DNA of 37,452 nt. Origin: an uncultured Mucilaginibacter sp. (GTDB lineage: Bacteria; Bacteroidota; Bacteroidia; Sphingobacteriales; Sphingobacteriaceae). The stretch's first letter is position 1; every line of letters starts with the position of its first letter. The position numbers were made by a program, and so were the translations under genes. Under the pieces are notes generated by a model, which saw nothing but the letters and a program-made list of their open reading frames with translations, made no database searches and had not been told where the DNA came from. Shown piece by piece: positions 1-37,452 of this stretch. The DNA lies in assembly GCF_937859865.1 (NCBI RefSeq), contig NZ_CALMAT010000113.1:1-37452 (forward strand), given 5' to 3'.

Positions 1-428
1 CGGCCTTGTACAAACAGCACATCGGATTTGTATTTCAAGCCTATCATCTGATTGATGAGCTCACTGTTTATGAAAACATCGAAACGCCGCTGATTTACCA
101 GGACCTGAAATCTTCGGAACGAAAATCCATTGTGGCCGATATTTTAGACCGTTTTCAAATTGTCGGGAAAAAAGATTTGTTCCCCAACCAGCTTTCGGGC
201 GGGCAACAGCAATTGGTGGGCATTGCACGCGCATTAGCCGCAAACCCGAAAGTGATTTTGGCCGATGAACCGACCGGAAACCTCAATTCCAAACAAGCTG
301 AAGAGATTATGGAACTGTTTAAAACGCTGAACCAGCAAGGCGTAACGATTGTGCAGGTAACACATTCTGAAAAAAACGCGGCTTATGGTTCTCGCATTAT
401 CAATTTGCTGGATGGAAGGATTGAGTGA
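1..428 (+). CDS. ABC transporter ATP-binding protein, 5'-truncated by window edge (LolD/MacB-like)
   Basis: This is the C-terminal two thirds of an ABC ATPase that probably powers a MacB/LolD-type exporter in the inner membrane. The reading frame is open from base 1, so the true start and the Walker A loop lie outside the window. Numbering from the first in-frame TTG at base 6, a Q-loop (FVFQAYHL) lies near residue 11, the signature LSGGQ at 63-67, Walker B with D-loop (ILADEPTGNL) at 84-93 and the switch histidine at 120. The residues after the signature read QQLVGIARAL where this subfamily normally has QQRVAIARAL, so the usual arginine is a leucine. The next gene encodes a TolC-type channel, which fits a MacAB-TolC-like efflux set with a membrane fusion protein expected upstream. 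The family is certain; the substrate is unknown. Confidence 0.93.
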   Translation, partial: ALYKQHIGFVFQAYHLIDELTVYENIETPLIYQDLKSSERKSIVADILDRFQIVGKKDLFPNQLSGGQQQLVGIARALAANPKVILADEPTGNLNSKQAEEIMELFKTLNQQGVTIVQVTHSEKNAAYGSRIINLLDGRIE

Positions 429-608
429 GTGGCTGGCTTTCAGCTATCAGCAGTCAGCTATCAGCTTCTTGTAAAGCGTAATCTATCTAACTACAAAAGT
501 AAAAATATGCAAAAGCTGAATGCCGATTGCTGAAAGCTTAACCCATAAAAGTATTAAACTATGCAAAGCTGAAAGCCGATTGCTGAAAGCTGAATGCCTA
601 AAATAATT
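429..608. repeat. Intergenic AGCTGAAAGC-type direct repeats
   Basis: The gap between the ABC ATPase and the TolC-like gene is built of short related words (CTTTCAGCTATCAGC, GCTGAAAGCTGAATGCC). Two longer units, 507-538 and 561-591, are nearly identical and differ by one lost base and a few substitutions. An ATG at 594 lies at the end of this repetitive block, which argues for the downstream ATG at 609 as the real start of the next gene. No gene is visible here. Confidence 0.6.
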
Positions 609-2045
609 ATGATTTCCTTGAAAAAAATTCTTCTTTGCCTATGCTTCTTTTATGCCCTAAAAATTAGTGCGCAAAGTACAGACAGCAGCCGTTTAACTTT
701 GCAGCAATGCATTGAAATTGCAAGCCGGCAAAACCTGCAGGTGCAGCAAAGCGATTTGGCCGCGCAACGTGCCAACATCAATTTGAGGCAGGCCAAAAGC
801 AATTTGCTGCCCGCCGTTTCCGGTAATGTTTCGCAGGGACTGAACCAGGGCCGCAGCATAGACCCGTTTACCAATGCCTACTTAAACCAGCAAATCAATT
901 ACACCAACTACTCGCTTGGCGGAAACATTATTTTGTTCAATGGCTTTTTGTTGTGGAACACCATCAAACAAAACCTGCTTGCTTTTGAGGCCAGCAAACT
1001 GGAACTGCAGCAGCAAAAAGACAACCTCACGCTAAACGTGATCCTCGCTTACCTGCAAATTTTAAACAACGGTGAACTGGTTAACCAGGCCCGAAACCAG
1101 GCTTTGGTATCTCAGGCACAAATCAAACGTTCGGAAATTTTGAATAAAGATGGCGCCATTGCACCTTATCAACTGGCGGATTTAAAAGGGCAACTGGCCA
1201 GCGACAGCTTATCCATCATCAACAACCAAAACAATTTGGAAAGTGCAAAAGTAACGCTGGCGCAATATATGAATGTGCCTTATCAAGCCAATCAAACTTA
1301 TGCGCCTTTAACGGCCGAACAATTGGCTTCTTTTGGCAACAACAACCCGGAAAGTATTTACGAAGCGGCTTTAGAGCAGTTGGGCCTGGTCAAAGCGTCT
1401 GTGCTGCGAACGAAAAGTGCGGCCAAAAGCGTGAGTGCTGCGCGCGGTTATTTGTACCCAACGCTTTCTTTTAATGCCAGTGCCAATACCAATTATTCGA
1501 GCGCGGCCAGCCGTAGTATTTTTGTGGACAGTGTGCGCCAGCCAACCAATGATTATGTGAATTTGCAAAACGGCTCCAAATCTTATGTCATCACCAACCA
1601 AAGCGATTACCGGCAGGAAAAAATCAGTTACGGCAACCAGTTCAAAAACAATTACAGTTCTTCTTTTTCGGTTGGTTTGCAGATTCCGATTTTTGCCAAC
1701 CTTGCTGCCCGAAACCGGATTTCACTGGCCAAATTAGATTTAAAAAACGCCGAACTGGTGGAGCAAACCACGCGCATCCAACTGAAACAATCGGTAGAAC
1801 AGGCTTTTTTTAACACCACAGCTTCTTACAGCCGTTACCAAACTTTGCAGCACCAGGTTGTTGCTTACACCGAATCTTTTAAAGCAACCGAAGTAAAATT
1901 TAATGCCGGCGTTGGCACAAGTGTAGATTATACCGTGGCGAAAAATAAATTAGATGCTGCCAATATCAACCTCATTTCTGCGCGTTACGATTATATTTTA
2001 CGGTTGAAAATATTGGATTATTATCAGGGGAAGTTGAGTTGGTGA
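609..2045 (+). CDS. TolC family outer membrane efflux protein
   Basis: This is an outer membrane channel of the TolC/OEP family, the exit duct of a tripartite efflux or type I secretion machine. The start at 609 gives a typical signal peptide (MISLKKILLCLCFFYALKIS, then AQS). Two homologous OEP halves follow, with the characteristic LRQAKSNLLPAVSG and VSAARGYLYPTLSF segments, each followed by long amphipathic helices and a Gln/Asn-rich beta section. The C-terminus (ISARYDYILRLKILDYYQGKLSW) is the standard family ending. Its length of 478 residues is normal for the family. It follows the ABC ATPase on the same strand after a 180-base repetitive gap, so the two probably act together. What is exported cannot be read from the sequence. 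Confidence 0.93.
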   Translation: MISLKKILLCLCFFYALKISAQSTDSSRLTLQQCIEIASRQNLQVQQSDLAAQRANINLRQAKSNLLPAVSGNVSQGLNQGRSIDPFTNAYLNQQINYTNYSLGGNIILFNGFLLWNTIKQNLLAFEASKLELQQQKDNLTLNVILAYLQILNNGELVNQARNQALVSQAQIKRSEILNKDGAIAPYQLADLKGQLASDSLSIINNQNNLESAKVTLAQYMNVPYQANQTYAPLTAEQLASFGNNNPESIYEAALEQLGLVKASVLRTKSAAKSVSAARGYLYPTLSFNASANTNYSSAASRSIFVDSVRQPTNDYVNLQNGSKSYVITNQSDYRQEKISYGNQFKNNYSSSFSVGLQIPIFANLAARNRISLAKLDLKNAELVEQTTRIQLKQSVEQAFFNTTASYSRYQTLQHQVVAYTESFKATEVKFNAGVGTSVDYTVAKNKLDAANINLISARYDYILRLKILDYYQGKLSW

Positions 2046-2050
2046 GAAGA

Positions 2051-2153
2051 AGGTTTGAGGTACGGGGTGTGAGGTTCGAGCGAACAATTACAAGCGTTTA
2101 AGTATGTTTTTTAAATTTTTGAGCGCTTGTCTTTAACCCCGTACCTCAAACCT
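2051..2153. repeat. 17-bp perfect inverted repeat with nested 7-bp hairpin
   Basis: The arms at 2051-2067 (AGGTTTGAGGTACGGGG) and 2137-2153 are perfect reverse complements. Within the loop ACAAGCG (2090-2096) and CGCTTGT (2124-2130) also pair. It starts six bases after the TolC-like stop codon and lies upstream of the lipoprotein gene. It could fold in RNA as a terminator or processing structure, although there is no long T-run after it. Confidence 0.7.
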
Positions 2154-2200
2154 CGCACCTATTTCCTATCTTAACGGCCGTTGCAAATGCTGTTTTTACC

Positions 2201-3163
2201 ATGAGATTTTCCTTTCCGATTTTGTTGATTTTGTTTTCCGTGTGCTGCTTTTCCTGCCAGCAAAAACAAAGTGCAGGCCAAACTTCCGCATCTCCTGCAA
2301 AACCTGAAAGTGATTCGGCTTTAATTGCGCGAACGAAAACTTCTTTTAAAAGCGTCATCGGCATTCCCTTTACCGAAGTTTTTCGCCGGTTTGCCAACGG
2401 CGTTTCTTTTAACGCGCAAGGCTTTCAGCTAAAACCTTCCTGGAAAATCAATTTTAAAGCGGATACTTTGGTTGCTGTTTTTAGCCCGATAAAAAAGCGT
2501 TTTTATGATCTGCCTTTAAATTTGGACCATGATTCGCTTTTTACTTTTGCCGGTGCTTGGTTTAAGGCGAGGAAAATCAGCAAAGACAGTTTAAAGTTTC
2601 AGGTTTTGGACGTGAACAACAAGATCATCAATTGGAAAAATTCTAATGTTTATGTTACTTTTTATGCTGATCCTTATTTAAAAAAACAACATTTCAGCGT
2701 AGAAAAACTTCGCCAAACCACAAAAAAAGACACAGCTTATATTCAAGAATTGGCCAGACAATCTAGCCTCGACCCAAAGAAAATATTTGCCGCACAAAAA
2801 CCGGTTGTGTTAAAAAGCAAAAGCCCGAATGTTGTGGTTGCCAACGCCAAACTCAAGGCCAAAGATTTGGATAACTATTACGTGCCCGAAACCTTGTTTT
2901 ACCCGGAATATGAAATAACCATCAACAAAGCTTATGCTGATTTTTACCATACTTTTGCCGTTCGGGTTGATGCAAAAGGGCAATTGCATTTTGTAGAACC
3001 GATGGAAAACATGCTGCCCGACGAACAGCAAAACACCATTAAAGTAATGAAAGGTATTATGGACGGCTACCTGAAATTGTATTTAAACATTACGCCCGGC
3101 AAAACTTTAGGCATTCCGCACGATAGTTTGATTTTGTTGGTGGTTAGGGGAAATAAAGGTTGA
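2201..3163 (+). CDS. Putative lipoprotein of unknown function
   Basis: I do not recognise this 320-residue protein. Its N-terminus has a hydrophobic signal segment ending in a cluster of cysteines (SVCCFSCQQKQ) consistent with lipoprotein processing. It is followed by a low-complexity Ser/Ala/Pro/Lys linker (residues about 24-40) and then a charged, Lys-rich soluble region with alternating beta-like stretches and no transmembrane helix, so it is probably tethered in the periplasm or at the outer membrane. No catalytic motif stands out. Its stop codon overlaps a copy of the ATGCTTCTTTTA word (3163-3174), and a copy of the variant word ends two bases before the start codon (2187-2198). It may be co-transcribed with the TolC-like gene, but the large hairpin between them argues against tight coupling. 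Confidence 0.75.
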   Translation: MRFSFPILLILFSVCCFSCQQKQSAGQTSASPAKPESDSALIARTKTSFKSVIGIPFTEVFRRFANGVSFNAQGFQLKPSWKINFKADTLVAVFSPIKKRFYDLPLNLDHDSLFTFAGAWFKARKISKDSLKFQVLDVNNKIINWKNSNVYVTFYADPYLKKQHFSVEKLRQTTKKDTAYIQELARQSSLDPKKIFAAQKPVVLKSKSPNVVVANAKLKAKDLDNYYVPETLFYPEYEITINKAYADFYHTFAVRVDAKGQLHFVEPMENMLPDEQQNTIKVMKGIMDGYLKLYLNITPGKTLGIPHDSLILLVVRGNKG

Positions 3164-3230
3164 TGCTTCTTTTATCGGCATAAATTTAGTGTGTTGGTGA
3201 TGGTTTATACGTTATAGTATAGCCGCAGCA

Positions 3231-4073
3231 CTACAAAAAATTCAAAATCAATTGGTTTATTTTGGCCGCTTTTTCGTGGTGCAGCCAATGCGTGGCATCA
3301 TCAATATAAATCAATTTTCCTTTGGCACAAAGCATGTTGCTTTTGCCGGCCATTTGCGGAAGCAAAAATTTGTCCTGCGTTCCCCACAAAATCAACGTTG
3401 GAATTTGGATGCGTTTAAATGCTGGCCGACTGTATTTGTAAGCGCGGTACCAGTTGATCATCGCCCGTACCGCTCCTGGTTGCCGCCAGGCGGATTTGTA
3501 TTGGCCGATCTCTAAACGCGTAAATGTATTTTGAAGCGCCGTGCCAATTATGCTCCTTTCCATCAGTTTAAAGTTGAACCAACTGATCATCCATTCGGGC
3601 AAAAACGGGATTTGGAAAAAACCGGTGTACCAACTGCGCAACATTTGCCTGGCATTGCTTTTTAAGGTTTCGCGCATGACCCTCAAGTGCGGCATGTTCA
3701 GGACGATGAGTTTTTCGATGAGTTCGGGATATTGCCCGGCCAGTTCCCAAGCTACGCCTCCGCCCCAATCGTGCCCAACCAAGATTACTTTTTCGGTTGA
3801 TAATTGCTGGATCAAACCAACCATATCTTCTACCAAATTTTCTATCCGGTAAGCTTTTACGCCTTTTGGTTTGCTGCTGAGGTTGTAGCCGCGCTGGTCG
3901 GGCGCGATAACCCGGAAACCTTTTGCCGCAAAAAACAGCAACTGCTTTTTCCAGCCCAACGAAAATTCGGGGAAACCATGCAAAAAAAGCATCATTTTTC
4001 CTTGCTGCGGGCCAGCGGTTGCTGCGTGTAAAGTAATCCCGTTTACGTTATAAAATTGGCTGGTGATTTCCAT
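3231..4073 (-). CDS. Alpha/beta hydrolase, epoxide hydrolase-like
   Basis: This 280-residue cytoplasmic enzyme has the alpha/beta hydrolase fold, in the epoxide hydrolase/haloalkane dehalogenase branch. The oxyanion-hole motif HGFPE is at 32-36 and DQRGY at 59-63. The nucleophile elbow VGHDWGG places an aspartate nucleophile at D102, not the serine of esterases. The acid is probably D234 (WGTQDKF) and the base H262 (ATHWLHHE). A helical cap lies between about residues 130 and 215. An Asp nucleophile followed by Trp is typical of soluble epoxide hydrolases, which open epoxides to diols, but dehalogenases share it, so the substrate is open. It is convergent with the upstream lipoprotein gene and there is no signal peptide. 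Confidence 0.9.
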   Translation of the reverse strand: MEITSQFYNVNGITLHAATAGPQQGKMMLFLHGFPEFSLGWKKQLLFFAAKGFRVIAPDQRGYNLSSKPKGVKAYRIENLVEDMVGLIQQLSTEKVILVGHDWGGGVAWELAGQYPELIEKLIVLNMPHLRVMRETLKSNARQMLRSWYTGFFQIPFLPEWMISWFNFKLMERSIIGTALQNTFTRLEIGQYKSAWRQPGAVRAMINWYRAYKYSRPAFKRIQIPTLILWGTQDKFLLPQMAGKSNMLCAKGKLIYIDDATHWLHHEKAAKINQLILNFL

Positions 4074-4219
4074 ATCAAAAACAATTTGTTGCCTGATATA
4101 GATACTGCAAAAACACAGATGCTGTTTTTACAAGGATAATTTTTGTTGGGATAGTTAAAAACCAGGTTGGCATTTTATTTAAATTTTAGCATGATAAAAG
4201 AAGCATCGGCCTAAACCCA

Positions 4220-5632
4220 TTATTCCCCATCCAAACTTTCCACCTGTTGGTTCCTCCGCTTAAACCACCAATACATTGGCACACCGGTGAGCATTAAAAC
4301 CATGCCTAATCCTGCTTCGCGCGGACGGGTAAAAAAAGTATTGATAAACAAACCGGCACAAAACAGCACCACAATGGCAGGAACAACCGGATAGCCCAAA
4401 ACTTTGTACGGCCGTTCTGCATCGGGAATCTTTTTCAGCAGGATAAAAACGCCCAAAGCCGTAGCGCCGTAATAAATAAAAACTGCAAAAACAATCATGT
4501 CCGTTAATTGGTCAAACGTGCCGGAAAGCACCAACAAACATGCCCATACGCCTTGAAATAGCAAAGAATTTACAGGAGCTTGTGCTTCATTTAGTTTGGC
4601 TACTTTCGAGAAAAACAAACCTTCGCGCGCCATGGCAAAATATGGGCGCGCACTGGCTAAAATGGTGGCGTGCGTGCAACCTAAAGTGGTTATCAAAACC
4701 AGCACCGAAATGAAAATGCCGCCGCTGTTTCCCCAAAAACTTTTAACCGCTTCGATGGCAGCAATCTGGTTGCCTGCCTGGTTAATTTTTTCAAGCGCAG
4801 CTATTGGCAAAAGCGACAAATAAGTGGCGTTGACCAGCAGGTACAAAACAATCACGATGAAAACACCAATTGCTATTCCTTTCGGGATGTTCCGCTTGGC
4901 GTCTTTCACTTCCCCACCAATAAAACCAATGGCCGCCCAGCCCTGGTAACCCCAAAACGCCGATAACATAGCCGTAAAAACAGCACTGATGGTAACGGGA
5001 GAACTGTTGGTGGTTTGCAGGTTGATGCTTTCGGCAACCCTGGCATGGCTGCTGCCCAGCCCAAAAAAGATGATGGTAAAAATGCCGATAAAAACTAAAA
5101 CGAGGATAATATTGCTCATGCCCGCACCGGTTTTTACGCCGCGGGTATTGACCCAAGTAAGCAAAACGATCAGTAAAATAGCGGTCAGTTTTACCGACAG
5201 ATTGGCAAAAGGATAAAAAATCCCGCCCAAAGTAAGCGTAGCGAGCTCCGGAAAGATTTGCTGAAAATGAAACAAGTTGTTAAGCGATTGCGCAAACACG
5301 TAAGCCAGCGAAGAAATAGCCGCCGTTTGAATCACGGTAAACAACGACCAGCCAAAAATAAAGGCAAAAAAACGGTTATAAATTTTTTTGAAGTAAGCAT
5401 ATTCGCCGCCAGTACCGGCCAAAAGCCCGGCAACTTCGGCATTGCTTAAAGCGCCAAACAAAGTAATGATGCCGCCGAGCAGCCAGGCAATCAAAACCCA
5501 ACCGGAAGAATGCAGTTCGGCAGCCATTGGCGCAACCTTTTTGTAAACGCCGGAGCCAAGGATATTGGCAATGACAACAACAATAACATAACGAAGCCCT
5601 AAAGTGCGGTTGAGTTTGGAAGGTGGGTTCAT
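4220..5632 (-). CDS. APC-family amino acid permease
   Basis: This is an inner-membrane amino acid transporter of the APC superfamily (amino acid-polyamine-organocation). The 470 residues form about twelve hydrophobic segments. The first contains the substrate-binding glycine motif (NILGSGVYKKVAPMA, residues about 24-38) that breaks TM1 in this family. Conserved features also include the GGEYAYFKKIYNRFFAFIFGW region at the end of TM2/TM3 and FWGYQGWAAIGFIGGEVKDAKRNIPK in the central part, with the GExKdp-type loop after TM6. The resemblance is to LAT-type exchangers and serine/threonine exchangers of Bacteroidota. It stands alone, with spacers on both sides, and two copies of the dispersed 12-mer word (4119, 4195) lie in the gap to the hydrolase gene. 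The actual substrate is unknown. Confidence 0.92.
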   Translation of the reverse strand: MNPPSKLNRTLGLRYVIVVVIANILGSGVYKKVAPMAAELHSSGWVLIAWLLGGIITLFGALSNAEVAGLLAGTGGEYAYFKKIYNRFFAFIFGWSLFTVIQTAAISSLAYVFAQSLNNLFHFQQIFPELATLTLGGIFYPFANLSVKLTAILLIVLLTWVNTRGVKTGAGMSNIILVLVFIGIFTIIFFGLGSSHARVAESINLQTTNSSPVTISAVFTAMLSAFWGYQGWAAIGFIGGEVKDAKRNIPKGIAIGVFIVIVLYLLVNATYLSLLPIAALEKINQAGNQIAAIEAVKSFWGNSGGIFISVLVLITTLGCTHATILASARPYFAMAREGLFFSKVAKLNEAQAPVNSLLFQGVWACLLVLSGTFDQLTDMIVFAVFIYYGATALGVFILLKKIPDAERPYKVLGYPVVPAIVVLFCAGLFINTFFTRPREAGLGMVLMLTGVPMYWWFKRRNQQVESLDGE

Positions 5633-5697
5633 GCAATCAAATTAAGCTTTACAAGCTACTGATTTGATTGGCAAAAGCAAATTTTAATTTTGATAAA

Positions 5698-5729
5698 TTT
5701 GAAAAAATATATCTTATTTTTTAAGTTTA
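5698..5729 (+). promoter_or_regulatory. Candidate Bacteroidota-type promoter
   Basis: TTTG at 5698-5701 is followed after 20 bases by TAAGTTTA at 5722-5729. This matches the Bacteroidota housekeeping promoter pattern (TTTG, about 19 bases, TAnnTTTG) except for the final base. It lies about 20 bases upstream of the small exported-protein gene, which it would serve. Confidence 0.45.
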
Positions 5730-5749
5730 GGTTTTAGAAGTAATTCTTA

Positions 5750-6109
5750 ATGCTGATGAAAAAACTCTTCTTTCTACTTTGGTTGCTGCCTGCTGCTTGT
5801 ATTGCACAAACCGATTCTACCCAAGTAAAACCGCACAATGTTTATTGCCGGATTTCCATTTCAACGGGTTTCCTTAGTTCCAAAATTTCTGTAAAATTGG
5901 ATTCTGGACGAGACAGTTCCAAAGGCAGTTTGACCGATGCAGAGGCTGCAAAATTATCAAGGCAATTGTCTGCAATTGATAATGAAATTGATGCCATTAA
6001 TTACATGGCACTGCAAGGCTGGGAAGTGGTAACTTATAGGCCGGAAACTTATCATGGAAGTTCGACTGACAACCCTACTTACCTGCTTGTAAAAAAAGTT
6101 ACACCTTAA
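5750..6109 (+). CDS. Small exported protein, DUF4177-like C-terminus
   Basis: This encodes a 119-residue protein with a clear signal peptide (KKLFFLLWLLPAACIAQ). Translation may begin at 5750 or at the second ATG at 5756, which gives the more typical MKKLF start. The mature part is short. Its second half (IDAINYMALQGWEVVTYRPETY, then YLLVKK) has the pattern 'L..GWEVV...YLLKK' found in small DUF4177-type domains that occur as free-standing secreted proteins in Bacteroidota. No enzymatic residues are recognisable. A candidate promoter lies just upstream, and a copy of the ATGCTTCTTTTA word starts six bases after its stop. The function is unknown, and the domain resemblance is by pattern only. 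Confidence 0.7.
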   Translation: MLMKKLFFLLWLLPAACIAQTDSTQVKPHNVYCRISISTGFLSSKISVKLDSGRDSSKGSLTDAEAAKLSRQLSAIDNEIDAINYMALQGWEVVTYRPETYHGSSTDNPTYLLVKKVTP

Positions 6110-6138
6110 AACAGATGCTTCTTTTATCCCTAAATTTT

Positions 6139-6187
6139 TGATGAACTATGAACTATGAACAATCAACTATAAACCATCAACTATAAC
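6139..6187. repeat. CTATGAAC / CAACTAT low-complexity repeat block
   Basis: This stretch is a run of related octamers (GAACTATGAACTATGAAC, CAACTATAAACCATCAACTATAACC) between two convergent genes. Its right end supplies the stop codon of the minus-strand gene that begins at 6395. The same word family flanks the four-helix-bundle gene near 20.8-21.2 kb. Confidence 0.6.
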
Positions 6188-6395
6188 CTTTCCGGTCCAA
6201 GTACGCGCCAATCAATTGTACATTTTCGGCAGTTAAGTCTTCGCCTGCAACTTCTTCCAAACTCCAGCCGCCGTTCTCTTTCAAAATTGTGCCGATAAAA
6301 ACAGTATCCTTGGTAATGCGGTACAAATTATTTTCTATCGGAATGGCACGGCAAATTGCGTTTTTAAATATTCCTGAGATTTGAATGGCTTCCAT
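6177..6395 (-). CDS. Small hypothetical protein
   Basis: I do not recognise this short protein of 72 residues. The reading frame runs further up to a TTG at 6404, but the first ATG is at 6395 (MEAIQISGIFKNAICRAIPI). It has no signal peptide and no membrane segment. The sequence has a beta-rich look, with a C-terminal part (GEDLTAENVQLIGAYLDRKGYS) that could form two helices. The stop codon lies inside the CAACTAT repeat block, so the original C-terminus may have been changed by that insertion. It is convergent with the exported protein upstream. It may be a real gene because the frame has normal codon use for the region, but the evidence is modest. Confidence 0.5.
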   Translation of the reverse strand: MEAIQISGIFKNAICRAIPIENNLYRITKDTVFIGTILKENGGWSLEEVAGEDLTAENVQLIGAYLDRKGYS

Positions 6396-6454
6396 AGGCA
6401 GCAAAGATAGCAGATTTATACGCGGCAGTTTCTAATCCGCTTTTCCGTTTCAAC

Positions 6455-6483
6455 AAAAACCCCATCAAGTTGATGAGGTTTTT
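6455..6483. terminator. Rho-independent-like hairpin after the RGRD-rich protein
   Basis: AAAAACC and CATCAA pair with TTGATG and GGTTTTT across one mismatch, giving an A-rich left arm and a T-rich right arm. Such A/T-flanked hairpins can terminate in both directions. It lies 21 bases after the stop codon of the minus-strand gene at 6504. Confidence 0.65.
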
Positions 6484-6503
6484 GTGTGGAAGCAATATCA
6501 ATT

Positions 6504-6980
6504 TTACCAGTTGCGGTAGCCATAATCCCGACGGTCATAGCCGCGGAAATCACGGTCGTGGTAGTCGCGCCCTCTCCTGTCCCAGCCGCGGTTGTAACCG
6601 TAATCCCGGTCGCGGCCACGGTAGTCACGGCCCCGGTAATCCCGGTCGGCATAATTGCGGTCTTGTCCGCCCTGGTTTTGATAATTCTGGCCGCCGCGGT
6701 TTGGCGTATTCTGTCCCTGATAGTTTTGGTTGCCCTGGTTTTGATAATTCTGGCCGTTTTGGTTTTGGTAATTTTGATTATTGCCCCGGCCGCCATTGTT
6801 TTGTGCTTGCGGGTTTTGGCCGCCGTAACCACCTTGCTGCCCAGAGCCACGATTTCCGCCTTGCGTATAAGTTCCGTTTTGTTGCTGGCGGTTTCCCCAA
6901 TCTTGTGCATTTGCAGTATTGGCAAAGTTCAAAATCAAAGCAGAAAAAACAACCAGTGAAGTAACTTTGAGCGTTTTCAT
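6504..6980 (-). CDS. Exported low-complexity protein: NQG-rich middle, RGRDYR-rich C-terminus
   Basis: The 158-residue product starts with a clear signal peptide (MKTLKVTSLVVFSALILNFA, cleaved near NAQ). Residues about 30-105 are a low-complexity Asn/Gln/Gly/Tyr tract with NYQNQ/GQNYQNQG units. Residues about 106-158 consist almost only of Arg, Asp, Gly and Tyr (YRGRDYRGRDRDYG and variants), so the tail is highly charged but nearly balanced. There are no cysteines and no recognisable fold. Similar exported Gly/Tyr/Arg/Asp-rich proteins are common in Bacteroidota but uncharacterised. The alternative long frames here on both strands are by-products of this repeat composition. An inverted repeat flanks the likely promoter upstream (7033-7068), and a hairpin terminator follows. 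Confidence 0.78.
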   Translation of the reverse strand: MKTLKVTSLVVFSALILNFANTANAQDWGNRQQQNGTYTQGGNRGSGQQGGYGGQNPQAQNNGGRGNNQNYQNQNGQNYQNQGNQNYQGQNTPNRGGQNYQNQGGQDRNYADRDYRGRDYRGRDRDYGYNRGWDRRGRDYHDRDFRGYDRRDYGYRNW

Positions 6981-7032
6981 ATTTTTAGTTTTTAAAAGAT
7001 TTATGATGAATAGAGCATTTATTATTGCCGTA

Positions 7033-7068
7033 GTTTAACCTAAAAATATATACTTTTTTGGGTTAAAC
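7033..7068 (-). promoter_or_regulatory. 8-bp inverted repeat around the likely promoter of the RGRD-rich gene
   Basis: GTTTAACC (7033-7040) and GGTTAAAC (7061-7068) are perfect reverse complements 20 bases apart. They enclose an AT-rich TATATATTTTT-like stretch on the minus strand, about 55-90 bases upstream of the start at 6980. This could be an operator that straddles the -7 region, or the two ends of a small AT-rich palindrome. Confidence 0.4.
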
Positions 7069-7261
7069 CTTTTGCAAAAAATTGTTCTAAGCAGAAATTT
7101 TGTAAATTGATATTGCTAATTTTTAGGCGATAAAAGAAGCATTTGGACAGAAATGATTTTTGAATTTTGTTGGCCAAATTGCAAACAAAACAAATCAGTT
7201 CAAAGCAACAAAACGTACAATGGGAGTACGGAAAATTATAACATCAAAACCCTGAAAATTT

Positions 7262-7417
7262 ATGGACACAATTGGATATTTTGAAATACAACCCTCCAAC
7301 CCAAAACGTGAAATTGAATTTTACAAAGCTGTTTTTAATTGGAGATTTATCAAAGAGGAATTTATGCCGAACCTAAATAAACTAAGAATATTTTAAACTG
7401 ATGAACAAGCAAATTGA
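7262..7417 (+). pseudogene. Remnant of a glyoxalase/VOC family protein
   Basis: An ATG at 7262 opens a 44-codon frame beginning MDTIGYFEIQPSNPKREIEF, then YKAVFNWRFIKEEFMP. This is the classic N-terminal beta-alpha-beta of VOC (glyoxalase/bleomycin resistance) proteins, which normally run to about 120-130 residues. Here a TAA stops it at 7394. The same frame then reads TDEQAN before a second stop, still in line with the family pattern, and nothing later looks like the rest of the fold. The remaining sequence of the 485-base gap (6981-7465) contains one TAAAAGAAGCAT copy at 7131 and no other gene that I can see. A truncated, non-functional gene is the best reading. Confidence 0.6.
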
Positions 7418-7465
7418 TAAAATACTTTGCTTAATTTTAATTGATATTCACCAACTAACAATCTT

Positions 7466-9004
7466 TCAAACTCCCGGTTTTTTATCATCAACCTTAACAA
7501 ACAAATAAGGGTCATAGTCAATAAAATCGTTCACTTTAATAAAAGTAGAAACTACCTTGTTTTGATCAATTTTAAATTGCAAGGGGAAAATACCAAAAGC
7601 CGGATTGTTGTAAGTAAGCAGCCACTCGCCGTTGTCCATGTATTGCAATTTGGCTTTTAAAGTTGCATGTCCGCTAAAGTTTACTTGTAAATCTTTTCCG
7701 TTTTGCACAATGCTGATCGGGCCATAAAGTTCGTTTATATAAGTGCCAACATATTTTGGTATTGGCAAACTTGGCGCATTGCCTTTTACACGCGCTTGCA
7801 TGGCTTTTACTTTGGCCACGCTTGCTTCAAATTGTGGCTTAAAAACTTGCAAAGCTTGTTTGCTACGGTTGATATAAGGTACATCCAAGTATGCATCCAA
7901 AATTTGGTAGCGCAAAGCTTCAAAAAATTCCTGGTTGTCGTTGTTGGTCAGGATGACGATGCCCAGCTTTTCTTCGGGCACAAAACAAGTATTGGTAACA
8001 AAGCCATCGGCACCACCGGTATGGTAAAAAACCTGCCTTCCGTTGTAGTCCCGCTGAAAAACACCCAAACCATAACCCGTATAATGGCTTGGATAAACAC
8101 TGGATTTGGTACTCGAAATAACCGTGTTCATTTCCCTTGTTTTTTGCAACACGCTCCAGGGCAAAATACGTTTGCCCATATACCGGCCGCTGTCTAATTG
8201 CAATAGCAGCCATTTTGATAAATCTTTTACGTTGCTCACCAAACTCCCGGCAGGCGCTAAATTGTCCACCAAGTCATACGGCAGCTCTGATAATTTGCCG
8301 GTAAAAACAGTACTGTAAGGTTTGGCTACGTCTTTTCGTTGCGCTGCGCCTTTTCCCAAAGTGTACGTATTAGTCATACCCAGCGGTGTAAGCAAACTGT
8401 CCTGAACATAGTTTTCCCAGGGTTTGCCGGCAACAAGCGGGATCACTTCGCCAGCGGTTAAGAAACAACTGTTGCAGTAGCCAAAGCTTTGGCGAAACTG
8501 TTGCGCCGGTTTAAGCAGTTTCATTTTTGCCATAATTTGCCGGCGCGAAAGGTTGCCGTTCCAAAAAGTAAAATCGCCCTGAAAAGTCCCGGTGCCGAGG
8601 TGGTGCGACAACAAATCTTTTATCGTAACCAAATTGGTGGTGTTGGCATCATACAATTTATAATCGGGGAAGTATTTGGTGATCTTATCATTCAACGACA
8701 GCTTTTTATCGTAGTCCAATTGCGCCAATGCCGTAGCCGTAAATAGTTTGCTGTTGCTGGCGATCAAAAACAAGGTATTTTCATCCACCGGTTCTTTGGT
8801 TTTGATATCGCGAACGCCGTAACCTTTCATCGCCACAACTTTGCCGTCTTTGATGATGGCGATTGCCAGACCGGGCAAATTCCAATCTTTCATGCCTTGC
8901 CGCACGTAATTGTCCAAGCTATCGGTTACAAAATTTTGTGCCTGTGTTTTAAATGAGACAACGAAAGAAAACCAAGCCAGCAGCACAACAAACAGTCTCT
9001 TCAT
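7466..9004 (-). CDS. Serine hydrolase, class C beta-lactamase-like, with C-terminal DUF3471-type domain
   Basis: This 512-residue exported protein belongs to the beta-lactamase/transpeptidase-like family (Pfam Beta-lactamase, class C fold). A signal peptide covers residues 1-22 (ending QAQ). The active-site SxxK is S83-N-S-K86, the Tyr motif is Y176-C-N178, and HTGG at 328-331 takes the place of KTG. The catalytic domain ends near residue 380. Residues about 400-512 (VGTYINELYGPISIVQNGKD onward) match the pattern of the DUF3471 domain often fused to such enzymes in Bacteroidota. Members of this group are mostly esterases or D-amino-acid peptidases; true beta-lactam resistance is unlikely to be the main job. 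It stands alone, and two copies of the dispersed 12-mer lie upstream (9066, 9225). Confidence 0.92.
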   Translation of the reverse strand: MKRLFVVLLAWFSFVVSFKTQAQNFVTDSLDNYVRQGMKDWNLPGLAIAIIKDGKVVAMKGYGVRDIKTKEPVDENTLFLIASNSKLFTATALAQLDYDKKLSLNDKITKYFPDYKLYDANTTNLVTIKDLLSHHLGTGTFQGDFTFWNGNLSRRQIMAKMKLLKPAQQFRQSFGYCNSCFLTAGEVIPLVAGKPWENYVQDSLLTPLGMTNTYTLGKGAAQRKDVAKPYSTVFTGKLSELPYDLVDNLAPAGSLVSNVKDLSKWLLLQLDSGRYMGKRILPWSVLQKTREMNTVISSTKSSVYPSHYTGYGLGVFQRDYNGRQVFYHTGGADGFVTNTCFVPEEKLGIVILTNNDNQEFFEALRYQILDAYLDVPYINRSKQALQVFKPQFEASVAKVKAMQARVKGNAPSLPIPKYVGTYINELYGPISIVQNGKDLQVNFSGHATLKAKLQYMDNGEWLLTYNNPAFGIFPLQFKIDQNKVVSTFIKVNDFIDYDPYLFVKVDDKKPGV

Positions 9005-9159
9005 TTTTTAATTCTTGGAAATTTAATTAACCGGAAATTTAACGCAATTAAGGATTTTATAGTGATAAAAACAGCATCGGCATCAACTTAAAAAAACAAC
9101 CAAAAACAGAAATTACGCATTTCTGCCGTCCCCCCAAATTAATTATTGCAGGATGGTTT

Positions 9160-9201
9160 AAACCAATCTGCTTGAAAAGTTTAAGCAGATTGGTTTGAGA
9201 A
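9160..9201 (+). terminator. 14-bp inverted repeat followed by T-run
   Basis: AAACCAATCTGCTT (9160-9173) and AAGCAGATTGGTTT (9183-9196) are perfect reverse complements around a 9-base loop. A short T-run follows on the plus strand. It lies between the start of the beta-lactamase-like gene and the end of the aldehyde oxidoreductase operon, so for the minus-strand operon it is the first strong structure after the last stop codon. Confidence 0.65.
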
Positions 9202-9276
9202 GTTTTTAGGAGTACAGAAACACAATGCTTCTTTTATGGCATAAAAATCAGCAGCGGTTGTAGGTTCTTCTGATTT

Positions 9277-11526
9277 TTAAACCAGTTTATCCGGTGTAAT
9301 CGGCAAATCCCGAACCCGTTTTCCTGTTGCATGGAAAACTGCGTTTGCTACCGCTGCTGCCATCCCAATCAAAGAAATTTCGCCCACACCTTTTGATCCC
9401 ATCGGGTTGATGTACGGGTCTTTTTTATCAATAAAAACAGCATCAATTGCCGGAATATCCGCATGTACCGGAACATGGTAATCGGCCAGGTTGTTGTTTA
9501 CGTACCGGCCAAAACGATTGTCTATCACAGCTTCTTCCATTAAAGCCATTCCAATACCGCCGATTGCACCGCCAATTACCTGGCTTCCTGCTGTTTTGTG
9601 GTTGATGATTTTACCAGCATCTGCACAACTAACTACACGTTTTACCTTTACTTGTCCGGTTGCCGGATGCACGTTCACTTCTACAAAATGCACCGAGAAA
9701 GAATAAAAAGAATATTTCCGGCGTTCTTCGCCTGATTTTGATTCTTCCGTAACTTCCAAATTTGGCAAGCTGTGTTTCTTCAAAACATCGGCATATGCTA
9801 TTTTGATAGATTGGTCTTTGGAAGAGATTTGTCCGTTTGCAAAAGTCAGGTCAGCCGGTTTTACCGATGCGGCCTCACCTTGTCCGATGGCCAGTTCGCC
9901 TAACTTGTTTTTCAGCGAAATGCAAACCGCCGTAACCGCCGAACCAACCGTAGAAACCGTAGAAGAACCGCCCTGGCTTGGTGCTTTTGGAAAGGAAGAA
10001 TTGCCCAATTGAAACTTGATTTTCTCCACCGGAACCTGCAAAACATCCGAGGCTATTTGCACCATCGCTGTTGCCGTTCCGGGTCCTATATCCGTTGTCG
10101 CGCATTGGATGGTATAAGTTCCATCTGCCGACATTTGGATGCTTGCCGTAGCGGCACTTCTGCCCGCCGAAAAACTTCCCGTTCCCATGCCGTAACCAAT
10201 CAGCATACCGTCTTCCGTTTTCATGGAGCGTGGTTTCGGGTTGCGCTTGAACCAACCGATTCGGTCTGCCGCTTCCTGGTAGCATTCTTTTAAATACTTG
10301 CTTGACCAGGGCAAATTTCTTTCCGGATCGGTATCGGCATGATTGCGCAAACGCAATTCAATTGGGTCAAGATTGAGCTGATAGGCCAGTTCATCCATCG
10401 CACAATCCAACGCAAAAGCACCCGAAGCTTCTCCGGGCCCACGCATCCAAGTTGGCGTGCTTACGTTAAGTGGTAAAATTTTATAACGGGTATTTACATT
10501 CGGGCAAGCATATAAAAACTTGGAAACGTTAACCGTTCCTTCCGTAAATTCTTCATAAGTAGAAGTTTGACTGATAGCTTCATGGCTGATGCCAACCAGT
10601 TTTCCGTCTGCCGTTGCGCCCAAACCAACTTTTTGCCAAGTATAAGGCCGATAGCCAACCATCGTAAACATTTGCTCGCGGCTGATGACCACCTTTACCG
10701 GCCGGCCAACTTTTTGTGCAGCCATTACCGCAGCAATTTCGTGCGGCCAGGTACGCAAGGCATTCCCAAACGCTCCGCCAACATAGGTGGCCACAACCTG
10801 CACGTTTTCTACCGGGATTTTAAAGGCTTGCGCAATCGTTCCCTGTGCCCCTTTTAAAGATTGTGTTTTATCGTAAACTGTAACTTTATCTGCCGTGTCC
10901 CAAACGGCAATGATGGATTGCAGCTCCATGGGGTTGTGCACTTCTGTCGGAATTACGTATTCTGCTTCTATTTTTACCGGCGCATTTTTGTAGGCATCGG
11001 CTTCTCCGCGCAAATAATCGCCGTTAGAATTACGGTTTTTGGCTTGGGAAGGAAAATCAGCGGCGGTTACATTGGTATCAAAATCTGTTTGGAAAGATGC
11101 TTTTTGATATTGCGCCTGCACCAAACCTGCTGCAAACTGCGCCCTTTCCAACGTATCTGCAACTACCAGCGCAACCGGCTGCCCGTAAAAATAAATCGTA
11201 TCATCTGAAAAAACACGCAAAGGCTGGCCTTTGGTAGTTTGTCCTTTTGCCGGGTTTGAACCTTCCGAATATCCGGGGATTTGTGGTGCATTAAAATGAG
11301 AAATCACCGCTAAAACGCCTGGTGCATGTTCTGCTTTTTTTGCATCAATACTTTGAATTTTTCCGCCTGCAACCGTACTGGTTACCAAAACGCCGTAAGT
11401 TAATTTTGGTATCGGAAACTCTGCCGAATACCGTGCCGCACCGGTTACTTTCAACCGTCCATCTACCCTATCCAAACCATCAACAGCCTTGCTATCAAAA
11501 AAATTTTGCTTTTCCATTAAACTCAT
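9277..11526 (-). CDS. Aldehyde oxidoreductase molybdenum-binding subunit (PaoC/XDH large-subunit family)
   Basis: This 749-residue protein is the molybdopterin-cytosine-dinucleotide subunit of a xanthine dehydrogenase-family enzyme, closest in layout to periplasmic PaoABC aldehyde oxidoreductase. The N-terminal a/b hammerhead domain (GLDRVDGRLKVTGAARYSAE) spans about residues 15-135 and the two Moco-binding domains follow. The FGNALR and AFALDCAMDELA segments and a C-terminal GSKGVGEISLIGMAAAVANA motif are present; the glutamate near 716 in GVGE is the expected catalytic base. The start codon overlaps the stop of the FAD subunit as ATGA, so translation is coupled. It has no own signal peptide and would cross the membrane folded with the Tat-targeted Fe-S subunit. 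The actual aldehyde or heterocycle oxidised is not evident. Confidence 0.93.
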   Translation of the reverse strand: MSLMEKQNFFDSKAVDGLDRVDGRLKVTGAARYSAEFPIPKLTYGVLVTSTVAGGKIQSIDAKKAEHAPGVLAVISHFNAPQIPGYSEGSNPAKGQTTKGQPLRVFSDDTIYFYGQPVALVVADTLERAQFAAGLVQAQYQKASFQTDFDTNVTAADFPSQAKNRNSNGDYLRGEADAYKNAPVKIEAEYVIPTEVHNPMELQSIIAVWDTADKVTVYDKTQSLKGAQGTIAQAFKIPVENVQVVATYVGGAFGNALRTWPHEIAAVMAAQKVGRPVKVVISREQMFTMVGYRPYTWQKVGLGATADGKLVGISHEAISQTSTYEEFTEGTVNVSKFLYACPNVNTRYKILPLNVSTPTWMRGPGEASGAFALDCAMDELAYQLNLDPIELRLRNHADTDPERNLPWSSKYLKECYQEAADRIGWFKRNPKPRSMKTEDGMLIGYGMGTGSFSAGRSAATASIQMSADGTYTIQCATTDIGPGTATAMVQIASDVLQVPVEKIKFQLGNSSFPKAPSQGGSSTVSTVGSAVTAVCISLKNKLGELAIGQGEAASVKPADLTFANGQISSKDQSIKIAYADVLKKHSLPNLEVTEESKSGEERRKYSFYSFSVHFVEVNVHPATGQVKVKRVVSCADAGKIINHKTAGSQVIGGAIGGIGMALMEEAVIDNRFGRYVNNNLADYHVPVHADIPAIDAVFIDKKDPYINPMGSKGVGEISLIGMAAAVANAVFHATGKRVRDLPITPDKLV

Positions 11527-12506
11527 GCTATTCCTGATGCTGTTTTTAAGGCCTCAATTATGGTATTTGGCGCCATTTTCAACTTAAAAGAATTGTACTT
11601 TAAACCTTTTGCGCCTTGCATGGCAATTTCGGCAGCTTGTTTAAAAGTTGCTTCGGTTGCCGGTTTTCCAACCAAAGCTTTTTCCGCTTCGGTAAGCCTC
11701 CAAGGTTTATGAGCCACGCCGCCCATTGCCAGCCGTGCTTCTTTTATCGTATTATTTTTGATGTTGAGGGCAGCCGCAACAGAAACCAAGGCAAAAGCAT
11801 ACGAACTGCGGTCGCGCACTTTTAAATAATGAACAGTTTTACCAAAAGCATTGTCCGGGATTTCAATGCCCGTAATCAATTCGCCTTTCATCAAGTTGTT
11901 GTCTTTTTCCGGATGATCGCCCGGCAAACGATGAAAATCGGTAAACAAAATACGTCGGTCGCCTTTTGGCCCCGAAATTAAAACGGTGGCATCCAAAGCG
12001 GCCAGCGCAACCGACATATCGCTTGGGTTTACGGCCACACATTGCGGACTTGCACCAAAAATAGCGTGCATCCGGTTGTAGCCTTCCAACGCACCGCAAC
12101 CAGAACCGGGCTGGCGTTTGTTGCAAGGCAAATCCGGATTGTTGAAATAGAAACAACGCGTTCGCTGCATCATATTGCCGCCAATGGTGGCCACATTTCT
12201 CAATTGTGCCGAAGCGCCAGCGTTTAAAGCCAGCGACAATAACGGCTGGTTTTGCAGCACCAATTTATGATCGGCCACATCGGTGTTGGTAGCCAAAGCG
12301 CCAATGTATATACTATTGCTTTGTTTTCTGATCTCAGTTAAAGGAATTGGGTTGATGTCAATCAACTTTTGCGGAGCCGTAACACCATTTTTCATCAAAT
12401 CTATCAGGTTGGTTCCTCCCGCTAAAAACGTGGCCGAAGGATCTTTTACTAAAGCGCCGATGGCCGTTTTAGCTGTTGTCGCCCGTACATATTGAAACTG
12501 GTTCAT
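11523..12506 (-). CDS. Aldehyde oxidoreductase FAD-binding subunit (PaoB-like)
   Basis: This is the 327-residue FAD-binding middle subunit of the xanthine dehydrogenase-family enzyme. The frame is open to 12575, but the ATG at 12506 overlaps the TGA of the Fe-S subunit (ATGA) and gives the normal N-terminus MNQFQYVRATTAKTAI. FAD-binding motifs are AGGTNL at 29-34 and RNVATIGGN at 103-111. Cysteines 118, 128, 137 and 156 (RTRCFYF, PCNK, GSGCGAL, PQCVAV) match the insertion that holds an additional [4Fe-4S] cluster in PaoB and 4-hydroxybenzoyl-CoA reductase-type subunits. The C-terminal CO-dehydrogenase flavoprotein domain begins near 210. It passes electrons from the 2Fe-2S subunit or Moco towards the acceptor. 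It belongs to a tight three-gene operon. Confidence 0.93.
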   Translation of the reverse strand: MNQFQYVRATTAKTAIGALVKDPSATFLAGGTNLIDLMKNGVTAPQKLIDINPIPLTEIRKQSNSIYIGALATNTDVADHKLVLQNQPLLSLALNAGASAQLRNVATIGGNMMQRTRCFYFNNPDLPCNKRQPGSGCGALEGYNRMHAIFGASPQCVAVNPSDMSVALAALDATVLISGPKGDRRILFTDFHRLPGDHPEKDNNLMKGELITGIEIPDNAFGKTVHYLKVRDRSSYAFALVSVAAALNIKNNTIKEARLAMGGVAHKPWRLTEAEKALVGKPATEATFKQAAEIAMQGAKGLKYNSFKLKMAPNTIIEALKTASGIA

Positions 12507-13147
12507 ACTTTTTGCCCTCCGTTTTTCACTTCTGTAATCGCATTCACAATGTTTGGGTAAGCGCCGCAACGGCAAATGTTCCCGCTCATGTATTCCCTAA
12601 TCTCAGTTTCCGAATTGGCATGCCCTTCGCGGATACATGCCACAGCAGACATAATTTGCCCCGGCGTGCAGTAACCGCATTGAAAACCATCGTGTTTGAT
12701 AAACGCTTCCTGCATCGGGTGCAAATCCGCGCCGTTGGCCAAGCCTTCAATCGTGGTTACTTTTTTCCCGTCGTGCATCACCGCCAACGTTAAACAGGAG
12801 TTTTGGCGTTTGCCATTTACATGAACGGTACAAGCACCGCATTGCCCGTGGTCGCAACCTTTTTTGGTTCCGGTGAGTTGCAACTGTTCGCGCAGCAAAT
12901 CCAGCAGCGTAACACGTGGCTCAACAGACAAAGCATGTTTTACCCCGTTTATTTCCAGCTTCAGCGGTACTTTTTCAAATACGGCAGCCAGTTTTTCGTC
13001 CATTTCTTTTTCGGCAGCCGTAACCAAACTTACCGGCGTAAGCGCAATGGCCGATAAAAAAGTTGATTTTTTAAGGAAATCCCGGCGGCTGGAACCTGAG
13101 TTTTCGTTCAGGTTTTCGTCCGGCACAGAACACTGATCTTTCTCCAT
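12503..13147 (-). CDS. Aldehyde oxidoreductase 2Fe-2S subunit with Tat signal (PaoA-like)
   Basis: This first gene of the operon encodes the 214-residue iron-sulfur subunit. A twin-arginine signal (SSRRDFLKKSTFLSAIAL, arginines 21-22) marks the complex for export folded to the periplasm; the partner subunits lack signals and would ride along. The ferredoxin-like domain binds one [2Fe-2S] through C98, C103, C106 and C118. The helical domain binds the second through C157, C160, C192 and C194 (QCGYCTPGQ and ICRCG). Length and layout match PaoA/YagT-type subunits. A PaoD/XdhC-type maturation chaperone is not seen within the window, so it must be encoded elsewhere. A copy of the 12-mer word lies between this gene and the CheR gene (13193). 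Confidence 0.94.
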   Translation of the reverse strand: MEKDQCSVPDENLNENSGSSRRDFLKKSTFLSAIALTPVSLVTAAEKEMDEKLAAVFEKVPLKLEINGVKHALSVEPRVTLLDLLREQLQLTGTKKGCDHGQCGACTVHVNGKRQNSCLTLAVMHDGKKVTTIEGLANGADLHPMQEAFIKHDGFQCGYCTPGQIMSAVACIREGHANSETEIREYMSGNICRCGAYPNIVNAITEVKNGGQKV

Positions 13148-13230
13148 AAATGTTTAATTTTTTTCCGTTTAAAACTACTGCTTTTATAGGCATAAAAGAA
13201 GCATCTGTACTGTAATATTTTTCTTAACAA

Positions 13231-14049
13231 TTACAGTTTTTGCCAGATCTTTTCTTTGAGGTTTGCCTTTTGGTAATGCTGGTTTAAATGGCTAAACCGC
13301 AACGTTTCTTTACTGCCCAAAGCCAAATACCCTTTGCTTTCTAAACTACTGTCAAACAACGTGAACACGCGGTTTTGCAATTCCTGGTTAAAATAGATCA
13401 ACACGTTGCGACAGATAATCAATTGGAACTGGTTAAAAGAAGCATCGGCAGCGAGGTTATGGGTGGAGAAAACAATGCGCTTTTTCAGCTCGTCCCGAAA
13501 CTTTGCCTGCCCCAAATACGGCCCATAATAATTTTGCAACAACAATTCACCGCCGGCCTTCAAATAATTATCGGCATAATGCTGAAAAGGCTTTTGCGGA
13601 AAAATACCTTTTGAAGCCGTTTCCAAAGCTTCAGGGTTGATATCCGTAGCATACAAGATTGATTTATGGAGCAGGTGAAGTTCTTTCAGCAAAATGGCCA
13701 TCGAATATACTTCCTCGCCGGTAGAGCAGCCTGCATGCCAAATCCGGATGAGCGGAAAATTGCTTAAAGCAGGCAAAATAGTGGTTCGCAAAGCCGCAAA
13801 AAAAGGAGGGTCGCGGAACATTTCGGTAACCGGGACCATGATTTTGGAGATGAACAAACGAAAATATTGCGGGTCGTTTTTAAGCAAATAACGCAAGGCC
13901 GGAAAGTTGCCTATTTGTTGCAAATTATAAAATTGGTTGATCCGCCGCTGTAGCATCGGCATGGAATATCCCGTAAAATCGTAACCGTAAGTGTCTATCA
14001 ACTCAGTCAACAATTGGTTAATTTCTTCTTCACGCAGTATGCCCACCAT
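13231..14049 (-). CDS. CheR-type protein-glutamate methyltransferase
   Basis: This 272-residue enzyme is a CheR family SAM-dependent methyltransferase, which in chemotaxis methylates glutamates of receptors. An N-terminal CheR-N-like helical part (GILREEEINQLLTELIDTYG) is followed by the SAM domain with MVPVTEMFRDP, the glycine motif IWHAGCSTGEEVYSMAILL and the NVLIYFN block, all diagnostic. It ends without a TPR tail. No chemoreceptor, CheW or CheA is nearby. Instead it lies 45 bases downstream of a hybrid kinase, which suggests that it modifies a signalling protein outside classical chemotaxis, as proposed for other CheB/CheR-kinase clusters of Bacteroidota. One copy of the 12-mer word is inside the gene (13434) and others flank it on both sides. 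Confidence 0.92.
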   Translation of the reverse strand: MVGILREEEINQLLTELIDTYGYDFTGYSMPMLQRRINQFYNLQQIGNFPALRYLLKNDPQYFRLFISKIMVPVTEMFRDPPFFAALRTTILPALSNFPLIRIWHAGCSTGEEVYSMAILLKELHLLHKSILYATDINPEALETASKGIFPQKPFQHYADNYLKAGGELLLQNYYGPYLGQAKFRDELKKRIVFSTHNLAADASFNQFQLIICRNVLIYFNQELQNRVFTLFDSSLESKGYLALGSKETLRFSHLNQHYQKANLKEKIWQKL

Positions 14050-14094
14050 TTTTATACCGATAAAAGAAGCATCAAAACCTTACCAAACCTTTTT

Positions 14095-17000
14095 TTACAG
14101 CGATTGCCCGTACAGCCAAACCCGCAAAAGCGAAACCAATTGATCTACATCCACCGGTTTTGAAACATAATCCGATGCGCCGGCTTCGATACAAGCTTCG
14201 CGGTCGGCAGGCATTACTTTGGCCGTAACCGCAATAATGGGCAGCGTGGCAAAATCCGGGTGCTGCCTGATGCGGCGCGTACTTTCGTAGCCGTCCATTT
14301 CGGGCATCATCATGTCCATCAGCACAATGTCTACACGCTCTTTTTCTAATTGCTCCAGCGCCTCGTGGCCGTTGGTTGCCGTCAGCACGTTCATTTTATA
14401 TTTTTCCAGGGATTTGGTCAGCGAAAAGATGTTGCGCACATCATCGTCTGCAATCAAAATGGTTTTGTTTTTCAGCACTTCGGCCAACGCGCCCGGCTTT
14501 TTTGAAAGCGAAGGGCTGGCCGCAGCCAGTGTTTGCTTGCCTTCCATCACATGTAAAAACACGGCAACTTCGTCCAGAACGCGCTGGTAAGATTGTGCTG
14601 TTTTTACCACGATAGAATCTGCAAAGCGCAAAATCCGGCTTTCTTCGGCCAGCGAAAGGTGTTTTCCGGTAAAAACAATGATCGGGATACGATCCAAACC
14701 CGGCTGTTGCGTAATCGTTTCCAACGAATCATAAATCACTTTTCCCGAGGCTCCCATGTCCATAATCACGCAATCCACTTCCCTTTTTTGCAGCGTATCA
14801 ATACTCTTATTGATGCTTCCCGAAATTTCTGTACTGATGTTGAATGTTTCCAGGAAGTAAGAAAGCGCTTTGGCGTGCTGCTCGTTGTCTTCCACAATCA
14901 GCACTTTTTTCGGGCTGCGCCTGATTGCTTCTTCCAGCTTTTCAAAAAGTTGCTTCATTTGCTCAATGGCAAGTGGTTTGTTGATAAAATCTACCGCACC
15001 TTTTAGCAAACTTTCTTTTCTAACCGCAAGTGATGACATGATGTGTACCGGAATATGCCGTGTAGAAGGATCGTTTTTCAGCTCTTCCATCACTTCCCAG
15101 CCGTCTTTTACGGGCAATTGTATGTCCAGCAAAATAGCGTCGGGTTTGTATTGATGCACCATATCCAAACCCAAATCTCCGCGCACGGCAACGATGCCTT
15201 TGTAACCTTTTTCGCGTGTAAACTTTAATAAAGTGTTGGCAAAAATAGTATCGTCTTCAATAATCAAAATCACTTTGTTGTCATCCTTCAAGTTGTCGCG
15301 GTCGTCTTTGATTTCCGCCGGGATCAGGGTTGTCAAATGTTTTACACGGCTCATTGCCGGTGCCAATGCTTCTTTTATCAGTACTTTTTTGGGATTGGAT
15401 TTTGGCAGGTCAATTTCCGCTTTTTCAACAATTTTGGCTACCGGTTTATCTTTTCGAACGGATAAAACAAACGTGCTTCCTTTTCCCTGTTCGCTGCTCA
15501 AATTGATTTCGCCCTGTAGCAGTTCGGCCAGCTTTTTACTGATGGACAAACCCAAACCGGTGCCGCCGTAGTTTCTCCGGGTTGAGCCATCGGCCTGGCG
15601 GAAAGGCTCAAAAATAGTTTCCTGGTCTTTTTGGGCAATGCCGATGCCGCTGTCTTTCACTGTAAAACGGATAAAACCAGGGTGTTCGTCTGCTTCGACC
15701 ATCAAACTCACTTCGCCTTTTGCCGTAAATTTTAAAGCGTTTGAAACCAGGTTTTTCAGGATCTGCTCCAGTTTGGGCTTGTCTGTTTCGATGGTATTGG
15801 CAAGATCGGGGCTGGCAGTAATCGTCAGATTCAGTTTCTTTTCGCGTGCAACCGGCATAAACAAACTCTGCATTTCAGCAACAATTTCGCTGATGGTTAC
15901 GCGCTCGTATTCAGCTTCCATTTTGCCGGCTTCGATCTTGGACAGGTCGAGGATCTCGTCAATCAAATTCAACAAACCGTTGCCCGAGTTCAAAATCACT
16001 TGTGCCGATTCGATTTGTTCGGCCGTTAAATTTTCTTCGTTATTTTCTGCCAAATGTCTCGAGAGTAGCAAAATAGAGTTTAAAGGCGTGCGCAACTCGT
16101 GCGACATATTGGCCATAAATTCCGATTTGTATTGCGTGGTGAGTTCCAGTTCTTCGGCTTTTAGCTGGATTTCCTGGTTGCGCTCCAAAATCATGTGGTT
16201 GCGCTCTTCCAATAAATGGCTTCGTTCTTCCAGCATCTGGTTTGATTGTTCCAGTTCTTCCTGCTGCACGCGCAGTTCTTCATCGTTCTGTTGCAGCTTT
16301 TGCGTGTAAGCTTCCAGTTCGGCGTTCATGTTTTCGAGTTCGCGCTGCCGCGTGCTTAACTCTTCGGTTTGCTGCTGCGTTTGTTTAAGCAACTGCTGCA
16401 GTTCGTGGTAATTTTGCGCCGTATAAATGGAAAGCCCGATGTTTCCCGATACATGCTCCAAAAACCGGACGCTTAGGTCATTATAGTTTTGCAATGCGGC
16501 CAGTTCTATTACACCAATAACCTCGCCTCCATAAAAAACAGGAACGGCAATTAAATGGGCAGGCATAATCTCGCCGTTGGCATACGTTAGCGCAATGCTG
16601 TTTTTATCAATGTTTTTTAAGTGTATTGTTTTTCTACTGATGGCTGCCTGCCCACTAATGCCTTCGCCTACTTTAATTTCTTTTTTCTGGTCTTTGGCAG
16701 ACAAGGCATAACCGCTTTTTAGATGCAGCCGGTTTTGATCGACAATGTAAACTGCGCCAATACTGCTGCTGGTATAACCTACCAAAAATTCCAGGATCTG
16801 TGCAGTTAGTGTCCCTAAATCCTTTTGCCCCAACATTTTATTGTTCAGGCCGTTGATGCCTTTTTGCAACCATTCGTTGGCTTCCAAATTTCCAAAAGCA
16901 TAAGATAGGGATTCGGCCATTGTATTAAGCGAATGCGAAACACTGCCTAAATTATCGTTTTCATGGTCATCCGTACGGATCTGGTAATCGCCTTTAGAAA

Positions 17001-17706
17001 TTCTGTCTGCAACGTTTTGGATCAGGTTGAGCCGGATACTTATCACTTTTTCCTTTTGTTCCAAATCCTGGCGCAGTGCTATATTTTCTTCGTACTTTTT
17101 CCGCAATCGGTAATAATACAGCACAGAAATACCGATGGTTAAAAGGGCGGCAAAAACAATGATCAAGGGCGTAAAAGCAGTAAGCCAACGTTGGGTAGTT
17201 GTTGATTTTGAAAGAAGCTGTTTTTCCTGGTACTCCATGTGGCTAACTAACTGGCGCAAGGCATCCATTTCGTTCTTACTCTGCCTAAGTTGTTCAATGC
17301 CAATTGTTTTGCCCGCCCGTTTGGCATCTATCAAGCGTTGAATACTGCTAAACCTTGCCGTAATTATGTTTTCCAACTGATCGATGTGCTGCTTCAAAAA
17401 ACCGTCGTCGGCACTCAATTGGCTTACTTCTTTTATCATACTAAAAACTTTTTGCTCAGAGCCGATATAAGGCTGCAAAAATATTTCGTCGTCCGAAAGC
17501 AAATAACCCCTTTGCCCGGTTTCGGCATCTTTCATCGTCGAAATAATACTTTCTAATTTTGAAATGACCGTATTGCCGCGCTCAACTTTTTCGGCGTTGT
17601 CCAAAAGATTACGGATGCTGATGAAAGATGCGATAGAACTGATCACAACAAGCAGCAGCGACAGCCCGAAACCGATTTGCAAATCGCGCTTTATTTTACT
17701 TTTCAT
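14095..17706 (-). CDS. Hybrid sensor histidine kinase with CHASE3, GAF and three receiver domains
   Basis: The frame is open to 17841, but the ATG at 17706 gives the proper N-terminal membrane helix (MKSKIKRDLQIGFGLSLLLV) and 1203 residues. Order of domains: TM1 (about 10-31), CHASE3-like periplasmic sensor (about 40-172, with KDAETGQRGYLL), TM2 (about 176-199), HAMP-like linker, GAF (about 280-430), a long coiled coil of Gln/Glu-rich helices (435-520), HisKA with H536 (MSHELRTPL), HATPase with DSGIGI and GGTGLGLS, then three REC domains near 830-950, 960-1070 and 1090-1200. The phospho-acceptor sites read LLDIQLP, IMDMGAS and LMDMMMP; the second is atypical. It follows the REC-kinase gene by 13 bases and precedes CheR, so the three genes probably form one operon. 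The stimulus is unknown. Confidence 0.93.
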   Translation of the reverse strand: MKSKIKRDLQIGFGLSLLLVVISSIASFISIRNLLDNAEKVERGNTVISKLESIISTMKDAETGQRGYLLSDDEIFLQPYIGSEQKVFSMIKEVSQLSADDGFLKQHIDQLENIITARFSSIQRLIDAKRAGKTIGIEQLRQSKNEMDALRQLVSHMEYQEKQLLSKSTTTQRWLTAFTPLIIVFAALLTIGISVLYYYRLRKKYEENIALRQDLEQKEKVISIRLNLIQNVADRISKGDYQIRTDDHENDNLGSVSHSLNTMAESLSYAFGNLEANEWLQKGINGLNNKMLGQKDLGTLTAQILEFLVGYTSSSIGAVYIVDQNRLHLKSGYALSAKDQKKEIKVGEGISGQAAISRKTIHLKNIDKNSIALTYANGEIMPAHLIAVPVFYGGEVIGVIELAALQNYNDLSVRFLEHVSGNIGLSIYTAQNYHELQQLLKQTQQQTEELSTRQRELENMNAELEAYTQKLQQNDEELRVQQEELEQSNQMLEERSHLLEERNHMILERNQEIQLKAEELELTTQYKSEFMANMSHELRTPLNSILLLSRHLAENNEENLTAEQIESAQVILNSGNGLLNLIDEILDLSKIEAGKMEAEYERVTISEIVAEMQSLFMPVAREKKLNLTITASPDLANTIETDKPKLEQILKNLVSNALKFTAKGEVSLMVEADEHPGFIRFTVKDSGIGIAQKDQETIFEPFRQADGSTRRNYGGTGLGLSISKKLAELLQGEINLSSEQGKGSTFVLSVRKDKPVAKIVEKAEIDLPKSNPKKVLIKEALAPAMSRVKHLTTLIPAEIKDDRDNLKDDNKVILIIEDDTIFANTLLKFTREKGYKGIVAVRGDLGLDMVHQYKPDAILLDIQLPVKDGWEVMEELKNDPSTRHIPVHIMSSLAVRKESLLKGAVDFINKPLAIEQMKQLFEKLEEAIRRSPKKVLIVEDNEQHAKALSYFLETFNISTEISGSINKSIDTLQKREVDCVIMDMGASGKVIYDSLETITQQPGLDRIPIIVFTGKHLSLAEESRILRFADSIVVKTAQSYQRVLDEVAVFLHVMEGKQTLAAASPSLSKKPGALAEVLKNKTILIADDDVRNIFSLTKSLEKYKMNVLTATNGHEALEQLEKERVDIVLMDMMMPEMDGYESTRRIRQHPDFATLPIIAVTAKVMPADREACIEAGASDYVSKPVDVDQLVSLLRVWLYGQSL

Positions 17707-17719
17707 TAAATCTTTGAGC

Positions 17720-18856
17720 TTATGGTTTAACTGCCTGTTCTTTGTTATCGTACACCGGCAGCGTAAAATAAAATGAAGAACCTCTGCCCGGCTCGCTGTC
17801 CACCCCGTAACGGCCGTGGTGCCTTTTGATGATCTCGGCACAAATGTACAAGCCCATGCCCAACCCCTGGAAACGGTTGGAAGATTCTTCTACCCTGTAA
17901 AACTTGGTAAAAAGCTGCTCTTGTTTATCTTTTGGGATGCCAATGCCAGAATCGGTAACATTGATCAAAATTTCATCAGATGACAACAAAGAAACATCAA
18001 ATAAAATCTCGGTTGAGTTTGGAGAATATTTAATCGCATTTGTTAAGTAGTTCAAAATCACTTGTTCAATGCGGATTTGATCACCATATACTTTAACTCC
18101 TGCCTGTCCTGTTTTTATAATTTGATGGCTGGTATAAGTTTGCCGGATGATATCAACCGAGTTCTCAATAATCGGGTCAATATCATAAACTCGGTTTTTA
18201 AACTCCAATTTGCCGCTGGCGATTTTTGAAGTGTCCAGCAGGTCATCAATCAAAATATTCAGCTTTTCTAACTGCTGGCGCGTTCGTTCGAGGTATTTTT
18301 TGGCATCGTCTTTCAGGTCGCGGTCAACCGAACGTTCTACCATCTGCATATAACCTTTTATGGAGGTTAAAGGCGTTTTTAGTTCGTGGCTGGCCATCGT
18401 GATAAACTCGTCTTTGGTCCTTTCAGCCTGTTTTCGAAACTCGATCTCTTCCACCAAAACCTGCTGCATGTTTTGCAAAGCGGTAGTTTGTTCGTACAGT
18501 TTGATAAAAGTTTTCACTTTTAGCACCAGCACGTCCGGGTCAAAAGGTTTCACCAAATAATCGCGCCCGCCCGAAGCATAACCTTTGCTGATAAATTGCT
18601 TGTTTACGTTTACTGCGGAGAGAAAAATGATCGGAATATCTTTGGTTTTGCTGTAGCCCGAAATGGATTCGGCCACTTCAAAACCGTCAAGCCCGGGCAT
18701 TTGCACATCCAAAATAATCAGGTCGTAATTATTCTTCAGTACTTTTTTTAACGCTTCTTCGCCGGATAGTGCCGTATCCACTTCAAACTTGTGCTTTTCG
18801 AGGATGCGTTTTAAAGCGATTATATTTTCAGACTTATCGTCAACAATTAATATCAT
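17720..18856 (-). CDS. Response regulator-histidine kinase fusion
   Basis: The 378-residue soluble protein joins an N-terminal receiver domain (residues 1-118; phospho-acceptor D50 in LIILDVQMPGLDG) to a histidine kinase. HisKA contains H157 (FITMASHELKTPL), and the HATPase part shows VILNYLTNAIKYS, TDSGIGIP and GLGMGLYICAEI. There is no membrane segment, so it takes phosphate from another kinase or responds inside the cell. It is the first gene of a cluster with the hybrid kinase 13 bases downstream, and the two likely exchange phosphoryl groups. The start at 18856 puts MILIVDD at the very N-terminus, which is the normal start for a receiver domain. The 240-base gap upstream (18857-19096) has no gene, only one 12-mer copy at 19058. 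Confidence 0.93.
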   Translation of the reverse strand: MILIVDDKSENIIALKRILEKHKFEVDTALSGEEALKKVLKNNYDLIILDVQMPGLDGFEVAESISGYSKTKDIPIIFLSAVNVNKQFISKGYASGGRDYLVKPFDPDVLVLKVKTFIKLYEQTTALQNMQQVLVEEIEFRKQAERTKDEFITMASHELKTPLTSIKGYMQMVERSVDRDLKDDAKKYLERTRQQLEKLNILIDDLLDTSKIASGKLEFKNRVYDIDPIIENSVDIIRQTYTSHQIIKTGQAGVKVYGDQIRIEQVILNYLTNAIKYSPNSTEILFDVSLLSSDEILINVTDSGIGIPKDKQEQLFTKFYRVEESSNRFQGLGMGLYICAEIIKRHHGRYGVDSEPGRGSSFYFTLPVYDNKEQAVKP

Positions 18857-19096
18857 GTCAGCTTAATGAGAAACAAGGCTAAATTAAAACATATTTTCTT
18901 TTTAATGCACAAAGTGCCTAATAGTGAAGATTGAGTTTTATTAAAACGTTACATGGATTATAAGCTATATGATTAGATGGATTGTTGATAAACATTGATT
19001 GAGGGAATATTTTAGCATCAATACTGAGAATATCTTCCAACACCAATTTTATGCCGGTAAAAGAAGCATCGGCAAAATAAAAACCAGCGTTTTTAA

Positions 19097-19912
19097 CTAC
19101 CGCAGCAACGGGTTTTTTTCCTTCGCAAACACTTCGTAAACCTTTTTGTCCAGCCAGCCCGGAATAAGCTTGTTCAACAAAACAGTCAATTTTCCCTGAT
19201 TGGTCATCACCAAAACCCGTTCCCGTTTTTGGATGCCATCGGCAATAATTTTGGCCACTTCTTCAGCGGTCATCATTTTTTCTTCTTCCATGGATGTTTC
19301 GCCGTGCGCCGTCCCGTCTTTTGATAAAGCGGTACTGCGGATATTGGAAGCGGTAAAACCCGGACAGGCCGTCATCACATGCACGCCAGTTTTCAGATTC
19401 TCTACGCGCAAACTATCCAAAAAACCGTTCATCGCGAATTTGGAAGCCGAATAACCCGTGCGGCCGGGCAAACCTTTAAAACCGGCAATCGAAGAAACGC
19501 CAACGATGCTGCCTTTTGATTTCAGGATTTCTTCCATCGCATATTTGGTGCAGTAGACCGCGCCCCAAAAGTTCACGTCCATTAAGTTTTTCAGCACCAC
19601 CAAATCAAGGTCTTTAAACAAAGCACGCATCGAAATGCCGGCGTTATTAATTAAAATGTCAATGCCTTTAAACGTATGGATGGCTTGGTGGATCAACAGC
19701 TTGCAATCTTCTTCCCGGCTCACATCGCATTGCACCGCTACTGCTTTTATGCCATATTTTTTTTCGAGGTTTTGGGCGATTTCGCACAACGTAACAAACT
19801 GCCGCGCACCTAAAACCAGGTTTGCGCCGCGAGAAGCGATTTCGTTTGCCAAAGCTTCGCCAATGCCGGATGATGCGCCGGTGATGATGACTGTTTTTCC
19901 TTTAAAAGACAT
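19097..19912 (-). CDS. SDR family oxidoreductase
   Basis: This is a classical short-chain dehydrogenase/reductase of 271 residues with a Rossmann fold that uses NAD(P)H. The cofactor loop TGASSGIG is at 11-18, NNAG at 89-92, the catalytic serine in VGVSSIAG near 140-141, and the catalytic pair Y154 and K158 in GYSASK. The arginine-containing loop GARQ at 35-38 suggests that NADP is favoured, though that is an inference. The C-terminal part (AEEVAKIIADGIQKRERVLV onward, then a basic-hydrophobic tail) resembles DltE/YqjQ-like reductases of unknown substrate. It stands alone and is flanked on both sides by 12-mer copies (19058 and 19990). Confidence 0.92.
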   Translation of the reverse strand: MSFKGKTVIITGASSGIGEALANEIASRGANLVLGARQFVTLCEIAQNLEKKYGIKAVAVQCDVSREEDCKLLIHQAIHTFKGIDILINNAGISMRALFKDLDLVVLKNLMDVNFWGAVYCTKYAMEEILKSKGSIVGVSSIAGFKGLPGRTGYSASKFAMNGFLDSLRVENLKTGVHVMTACPGFTASNIRSTALSKDGTAHGETSMEEEKMMTAEEVAKIIADGIQKRERVLVMTNQGKLTVLLNKLIPGWLDKKVYEVFAKEKNPLLR

Positions 19913-20084
19913 AAATATTTTTTGCTGATTTTAAATTTTCTCGGATTTTTTGTCATTTCGATATGCAGAGGGAAATCTTTTTCAAAGCGATGCTTCTTTT
20001 ATCAAATAAATTTCGCTTTGATGAAGATCCCTCCTATCGTCGGGATGACAATACCAATTTTATACAGATAAAAGAAGCATTGCC

Positions 20085-20702
20085 CTATTTTGTAACCGAA
20101 CCTTCATACAAAACCCGCGTAGCGATGGAACGGCCCAACGTAATCTCGTCCACATATTCCAGCTCGCCGCCAAAAGCAATACCGCGGGCAATGGTAGATA
20201 TTTTCAACCCAAAATCCTTTAGTTTTTTATGGAGATAAAAAATCGTCGTATCGCCTTCCATCGTGGCGCTTACGGCAAATATTACTTCTTTTACCTCGGT
20301 ATTTTTGATGCGTTCTACCAAAGAATCAATCTGCAAATCGCTTGGCCCAATCCCATCCATTGGCGAAATTAAGCCGCCCAAAACATGGTACAAACCGTTA
20401 TACTGGCTTGTGTTTTCAATCGCCATTACGTCACGCGTATCTTCCACCACACAAATCAGTTGTTCATTTCGCCGCGGGGAAGCACAGATTTCGCAAACGG
20501 CCTGATCGGCAATGTTATGGCACACCTCGCAAAACTGCACTTCGTTGCGCAACTTGCTGATGGAATTGCTAAAACGGTCAACCTCTTCTTTCTCTTCGTT
20601 CAGCAAATGCAGCACCAAACGCAATGCTGTTTTTTGTCCGATCCCTGGAAGTTTGGCAAATTCGGCCACTGCAGTTTCCAGCAGTTTGGAAGAAAAATTC
20701 AT
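20085..20702 (-). CDS. recR: Recombination mediator RecR
   Basis: RecR is a DNA-binding ring protein that works with RecO (and RecF) to load RecA on single-stranded gaps. At 205 residues it has the normal length. An N-terminal helix-hairpin-helix (LAKLPGIGQKTALRLVLHLL-like, residues 15-35) is followed by a four-cysteine zinc finger (C58, C61, C70, C73), a TOPRIM domain starting at about 82 (LICVVEDTRDVMAIE), and the C-terminal Walker-B-like and wing region (IARGIAFGGELEYVDEITLGRS). Its stop codon lies five bases right of a TAAAAGAAGCAT copy at 20069. A block of TTGATAG/GTTCATAG repeats starts 18 bases upstream of the start codon. Confidence 0.96.
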   Translation of the reverse strand: MNFSSKLLETAVAEFAKLPGIGQKTALRLVLHLLNEEKEEVDRFSNSISKLRNEVQFCEVCHNIADQAVCEICASPRRNEQLICVVEDTRDVMAIENTSQYNGLYHVLGGLISPMDGIGPSDLQIDSLVERIKNTEVKEVIFAVSATMEGDTTIFYLHKKLKDFGLKISTIARGIAFGGELEYVDEITLGRSIATRVLYEGSVTK

Positions 20703-20720
20703 AGGGCAAAAATAAGAAAA

Positions 20721-20789
20721 AGTTGATAGTTTATGGGTGATAGTTCATGGGGAAATAGTTCATTGTCTATAGTTTATAGTTCATAGGTT
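20721..20789. repeat. GTTGATAGTTTATAG repeat block, left of the S23 gene
   Basis: The block holds degenerate units such as GTTGATAGTTTATGGGTGA, TAGTTCATGG and CTATAGTTTATAGTTCATAG. It is the reverse complement of the word family in the block at 21199-21254 on the other side of the four-helix-bundle gene, so the gene sits between inverted degenerate repeats. Confidence 0.6.
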
Positions 20790-20843
20790 AAGCGGATAAC
20801 CAGAATATTATTACATTTATTTTTTAAACTAATTATTACCATT

Positions 20844-21197
20844 ATGGCATTTCGTTTTGAAGAATTGAACATTTGGAAAAAGGCAATGGATTTGAATGAT
20901 TCGATATTTTTATTTGCTAAAACTTTACCTAAAGACGAACTGTACGTACTTTCTTCTCAACTAAAAAGAGCTTCAGATTCTGTCGTTTTAAATATTGCAG
21001 AAGGATCAACCGGCCAGACAAAAGCCTCGTTTAAACTGTTTTTAAATTACGCCATGCGTTCAGCTATTGAAGTAGTAAGTTGTTTATTTATTGCAAAAAG
21101 AAGAAGTTATATTGATGAAATCCAATTTAAAACCTTGTATGATGATTACGAAGTTTTAGTCAAAATGATTACCAACATGAAAAAATCTTTAGATTGA
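20844..21197 (+). CDS. Four-helix-bundle protein (S23 / 23S rRNA intervening-sequence family)
   Basis: This 117-residue protein has the typical opening of the S23 four-helix-bundle family (FEELNIWKKAMDLNDSIFLF) and its central helix pair (LSSQLKRASDSVVLNIAEGS), followed by two further helices. Family members were first found in intervening sequences of 23S rRNA genes of Leptospira and Coxiella, and they are abundant as stand-alone genes in Bacteroidota; the fold is shared with the Avd protein of diversity-generating retroelements. The molecular role of stand-alone members is not known. Here no rRNA is present. The gene is flanked on both sides by inverted copies of the same low-complexity word family, which suggests that it may have arrived as a small mobile unit. 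Confidence 0.88.
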   Translation: MAFRFEELNIWKKAMDLNDSIFLFAKTLPKDELYVLSSQLKRASDSVVLNIAEGSTGQTKASFKLFLNYAMRSAIEVVSCLFIAKRRSYIDEIQFKTLYDDYEVLVKMITNMKKSLD

Positions 21198-21198
21198 C

Positions 21199-21254
21199 CA
21201 ACTATTATTTATTGAACTATTCACCATGAACCATCAACTATTAACCATCAACTA
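21199..21254. repeat. ACTATTAACCATCAACTA repeat block, right of the S23 gene
   Basis: Units such as GAACTATTCACCATGAACC and ATCAACTATTAACCATCAAC lie directly after the stop of the S23 gene and run up to five bases before the symporter start. They are in the opposite orientation to the block at 20721-20789 and match the block at 6139-6187. Confidence 0.6.
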
Positions 21255-21259
21255 AACCC

Positions 21260-22744
21260 ATGGCTCCCGCAATCCTACTTGCTTTTATCATCGGTTATTT
21301 TTTGGTGCTAATCCTGATTTCCTGGCTTACTTCCCGAAAATCGTCGGATAACGATACTTTTTTTGTGGCCAACCGAAATTCTAAATGGTATTTGGTTGCT
21401 TTTGGGATGATCGGCACGGCGTTAAGCGGTGTTACTTTTATTTCCGTTCCGGGAAAAGTTGGCGCACCAACCGGCGACCAGTTTGCTTATTTTCAGTTTG
21501 TTCTGGGCAATGCGGTTGGTTTTATTCTGATTGCTACCGTTTTACTGCCGCTTTATTACCGCCTAAAACTAACTTCTATTTACAGCTATATTGAAACTGC
21601 TTTAGGAACCTGGAGTTACAAAACGGCAGCAGGGATTTTTTTGATCAGCCGAACGATTGGTTCTGCTTTTCGTTTGTATCTGGTGGTGATTGTATTGCAG
21701 AAATTCATTTTCGACAATTACCACATTCCCTTCGCCGTAACCGTGCTGATTTGTTTGGTTTTAATTTGGAGTTACACCTTTAAAGGCGGACTCAAAACCA
21801 TCATCATTACCGATAGTTTACAAACCCTTTTCTTAGTAAGCTCCGTGTTTTTATCCATCTTTTTTATCTGCCGGAGCTTGCATTTAAACGTATTCGAAGC
21901 TGCGGAAACGATCAAAAACAGCAGCTATTCCAAGATTTTCTTCTGGAACGATTTCCTGTCCAGCAAACTGCATTTTACCAAACAGTTTTTGGGCGGCTTG
22001 TTTATTACGATTGCGATGGTTGGCCTGGACCAGGATTTGATGCAGAAAAACCTAAGCTGCAAAAACATCGGCGAAGCCCAAAAAAACATGTTCAGCTTTA
22101 CGGCGGTTTTTGTGGTGATCAATATTTTCTTCCTCAGCGTTGGCGCGCTGCTTTATATTTATGCCGCTAAAAACAGCATCAGCGTAAGCAAAACTGATTA
22201 TTTGTACCCAACTATTGCACTAAATTATCTGGGCGTTTTGCCGGCCATTGTGTTTATGCTGGGTTTAACGGCCGCCACTTTTGCCACAACAGATTCGGCC
22301 TTAACTGCCTTAACTACTTCTTTTTGCATTGATTTTTTAAACTTCAACAAAAAAGAAAACACCAACAGCAAACAGATGGTAAGCTTGCGGCATTGGGTGC
22401 ATATCGGTTTTTCGGTATTGCTGTTTTTAACCATTATTATTTTTAACAGCATTAACAACGACGCTGTGGTAAGCGCTATTTTTAAAGTGGCCAGCTATAC
22501 TTACGGCCCGCTTTTGGGTTTGTACAGCTTTGGTTTGTTTGTTAAAAATCGGCAGGTTCAGGATAAATTAGTCCCGTTTATTTGTTTGGTTAGTCCGCTG
22601 GTCTGTTATTTTTTAAGCACTTCTTCTAAAAAACTCCTTGGTGGCTACGTTTTTGATAATGAATTGATTATTGTGAATGGTTTGATTACTTTTTTCGGGC
22701 TGTTATTGACTTCGCACCGTAAAAGTTTGCAAACCACCGTTTAA
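21260..22744 (+). CDS. Sodium:solute symporter (SSS family)
   Basis: This is an inner-membrane transporter of 494 residues in the sodium:solute symporter family, with about 13 hydrophobic segments in the LeuT-like fold. It begins with a short periplasmic N-terminus and a TM1 lacking a signal peptide. Family landmarks include the SSDNDTFFVANRNSKWYLVAFGMIGT stretch between TM1 and TM2, SGVTFISVPG within TM2, the YxExxLGxWSYK block after TM3, and GLTAATFATTDSALTALTTSF in TM8, where the serines and threonines form the Na2 site. The substrate may be a sugar, sialic acid or another anion and cannot be read out. The start codon lies right after the repeat block; the LOG gene follows after 27 bases and may be co-transcribed. 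Confidence 0.92.
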   Translation: MAPAILLAFIIGYFLVLILISWLTSRKSSDNDTFFVANRNSKWYLVAFGMIGTALSGVTFISVPGKVGAPTGDQFAYFQFVLGNAVGFILIATVLLPLYYRLKLTSIYSYIETALGTWSYKTAAGIFLISRTIGSAFRLYLVVIVLQKFIFDNYHIPFAVTVLICLVLIWSYTFKGGLKTIIITDSLQTLFLVSSVFLSIFFICRSLHLNVFEAAETIKNSSYSKIFFWNDFLSSKLHFTKQFLGGLFITIAMVGLDQDLMQKNLSCKNIGEAQKNMFSFTAVFVVINIFFLSVGALLYIYAAKNSISVSKTDYLYPTIALNYLGVLPAIVFMLGLTAATFATTDSALTALTTSFCIDFLNFNKKENTNSKQMVSLRHWVHIGFSVLLFLTIIIFNSINNDAVVSAIFKVASYTYGPLLGLYSFGLFVKNRQVQDKLVPFICLVSPLVCYFLSTSSKKLLGGYVFDNELIIVNGLITFFGLLLTSHRKSLQTTV

Positions 22745-22771
22745 TTTAATTTTTGTATTTTGAGTGATATT

Positions 22772-23479
22772 ATGACAAGCGACGAGAAAATAAGACACGC
22801 TTTTGAAAACCGCAACTGGCACGAAATCAAGGTTACCGATTCGTGGCAGATTTTTAAAATTATGGCCGAATTTGTGGACGGCTTTGAAAAACTGGCCAAA
22901 ATCGGCCCTTGTGTTTCCATTTTTGGTTCGGCCCGGACGCACCACGAAAACCCGTATTATTTATTGGCCGAAGAATGTGCACGCTTATTAAGCGAAGCTG
23001 GTTACGGCGTAATTTCGGGCGGCGGCCCCGGCGTGATGGAAGCGGCCAACAAAGGCGCTTACGAAGCCGGCGGAAAATCAGTAGGATTGAATATTGAACT
23101 GCCTTTTGAGCAGTTCCACAACAAATACATTGACCGTGATAAACTGCTGGAGTTTGATTATTTCTTTATCCGCAAAGTGATGTTCATGAAATATTCGCAG
23201 GGCTTTATCATTTTGCCTGGTGGTTTTGGAACGATGGACGAATCTTTTGAAGCGATCACCTTGATCCAAACCGGAAAAATTGCCCGTTTCCCTATCGTTT
23301 TTGTTGGAGTTGATTATTGGAAAGGTTTGTTCGATTGGATTGAAGAGAAAATGCTGGGCCAGGAAAAAAACATCAGTCCGGACGATTTGAACCTGTACCG
23401 CGTGGTGGATACGGCCGAAGAAGCGGTGGAACACATTTTCCGTTTTTACAACAAATACGTGTTAAAACCGAACTTTTAA
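22772..23479 (+). CDS. LOG family protein (TIGR00730 type)
   Basis: This is a Rossmann-fold protein of the LOG/YgdH-type family, of which characterised members hydrolyse nucleoside 5'-monophosphates such as cytokinin ribotides to free base and ribose phosphate. The frame extends up to a TTG at 22760, but the ATG at 22772 (MTSDEKIRHAFENRNWHEIK) is the better start and gives 235 residues. Diagnostic motifs are SGGGPGVMEAANKGAYEAGG and the PGGFGTMDESFE (PGGxGTxxE) signature. FGSAR in the first strand binds phosphate. It follows the symporter by 27 bases on the same strand. After its stop a perfect 21-bp palindrome of the 12-mer word separates it from the convergent TlpA gene. Confidence 0.93.
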   Translation: MTSDEKIRHAFENRNWHEIKVTDSWQIFKIMAEFVDGFEKLAKIGPCVSIFGSARTHHENPYYLLAEECARLLSEAGYGVISGGGPGVMEAANKGAYEAGGKSVGLNIELPFEQFHNKYIDRDKLLEFDYFFIRKVMFMKYSQGFIILPGGFGTMDESFEAITLIQTGKIARFPIVFVGVDYWKGLFDWIEEKMLGQEKNISPDDLNLYRVVDTAEEAVEHIFRFYNKYVLKPNF

Positions 23480-23494
23480 AAGGCACCAATTTTA

Positions 23495-23547
23495 AGGGCA
23501 TAAAAGAAGCATTGCGGTTTTTAACTGCAATGCTTCTTTTATGCCCT
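23495..23547. terminator. Perfect 21-bp palindrome made of two opposed 12-mer copies
   Basis: The arm 23495-23515 (AGGGCATAAAAGAAGCATTG, then C) and the arm 23527-23547 are perfect reverse complements around an 11-base loop. Each contains one TAAAAGAAGCAT word. It lies between convergent genes, 16 bases after the LOG stop and 23 bases from the TlpA stop. It is expected to work as a bidirectional transcription terminator. Confidence 0.85.
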
Positions 23548-23569
23548 AATTTTTCAACTCACTTCTTTT

Positions 23570-24166
23570 TTATTTTGATTTAGCTGAAACGTTATCAGAA
23601 GCTGGTTTTTTAGCTTTCTCGATCATATCAGCTACTTCATCTGCTAATTCATGATCGTTTTCGTCTGGCATAAAACCTATCCGCTCAAAACGTACGATTC
23701 CTTCACCGTCAATGATAAATTTGGTTGGGATACCAATTAGCTTGTAATCTTTATAAAGTTTACTTTTTGTTCCGTCCATGCTCATATCATCATACAAAAC
23801 TTTAAATGAGTAATGATTTGTTGCTAAAAACTCTCCTACTAACTGCTGGTAATTTTCCACTTTCTCCCGTGTGTCAATAAACAAAAAAGCCACGTTTTGG
23901 TCGTCTTTGTACCGGTTTACTGCCTGTTGCATTCCCGGGAAAGACATTTTGCAAGGTCCGCACCACGTAGCCCAAAAATCGAGCACCACCACTTTTCCTT
24001 TGTAATCAGCCAAGGAAACTGCTTTTCCGCTGGTATCTTTTAGGGTGAATGAAGGTGCCACTTGATTTGTGATCAATTCAACCTTTGGCGGCGTTGTGCT
24101 TTGCGCAAACAACAATTGTGCAGACAGCAAACCTGAAAACGCAAGCAATAAACCAATTTTTTTCAT
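23570..24166 (-). CDS. TlpA-like periplasmic thiol-disulfide oxidoreductase
   Basis: This 198-residue exported protein is a TlpA/ResA-type thioredoxin-fold reductase. A signal peptide (MKKIGLLLAFSGLLSAQLLF, ending FAQ) is followed by a thioredoxin domain (residues about 33-180) with the active site WATWCGPC (C69, C72), the KxxG(K/V)VVVLDFW strand and the cis-proline region IGIPTKF. It acts in the periplasm on disulfides of exported proteins or cytochrome c maturation clients. The thioredoxin domain is nearly the same as in the neighbouring larger gene at 24275, including LKDTSGKAVSLAD and WCGPCKMSFPGMQ, so the pair arose by duplication. A 15-bp palindrome of the 12-mer word lies between the two genes. 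Confidence 0.93.
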   Translation of the reverse strand: MKKIGLLLAFSGLLSAQLLFAQSTTPPKVELITNQVAPSFTLKDTSGKAVSLADYKGKVVVLDFWATWCGPCKMSFPGMQQAVNRYKDDQNVAFLFIDTREKVENYQQLVGEFLATNHYSFKVLYDDMSMDGTKSKLYKDYKLIGIPTKFIIDGEGIVRFERIGFMPDENDHELADEVADMIEKAKKPASDNVSAKSK

Positions 24167-24223
24167 AAAATTATTTTTAGGTAAATTACGAATAAAATTT
24201 ATCTGTCAAGAAAAAACAAGCGG

Positions 24224-24263
24224 TAAAAGAAGCATTGCAGCTAAAACCGCAATGCTTCTTTTA
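24224..24263. terminator. Perfect 15-bp palindrome made of two opposed 12-mer copies
   Basis: TAAAAGAAGCATTGC (24224-24238) and its perfect complement (24249-24263) enclose a 10-base loop. It lies 11 bases after the stop of the larger TlpA gene and before the start of the smaller one. The right flank (ATGCCCTA) matches the palindrome at 23495, and the two palindromes probably share an origin. Confidence 0.82.
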
Positions 24264-24274
24264 TGCCCTATTTT

Positions 24275-26236
24275 TTACTTTCCTTTTTCGGTGTCTGTTT
24301 TTTCTGTTTTTGCAACAACGGTTTCCGGGTTTGCGGCCATTTCAATCATCGCAGAAACTTCATCTCTGATGCTTTCGGCGTTTCCATCAAAACCTACTTT
24401 TTTAAAGCGAATGTTCCCGTCTTTATCTAAAACAAATTTAGTCGGGATGCCTTCTACCCCAAATGTGCTGATCACTTTTGATTGCCGGTTATCGCTTCCT
24501 TTTTCATCCAATAAAACCTGGAAAGTGTAATGGTTATCGGCAATAAATTTTTTGACACCGGTTAAATAATCATCGCCGTTTTCCCAAGTATCAATAAATA
24601 AAAACTTTACGTTTGGGTTGTCTTTGTATTTGTTCACGGCCAGTTGCATCCCCGGAAAAGACATTTTGCAAGGGCCGCACCAGGTAGCCCAAAAATCAAT
24701 CACTACCACTTTGCCTTTTAAATCGGCCAGTGAAACTGCTTTTCCGCTGGTATCTTTCAAAGTAAAAAGTGGTGCTGGTTGGTTGATCATTTCTTTGGCT
24801 AAAGCAGTTCTTGCGGCTATTGAAGCTGCGTTTTTTAAAGAAGCAAAATATGGATCGTAACCAGCATCAGAACCTTTTGCTTTTACATATATGGCTTTCA
24901 AATCAGCATTCATACTTTCAGAACTTTTGCCGTTTTTAATCGCCGTTTCTATTACTTGTCTGGCTTTTTGATCCTCTCCAACTGCTTTTAAAATTGATGT
25001 ATAATTTTCATTAATATCTACAGCGTTTCCTTTTGACCTTTCGTAAACGGGCTGCTCATAACTTAGTGCTTCTTTGGGTTTGTTTTGTTTGAGCAGGATA
25101 AAAGCATAGGTATCAGCGTACATATCATAAGCTGATTGGTACCTTTCTTTCAACATTTTTGGAGAGGCATAAGGCTGGGAACCGGGATTATTGATTTTCT
25201 CTTTTGTTAAATCTAAAGATTGTTTTGAGATGTTTGCCGCTTCATCCAGATGTTCCCCTTTTTTAGCCCAGTTAAAGGCAACGTTGTTTAAACCCATAGC
25301 AAGATATGATTTATCCTTGATCTGGTTTTCCCAGCGGTGATAATCATCCATTTTACCTTCCCGCAAATAAGAACCTGCCAATTGCAAGCGTAAATTATCT
25401 TGAACCGTTTTCTTTTCGGTTGCGCTTTCAGGATACTTCTTTACATATTCATTATACAATGCTTCTTTTTTAACCAGATCTTTCTCTTTATTAAAATCCA
25501 TTGCCAATTCGCTTTTGGCAAGTTCTCCATTAGGAAATTTAGCTTTTATAACAGCAGTCAAAGAATCTGCGGAAGCCTTTTTTGTTCTTCTCAATAAATT
25601 ACTGGCCAAGATCAAATCTTTTTCATTATTGCTTTTCATCAAAGCGTTTAATTTTTGATCAAGCACAGGTGCAAAAGCTGGGTTTTTACCCGAAGCCAAC
25701 ATGGAAAGATACATAGGCTGATATTCCTTTTCGCTTTGCGGATAAGTTTGAAACTCCTGCTGATACAAAGAAAAGGCCTCATTTGAGTCTGTTTTGATTT
25801 TTGCAACCGCTGTTCCAAAACCGCTAAACAAAACAAAAGCTTTAGAAGCGTAAGTGCCTTCAACCGGCTTGTTGCCTTTGTAAATTGTGTATAAATAACC
25901 CTGCCCATTGTTATCGTCAATCGCCTCATCTTTGCTGATTTTTATAAAAAAAGCTTTTGCCGTAGCCGGAATTGTAAAATCGCCTTTTAAAAGTTTCCCG
26001 GTCGGTTTTAGGTCAATGTCAGCAACGGGATAATCTTTGTTGTCTAAAAAATAAATTGCAGCGTTCAAATCGCTTTTACCATCAACCGGCGTGCCTGAAG
26101 GATCATAAGTAACCGCTATCTTTTCCCCTGCTTTTGGGTAAGCATCCGAAAGGTTTAAGTGTGCACCGCTTTGTGCAAACCCGTTTTGCATGGTCAGGAT
26201 TCCTGAAAATGCAAGCATAAGTTTCAGTTTTCTCAT
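24275..26236 (-). CDS. TlpA-like thioredoxin with large N-terminal helical-repeat domain
   Basis: The frame is open to 26266, but the ATG at 26236 gives a canonical signal peptide (MRKLKLMLAFSGILTMQNGF, ending AQS) and 653 residues. Residues about 25-150 are a beta-rich domain of the type that precedes such reductases in Bacteroidota. Residues about 160-470 are helical, with TPR-like repeats (LKQNKPKEALSYEQPVYERS and similar). The C-terminal thioredoxin domain has WATWCGPC (C520, C523) and a VEGIPTKF cis-proline segment. It is probably a periplasmic disulfide reductase with a protein-binding front part. It is a paralogue of the gene at 23570, from which it differs by the added N-terminal region. 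The 12-mer appears near both ends, with a one-mismatch copy at 26289. Confidence 0.92.
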   Translation of the reverse strand: MRKLKLMLAFSGILTMQNGFAQSGAHLNLSDAYPKAGEKIAVTYDPSGTPVDGKSDLNAAIYFLDNKDYPVADIDLKPTGKLLKGDFTIPATAKAFFIKISKDEAIDDNNGQGYLYTIYKGNKPVEGTYASKAFVLFSGFGTAVAKIKTDSNEAFSLYQQEFQTYPQSEKEYQPMYLSMLASGKNPAFAPVLDQKLNALMKSNNEKDLILASNLLRRTKKASADSLTAVIKAKFPNGELAKSELAMDFNKEKDLVKKEALYNEYVKKYPESATEKKTVQDNLRLQLAGSYLREGKMDDYHRWENQIKDKSYLAMGLNNVAFNWAKKGEHLDEAANISKQSLDLTKEKINNPGSQPYASPKMLKERYQSAYDMYADTYAFILLKQNKPKEALSYEQPVYERSKGNAVDINENYTSILKAVGEDQKARQVIETAIKNGKSSESMNADLKAIYVKAKGSDAGYDPYFASLKNAASIAARTALAKEMINQPAPLFTLKDTSGKAVSLADLKGKVVVIDFWATWCGPCKMSFPGMQLAVNKYKDNPNVKFLFIDTWENGDDYLTGVKKFIADNHYTFQVLLDEKGSDNRQSKVISTFGVEGIPTKFVLDKDGNIRFKKVGFDGNAESIRDEVSAMIEMAANPETVVAKTEKTDTEKGK

Positions 26237-26311
26237 AACAACTAATTTTTTAGGAAAAATAAACAATTTAAAACTTAAAAAGAAAACAATACTTCTTTTA
26301 CCGATAAAAAT

Positions 26312-26908
26312 TTACACCAAATGGCTCACCCCACCTGAAACCACAAACTTCATCATCTCCGAAGCGCTTTTATCAATTGGCTTAACCCTTATGGCTGGCA
26401 AAATCACCAATTGGCCGGTGAACGAATAAGAAAACGGAAAGTAAACGGCCACATCATCCGGCAAGCCCAAAACGTTTAAATCTTTGTGCGTTACAAAACC
26501 GATGCGTTTTAAACCAAACTCGTCCATCGTTACCAAAACGGGTTCGTTAAACTTTTTTTCATCGCCTACAAAAGCTTCCGTCAGGTCTTTTACCGAAGAA
26601 TACACAAAGTTGAACAAAGGCAAACGGTGGAACAGGCGCGAAAACCACTTGTAAATCGGCTCGGTAATTAAATAAGTTACAACAACACCGGCGATCATGA
26701 TCACCACGATCACCGTTAAAATCCCCAAACCGGGAATGTAAATTGGTTTCCCGGTTTTGGCATCGGTCAGGATCAAATCACTCAAGTTAAGCGACTTATC
26801 AACAGAAGCCACAATCCAAACAATTAGAAAAATAGCCGCACCAATGGGCACAACCACCAAAACACCTTTGATAAAATAATTGATTAAGGCTCGGAAAATA
26901 CGGTTCAT
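26312..26908 (-). CDS. DUF502 family inner-membrane protein
   Basis: This 198-residue protein belongs to the DUF502 family of integral membrane proteins. Two long hydrophobic segments (about residues 10-35, YFIKGVLVVVPIGAAIFLIVW, and 60-85, LGILTVIVVIMIAGVVVTYL) precede a soluble C-terminal beta-rich part. Characteristic family elements are IPGLGIL after the first loop, FSRLFHRLPLFNFVYSSVKDLTEAF, and DEFGLKRIGFVTH. The function is unknown. It is upstream of the TlpA gene on the same strand and its start is ten bases from the end of murF-alr (26919), so it is likely in the same transcript as the cell-wall gene. Confidence 0.9.
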   Translation of the reverse strand: MNRIFRALINYFIKGVLVVVPIGAAIFLIVWIVASVDKSLNLSDLILTDAKTGKPIYIPGLGILTVIVVIMIAGVVVTYLITEPIYKWFSRLFHRLPLFNFVYSSVKDLTEAFVGDEKKFNEPVLVTMDEFGLKRIGFVTHKDLNVLGLPDDVAVYFPFSYSFTGQLVILPAIRVKPIDKSASEMMKFVVSGGVSHLV

Positions 26909-26918
26909 GTTGCTGTTT

Positions 26919-29387
26919 TTACTCGTAAAAATATACCCTTTTTACCCGTTGGGAAATGTTGGTGAGGATCTCGTATGGAATCGTTCCGGCTTGTTGGGCC
27001 AGCGTTTCTATCCGAAGCTGATCGTTAAAAACAATCACTTCGTCGTCCTCTTCCACCTCAATTTCGCTCACATCCAACATACACATATCCATCGAAATAT
27101 GGCCGATCGTTGGCGCCAATTTTCCGTTGATGAGCATTTTACCGTTCCCGTTGCCAAAAACGCGCAAATAACCATCGGCATAACCAATGCGAACGGTTGC
27201 AATCTGGCCGTCTTTTTCCATTTCATCGTTCCGACTGTAGCCAATTGTTTCGCCTGCTTTTACTTTTTTAAGTTGGGAAATGCTGGTTTTTAAAGCGGCA
27301 ACAGGCTGCAAAAGATTGCTTTGCTGGTCATCCGAAGTATCAATTCCGTACAAACCGATGCCAAGACGGACCATATCCAACTGCATTTCGGGAAAGCGGG
27401 AAATAGCCGAAGTATTGGCGATGTGCTTGATAAAAGCGTAACCCAAAGTTGTTTCTATTTGCCGGCAAACTTGTTGAAAAGCAGCAAATTGTTGTCGCGT
27501 AAATTCATCATGTTTTGCAGAACCGCTGGCCGCCAAATGCGAAAAAACGGATTTGACTTGCAATTGCGGGTTGTTTTTAAGCACTTGGCAAAGCTGTTCC
27601 GCTTCGTCAGTTTCAAAACCCAAACGGTGCATCCCGGTATCAATTTTTAGATGGATGGGAGAAGGAATCACTGATTTTTGACCGATAAAAGAAGCATATC
27701 GTTCTAACAAGTTAAAACTGTAAATCTCCGGTTCCAACTGGTGCTGAACCAATTCTGCAAAAGCCGTAAATCCTGGGTTTAAAACCATAATGGGCAGCGT
27801 AATTCCCGCATTTCGCAGCGCAACGCCTTCATCTACATAAGCTACGGCCAGGTAATCCACTTTGTTAAATTGCAAAATGCCTGCAATTTCAAAACTTCCG
27901 CTGCCGTACGAAAAAGCTTTTACCATCGCCATCAGTTTTACGCCCGGTTTTAAAATGGATTTGTAATGGTTGAGGTTGTTTTGAAGCGCGTTTAAATTAA
28001 TCTCCAAAACCGTTTCATGTGTTTTTTGCGATAAAATGCGGCTGATCCGTTCAAACTCAAAACTCCGCGAACCTTTTAGCAAAATGGTTTCATCTCGAAA
28101 TTGAAGCTGAGGCAATTCCTTCAACAACGATTCTGTGTTTGGAAAAAAATGTTTTTCCTGAATTTGAAAGGCTTGTTCGTTTTCTGAAATCTCCTCTCCT
28201 ACACCAATCAGCCGGTCGATTTTTTTTTGTTGAATCAAAGCGGAAACCTGTTTGTACAATTCATCGCTTTTTAAACCCGACTGGTAAATATCCGACAGAA
28301 TTAAGGTTTTCTTCGGATGCTGTTTTTGCCGCTCTAAAAAGTTTAAAGCAATCTCCAACGAGTTGATATCTGAGTTGTACGAATCATCAATAACGGAACA
28401 GTTGTGCGTACCGTTTTTCAGTTCCAGCCGCATACTTACGGCGTTTAGCGTTTCCATCCTTCGGCCCAAAACTTCGGGATTTGTGCCTAAAGCCAGTGCG
28501 GTTGCCCAGCAAAGCAGGGCGTTTTCTACCGAAGCTTCATCGGTAAATGGAATGCTGCATACCAATTTTTTGCCGGTAAAAACAGCATTGATTTGGGTTT
28601 TCCCTATAAAGGTTTCCTGTTCCAAAACAAACAAATCGGCTTGCTTTGATTTTTTGCTGATGGTAAAAGTCTTCAACCCGTTCAATTCCCGCGCGGTCTC
28701 TTCCGGCGCCTGGTCCTGATTGTAAACCAGCAGATGCACGTTTTTAAACAGCTTTAATTTCTCCTTCAGCTTCTCGTTTCGATTAATAAAACCTTCATCA
28801 TGTGCGGCGGCAAAATGTGTTAATACGCCGATGGTTGGTTTGATCATCGCTTCCAGCCGTTCCATTTCTCCAGGCAAAGAAATCCCGGCTTCAAAAATCC
28901 CCAGCTCGTTTTGCGCATCAATTTGCCAAAGCGAAAGCGGCACGCCGGTTTGCGAGTTGTAACTTTTCGGGCTTCGTACCACGTTTTTATCTAGCGAAAG
29001 CAATTGGTACAACCATTCTTTTACTACTGTTTTGCCGTTGCTTCCGGTTATCGCTATCACTTCCAAATCAAACTGGCTGCGATGAAAAGCGGCCAATTGT
29101 TGCAAGGCTGGCAATACTTCTTTTACCACTATAAAATTGGCGTTGTTTAGTTCTTGTGGAATTTGACAACCTTCCTTCACCACAAAATTGAAAACGCCGG
29201 CAGCATATAATTCGGGAATGAAACTGTGGCCGTCGCGCTTTCCATCCAAAGCAAAAAACAAAGATTTGGCGGCGTTACTGATACGGCGGCTATCAGTAAG
29301 CAAATGTTCAATCGCAACATCTTGGGCAATGCTTCTTTTAGCACCTAAAATTTCACTGATTTTTTGAATGGAATAACGACCGGGCAT
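26919..29387 (-). CDS. Bifunctional UDP-MurNAc-tripeptide:D-Ala-D-Ala ligase / alanine racemase (MurF-Alr fusion)
   Basis: This 822-residue fusion joins two steps of peptidoglycan precursor synthesis: making D-alanine and adding D-Ala-D-Ala to UDP-MurNAc-tripeptide in the cytoplasm. Residues 1-455 are MurF, with the N-terminal UDP-binding domain, the ATP loop ITGSNGKT (113-120), the central ligase domain and the C-terminal domain (VIDDSYNSD). Residues about 458-822 are alanine racemase, with the PLP-lysine K490 in MVKAFSYGSG, GIGLYGI, IGYSRND (catalytic Tyr region) and RIGYADGY. Such MurF-Alr fusions are typical for Bacteroidota. Three copies of the dispersed word are inside the gene (27686, 28577 and 29329). 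The start codon faces recX, a divergent neighbour 56 bases away. Confidence 0.95.
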   Translation of the reverse strand: MPGRYSIQKISEILGAKRSIAQDVAIEHLLTDSRRISNAAKSLFFALDGKRDGHSFIPELYAAGVFNFVVKEGCQIPQELNNANFIVVKEVLPALQQLAAFHRSQFDLEVIAITGSNGKTVVKEWLYQLLSLDKNVVRSPKSYNSQTGVPLSLWQIDAQNELGIFEAGISLPGEMERLEAMIKPTIGVLTHFAAAHDEGFINRNEKLKEKLKLFKNVHLLVYNQDQAPEETARELNGLKTFTISKKSKQADLFVLEQETFIGKTQINAVFTGKKLVCSIPFTDEASVENALLCWATALALGTNPEVLGRRMETLNAVSMRLELKNGTHNCSVIDDSYNSDINSLEIALNFLERQKQHPKKTLILSDIYQSGLKSDELYKQVSALIQQKKIDRLIGVGEEISENEQAFQIQEKHFFPNTESLLKELPQLQFRDETILLKGSRSFEFERISRILSQKTHETVLEINLNALQNNLNHYKSILKPGVKLMAMVKAFSYGSGSFEIAGILQFNKVDYLAVAYVDEGVALRNAGITLPIMVLNPGFTAFAELVQHQLEPEIYSFNLLERYASFIGQKSVIPSPIHLKIDTGMHRLGFETDEAEQLCQVLKNNPQLQVKSVFSHLAASGSAKHDEFTRQQFAAFQQVCRQIETTLGYAFIKHIANTSAISRFPEMQLDMVRLGIGLYGIDTSDDQQSNLLQPVAALKTSISQLKKVKAGETIGYSRNDEMEKDGQIATVRIGYADGYLRVFGNGNGKMLINGKLAPTIGHISMDMCMLDVSEIEVEEDDEVIVFNDQLRIETLAQQAGTIPYEILTNISQRVKRVYFYE

Positions 29388-29443
29388 AGCGCGAATTTGA
29401 AGATATTTCTGCCAATAGAAGAATTTTAACGATTTTTGGGTTG

Positions 29444-29929
29444 ATGGATTTTGAAGAAAGCAAACCGAAAATACTCGACCCCAAAACAGCGTTGCTGAAA
29501 GCCGAGAAATATTGCGTTTACCAGGAACGCGCGCAGCAGGAAGTGCGCGATAAGCTGTACACTTTTGGTTTGCACCAGCGCGATGTAGAAAATATCATCT
29601 CGGAACTCATCAGCAATAATTTTTTGAATGAAGAACGTTTTGCAAACGCATACACTTTAGGGAAATTCAGACAAAAAGGCTGGGGCAAAATCAAGATTAA
29701 ACAGGCTTTAAAACTGAAACGGGTGCCGGACGGCTTGATTAAAAAAGCATTACAGCAAATTGATTTGGACGATTACCTGCAAAAGCTAAAAGGCATTCTG
29801 GAGAAAAAAGCCGCTTTATTGAAAGAAAAAGATGCTTATAAAAGAAGCTACCAGCTAAAACAGTACGCTTATGGCAAAGGCTACGAAGGCGATTTGGTAG
29901 TTGAAGTTTTGAAAGCCAATGACTTATAA
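29444..29929 (+). CDS. recX: Regulatory protein RecX
   Basis: RecX is a small helical protein that binds RecA filaments and limits strand exchange. The reading frame begins with a TTG at 29441, but the ATG at 29444 (MDFEESKPKILDPKTALLKA) is the likely start, giving 161 residues, a usual length. The three-helix repeats are visible: KAEKYCVYQERAQQEVRDKL, then VENIISELISNNFLNEERFA with the typical LNDxRFA-like motif, GKFRQKGWGKIKIKQALKLK, and a C-terminal KGYEGDLVVEVL. It is divergent from murF-alr with a short shared upstream region. The frame ends 68 bases before the tRNA-Gly. RecA itself is not in the window. Confidence 0.92.
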   Translation: MDFEESKPKILDPKTALLKAEKYCVYQERAQQEVRDKLYTFGLHQRDVENIISELISNNFLNEERFANAYTLGKFRQKGWGKIKIKQALKLKRVPDGLIKKALQQIDLDDYLQKLKGILEKKAALLKEKDAYKRSYQLKQYAYGKGYEGDLVVEVLKANDL

Positions 29930-29956
29930 AAAAATGAAAAAAAAGCTTGCCAAAGG

Positions 29957-29987
29957 CTTGTGTTTTTTTTGAATCTGTATATATTTG
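29957..29987 (+). promoter_or_regulatory. Promoter of tRNA-Gly, Bacteroidota consensus
   Basis: CTTG at 29957-29960, then 19 bases, then TATATTTG at 29980-29987. The -7 element matches TAnnTTTG exactly and the -33 element matches three of four bases of TTTG. Transcription would start within a few bases of the tRNA 5' end at 29998. Confidence 0.75.
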
Positions 29988-29997
29988 CAACCACAAT

Positions 29998-30070
29998 GCG
30001 AAAGTAGCTCAGTTGGTAGAGCGCAACCTTGCCAAGGTTGAGGTCGCGAGTTCGAACCTCGTCTTTCGCT
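29998..30070 (+). tRNA. tRNA-Gly (anticodon GCC)
   Basis: This 73-base gene folds with acceptor GCGAAAG/CTTTCGC, a D-arm AGCTCAGTTGGTAGAGC, an anticodon stem CAACC/GGTTG with loop TTGCCAA giving anticodon GCC, and the T-arm GAGGT-type stem with TTCGAAC. The discriminator is T70 and CCA is not encoded. A good promoter lies just upstream and a rho-independent terminator follows. Confidence 0.96.
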
Positions 30071-30096
30071 CTTAGCCTCACAAGCCTCACCCTAAA

Positions 30097-30125
30097 TCCC
30101 TCTCCAAAAGAGAGGGACTTTTTTT
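30097..30125 (+). terminator. Terminator after tRNA-Gly
   Basis: TCCCTCTC (30097-30104) pairs perfectly with GAGAGGGA (30110-30117) around a 5-base loop, followed by CTTTTTTT. This is a textbook rho-independent terminator, 27 bases beyond the tRNA. Confidence 0.85.
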
Positions 30126-30165
30126 AGAGAGGAAATTTAGTTTAGAGGAATAACCAACATTGCTT

Positions 30166-30250
30166 GCTCGGGTGGTGGAACTGGTAGACACGCAGGACTT
30201 AAAATCCTGTTCCCGTTAAAGGAGTGCGGGTTCGATTCCCGCCCCGAGTA
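30166..30250 (+). tRNA. tRNA-Leu (anticodon UAA)
   Basis: The 85-base gene has acceptor GCTCGGG/CCCGAGT (one G-U pair), D-arm GTGGAACTGGTAGACAC, anticodon stem CAGGA/TCCTG with loop CTTAAAA (anticodon TAA), a long variable arm (TTCCCGTTAAAGGAGT) typical of type II tRNAs, and a T-arm GCGGG/CCCGC. The 3' 43 bases are repeated exactly at 30355-30397. A terminator directly follows. Confidence 0.96.
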
Positions 30251-30251
30251 C
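30209..30251 (+). repeat. 43-bp direct repeat, left copy (tRNA-Leu 3' end, attachment-site candidate)
   Basis: The 3' half of tRNA-Leu from the end of the anticodon stem to one base past the gene is identical to 30355-30397, 146 bases away. Integrative elements often duplicate the 3' end of their target tRNA, so this is one of two candidate att copies. Confidence 0.75.
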
Positions 30252-30288
30252 AAAGCCTGATACCAAAGTATTGGGCTTTGTTATTTTA
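30251..30288 (+). terminator. Terminator after tRNA-Leu
   Basis: CAAAGCC (30251-30257) pairs with GGCTTTG (30274-30280), with an inner ATAC/GTAT pairing around CAAA, followed by TTATTTT. It starts immediately behind the tRNA. Confidence 0.7.
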
Positions 30289-30309
30289 AAAAATTTGTTT
30301 TAAGGGAAC

Positions 30310-30397
30310 AGCATCAACGCCAGAACTGGCAGGCACGCCCCGATTAAGATCGGGGTTCCCGTTAAAGGAGTGCGGGTTCGATTCCCGCCCCGAGTAC
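30310..30397 (+). pseudogene. Degenerate tRNA-Leu copy with 43-bp identical 3' end (attachment-site candidate)
   Basis: This stretch lines up with the whole tRNA-Leu. The acceptor 5' strand is lost, the D-arm is recognisable but altered (AGAACTGGCAGGCACGC), and the 17-base anticodon arm is replaced by the 18-base hairpin CCCCGATTAAGATCGGGG. From 30355 on it is identical to the real tRNA. Without a 5' acceptor strand it cannot make a normal cloverleaf. It also holds the stop codon of the recombinase gene on the other strand. Confidence 0.75.
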
Positions 30398-31936
30398 TGC
30401 ACGGGAAAGACGCAATGAATCACGTTCTTTCCCGTTTTTTTTTGGCTTTAACATGCTGTTAATCTGAAATATAAGAAGTGCTGCTTCATTCATTCGCTGG
30501 GTTCGATATTCGTTCCCGTCAAATCTCATTTTTTCACGGTATATCGAACCCAGTATTGCCCTTTTAGTTAAAACGTCTCCCTCTCCATACAATGTTTCGA
30601 GTCTTGAAAGTACCTCAATTGCTTTTAAAACCATATTATCTACACTGATAGTGTTAGATTTTAGTACCCTCGCCTCTGAAAGCATATCTTCAAGCCTTTT
30701 TATTTTTTGCTCACAATCTTTTTTCATTATTGCATAATCATCCGCCTCTAGTTTTCCGTCAAAAAGTAGGTCCCTTGCGTTCGCTAATTTAATCTTGAGC
30801 TTTGCAATTTGTTCTGCTATTTCACGCCTTTGGTCAACAGTATTTCCTTTATGAGTTTTATAAATGTCAAGTACAACTGTTTTGTATAATTCAGACATGC
30901 CTGGCAAGGGTACAAATTTTAAAAGTTCTTCTTGAACAGCTTTATTGACATGATCTGCCTTATATCGACAACCGCACCCATAAATTGATTGAGCGTGATA
31001 ATAATAGTAATAACCTCCTTTTTTCCCTTTTGATGCACTTCCTGTAAGTTGTTTATTACAAGTTGCGCATTCCAAAAAGCTTTGTAGCGGTAAGCCTTCA
31101 TTGATTTTTACAGCATTTAAACGCATTGCTTTTGTACGACCATTCAATATATCCTGCACTTTATGAAATAAAGTCTCTTTAATTAATGGCTCATGTAAGC
31201 CATTTACCCATTGTTCTTCTTCATCTTTAAAAGCCTTTACGACTATCTTTCCACAGTAGACGGGGTTTCTAATCTCACGATAGAAATTCATTCGGCTTAT
31301 CATAAATCCTCTGTCGTTAGCCATCTTTCTAATTTGATCAGGCGCAAATACTCCTTCAGCAATAGTTTCAAATATCCATTTCATCTGCGGCGCTTCTATT
31401 GGATTAAACGCAATATATTTACTACCATCTTCTCTTGTTTTATTATCATATCCTATTGGGGCAACGCCCATATATCTGCCCTCTTTTCTCGCCCGCCGCA
31501 TTCCTTGTTTTACGTTTAAAGCTCGTCGGTCATTTTCTACCTCCGGTGCAGCTAAATAAAATGCCAACATAATTTTGTTTTCCGGGATTTCTAAATTAAG
31601 AGGTTGTTCGACTGCCTGGGGTTCAATTCCCAATCTCGTTAATGTAGAAATCATTTGATAAGCATCTCCTGCATTACGGCTAAACCTATCCCACTTTGTA
31701 AAAAGAACTAAGTCAGCACCCCTTCCTTTATTCTTACGAATCTCAGTCAAATACTTATTCCACTCCGGACGATTAAAGGTTTTTGCAGAATGATCTTCAA
31801 ATAATACCTTTCGTACTTTCATACCATTAATTTCACAATATTTCTGTAACTGCTCATTCTGGTCTCTTTGAGAATAACCTTTGTCTGCCTGCTCGTCTGT
31901 TGATACCCTAATGTATAAATCTGCAATTTTCATCAT
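30362..31936 (-). CDS. Large serine recombinase (resolvase/invertase-type integrase)
   Basis: This 524-residue site-specific recombinase is probably the integrase of the element. The N-terminal resolvase domain has the catalytic serine in LYIRVSTDEQ (S12) and the conserved LVLFTKWDRFSRNAGDAY helix. A recombinase domain follows from about 155 to 260 (GVAPIGYDN and FYREIRNPVYCGKI), then a zinc ribbon beginning CATC near 295 with a partner CGC, and a C-terminal coiled coil (about 370-440). The last residues (AVLGAGIEPALL) are read from the complement of the duplicated tRNA-Leu 3' end, which also supplies the stop. Start at 31936, with an alternative ATG at 31933. The small gene upstream ends nine bases before it. 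Confidence 0.92.
   Translation of the reverse strand: MMKIADLYIRVSTDEQADKGYSQRDQNEQLQKYCEINGMKVRKVLFEDHSAKTFNRPEWNKYLTEIRKNKGRGADLVLFTKWDRFSRNAGDAYQMISTLTRLGIEPQAVEQPLNLEIPENKIMLAFYLAAPEVENDRRALNVKQGMRRARKEGRYMGVAPIGYDNKTREDGSKYIAFNPIEAPQMKWIFETIAEGVFAPDQIRKMANDRGFMISRMNFYREIRNPVYCGKIVVKAFKDEEEQWVNGLHEPLIKETLFHKVQDILNGRTKAMRLNAVKINEGLPLQSFLECATCNKQLTGSASKGKKGGYYYYYHAQSIYGCGCRYKADHVNKAVQEELLKFVPLPGMSELYKTVVLDIYKTHKGNTVDQRREIAEQIAKLKIKLANARDLLFDGKLEADDYAIMKKDCEQKIKRLEDMLSEARVLKSNTISVDNMVLKAIEVLSRLETLYGEGDVLTKRAILGSIYREKMRFDGNEYRTQRMNEAALLIFQINSMLKPKKNGKERDSLRLSRAVLGAGIEPALL
30401..30443 (+). terminator. Strong plus-strand terminator inside the recombinase 3' end
   Basis: ACGGGAAAGA (30401-30410) pairs perfectly with TCTTTCCCGT (30426-30435), followed by nine T. 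It terminates transcripts coming rightward out of the tRNA-Leu copy. It overlaps the last codons of the minus-strand recombinase gene. Confidence 0.8.
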
Positions 31937-31945
31937 TTTTAAATT

Positions 31946-32098
31946 CTATAGCTTCACGTATTGTTCTATCGACAATTTACCAAGTTTGTACATGAAATCC
32001 AAGATTAATTTTGCTTCTTCTATAGTGACAATAGTCCTATGCTTTTTCAGAATTTCTACAGCTTTTTCCGGTGTAAGCGATCTTTTTTCGGGTAGCAT
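31946..32098 (-). CDS. Small conserved-looking protein next to the recombinase
   Basis: The first ATG (32098) gives 50 residues: MLPEKRSLTPEKAVEILKKH, then RTIVTIEEAKLILDFMYKLG and a short tail. The frame is open further to a TTG at 32128, but the ATG is preferred. It is predicted to be all-helical and carries no signal peptide. It ends nine bases before the recombinase start on the same strand, so the two are probably co-transcribed. Small ORFs with this kind of sequence are common upstream of serine recombinases of Bacteroidota elements, which is my recollection and not a tested statement. A role as a directionality or regulatory factor is possible, but nothing in the sequence proves it. 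Confidence 0.6.
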   Translation of the reverse strand: MLPEKRSLTPEKAVEILKKHRTIVTIEEAKLILDFMYKLGKLSIEQYVKL

Positions 32099-32108
32099 AT
32101 TTGGTTTC

Positions 32109-32130
32109 TTTTGCTTTGTAAAAAGCAAAA
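32109..32130 (-). promoter_or_regulatory. 9-bp inverted repeat upstream of the small recombinase-linked ORF
   Basis: TTTTGCTTT (32109-32117) and AAAGCAAAA (32122-32130) are perfect reverse complements with a 4-base loop. The repeat lies 11-32 bases upstream of the ATG at 32098 and could be an operator or a leader hairpin for the recombinase operon. Confidence 0.4.
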
Positions 32131-32554
32131 CTGGGGGAAGCTTATTTAAGTAATTGTATATCGAATACCAAGCACAATTTTTACACCTAATCCTCTTATT
32201 CTTAGTAGTTTATTGTAAATTTCTTTTTGAAATCAAGTTATTTATAAGTCTCTCTTTTACTTTTTATTCAGCTAAACTATAGTAATTCAAGTAACTTCTA
32301 TCAATCCTTGTCCCAAAACCTATACTCACCAATACCTGTCAATATTTGCATCATATTGGCTTGTTAAAACCATTAGCAATGATATTAAAAACTACAATCA
32401 GAAAACACTCTATTACTAGCACCAGGGTTAGAAAATCCGACAGGGATACGGCAAATAGAACCGAATAAATCTTTAACTGAAGCATTAATCAAATCATAAA
32501 ATCAACCATTAACCACGGGCTTTAAGGGGGCGTTTTACAATCACGCGGGTGCTT
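32131..32554. other. AT-rich non-coding spacer of the mobile element
   Basis: No credible gene occurs between the divergent recombinase operon and the mobilization operon. The stretch is AT-rich up to about 32,500 with short A- and T-runs and becomes GC-richer towards the candidate oriT. Both promoters of the divergent operons should lie here, but I could not place them with confidence. Confidence 0.5.
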
Positions 32555-32634
32555 GGCAAGATGTACTTTTGTCCACACAAAAGGCCTTGCCCTCCTTTCA
32601 GTCCGTAGGTGACCGCTGCGGAACTTGCGGTCAC
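32555..32634 (+). other. Candidate origin of transfer (oriT) with two hairpins
   Basis: Hairpin one: GGCAAG (32555-32560) with CTTGCC (32586-32591), enclosing CTTTTGT/ACAAAAG (32566-32572, 32577-32583) around CCAC. Hairpin two: GTGACCGC (32609-32616) with GCGGTCAC (32627-32634), ten-base loop. They lie directly upstream of the mobC-like gene and relaxase, where oriT sits in most MOBP-type elements. A nic site cannot be fixed by eye. Confidence 0.5.
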
Positions 32635-32656
32635 TAGTTTTTATCATGTACTTATT

Positions 32657-33064
32657 ATGGGCAGGACAAAATATAAAGCCCGGGAAGAATTACTGAACTT
32701 CCCGGTAAGGACCAGGGTAACTGAAGTTACTTATAAACGACTGGAAAAACTGGTAGCGGAAAGCAACTGCCAGTCTGTAGGCGAAGTAGCCAGAAAGATA
32801 TTGTCCCGTGAAAAGATACTTTGCTTTTATAAGGACATTACGATGAACGCGCCGATGGAAGAACTGGCAAGTATCCGAAAAGAACTGAAATCCATAGGCA
32901 TCAATATCAACCAGCTCACCAAAGGGTATAACAGTGCAAAGGAAGAAGCCCATAGAGCTTTTTATATCTTAAAAGTATTGGAGCAGTATAAACCGGTCGA
33001 AGCAAAAGTGGACAGGCTGCTTTTATTAGTATCAGCGTTAGCCGAAAAATGGTTGCAAAAATAG
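32657..33064 (+). CDS. Mobilization accessory protein (MobC-like)
   Basis: This encodes a 135-residue oriT-binding accessory protein from the MobC/BmgB type. The frame can be read from a GTG at 32609, but that start lies inside the candidate oriT hairpin; the ATG at 32657 (MGRTKYKAREELLNFPVRTR) is preferred. The first part looks like a ribbon-helix-helix DNA-binding fold (TRVTEVTYKRLEKLVAESNC, then SVGEVARKILSREKI). The second part matches the MobC pattern (LASIRKELKSIGININQLTK). Such proteins open the oriT and recruit the relaxase. The last 16 bases overlap the relaxase start in another frame, which indicates translational coupling. Confidence 0.85.
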   Translation: MGRTKYKAREELLNFPVRTRVTEVTYKRLEKLVAESNCQSVGEVARKILSREKILCFYKDITMNAPMEELASIRKELKSIGININQLTKGYNSAKEEAHRAFYILKVLEQYKPVEAKVDRLLLLVSALAEKWLQK

Positions 33065-34361
33065 TCAGCGGTAAAAGTATAAGAGGCCTGCTCAACTATA
33101 ACGAAAGTAAAGTGAAGGCAGGTAAGGCAGAACTGATTATGGTCAGTAGGTTTGCAGGGGAAACCAGTCAATTAGGGTTTAACCAAAAGCTTCAGCGCTT
33201 TGAACATCTTACTGATTTGAATAGTCATGTAAAAACCAATTCGGTTCATATTATGCTCAACTTTGATTTCATGGAGCAGCCCGATTATTTCAAGCTGCAA
33301 CAAATTGCTGCTTCATATATGGAAAAGATCGGTTTCGGTGAGCAGCCTTATTTGGTTTACAAACATGAGGATGCAGCTCATCCCCATATCCATATCGTTA
33401 CGACTAATATCCAGGAAGACGGGTCGAGGATCAACCTGCACGACATAGGAAAAAGACTTTCTGAACCGGCAAGAAAAGAACTGGAAAAGGAATTTGGCCT
33501 GATTAAAGCCGAAGGAAAGGAACTGAAAGATGCCATAGCCATAAAAGCGGTTAACATAGAAAAAGCAGAATATGGGAAAACGCCTACCAAGCGTGCTATC
33601 ACCAATGTCGTTACTGCTGTTACCCGGGATTATAAATATACCTCCCTTGCTGAAATGAATGCCATACTCAAACAATTTAATGTTATAGCAGACCGAGGCA
33701 AAGAGGATACCCAAATGTTCCAAAAGAAAGGTTTGATCTATTCGATTATCGATGAAAAGGGTAACAAGATGGGTATCCCTTTCAAGGCAAGCAGTTTGAA
33801 TGGTAAACCGACGCTTCCTAACCTCGAAAGCAAGTTCATACAAAACGAAGAAAAGCGAAAACCTTACAAGGAAGACCTAAAAGCCAGCATTGATAAAGTT
33901 TTTACTGCTTATCAGCAAATTACCAAGGAGACTTTTGTAAAAGAACTGGCTAACCTAAATATCAATGCTCTTTTTCGTCAAAACGAACAAGGCCTTACCT
34001 ACGGGGTAACTTTCGTCGACAACAAAAACAAAACAGTTTTTAATGGCAGTGACCTGGGCAAAGCCTATAGTGCCAAAGCGATCAGCGAAAGGTTTAGCAA
34101 TCAGGATAAGCCTGTTCACCAACCGCAGCAAACCAGCAAACCACTGCATCTTATCTTAAGCTTAAACAACAGACCAGTTATCTGAAAACACAAAAAGAAA
34201 CGGACTACTTGAAAACGGCTCAAAAGGAACAGGAAAAAACCTACCTGAAGCCAAGCTTACCGGAAAGGTTACTGGAAAACCTGCTGGGCAAAACAGACGA
34301 GGACAGCTTACCTACCATTCCCGAGGATAAAAAGAAGAAGAAAAGGGAACTGCATTTATAA
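33049..34361 (+). CDS. MOBP-type relaxase (MobB/VirD2-like), C-terminal tail out of frame
   Basis: This relaxase nicks DNA at oriT and pilots the strand to the recipient. The relaxase domain has the motif I region GLLNYNESKV (probable catalytic Y17), motif II NSVHIMLNFDF, and the metal-binding motif III HEDAAHPHIHIV (H106, H111, H113, H115). The continuous frame ends at 34185 after 378 residues with an unlikely tail (LILSLNNRPVI). In the -1 frame a plausible natural ending continues, TTASYLKLKQQTSYLKT onward through PERLLENLLGKT and KKKKKREL to a TAA at 34361; that frame is closed upstream at 34109. One missing base between about 34,110 and 34,180 explains this. The truncated protein may still nick. 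Confidence 0.85.
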
Positions 34362-34386
34362 ATCATCATAAAATAAAAGCGACATC

Positions 34387-34476
34387 ATGCAAACAGGAGA
34401 AGCCCTGCAAGGGCTTAGAAAAATCATTGATTTTACCAGGCTGATCAGCCTGTTTATTTTAGCAGTGCATTTTTGA
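34387..34476 (+). pseudogene. N-terminal stub of a conjugative coupling protein (TraG/MobC-type T4CP)
   Basis: A 29-codon frame begins MQTGEALQGLRKIIDFTRLI and ends SLFILAVHF, then TGA. This matches the N-terminal segment by which Bacteroidota type IV coupling proteins begin, a short cytoplasmic helix leading into the first membrane helix. The rest, normally more than 600 residues with Walker motifs, is missing; the next 600 bases contain no related sequence. It follows the relaxase by 25 bases, which is the expected place of this gene. An internal deletion has apparently removed nearly the whole coupling protein. Confidence 0.55.
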
Positions 34477-34510
34477 GCAAAGCCCGTAAAACCAGTAAAC
34501 CTGTTTGAAC

Positions 34511-34546
34511 CAAAGGCGTGGATTTAATTATCCAGGCCTTTTTTAG
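34511..34546 (+). terminator. Terminator-like hairpin
   Basis: AAGGC and GGAT pair with ATCC and GCCTT around an AT-rich loop, followed by a T-run (CCTTTTTTAG). Pairing is imperfect. It would end transcripts from the mobilization operon just after the coupling-protein stub. Confidence 0.5.
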
Positions 34547-34559
34547 TTATATAATCGAA

Positions 34560-35030
34560 AGAATTTTTTATAAGTGAAATTTAACCACATAAGGGCAAAA
34601 GCCATTTCCTGCATTCCGCACAGCTCCATTCCGTAAACCGCTTCCCGCTTTGGTAGCTGAAAAGCGTAAGGCTCCTTCGTCGCCACACGCATTTAATCCG
34701 CTTTTCTAATCACCTTCTTAAGCAGAAATACTACTAGCAATAACGTCTGGTAATGTGCTTTTTCAGTAGCCACTGGCCTTTTATATACAGCAAATTTCCG
34801 ATGAGCAGGGACACATGAGCAAGGTCGGGCCCTACGGGTTTTGAAAAAATAATCTTCCTCTCCTTTTTTCAGTGGTGCCCTTCGGGCGGGTTGTCCCGGA
34901 GAGCGTATTTTTTTTCCAAAAACCTTGCCCATGTGCCCTGCCTAATCAGGTGCGCTGCTTAATAAAAAGCCAGCGAGCCTATGCGAGCGGACTTAAAAAC
35001 AAAGCATCAAAAACAAAAAAGCACCGAACC
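34560..35030. other. Non-coding region holding a large imperfect hairpin (34806-34940)
   Basis: No credible gene is found here; the frames on both strands lack any familiar pattern. The main structure is a 135-base imperfect hairpin. CAGGG, CACATG and GCAAGG (34806-34824) pair with CCTTGC, CATGTG and CCCTG (34923-34940) with one bulge and one mismatch. The stem continues as TTTTGAAAAAATA (34839-34851) against the T- and A-runs at 34907-34921. The inner loop holds GCCCTTCGGGC (34878-34888). It could be a structured RNA, a leader of the downstream gene cluster or a replication or termination site. Confidence 0.55.
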
Positions 35031-35150
35031 ATGAAACTACCAAAAAGCAGGGCACCACCAACTGGAAAGCGGATTACGACCACAGACCGATCGATCACAA
35101 AAAGCAAAACCAATTACGATTCAAAAATCAAATTCATTTTAAAAACATAA
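35031..35150 (+). CDS. Possible small basic peptide
   Basis: An ATG at 35031 opens 39 codons (MKLPKSRAPPTGKRITTTDR, then SITKSKTNYDSKIKFILKT). The product would be Lys/Ser/Thr-rich, basic and disordered. It ends five bases before the start of the next gene, in the same direction, which is the only support. I do not recognise it and it may be just leader sequence of the next gene. Confidence 0.3.
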   Translation: MKLPKSRAPPTGKRITTTDRSITKSKTNYDSKIKFILKT

Positions 35151-35155
35151 AACCC

Positions 35156-35719
35156 ATGGAAACCAAAGTAAAAGAAAACGGCGCAGCCGTAAACGGCAAA
35201 GCAGAGGCAGCATTTATCAATAACAACCCGGTAAATAAAGAAGCCGTGAAACCAGAGGAAGCGAAAGCCGGAGAAGTGAAAAAAGATGGCGCGCAAGAAC
35301 AACCTGGGCAACCGCTACCACCAAAAGACGGAATTGAACAGTCAAAACCAGAACAACTGAAAGCAACGGAGCAACCCAATGCAGAACCGGCAAAAGCAGA
35401 AACCAAACTTGCGAAACCTGCATTGAACCTGGAAGGCACTTTAAAATTAGTGGAAGAACTGCACCGCAGGAAAATACAAAGGGACAAGCTGCTTGATACC
35501 ATTAACACTTTGGAAGCTTTTGAAGTGGCACAAATCGAAGACGGGGACGATACAGACAATAACCATTTTCAGGGTTGTACTTTGATGATCGAGGACGACA
35601 GCCGGAGGAAGTTTATTACTAAAAACCCTGTTATCATCTGGTCAGTGAGCCAGTATGTGAACATCCTTTGTGTTGAAAAGCTATCAGAAATAGAAGCTGG
35701 CATTATCATTCCTGCATAA
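35156..35719 (+). CDS. Element-encoded hypothetical protein with Lys/Glu/Pro-rich N-terminus
   Basis: This 187-residue protein has no signal peptide and no membrane segment. Residues 1-95 are a disordered tract rich in Ala, Glu, Lys, Pro and Gln. Residues about 96-187 form a compact domain: two helices (LNLEGTLKLVEELHRRKIQR and DKLLDTINTLEAFEVAQ), then a strand-rich end (GCTLMIEDDSRRKFITKNPV, IIWSVSQYVNILCVEKLSEI). Similar proteins usually accompany the DUF932 gene cluster in Bacteroidota integrative elements, sometimes near PRTRC-type genes; that is recollection from family context and not proof. The role is unknown. A structured non-coding region precedes it and a hairpin follows it. Confidence 0.7.
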   Translation: METKVKENGAAVNGKAEAAFINNNPVNKEAVKPEEAKAGEVKKDGAQEQPGQPLPPKDGIEQSKPEQLKATEQPNAEPAKAETKLAKPALNLEGTLKLVEELHRRKIQRDKLLDTINTLEAFEVAQIEDGDDTDNNHFQGCTLMIEDDSRRKFITKNPVIIWSVSQYVNILCVEKLSEIEAGIIIPA

Positions 35720-35742
35720 GTGGTATTGATAGCAAAAATAGC

Positions 35743-35775
35743 AATGCTTCCTGTACTTGCAGTTCAGGAAGCATT
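35743..35775. terminator. 11-bp perfect hairpin after the hypothetical gene
   Basis: AATGCTTCCTG (35743-35753) and CAGGAAGCATT (35765-35775) pair perfectly with an 11-base loop. There is no T-run, so it may be a processing or stability structure more than a terminator. It shares ATGCTTC with the chromosomal 12-mer but not the rest. Confidence 0.55.
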
Positions 35776-35840
35776 CTAAACCTCACCCAGTTTCTAAAAT
35801 AACGATAACCACAGCACCAATAAAAACAACAAAAACAACC

Positions 35841-35970
35841 ATGTTAGAATTATTTATCGAACTGACAGGGCCAAATCTTTTGGGACGGCTATGCCCAGCA
35901 ATTAGCAGGCGACAGCCCTGCTGTATTCCAAACTGAGTTCAGTGATTTTTTGAATTTCTATAACGAATAA
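35841..35970 (+). pseudogene. Small element gene broken by one extra base
   Basis: An ATG at 35841 starts MLELFIELTGPNLLG, which soon runs into a stop. If one T is removed from the TTTT run at 35878-35881, the reading goes on as LWDGYAQQLAGDSPAVFQTE and FSDFLNFYNE to the TAA at 35970, giving about 42 acidic, helical residues. Spacing (about 38 bases) and orientation fit the surrounding cluster. I do not know its function. Either a true mutation or a sequence error in the homopolymer explains the break. Confidence 0.5.
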
Positions 35971-36008
35971 CAACCAGCAGTTAAATAAAACAATCAACAG
36001 CTAATCAA

Positions 36009-36197
36009 ATGAAAGACACCATTTTTTTATTCTTTAAAGTCGTGATCCAGACCAGTCATACTGCTATCCGGGATGCAGTAAAAGAACTGGAAACAGAAAC
36101 AACCTATTTTATAGGGAGCACAAAAAACGTGCAGGTATTAGAAACAGAGATCATCAAACTGAATACTGACCATTTAGACGATGATGAGCTACACTAA
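36009..36197 (+). CDS. Small element-encoded protein
   Basis: This 62-residue protein (MKDTIFLFFKVVIQTSHTAI onward, ending TDHLDDDELH) lies between the broken small gene and the DUF932 gene, in the same direction with short gaps of 38 and 54 bases. The N-terminal third is a beta strand followed by a helix, and the tail is acidic. No signal peptide or membrane helix is evident. I cannot assign a function. Its context suggests that it belongs to the conserved accessory cluster of such elements. Confidence 0.6.
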   Translation: MKDTIFLFFKVVIQTSHTAIRDAVKELETETTYFIGSTKNVQVLETEIIKLNTDHLDDDELH

Positions 36198-36251
36198 GCT
36201 GCGGTCAATAAACCAAAAACAACCAGATCAAAAACAATCAAAAAAACAATC

Positions 36252-37312
36252 ATGGCACATAATCTAAATTATAACCAGCAGAAAGGCAAGCACAGCTTCT
36301 TTTCCGTTAAAGGAAAAGCATGGCACGGGTTAGGACAAATTATCAGCGATTACCCGACAAGCGAGAAAGCGATCATACATGCAGGGTTAGACTACCAGGT
36401 AGAAAAAGACCTTTGTTTACCTACGATGCAAACAATAACTTTTGGGACAATAGCGAGGCAATATCGGATATCGAACTATCAAACCATTTTGCAACCGTCC
36501 GGGCAGACACAGACCAGGTTTTAGGCGTAGTAGGCAATGATTACGAGATCGTACAGAACATAAACGCTTTTTCGTTTTTTGACGAAATTGTCGCCAGCAG
36601 AAAGGATATTTTATATGAAACGGCAGGCGCATTAGGCAAAGGTGAGCGTATTTTTATTACGGCGAAACTGCCTGATTATATAAAAGTCGGTAGGGATGAC
36701 TTGATTGAGCAGTATTTATTCCTGACTACTTCCCATGACGGTTCGGGCAGTATCACTATCGCTTTTACGCCTGTTCGGATCGTTTGCCAGAACACCTTAA
36801 ATGCAGCCTTAAAAAATAGCAGCAACAGCATCAGGATACGTCATACGGCAAGTGCAGCAGAAAAGCTGAAAGGTGCACAACAAATACTGGGTAGGTCGAT
36901 GCAGTTATCGGTAGAACTGGAAGCAGTGTTTAACCACTGGGCAAGGGTCAAAATCACAGACCGCGAAGTAAAAAGGCTGATCGAACTCGCAATGGCACCA
37001 GGCAAAGAAGTACCGCAAAAGCCTAAAAGCGAAAAGCAAGAGGAATATTCCTCCATATTTAACAATACGGTTAGTTCTGTAATGGAATACGCTTTAACAA
37101 GCCCGACACAACAGGAAGTAACTACCAAAGGCACTTTGTTTGGTGCTTATAATGCCGTTACCGGCTATTTTCAGAATGTCAAGAATTATAAGGACGGGGA
37201 AGCTAAGTTTAAATCCATCATGTACGGCGCAGGAATGCAGAAATCACAGACTGCTTTTGATCTGTGTGCTGATTTTGCAAAACATGGAAGTAGTTTTTTG
37301 AGGCTAAACTAA
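36252..37312 (+). pseudogene. DUF932 (phage/plasmid-like TIGR03299-type) gene with a one-base deletion
   Basis: The first frame (from ATG 36252) reads MAHNLNYNQQKGKHSFFSVK, then GKAWHGLGQIISDYP and GLDYQVEKD, the typical start of DUF932 proteins. It breaks down after the A-run at 36403-36407. From there the -1 frame reads RPLFTYDANNNFWDNSE and continues without interruption to the stop at 37312, with GVVGNDYEIVQN, ALGKGERIFITAKLP, LFLTTSHDGSGSITIAFTP and KGTLFGAYNAVTGYFQN. Adding one A gives EKRPLFTYD, the family sequence, and a full-length protein of about 354 residues. DUF932 proteins are common on plasmids and integrative elements; their role is not known. As it stands the gene is split in two. 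Confidence 0.85.
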
Positions 37313-37340
37313 TACTGAAATATACCAATTAATAAAGGTT

Positions 37341-37452
37341 TGGACTTGCAACAAAAAAGTGGACAAATGGTTAAGCTGCGATAATTTGATTGTTTAGTTG
37401 TTTTTCAAAGTTCTGCGGTGAGGTATATCCCAAGGCAGAATGTAACCTTTTA
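37341..37452 (-). mobile_element. Right-edge IS3-family insertion sequence, one end only
   Basis: The sequence from about 37341 (TGGACTTGCAAC) looks like the terminal inverted repeat and short 3' non-coding part of an IS3-family element, followed on the minus strand by the end of its transposase. It lies 29 bases behind the DUF932 stop. The other end is outside the window, so the exact boundary and any target duplication cannot be confirmed. Confidence 0.6.
37371..37452 (-). CDS. IS3-family transposase (OrfB/rve type), C-terminal fragment at window edge
   Basis: Read on the minus strand, the last codons are LHSALGYTSPQNFEKQLNNQ followed by IIAA and a TAA at 37373-37371. HSALGYxSPxxFE is the characteristic C-terminal motif of IS3-family transposases, which carry out cut-copy transposition through a DDE integrase domain. 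The rest of the gene lies beyond the window. It is a recent-looking insertion next to the already broken DUF932 gene. Confidence 0.8.
   Translation of the reverse strand, partial: KRLHSALGYTSPQNFEKQLNNQIIAA

Follow-up and report, generated by a model that had tools for sequence, protein, structure and literature searches.

Two palindromes around a TlpA-type gene

The window analysed here is a stretch of 37,452 nucleotides from the genome of a member of the Sphingobacteriaceae, near Mucilaginibacter. The region of interest includes a LOG-family gene, whose product has its nearest named relatives in Mucilaginibacter (about 90% identity), and two TlpA-type genes. The first of these is flanked by two palindromes, P1 and P2, each composed of opposed copies of the 12-letter word ATGCTTCTTTTA, with the minus-strand copy preceding the plus-strand copy (a -+ pair). 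The features are as follows:

22760-23479, + strand: LOG-family gene (Pfam Lysine_decarbox), ending about 15-16 nt before P1
23495-23547, both strands: P1, a -+ word pair with 21-bp perfect arms (23495-23515 and 23527-23547) and an 11-nt loop
23501-23512 (-) and 23530-23541 (+): words of P1, from sequence reading
23548-23554, + strand: T-rich tail of P1, AATTTTT, which would serve LOG-gene transcripts (a scan for terminator-like structures lists 23498-23544 with AATTTTT)
23570-24166, - strand: first TlpA-type thioredoxin-fold gene, between P1 and P2, converging on the LOG gene; its stop lies 22 nt from P1
24208-24223, - strand: tail of P2 in the TlpA-gene direction, CCGCTTGTTTTTTCTT on the - strand (terminator-like scan)
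24224-24263, both strands: P2, a -+ word pair with 15-bp perfect arms (24224-24238 and 24249-24263) and a 10-nt loop
24224-24235 (-) and 24252-24263 (+): words of P2, from sequence reading
24275-26266, - strand: second TlpA-type gene, whose C-terminal thioredoxin-fold domain resembles the first TlpA; its stop lies 11 nt from P2

The initial annotation had described perfect stems of 21 and 15 bp at 23495-23547 and 24224-24263, each including the word in both orientations, sharing a right flank and placed right after stop codons. These coordinates were confirmed. Both orientations can be read directly in each palindrome (TAAAAGAAGCAT followed by ATGCTTCTTTTA in P1 and P2 alike), ATGCCCTA and a T run occur directly 3′ of both, and P1 and P2 start about 16 nt past the LOG stop and 11 nt past the second TlpA stop, respectively. 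P1 is located between the stops of the converging LOG-family and first TlpA-type genes; P2 is also separated by 57 nt from the first TlpA-type gene's start.

Perfect inverted repeats of at least 15 bp with a loop of at most 15 nt occur twice in the window and never in 20 Markov shuffles of it, placing the two stems far beyond chance. As RNA, P1 is predicted to fold with -41.0 kcal/mol on one strand (z -10.6) and -36.5 kcal/mol on the other (z -9.3), and P2 with -30.1 (- strand) and -23.1 kcal/mol (z -6.5 and -5.4), and no shuffle was as stable. The stable stem-loop and U-rich tail typical of rho-independent terminators are present at P1 on the + strand and at P2 on the - strand. The tails of both are imperfect: that of P2 toward TlpA reads CCGCTTGTTTTTT, and P1 has a poor U tail for the TlpA (-) direction (TTAAAATT). 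An Rfam search of the window returned only two tRNAs and no known RNA family at the palindromes. P1 and P2 align best when one of them is inverted, and their similarity covers the hairpin, loop included, and the tail, and ends there. Since the likeness is confined in this way, one of the two was probably copied locally from the other.

Abundance, range and structure of the word

The word is present in 2114 exact copies (1055+1059) in this 3.98-Mb genome; the reversed word, used as a control, occurs 1+1 times. Two congeners carry 1947 (982+965) and 1118 (598+520) copies, and 57 further genomes from the family and class between 0 and 9. The 14-mer ATGCTTCTTTTAYC is found at most 3 times in each of 150 other genomes of the order. 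Strong over-representation, with at least some 1000 copies distributed over the two strands without bias, is one of the features by which uptake words are recognised. No comparably dispersed word was seen in 80 loci from named genomes (Mucilaginibacter, Pedobacter and others), each about 10 kb long, a length at which such a search has limited power, and none of these loci includes more than one copy of any word form. A viral source was rejected, as no viral contig was found with the extended word.

Within the window, all 19 exact ATGCTTCTTTTA words and 7 exact ATGCTGTTTTTA words, a second form of the core described below, were located by word search on both strands between 641 and 29340. Besides those of P1 and P2, the ATGCTTCTTTTA words are:

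641(+), 3163(+), 4195(-), 6115(+), 7131(-), 9225(+), 13193(-), 13434(-)
14061(-), 15366(+), 19058(-), 19990(+), 20069(-), 27686(-), 29329(+)

The stretches read in the three species amount to 616 kb of the own genome (G000), 340 kb of G001 and 80 kb of G002. Alignment of 113 copies defined a motif of about 28 bp, in which the core is followed by a [TC]C[AG][CG] (YCRS) spacer and, between about +17 and +24, by an AT-rich tract; a weak GGTG is also present. An AT-rich extension at a fixed distance from the core, as in known uptake words, is thus present. The geometry of pairs in the opposite order, +-, shows the AT tract to be part of the signal: in the own genome 28 of 29 such pairs span 42-45 bp in total, the spacing at which both cores share one AT tract, and in a smaller class of 30 bp the tract of one core can be supplied by the A-rich part of the other.

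Further forms of the core are ATACTTCTTTTA, ATGCTGTTTTTA and ATACTGTTTTTA. The second core, ATGCTGTTTTTA, has 175+162 copies genome-wide, and ATACTTCTTTTA and ATACTGTTTTTA are also common. The two-base change from TC to GT occurs mostly as a unit, single steps being rarer. About three quarters of the ATGCTTCTTTTA copies are intergenic and about 70% of the ATGCTGTTTTTA copies genic, fractions that are approximate because genes were called with a simple caller based on codon usage. The genic preference of ATGCTGTTTTTA may reflect a compromise with coding constraints.

Conservation and distribution along the chromosome

The word is conserved between species. Compared with the congeners, 26 of 46 genic words (57%) are identical and 32 of 46 have one of the four forms, against an identity of 9.7% for phase-matched nearby 12-mers. 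For intergenic words, 14 of 36 are exact and 23 of 36 are present in any form (control 11.8%). Identity across species is mostly at least 0.9 in the core, 0.8-0.9 in the AT tract and about 0.73 in the flank, and words that have diverged differ mostly by one to a few substitutions.

Copies are also spaced more evenly than expected. The index of dispersion per 10 kb is 0.45 compared to 1.10 ± 0.19 for random placement preserving the genic/intergenic split, and none of 2000 simulations was as low; among 53 control 7-mers a few come near the observed index, with a minimum of 0.50. The largest word-free gap in the 616 kb begins at 29341, extends to the end of the window and is largely occupied by a mobilizable element:

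29341-37452: word-free stretch with two tRNAs, then the mobilizable element
29998-37452: tRNA-Gly and tRNA-Leu, then the element, cut by the contig end
30362-31936: serine recombinase of the element
32609-33064: MobC-like protein of the element
33049-34185: relaxase of the element
36320-37312: DUF932 protein of the element

An even spread and a lack of words in imported DNA, both features of uptake words, are thus observed, with one element examined and a spacing that is weaker in G001.

Many of these properties would also suit a site for a chromosomal DNA-binding protein, such as a nucleoid organiser or a recombination or segregation factor, with the pairs still acting as terminators. This is the main alternative to an uptake signal, and one that we regard as rather unlikely. 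It is compatible with the length of the motif and its AT tract, the strict geometry of +- pairs, the conservation and the even spacing. However, the copies show no strand bias, either genome-wide (1055/1059) or in 260 kb of G001 (53/56), unlike polar Chi or KOPS words, and a Chi/KOPS-type word was itself rejected on these counts. Moreover, some 2000 copies of a 12-bp core in one genus, together with their absence from a mobile element, form the pattern of uptake words (PMC12616744, PMC7811141).

Other repeats

Several other repeats were observed. A MITE-like family of about 170 bp has outer inverted repeats AGAGCCTGTTTAAATTT, which enclose two words, arranged +- at a distance of about 82 bp, and a variable middle (for example C3:53309-53402, L011, and C5:38593-38688, L014), with 34 candidates in 616 kb. 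Strict matches to a AGAGCCTGTTTAAATTT end plus a word number 65, 20 and 4 in the three species, so this family seems to be expanded in the present species, where it carries a good part of the words. That some copies, those of the 82-bp +- class, travel with these repeats counts against the uptake-type reading. At 19990-20080 in the window a +- pair with 79 bp from start to start has flanks belonging to another repeat (TGTCATTTCGATATGCAGAGGGAAATC...) rather than to the AGAGCCTGTTTAAATTT family. Intergenic AGTCCGAAAG/AGTCCGGAAG repeats (L071, L073, L074, L075, L082 and L088) are found in several Mucilaginibacter genomes and in one Bacteroidetes MAG, and are clustered, unlike the spread ATGCTTCTTTTA word. 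Finally, runs of 14-nt units such as AACTATGAACTATGAACAATCAACTATAAACC occur at 6137-6202 and 21208-21259 of the window.

Inverted pairs and their role

The initial annotation had counted a lack of further paired copies in the genome as evidence against it. Close -+ pairs, with at most 24 nt between the cores, in fact number 38 in this genome (P1 and P2 among them) and 34 and 15 in the two congeners, roughly a sixfold excess over the 7.0, 5.6 and 2.1 expected by chance (plus copies × minus copies / length × 25 offsets). There are 29, 23 and 10 +- pairs in the three genomes. P1 and P2 have the location just after stop codons that is expected of terminators, and in the 616 kb as a whole 20 of the 26 close intergenic pairs of any form lie within 60 nt of a stop.

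The same annotation had raised the possibility that small palindromic elements spread as hairpins and left the single words as remnants. This now appears largely refuted and very improbable. P1 and P2 share a hairpin including its loop, near-identical loops occur in neighbouring pairs elsewhere (in C43, where two pairs are separated by 812 bp, and in C58, where the distance is 92 bp), and the MITE-like family carries words in this genome. One -+ pair, with the loop CAGTTTTTGGCCR, recurs in all three species. Apart from neighbours, however, the loops of -+ pairs are unrelated in sequence and length, which argues against a dispersing palindromic element of the REP or MITE type; genic words are conserved and differ mostly by substitutions, and the likeness of P1 and P2 stops at the hairpin and tail, as after local copying.

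The junctions orthologous to those of the window provide a further view of the hairpins. In G001 the arrangement LOG-TlpA-TlpA is conserved, and G002 retains LOG-TlpA. The LOG/TlpA junction of G002 holds a hairpin whose arms pair perfectly over 23 bp. An identical one-base substitution is present in its two words (ATGCTTTTTTTA), and other base pairs of the arms differ from the window on both sides, as compensatory changes. G001 has at this junction a wordless hairpin, GCGTCATTGC...GCAATGACGC, followed by a T run, while its TlpA-TlpA junction carries an inverted pair of near-words. As the hairpin is kept both with an altered word and with none, the end of the LOG gene would appear to be a terminator site that the word can occupy.

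It could be argued that the pairs are hairpins with no role in termination, a by-product of the many words and perhaps selected for receptor binding or mRNA stability. Indeed, +- pairs, in which the AT tract falls in the loop, likewise exceed expectation and likewise follow stops (10 of 12 intergenic ones), and single intergenic words are already enriched near stops: 126 of 305 (41%) lie within 60 nt, compared to 23% of random intergenic points. In addition, many other -+ pairs have a spacer of 4-6 nt and an A-rich stretch ahead of any T run. We nevertheless consider this reading improbable: P1 on the + strand and P2 on the - strand are followed by T-rich tails at the position required for a terminator, G001 retains a hairpin and T run at a site without the word, and in G002 the stem is maintained through paired changes. 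Termination of transcription in the cell by -+ pairs is therefore the reading we retain, and we hold it to be quite probable. In a -+ pair located after a stop, the two cores would pair into a long stem, with the U-rich tail coming from the AT-rich flanks on the outside. P1 would terminate the LOG gene, and perhaps also TlpA from the other side, and P2 the second TlpA gene.

Comparison with known uptake systems

To our knowledge, uptake words have so far been found in only two unrelated bacterial families. Those known are read at type IV pili.

The DUS of the Neisseriaceae (GCCGTCTGAA and its dialects, with the receptor ComP) resembles the present word in being short, in having about 2000 copies per genome on both strands, in its taxon-specific forms and in the use of inverted pairs as terminators, DUS pairs being enriched between converging genes (PMC1852404). 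It differs in that the word described here has an unrelated sequence and a 3′ AT tract, favours -+ rather than +- pairs and belongs to a different phylum. In addition, no type IV pilus or T2SS ATPase was found in this genome, where uptake would be a predicted role of the word.

The USS of the Pasteurellaceae (AAGTGCGGT plus AT tracts) shares with it a core with an AT-rich 3′ extension at fixed spacing, a relatively even spread and the formation of terminators by some pairs. As with the word-free element here, the largest USS gap in Haemophilus is a genomic island (PMC7811141). In contrast to the USS, the present core is unrelated, has one AT tract instead of two and shows a stronger intergenic bias (about 75% of exact words). 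By inspection ATGCTTCTTTTA is related to neither GCCGTCTGAA nor AAGTGCGGT, so that homology to the known words (PMC1852404) is not apparent, and an uptake signal independent of DUS and USS is the best reading.

Paired uptake words acting as terminators, which the initial annotation mentioned for Neisseria and Haemophilus, are indeed documented in Neisseria and the Pasteurellaceae (PMC1852404). They share with P1 and P2 a long stem of opposed words, a T-rich tail and a position just after stops, often between converging genes. The pairs described here have the mirror orientation, and as terminators they are predicted from sequence. In both known groups the A/T stretch lies 5′ of the word, and pairs are preferentially oriented +- (PMC1852404). 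Here the AT tract is on the 3′ side, so that it is the -+ order that puts the AT flanks outside, where they can be used as a U-rich tail. The orientation observed thus appears to be the mirror image that the same tail logic predicts.

Competence machinery and significance

A search for a PilB/GspE-type ATPase (PF00437) gave no match in G000 and, in G001 and G002, nothing beyond weak matches below the threshold. The type IV pilus-type machine associated with uptake words is thus not found, so the uptake machinery would be a different one, and the word may work like DUS and USS without being filed among them. This missing ATPase also counts in favour of a DNA-binding-protein site. ComEC is present in this genome. 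Riemerella, a competent member of the Bacteroidota from another family (Flavobacteriaceae), takes up DNA with ComEC, DprA, ComF and RecA together with proteins unrelated to known machinery (PMC8459023). ComEC and the Riemerella precedent make DNA uptake by means of the word plausible. The literature searched, in which few subscription papers and preprints were covered and which leaves absence unproven, contains no report of an uptake word in Riemerella, of uptake-type words in Bacteroidota or of ATGCTTCTTTTA itself.

Overall, we favour, with some reserve, a genus-specific self-DNA uptake-type signal whose inverted pairs have been co-opted as intrinsic terminators. A surface receptor would prefer DNA bearing the word, as with the uptake sequences of Neisseria and Haemophilus, and recombination with DNA from relatives would keep and spread its copies. 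That uptake is the force maintaining the word seems to us somewhat more likely than not. The proposal of paired uptake-type words serving as terminators agrees with the thousands of copies and their confinement to one genus, with the extended motif and the even spacing, with the lack of words in a mobile element, and with the excess of pairs, their placement after stops and the orthologous hairpin, but not with the result for the pilus-type ATPase. Whether self-DNA uptake words have arisen here independently for a third time, in the Bacteroidota and with a machine other than a type IV pilus, the pairs again being co-opted as terminators, is in our view evenly balanced.

If true, a word of the same anatomy in Bacteroidota lacking a pilus-type ATPase would imply repeated origins of uptake words, with different machines. 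Their pairs would likewise have been co-opted as terminators once more, in the orientation predicted by the side of the AT tract. The word would also provide a probe for the DNA receptor of Bacteroidota and a route to better transformation.

Follow-up and report, generated by a model that had tools for sequence, protein, structure and literature searches.

A Predicted Single-Stranded DNA Promoter Upstream of a DUF932 Operon in a Mucilaginibacter Mobilizable Element

The contig analyzed here (37,452 nucleotides, hereafter the window) carries, between a relaxase gene and a DUF932 operon, an extended hairpin of about 200 bases. By analogy with known systems, this element is probably a single-stranded DNA (ssDNA) promoter of an integrative mobilizable element, i.e., a Bacteroidota counterpart of the Frpo promoter of the F plasmid. 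The hairpin structure, the covariation of its pairs, its sigma boxes, the bubble that exposes one of them, its orientation, and the types of genes that follow it were all established by computation, as described below.

Genomic Context of the Element

The features of the region are listed in Table 1. The predicted operon consists of a 187-aa protein, a small protein, and DUF932, in this order, and all three genes are co-oriented on the plus strand. The window spans the entire contig and stops shortly past the DUF932 gene, so the remainder of the operon is out of view. The label “PRTRC system protein E”, considered for the 187-aa protein, was dropped, as there was no NCBIfam match.

The initial annotation placed the element in a 470-base stretch without a gene. 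That length understates the gap or covers a part of it: the region from the relaxase gene to the next sizeable gene extends over 34186–35155 and is interrupted only by the 39-codon open reading frame (ORF). The proposal of a structured regulatory element ahead of the DUF932 cluster is borne out. A serine recombinase gene (30362–31936) is also present in the window, which points to an integrative mobilizable element. The genes for tRNA-Gly (29998–30071) and tRNA-Leu (30166–30251) adjoin this large serine recombinase gene, a possible boundary of the mobile element. Farther upstream, 26919–29387 encodes a Mur ligase and an alanine racemase fused into one 822-aa protein.

Table 1. Features of the predicted promoter and of the flanking genes (window positions)
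Feature	Position	Strand	Remarks
MobC-like accessory protein	32609..33064	+	PF19514/PF05713, weak matches under curated cut-offs
MobA-type relaxase	33049..34185	+	PF03432
Whole extended hairpin	34773..34973	-	73 pairs in the DNA fold of 34773-34976; outer stem common to homologues
Outer stem, 3' arm of folded minus strand (downstream duplex of predicted promoter)	34773..34784	-	Pairs with 34962-34973
-7 box GAAATTTG	34791..34798	-	5/6 against TAnnTTTG; -11 to -6 (34797-34792) unpaired, -12 and -5 paired
21-base spacer, TTG to -7 box	34799..34819	-	Sequence differs among homologues, pairing is kept
-33 element CTTG, within stem	34820..34823	-	Helix 4, 95.5% of alignment cells paired
Small side hairpin off 3' arm, just upstream of -33 element	34826..34838	-	Helix 8 of covariation alignment; DNA fold
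A/T-rich inner stem	34839..34853	-	Pairs with 34907-34921
Template side of bubble and start region	34946..34961	-	Inferred from fold and published sigma-box numbering
Outer stem, 5' arm of folded minus strand (template side)	34962..34973	-	Pairs with 34773-34784
39-codon upstream ORF, MKLPKSRAPPTGK..., RAPP motif	35031..35150	+	5 bases from stop to next ATG
First sizeable downstream gene, 187 aa	35156..35719	+	No Pfam or NCBIfam match
DUF932/TIGR03299 phage/plasmid-like protein	36320..37312	+	Profile match

Structure of the Hairpin

The inner arms within 34806–34940 pair as first noted, forming an imperfect stem. With RNA parameters, this segment folds with −53.2 kcal/mol on the plus strand (z −4.2) and −60.8 kcal/mol on the minus strand (z −5.8), values that none of 200 dinucleotide shuffles equaled on either strand; DNA parameters gave a z of −4.4 for the plus strand. 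The hairpin is real and well beyond chance on both strands, and it is even longer than initially described: 34806–34940 is only the inner portion of the extended structure (34773–34973), in which an internal loop lies between the inner part and the outer stem. Folded as DNA, the minus strand of 34773–34976 reached −45.4 kcal/mol, compared with a mean of −23.0 kcal/mol (sd 3.3) for 100 single-base shuffles.

The minus strand is predicted to be the one that folds, i.e., the transferred strand. On its non-template arm, position +1 (34786) falls within the internal loop opposite 34959–34961, and the 5′ end of the RNA is predicted from this model at about 34960, reading rightwards. The A/T-rich inner stem (34839–34853) could be a UP-like element. 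The side hairpin (34826–34838) is conserved and is of the CGGGCCCTACGGG type.

Covariation and Distribution of Relatives

A blastn search of 399 genomes of the family retrieved about 10 clear relatives, along with many short matches to the core; the count of 371/399 genomes is meaningless, owing to the E-value limit of 1. The relatives reach the outer stem, and most retain an unpaired AAATTT-like loop. In the same genome, there was no further copy at a blastn E-value of 0.001, and one second match was counted at E-values up to 1. RNAalifold gave a weak consensus of 27 pairs on the first MAFFT alignment because the arms were gapped; the alignment was therefore rebuilt on trimmed elements.

A covariance model built from 21 relatives in the minus-strand sense matched 30 of the 395 genomes sampled across the phylum, these 30 carrying seven family labels within one class, and 135 of 300 genomes in the order. 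Among the named hosts are Mucilaginibacter, Pedobacter, Daejeonella, Sphingobacterium, Olivibacter, and Nubsella. Covariation among homologues had been put forward as a check on the structure, and the element passed it: 42 of the 49 pairs change on both sides, and neither any of 500 shuffles nor any slid register came near this number. Standard pairs occupy 89% of 2749 cells (63 matches, 62 distinct). The alignment was fitted to the covariance model, which favours structure, but the MAFFT alignment had shown these pairs beforehand.

In one genome (G102), four copies of the element with equal scores are found in different places. Four elements (L056, L071, L073, and L077) constitute a sub-type for which the covariance model matches the core only.

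Sigma Boxes and Position of the Bubble

For the primary sigma factor of Bacteroidota, TAnnTTTG at −12 to −5 and TTTG near −33 have been described (PMC7366714, PMC9723704), and the −12 to −5 numbering used here is taken from PMC9723704. In the folded minus strand, a TTG on the 3′ arm is followed after 17–23 bases (mode 21) by TAnnTTTG, with a match of at least 5/6 in 48 of the 59 elements used (out of 61) and a perfect match in 18. The mirror arm of these elements contains such a box in 0/59 cases, and base-shuffled arms do so in 6.7%. Among the 48 box-bearing elements, the A is fixed in all 48, the TTT is almost fixed, and both n positions are variable. Distant relatives have TAACTTTG, TATCTTTG, TACCTTTG, TAGCTTTG, or TAATTTTG, i.e., the n positions drift and the others are kept. 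The window box (34798–34791) has a G for a T and lies 21 bases from TTG. A box of at least 5/6 is absent from 11/59 elements, in some of them because the covariance model matched the core only. In L056, L073, and L077, a TAnnTTTG box is located farther out, past a longer spacer arm.

The bubble profile was calculated for 41 of the 54 non-redundant elements, namely those whose box scores 5/6 or better. The mean unpaired probability was 0.38 at −12, 0.75 at −11, 0.55 at −7, and 0.13 at −5. RNA polymerase starts melting DNA at −11. In the modeled folds, the bubble opens where the polymerase begins melting, at about −11, and the spacer and the downstream DNA are paired. Among the window's relatives, the template-arm spacer is near-constant (18) and the box-arm spacer ranges from 16 to 20, a pattern that the proposed model does not predict.

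Nucleic Acid, Strand, and Gene Direction

An RNA is expected to keep G.U on its own strand far above A.C. In 54 elements left after removal of near-duplicates, with the arms aligned by a strand-symmetric score, 176 G.T and 146 A.C were counted (P 0.11), and these near-symmetric wobble counts favour DNA over RNA. Rfam 15 gave no match at gathering thresholds and none that was credible at relaxed thresholds. The initial annotation had listed a structured RNA among its candidates; these two results, together with the location of a −7 box in the loop when the minus strand is folded, point to DNA instead. Since the asymmetry between G.T and A.C is not significant, the strand was chosen from the boxes, the gene direction, and the DNA folding energy. 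The minus strand has the lower energy in 47/54 elements and also in 24/29 elements of a set found without the covariance model.

Counting genes of 90 codons or more, the next one runs in the predicted direction of firing in 55/61 elements and against it in 6/61. Neighbours on the other side show no strand preference (27 plus, 30 minus, 4 none). This count includes 61 of the 63 matches, near-identical loci being kept and two short or antisense matches omitted. The next gene is likewise co-oriented in 25/29 loci from the phylum search (L053–L081). At 17 of the 20 named loci encoding the 187-aa protein, the element is located upstream on the predicted strand. When 31 first genes, with most of the 187-aa family left out, were compared with Pfam, SSB was found in 11, DUF6943 in 8, ArdC in 1, and RadC in 1. 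DUF6943 is the first gene at L053–L056, L060, L068, L075, and L024 (8/31, at loci picked by reading sequences) and is a candidate establishment or anti-defence protein. Nearby genes also encode DnaJ-like and DUF6908 proteins, and one nearby protein was labeled as putatively ParB-like from its sequence. In conjugative relatives, TraK and TraM are found upstream of the element.

Of 23 element–relaxase pairs sharing a contig, four were more than 60 kb apart, one of them on opposite strands, and were not counted. In 18 of the other 19 cases, the operon and the nearest relaxase within 60 kb share a strand, as in layouts with the relaxase in the lagging region (PMC11541004); the exception is G738. 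It is this strand of the relaxase gene that suggests the minus strand as the transferred one. Outside the window, the nearest relaxase within 60 kb lies 10 to 51 kb from the element.

Comparison with Frpo and Single-Strand Origins

In F, Frpo is described as an ssDNA fold that rebuilds the −35 and −10 boxes; it precedes ssb and further leading genes, whose early expression requires it (PMC9849209). The present element resembles Frpo/ssi of F, ColIb-P9, and related plasmids, in which promoter boxes are reportedly rebuilt by an ssDNA stem-loop that lies upstream of ssb and of other leading genes readable from the T-strand (PMC9849209, PMC11541004). As in those promoters, we found a stable stem-loop under evolutionary constraint on one strand, primary-sigma boxes rebuilt in the fold (here of the Bacteroidota type), and a placement directly upstream of leading-type genes in the direction of firing. 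F has two copies, Frpo1 and Frpo2, about 5 kb apart (PMC9849209); paired copies in one orientation, 5–7 kb apart, are likewise seen here (G742:C29, 4477 and 9352; G418:C4, 12528 and 19210; G319:C1, 159781 and 165196). In the annotated leading region of F, almost all genes are on the tra strand, and SSB, ParB-like, and DUF932 genes occur there too.

There are also differences. The element DNA has no blastn match in a plasmid collection that includes F, and thus no sequence similarity to Frpo was detected. In the same collection, neither the 187-aa protein nor the DUF6943 protein has a match, and SSB has only distant ones. Frpo carries TTGACA/TATAAT boxes, whereas the boxes here are the −33/−7 boxes of Bacteroidota. 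In the region upstream of F ssb, −35/−10 boxes could not be placed, the best score being 8/12 on both strands. The carriers also differ, being conjugative and mobilizable elements of Bacteroidota. Frpo-like sequences have been reported in thousands of conjugative elements (PMC11541004), in a paper whose main text does not contain the word “Bacteroid”. Among the open-licence papers listed, none was found on Frpo-type ssDNA promoters in Bacteroides or Bacteroidota.

The element is also comparable to the single-strand origins (sso) of ICEBs1 and rolling-circle plasmids. At an sso, RNA polymerase works on a folded single strand, as it would here. Unlike in those origins, gene placement and orientation point towards expression.

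Alternative Explanations

An identical anatomy would suffice for a single-strand origin (sso/ssi), at which RNA polymerase would use the fold mainly to make a primer for the second strand rather than to express genes. ICEBs1, which possesses an sso, offers a precedent (PMC4595007), and a paper by Masai and Arai on F unites, in its title, the roles of promoter and of primer at a strand-replication origin. A pure origin, however, requires no downstream gene, and the location of the element directly before co-oriented genes, many of them SSB, is a better fit to expression; an origin without a role in expression is thus unlikely. A structured RNA transcribed from double-stranded DNA, be it a leader, a riboswitch-like element, or a small RNA, is still less probable. 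Although the strong covariation and the good RNA fold of either strand would suit it, G.T pairs are about as frequent as A.C pairs, where RNA should favour G.U, Rfam contains no match, and transcription from the conserved boxes of the minus strand would begin outside the conserved hairpin core, where the predicted start site lies. Such an RNA would also leave the conserved sigma box in the loop unexplained.

In duplex DNA, the minus-strand boxes read leftwards, as they would in an ordinary double-stranded promoter whose inverted repeat arose by chance or binds a protein. We consider this very improbable: genes on that side lie on either strand without preference, the spacer covaries so that its pairing persists, and the bubble is aligned with −11. 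The proximity to a relaxase gene, from which the window element is only 0.6 kb away, would be expected of an origin of transfer (oriT), but elsewhere the nearest relaxase within 60 kb is mostly 10–51 kb off and copies are paired within 5–7 kb, so an oriT is hardly conceivable.

Proposed Mechanism

If the element is an ssDNA promoter, the minus strand would enter the recipient as ssDNA during transfer and fold into the hairpin, which would restore the −33 element and the spacer as a duplex and leave the −7 box unpaired from about −11. Because this box would already be open, host RNA polymerase with the primary sigma could bind and start without melting. The non-template strand would be the 3′ arm of the minus strand; hence, the RNA would be copied from the 5′ arm and run over the plus-strand genes. 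The polymerase would exit the base of the hairpin near 34960, follow the minus strand, and make plus-sense mRNA of the operon, so that entry genes could be read before a second strand exists; the same RNA might additionally prime second-strand synthesis. This synthesis would abolish the hairpin and leave boxes that face leftwards, away from the operon, and expression would thus be early and brief. Here, we infer the transfer of the minus strand, the transcription itself, and its timing.

Upstream ORF

A short ORF that starts 54–78 bases past the modeled hairpin and has an early [RK]xPP motif occurs in 19/61 elements, all of them of the window's family, compared with 0.35 expected by shuffling (near-identical loci kept). 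The variants are RAPP, RSPP, RGPP, RDPP, and KAPP. Since the codons vary at third positions, the peptide appears to be conserved. RAPP and RGPP are reported to support ribosome arrest, and RDPP and RSPP to be present in arrest-permissive mutants (PMC12992588); KAPP does not occur in that source. The ORF directly precedes the first operon gene, and the motif near its start resembles ribosome-arrest motifs; arrest so close to the N-terminus is putative. A broader model, in which ssDNA promoters with primary sigma and a pre-opened −7 box are class-wide in Bacteroidota and, in the window's family, an early short ORF with an R[A/G/S/D]PP or KAPP stalling motif in its first dozen residues acts as a translational switch that tunes the leading operon, is advanced only tentatively and, as a whole, is rather doubtful.

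Implications

On gene expression of Bacteroidota conjugative elements upon the arrival of ssDNA, we found nothing in print among the open-licence papers listed. If the proposed ssDNA promoter is correct, such promoters exist under a different sigma consensus, and the transferred strand would be legible from sequence. The hairpin would flag entry operons in a large share of genomes (135/300 of the order) and would serve as a search tool for new anti-defence or establishment genes, e.g., DUF6943, the first gene in 8/31 cases.
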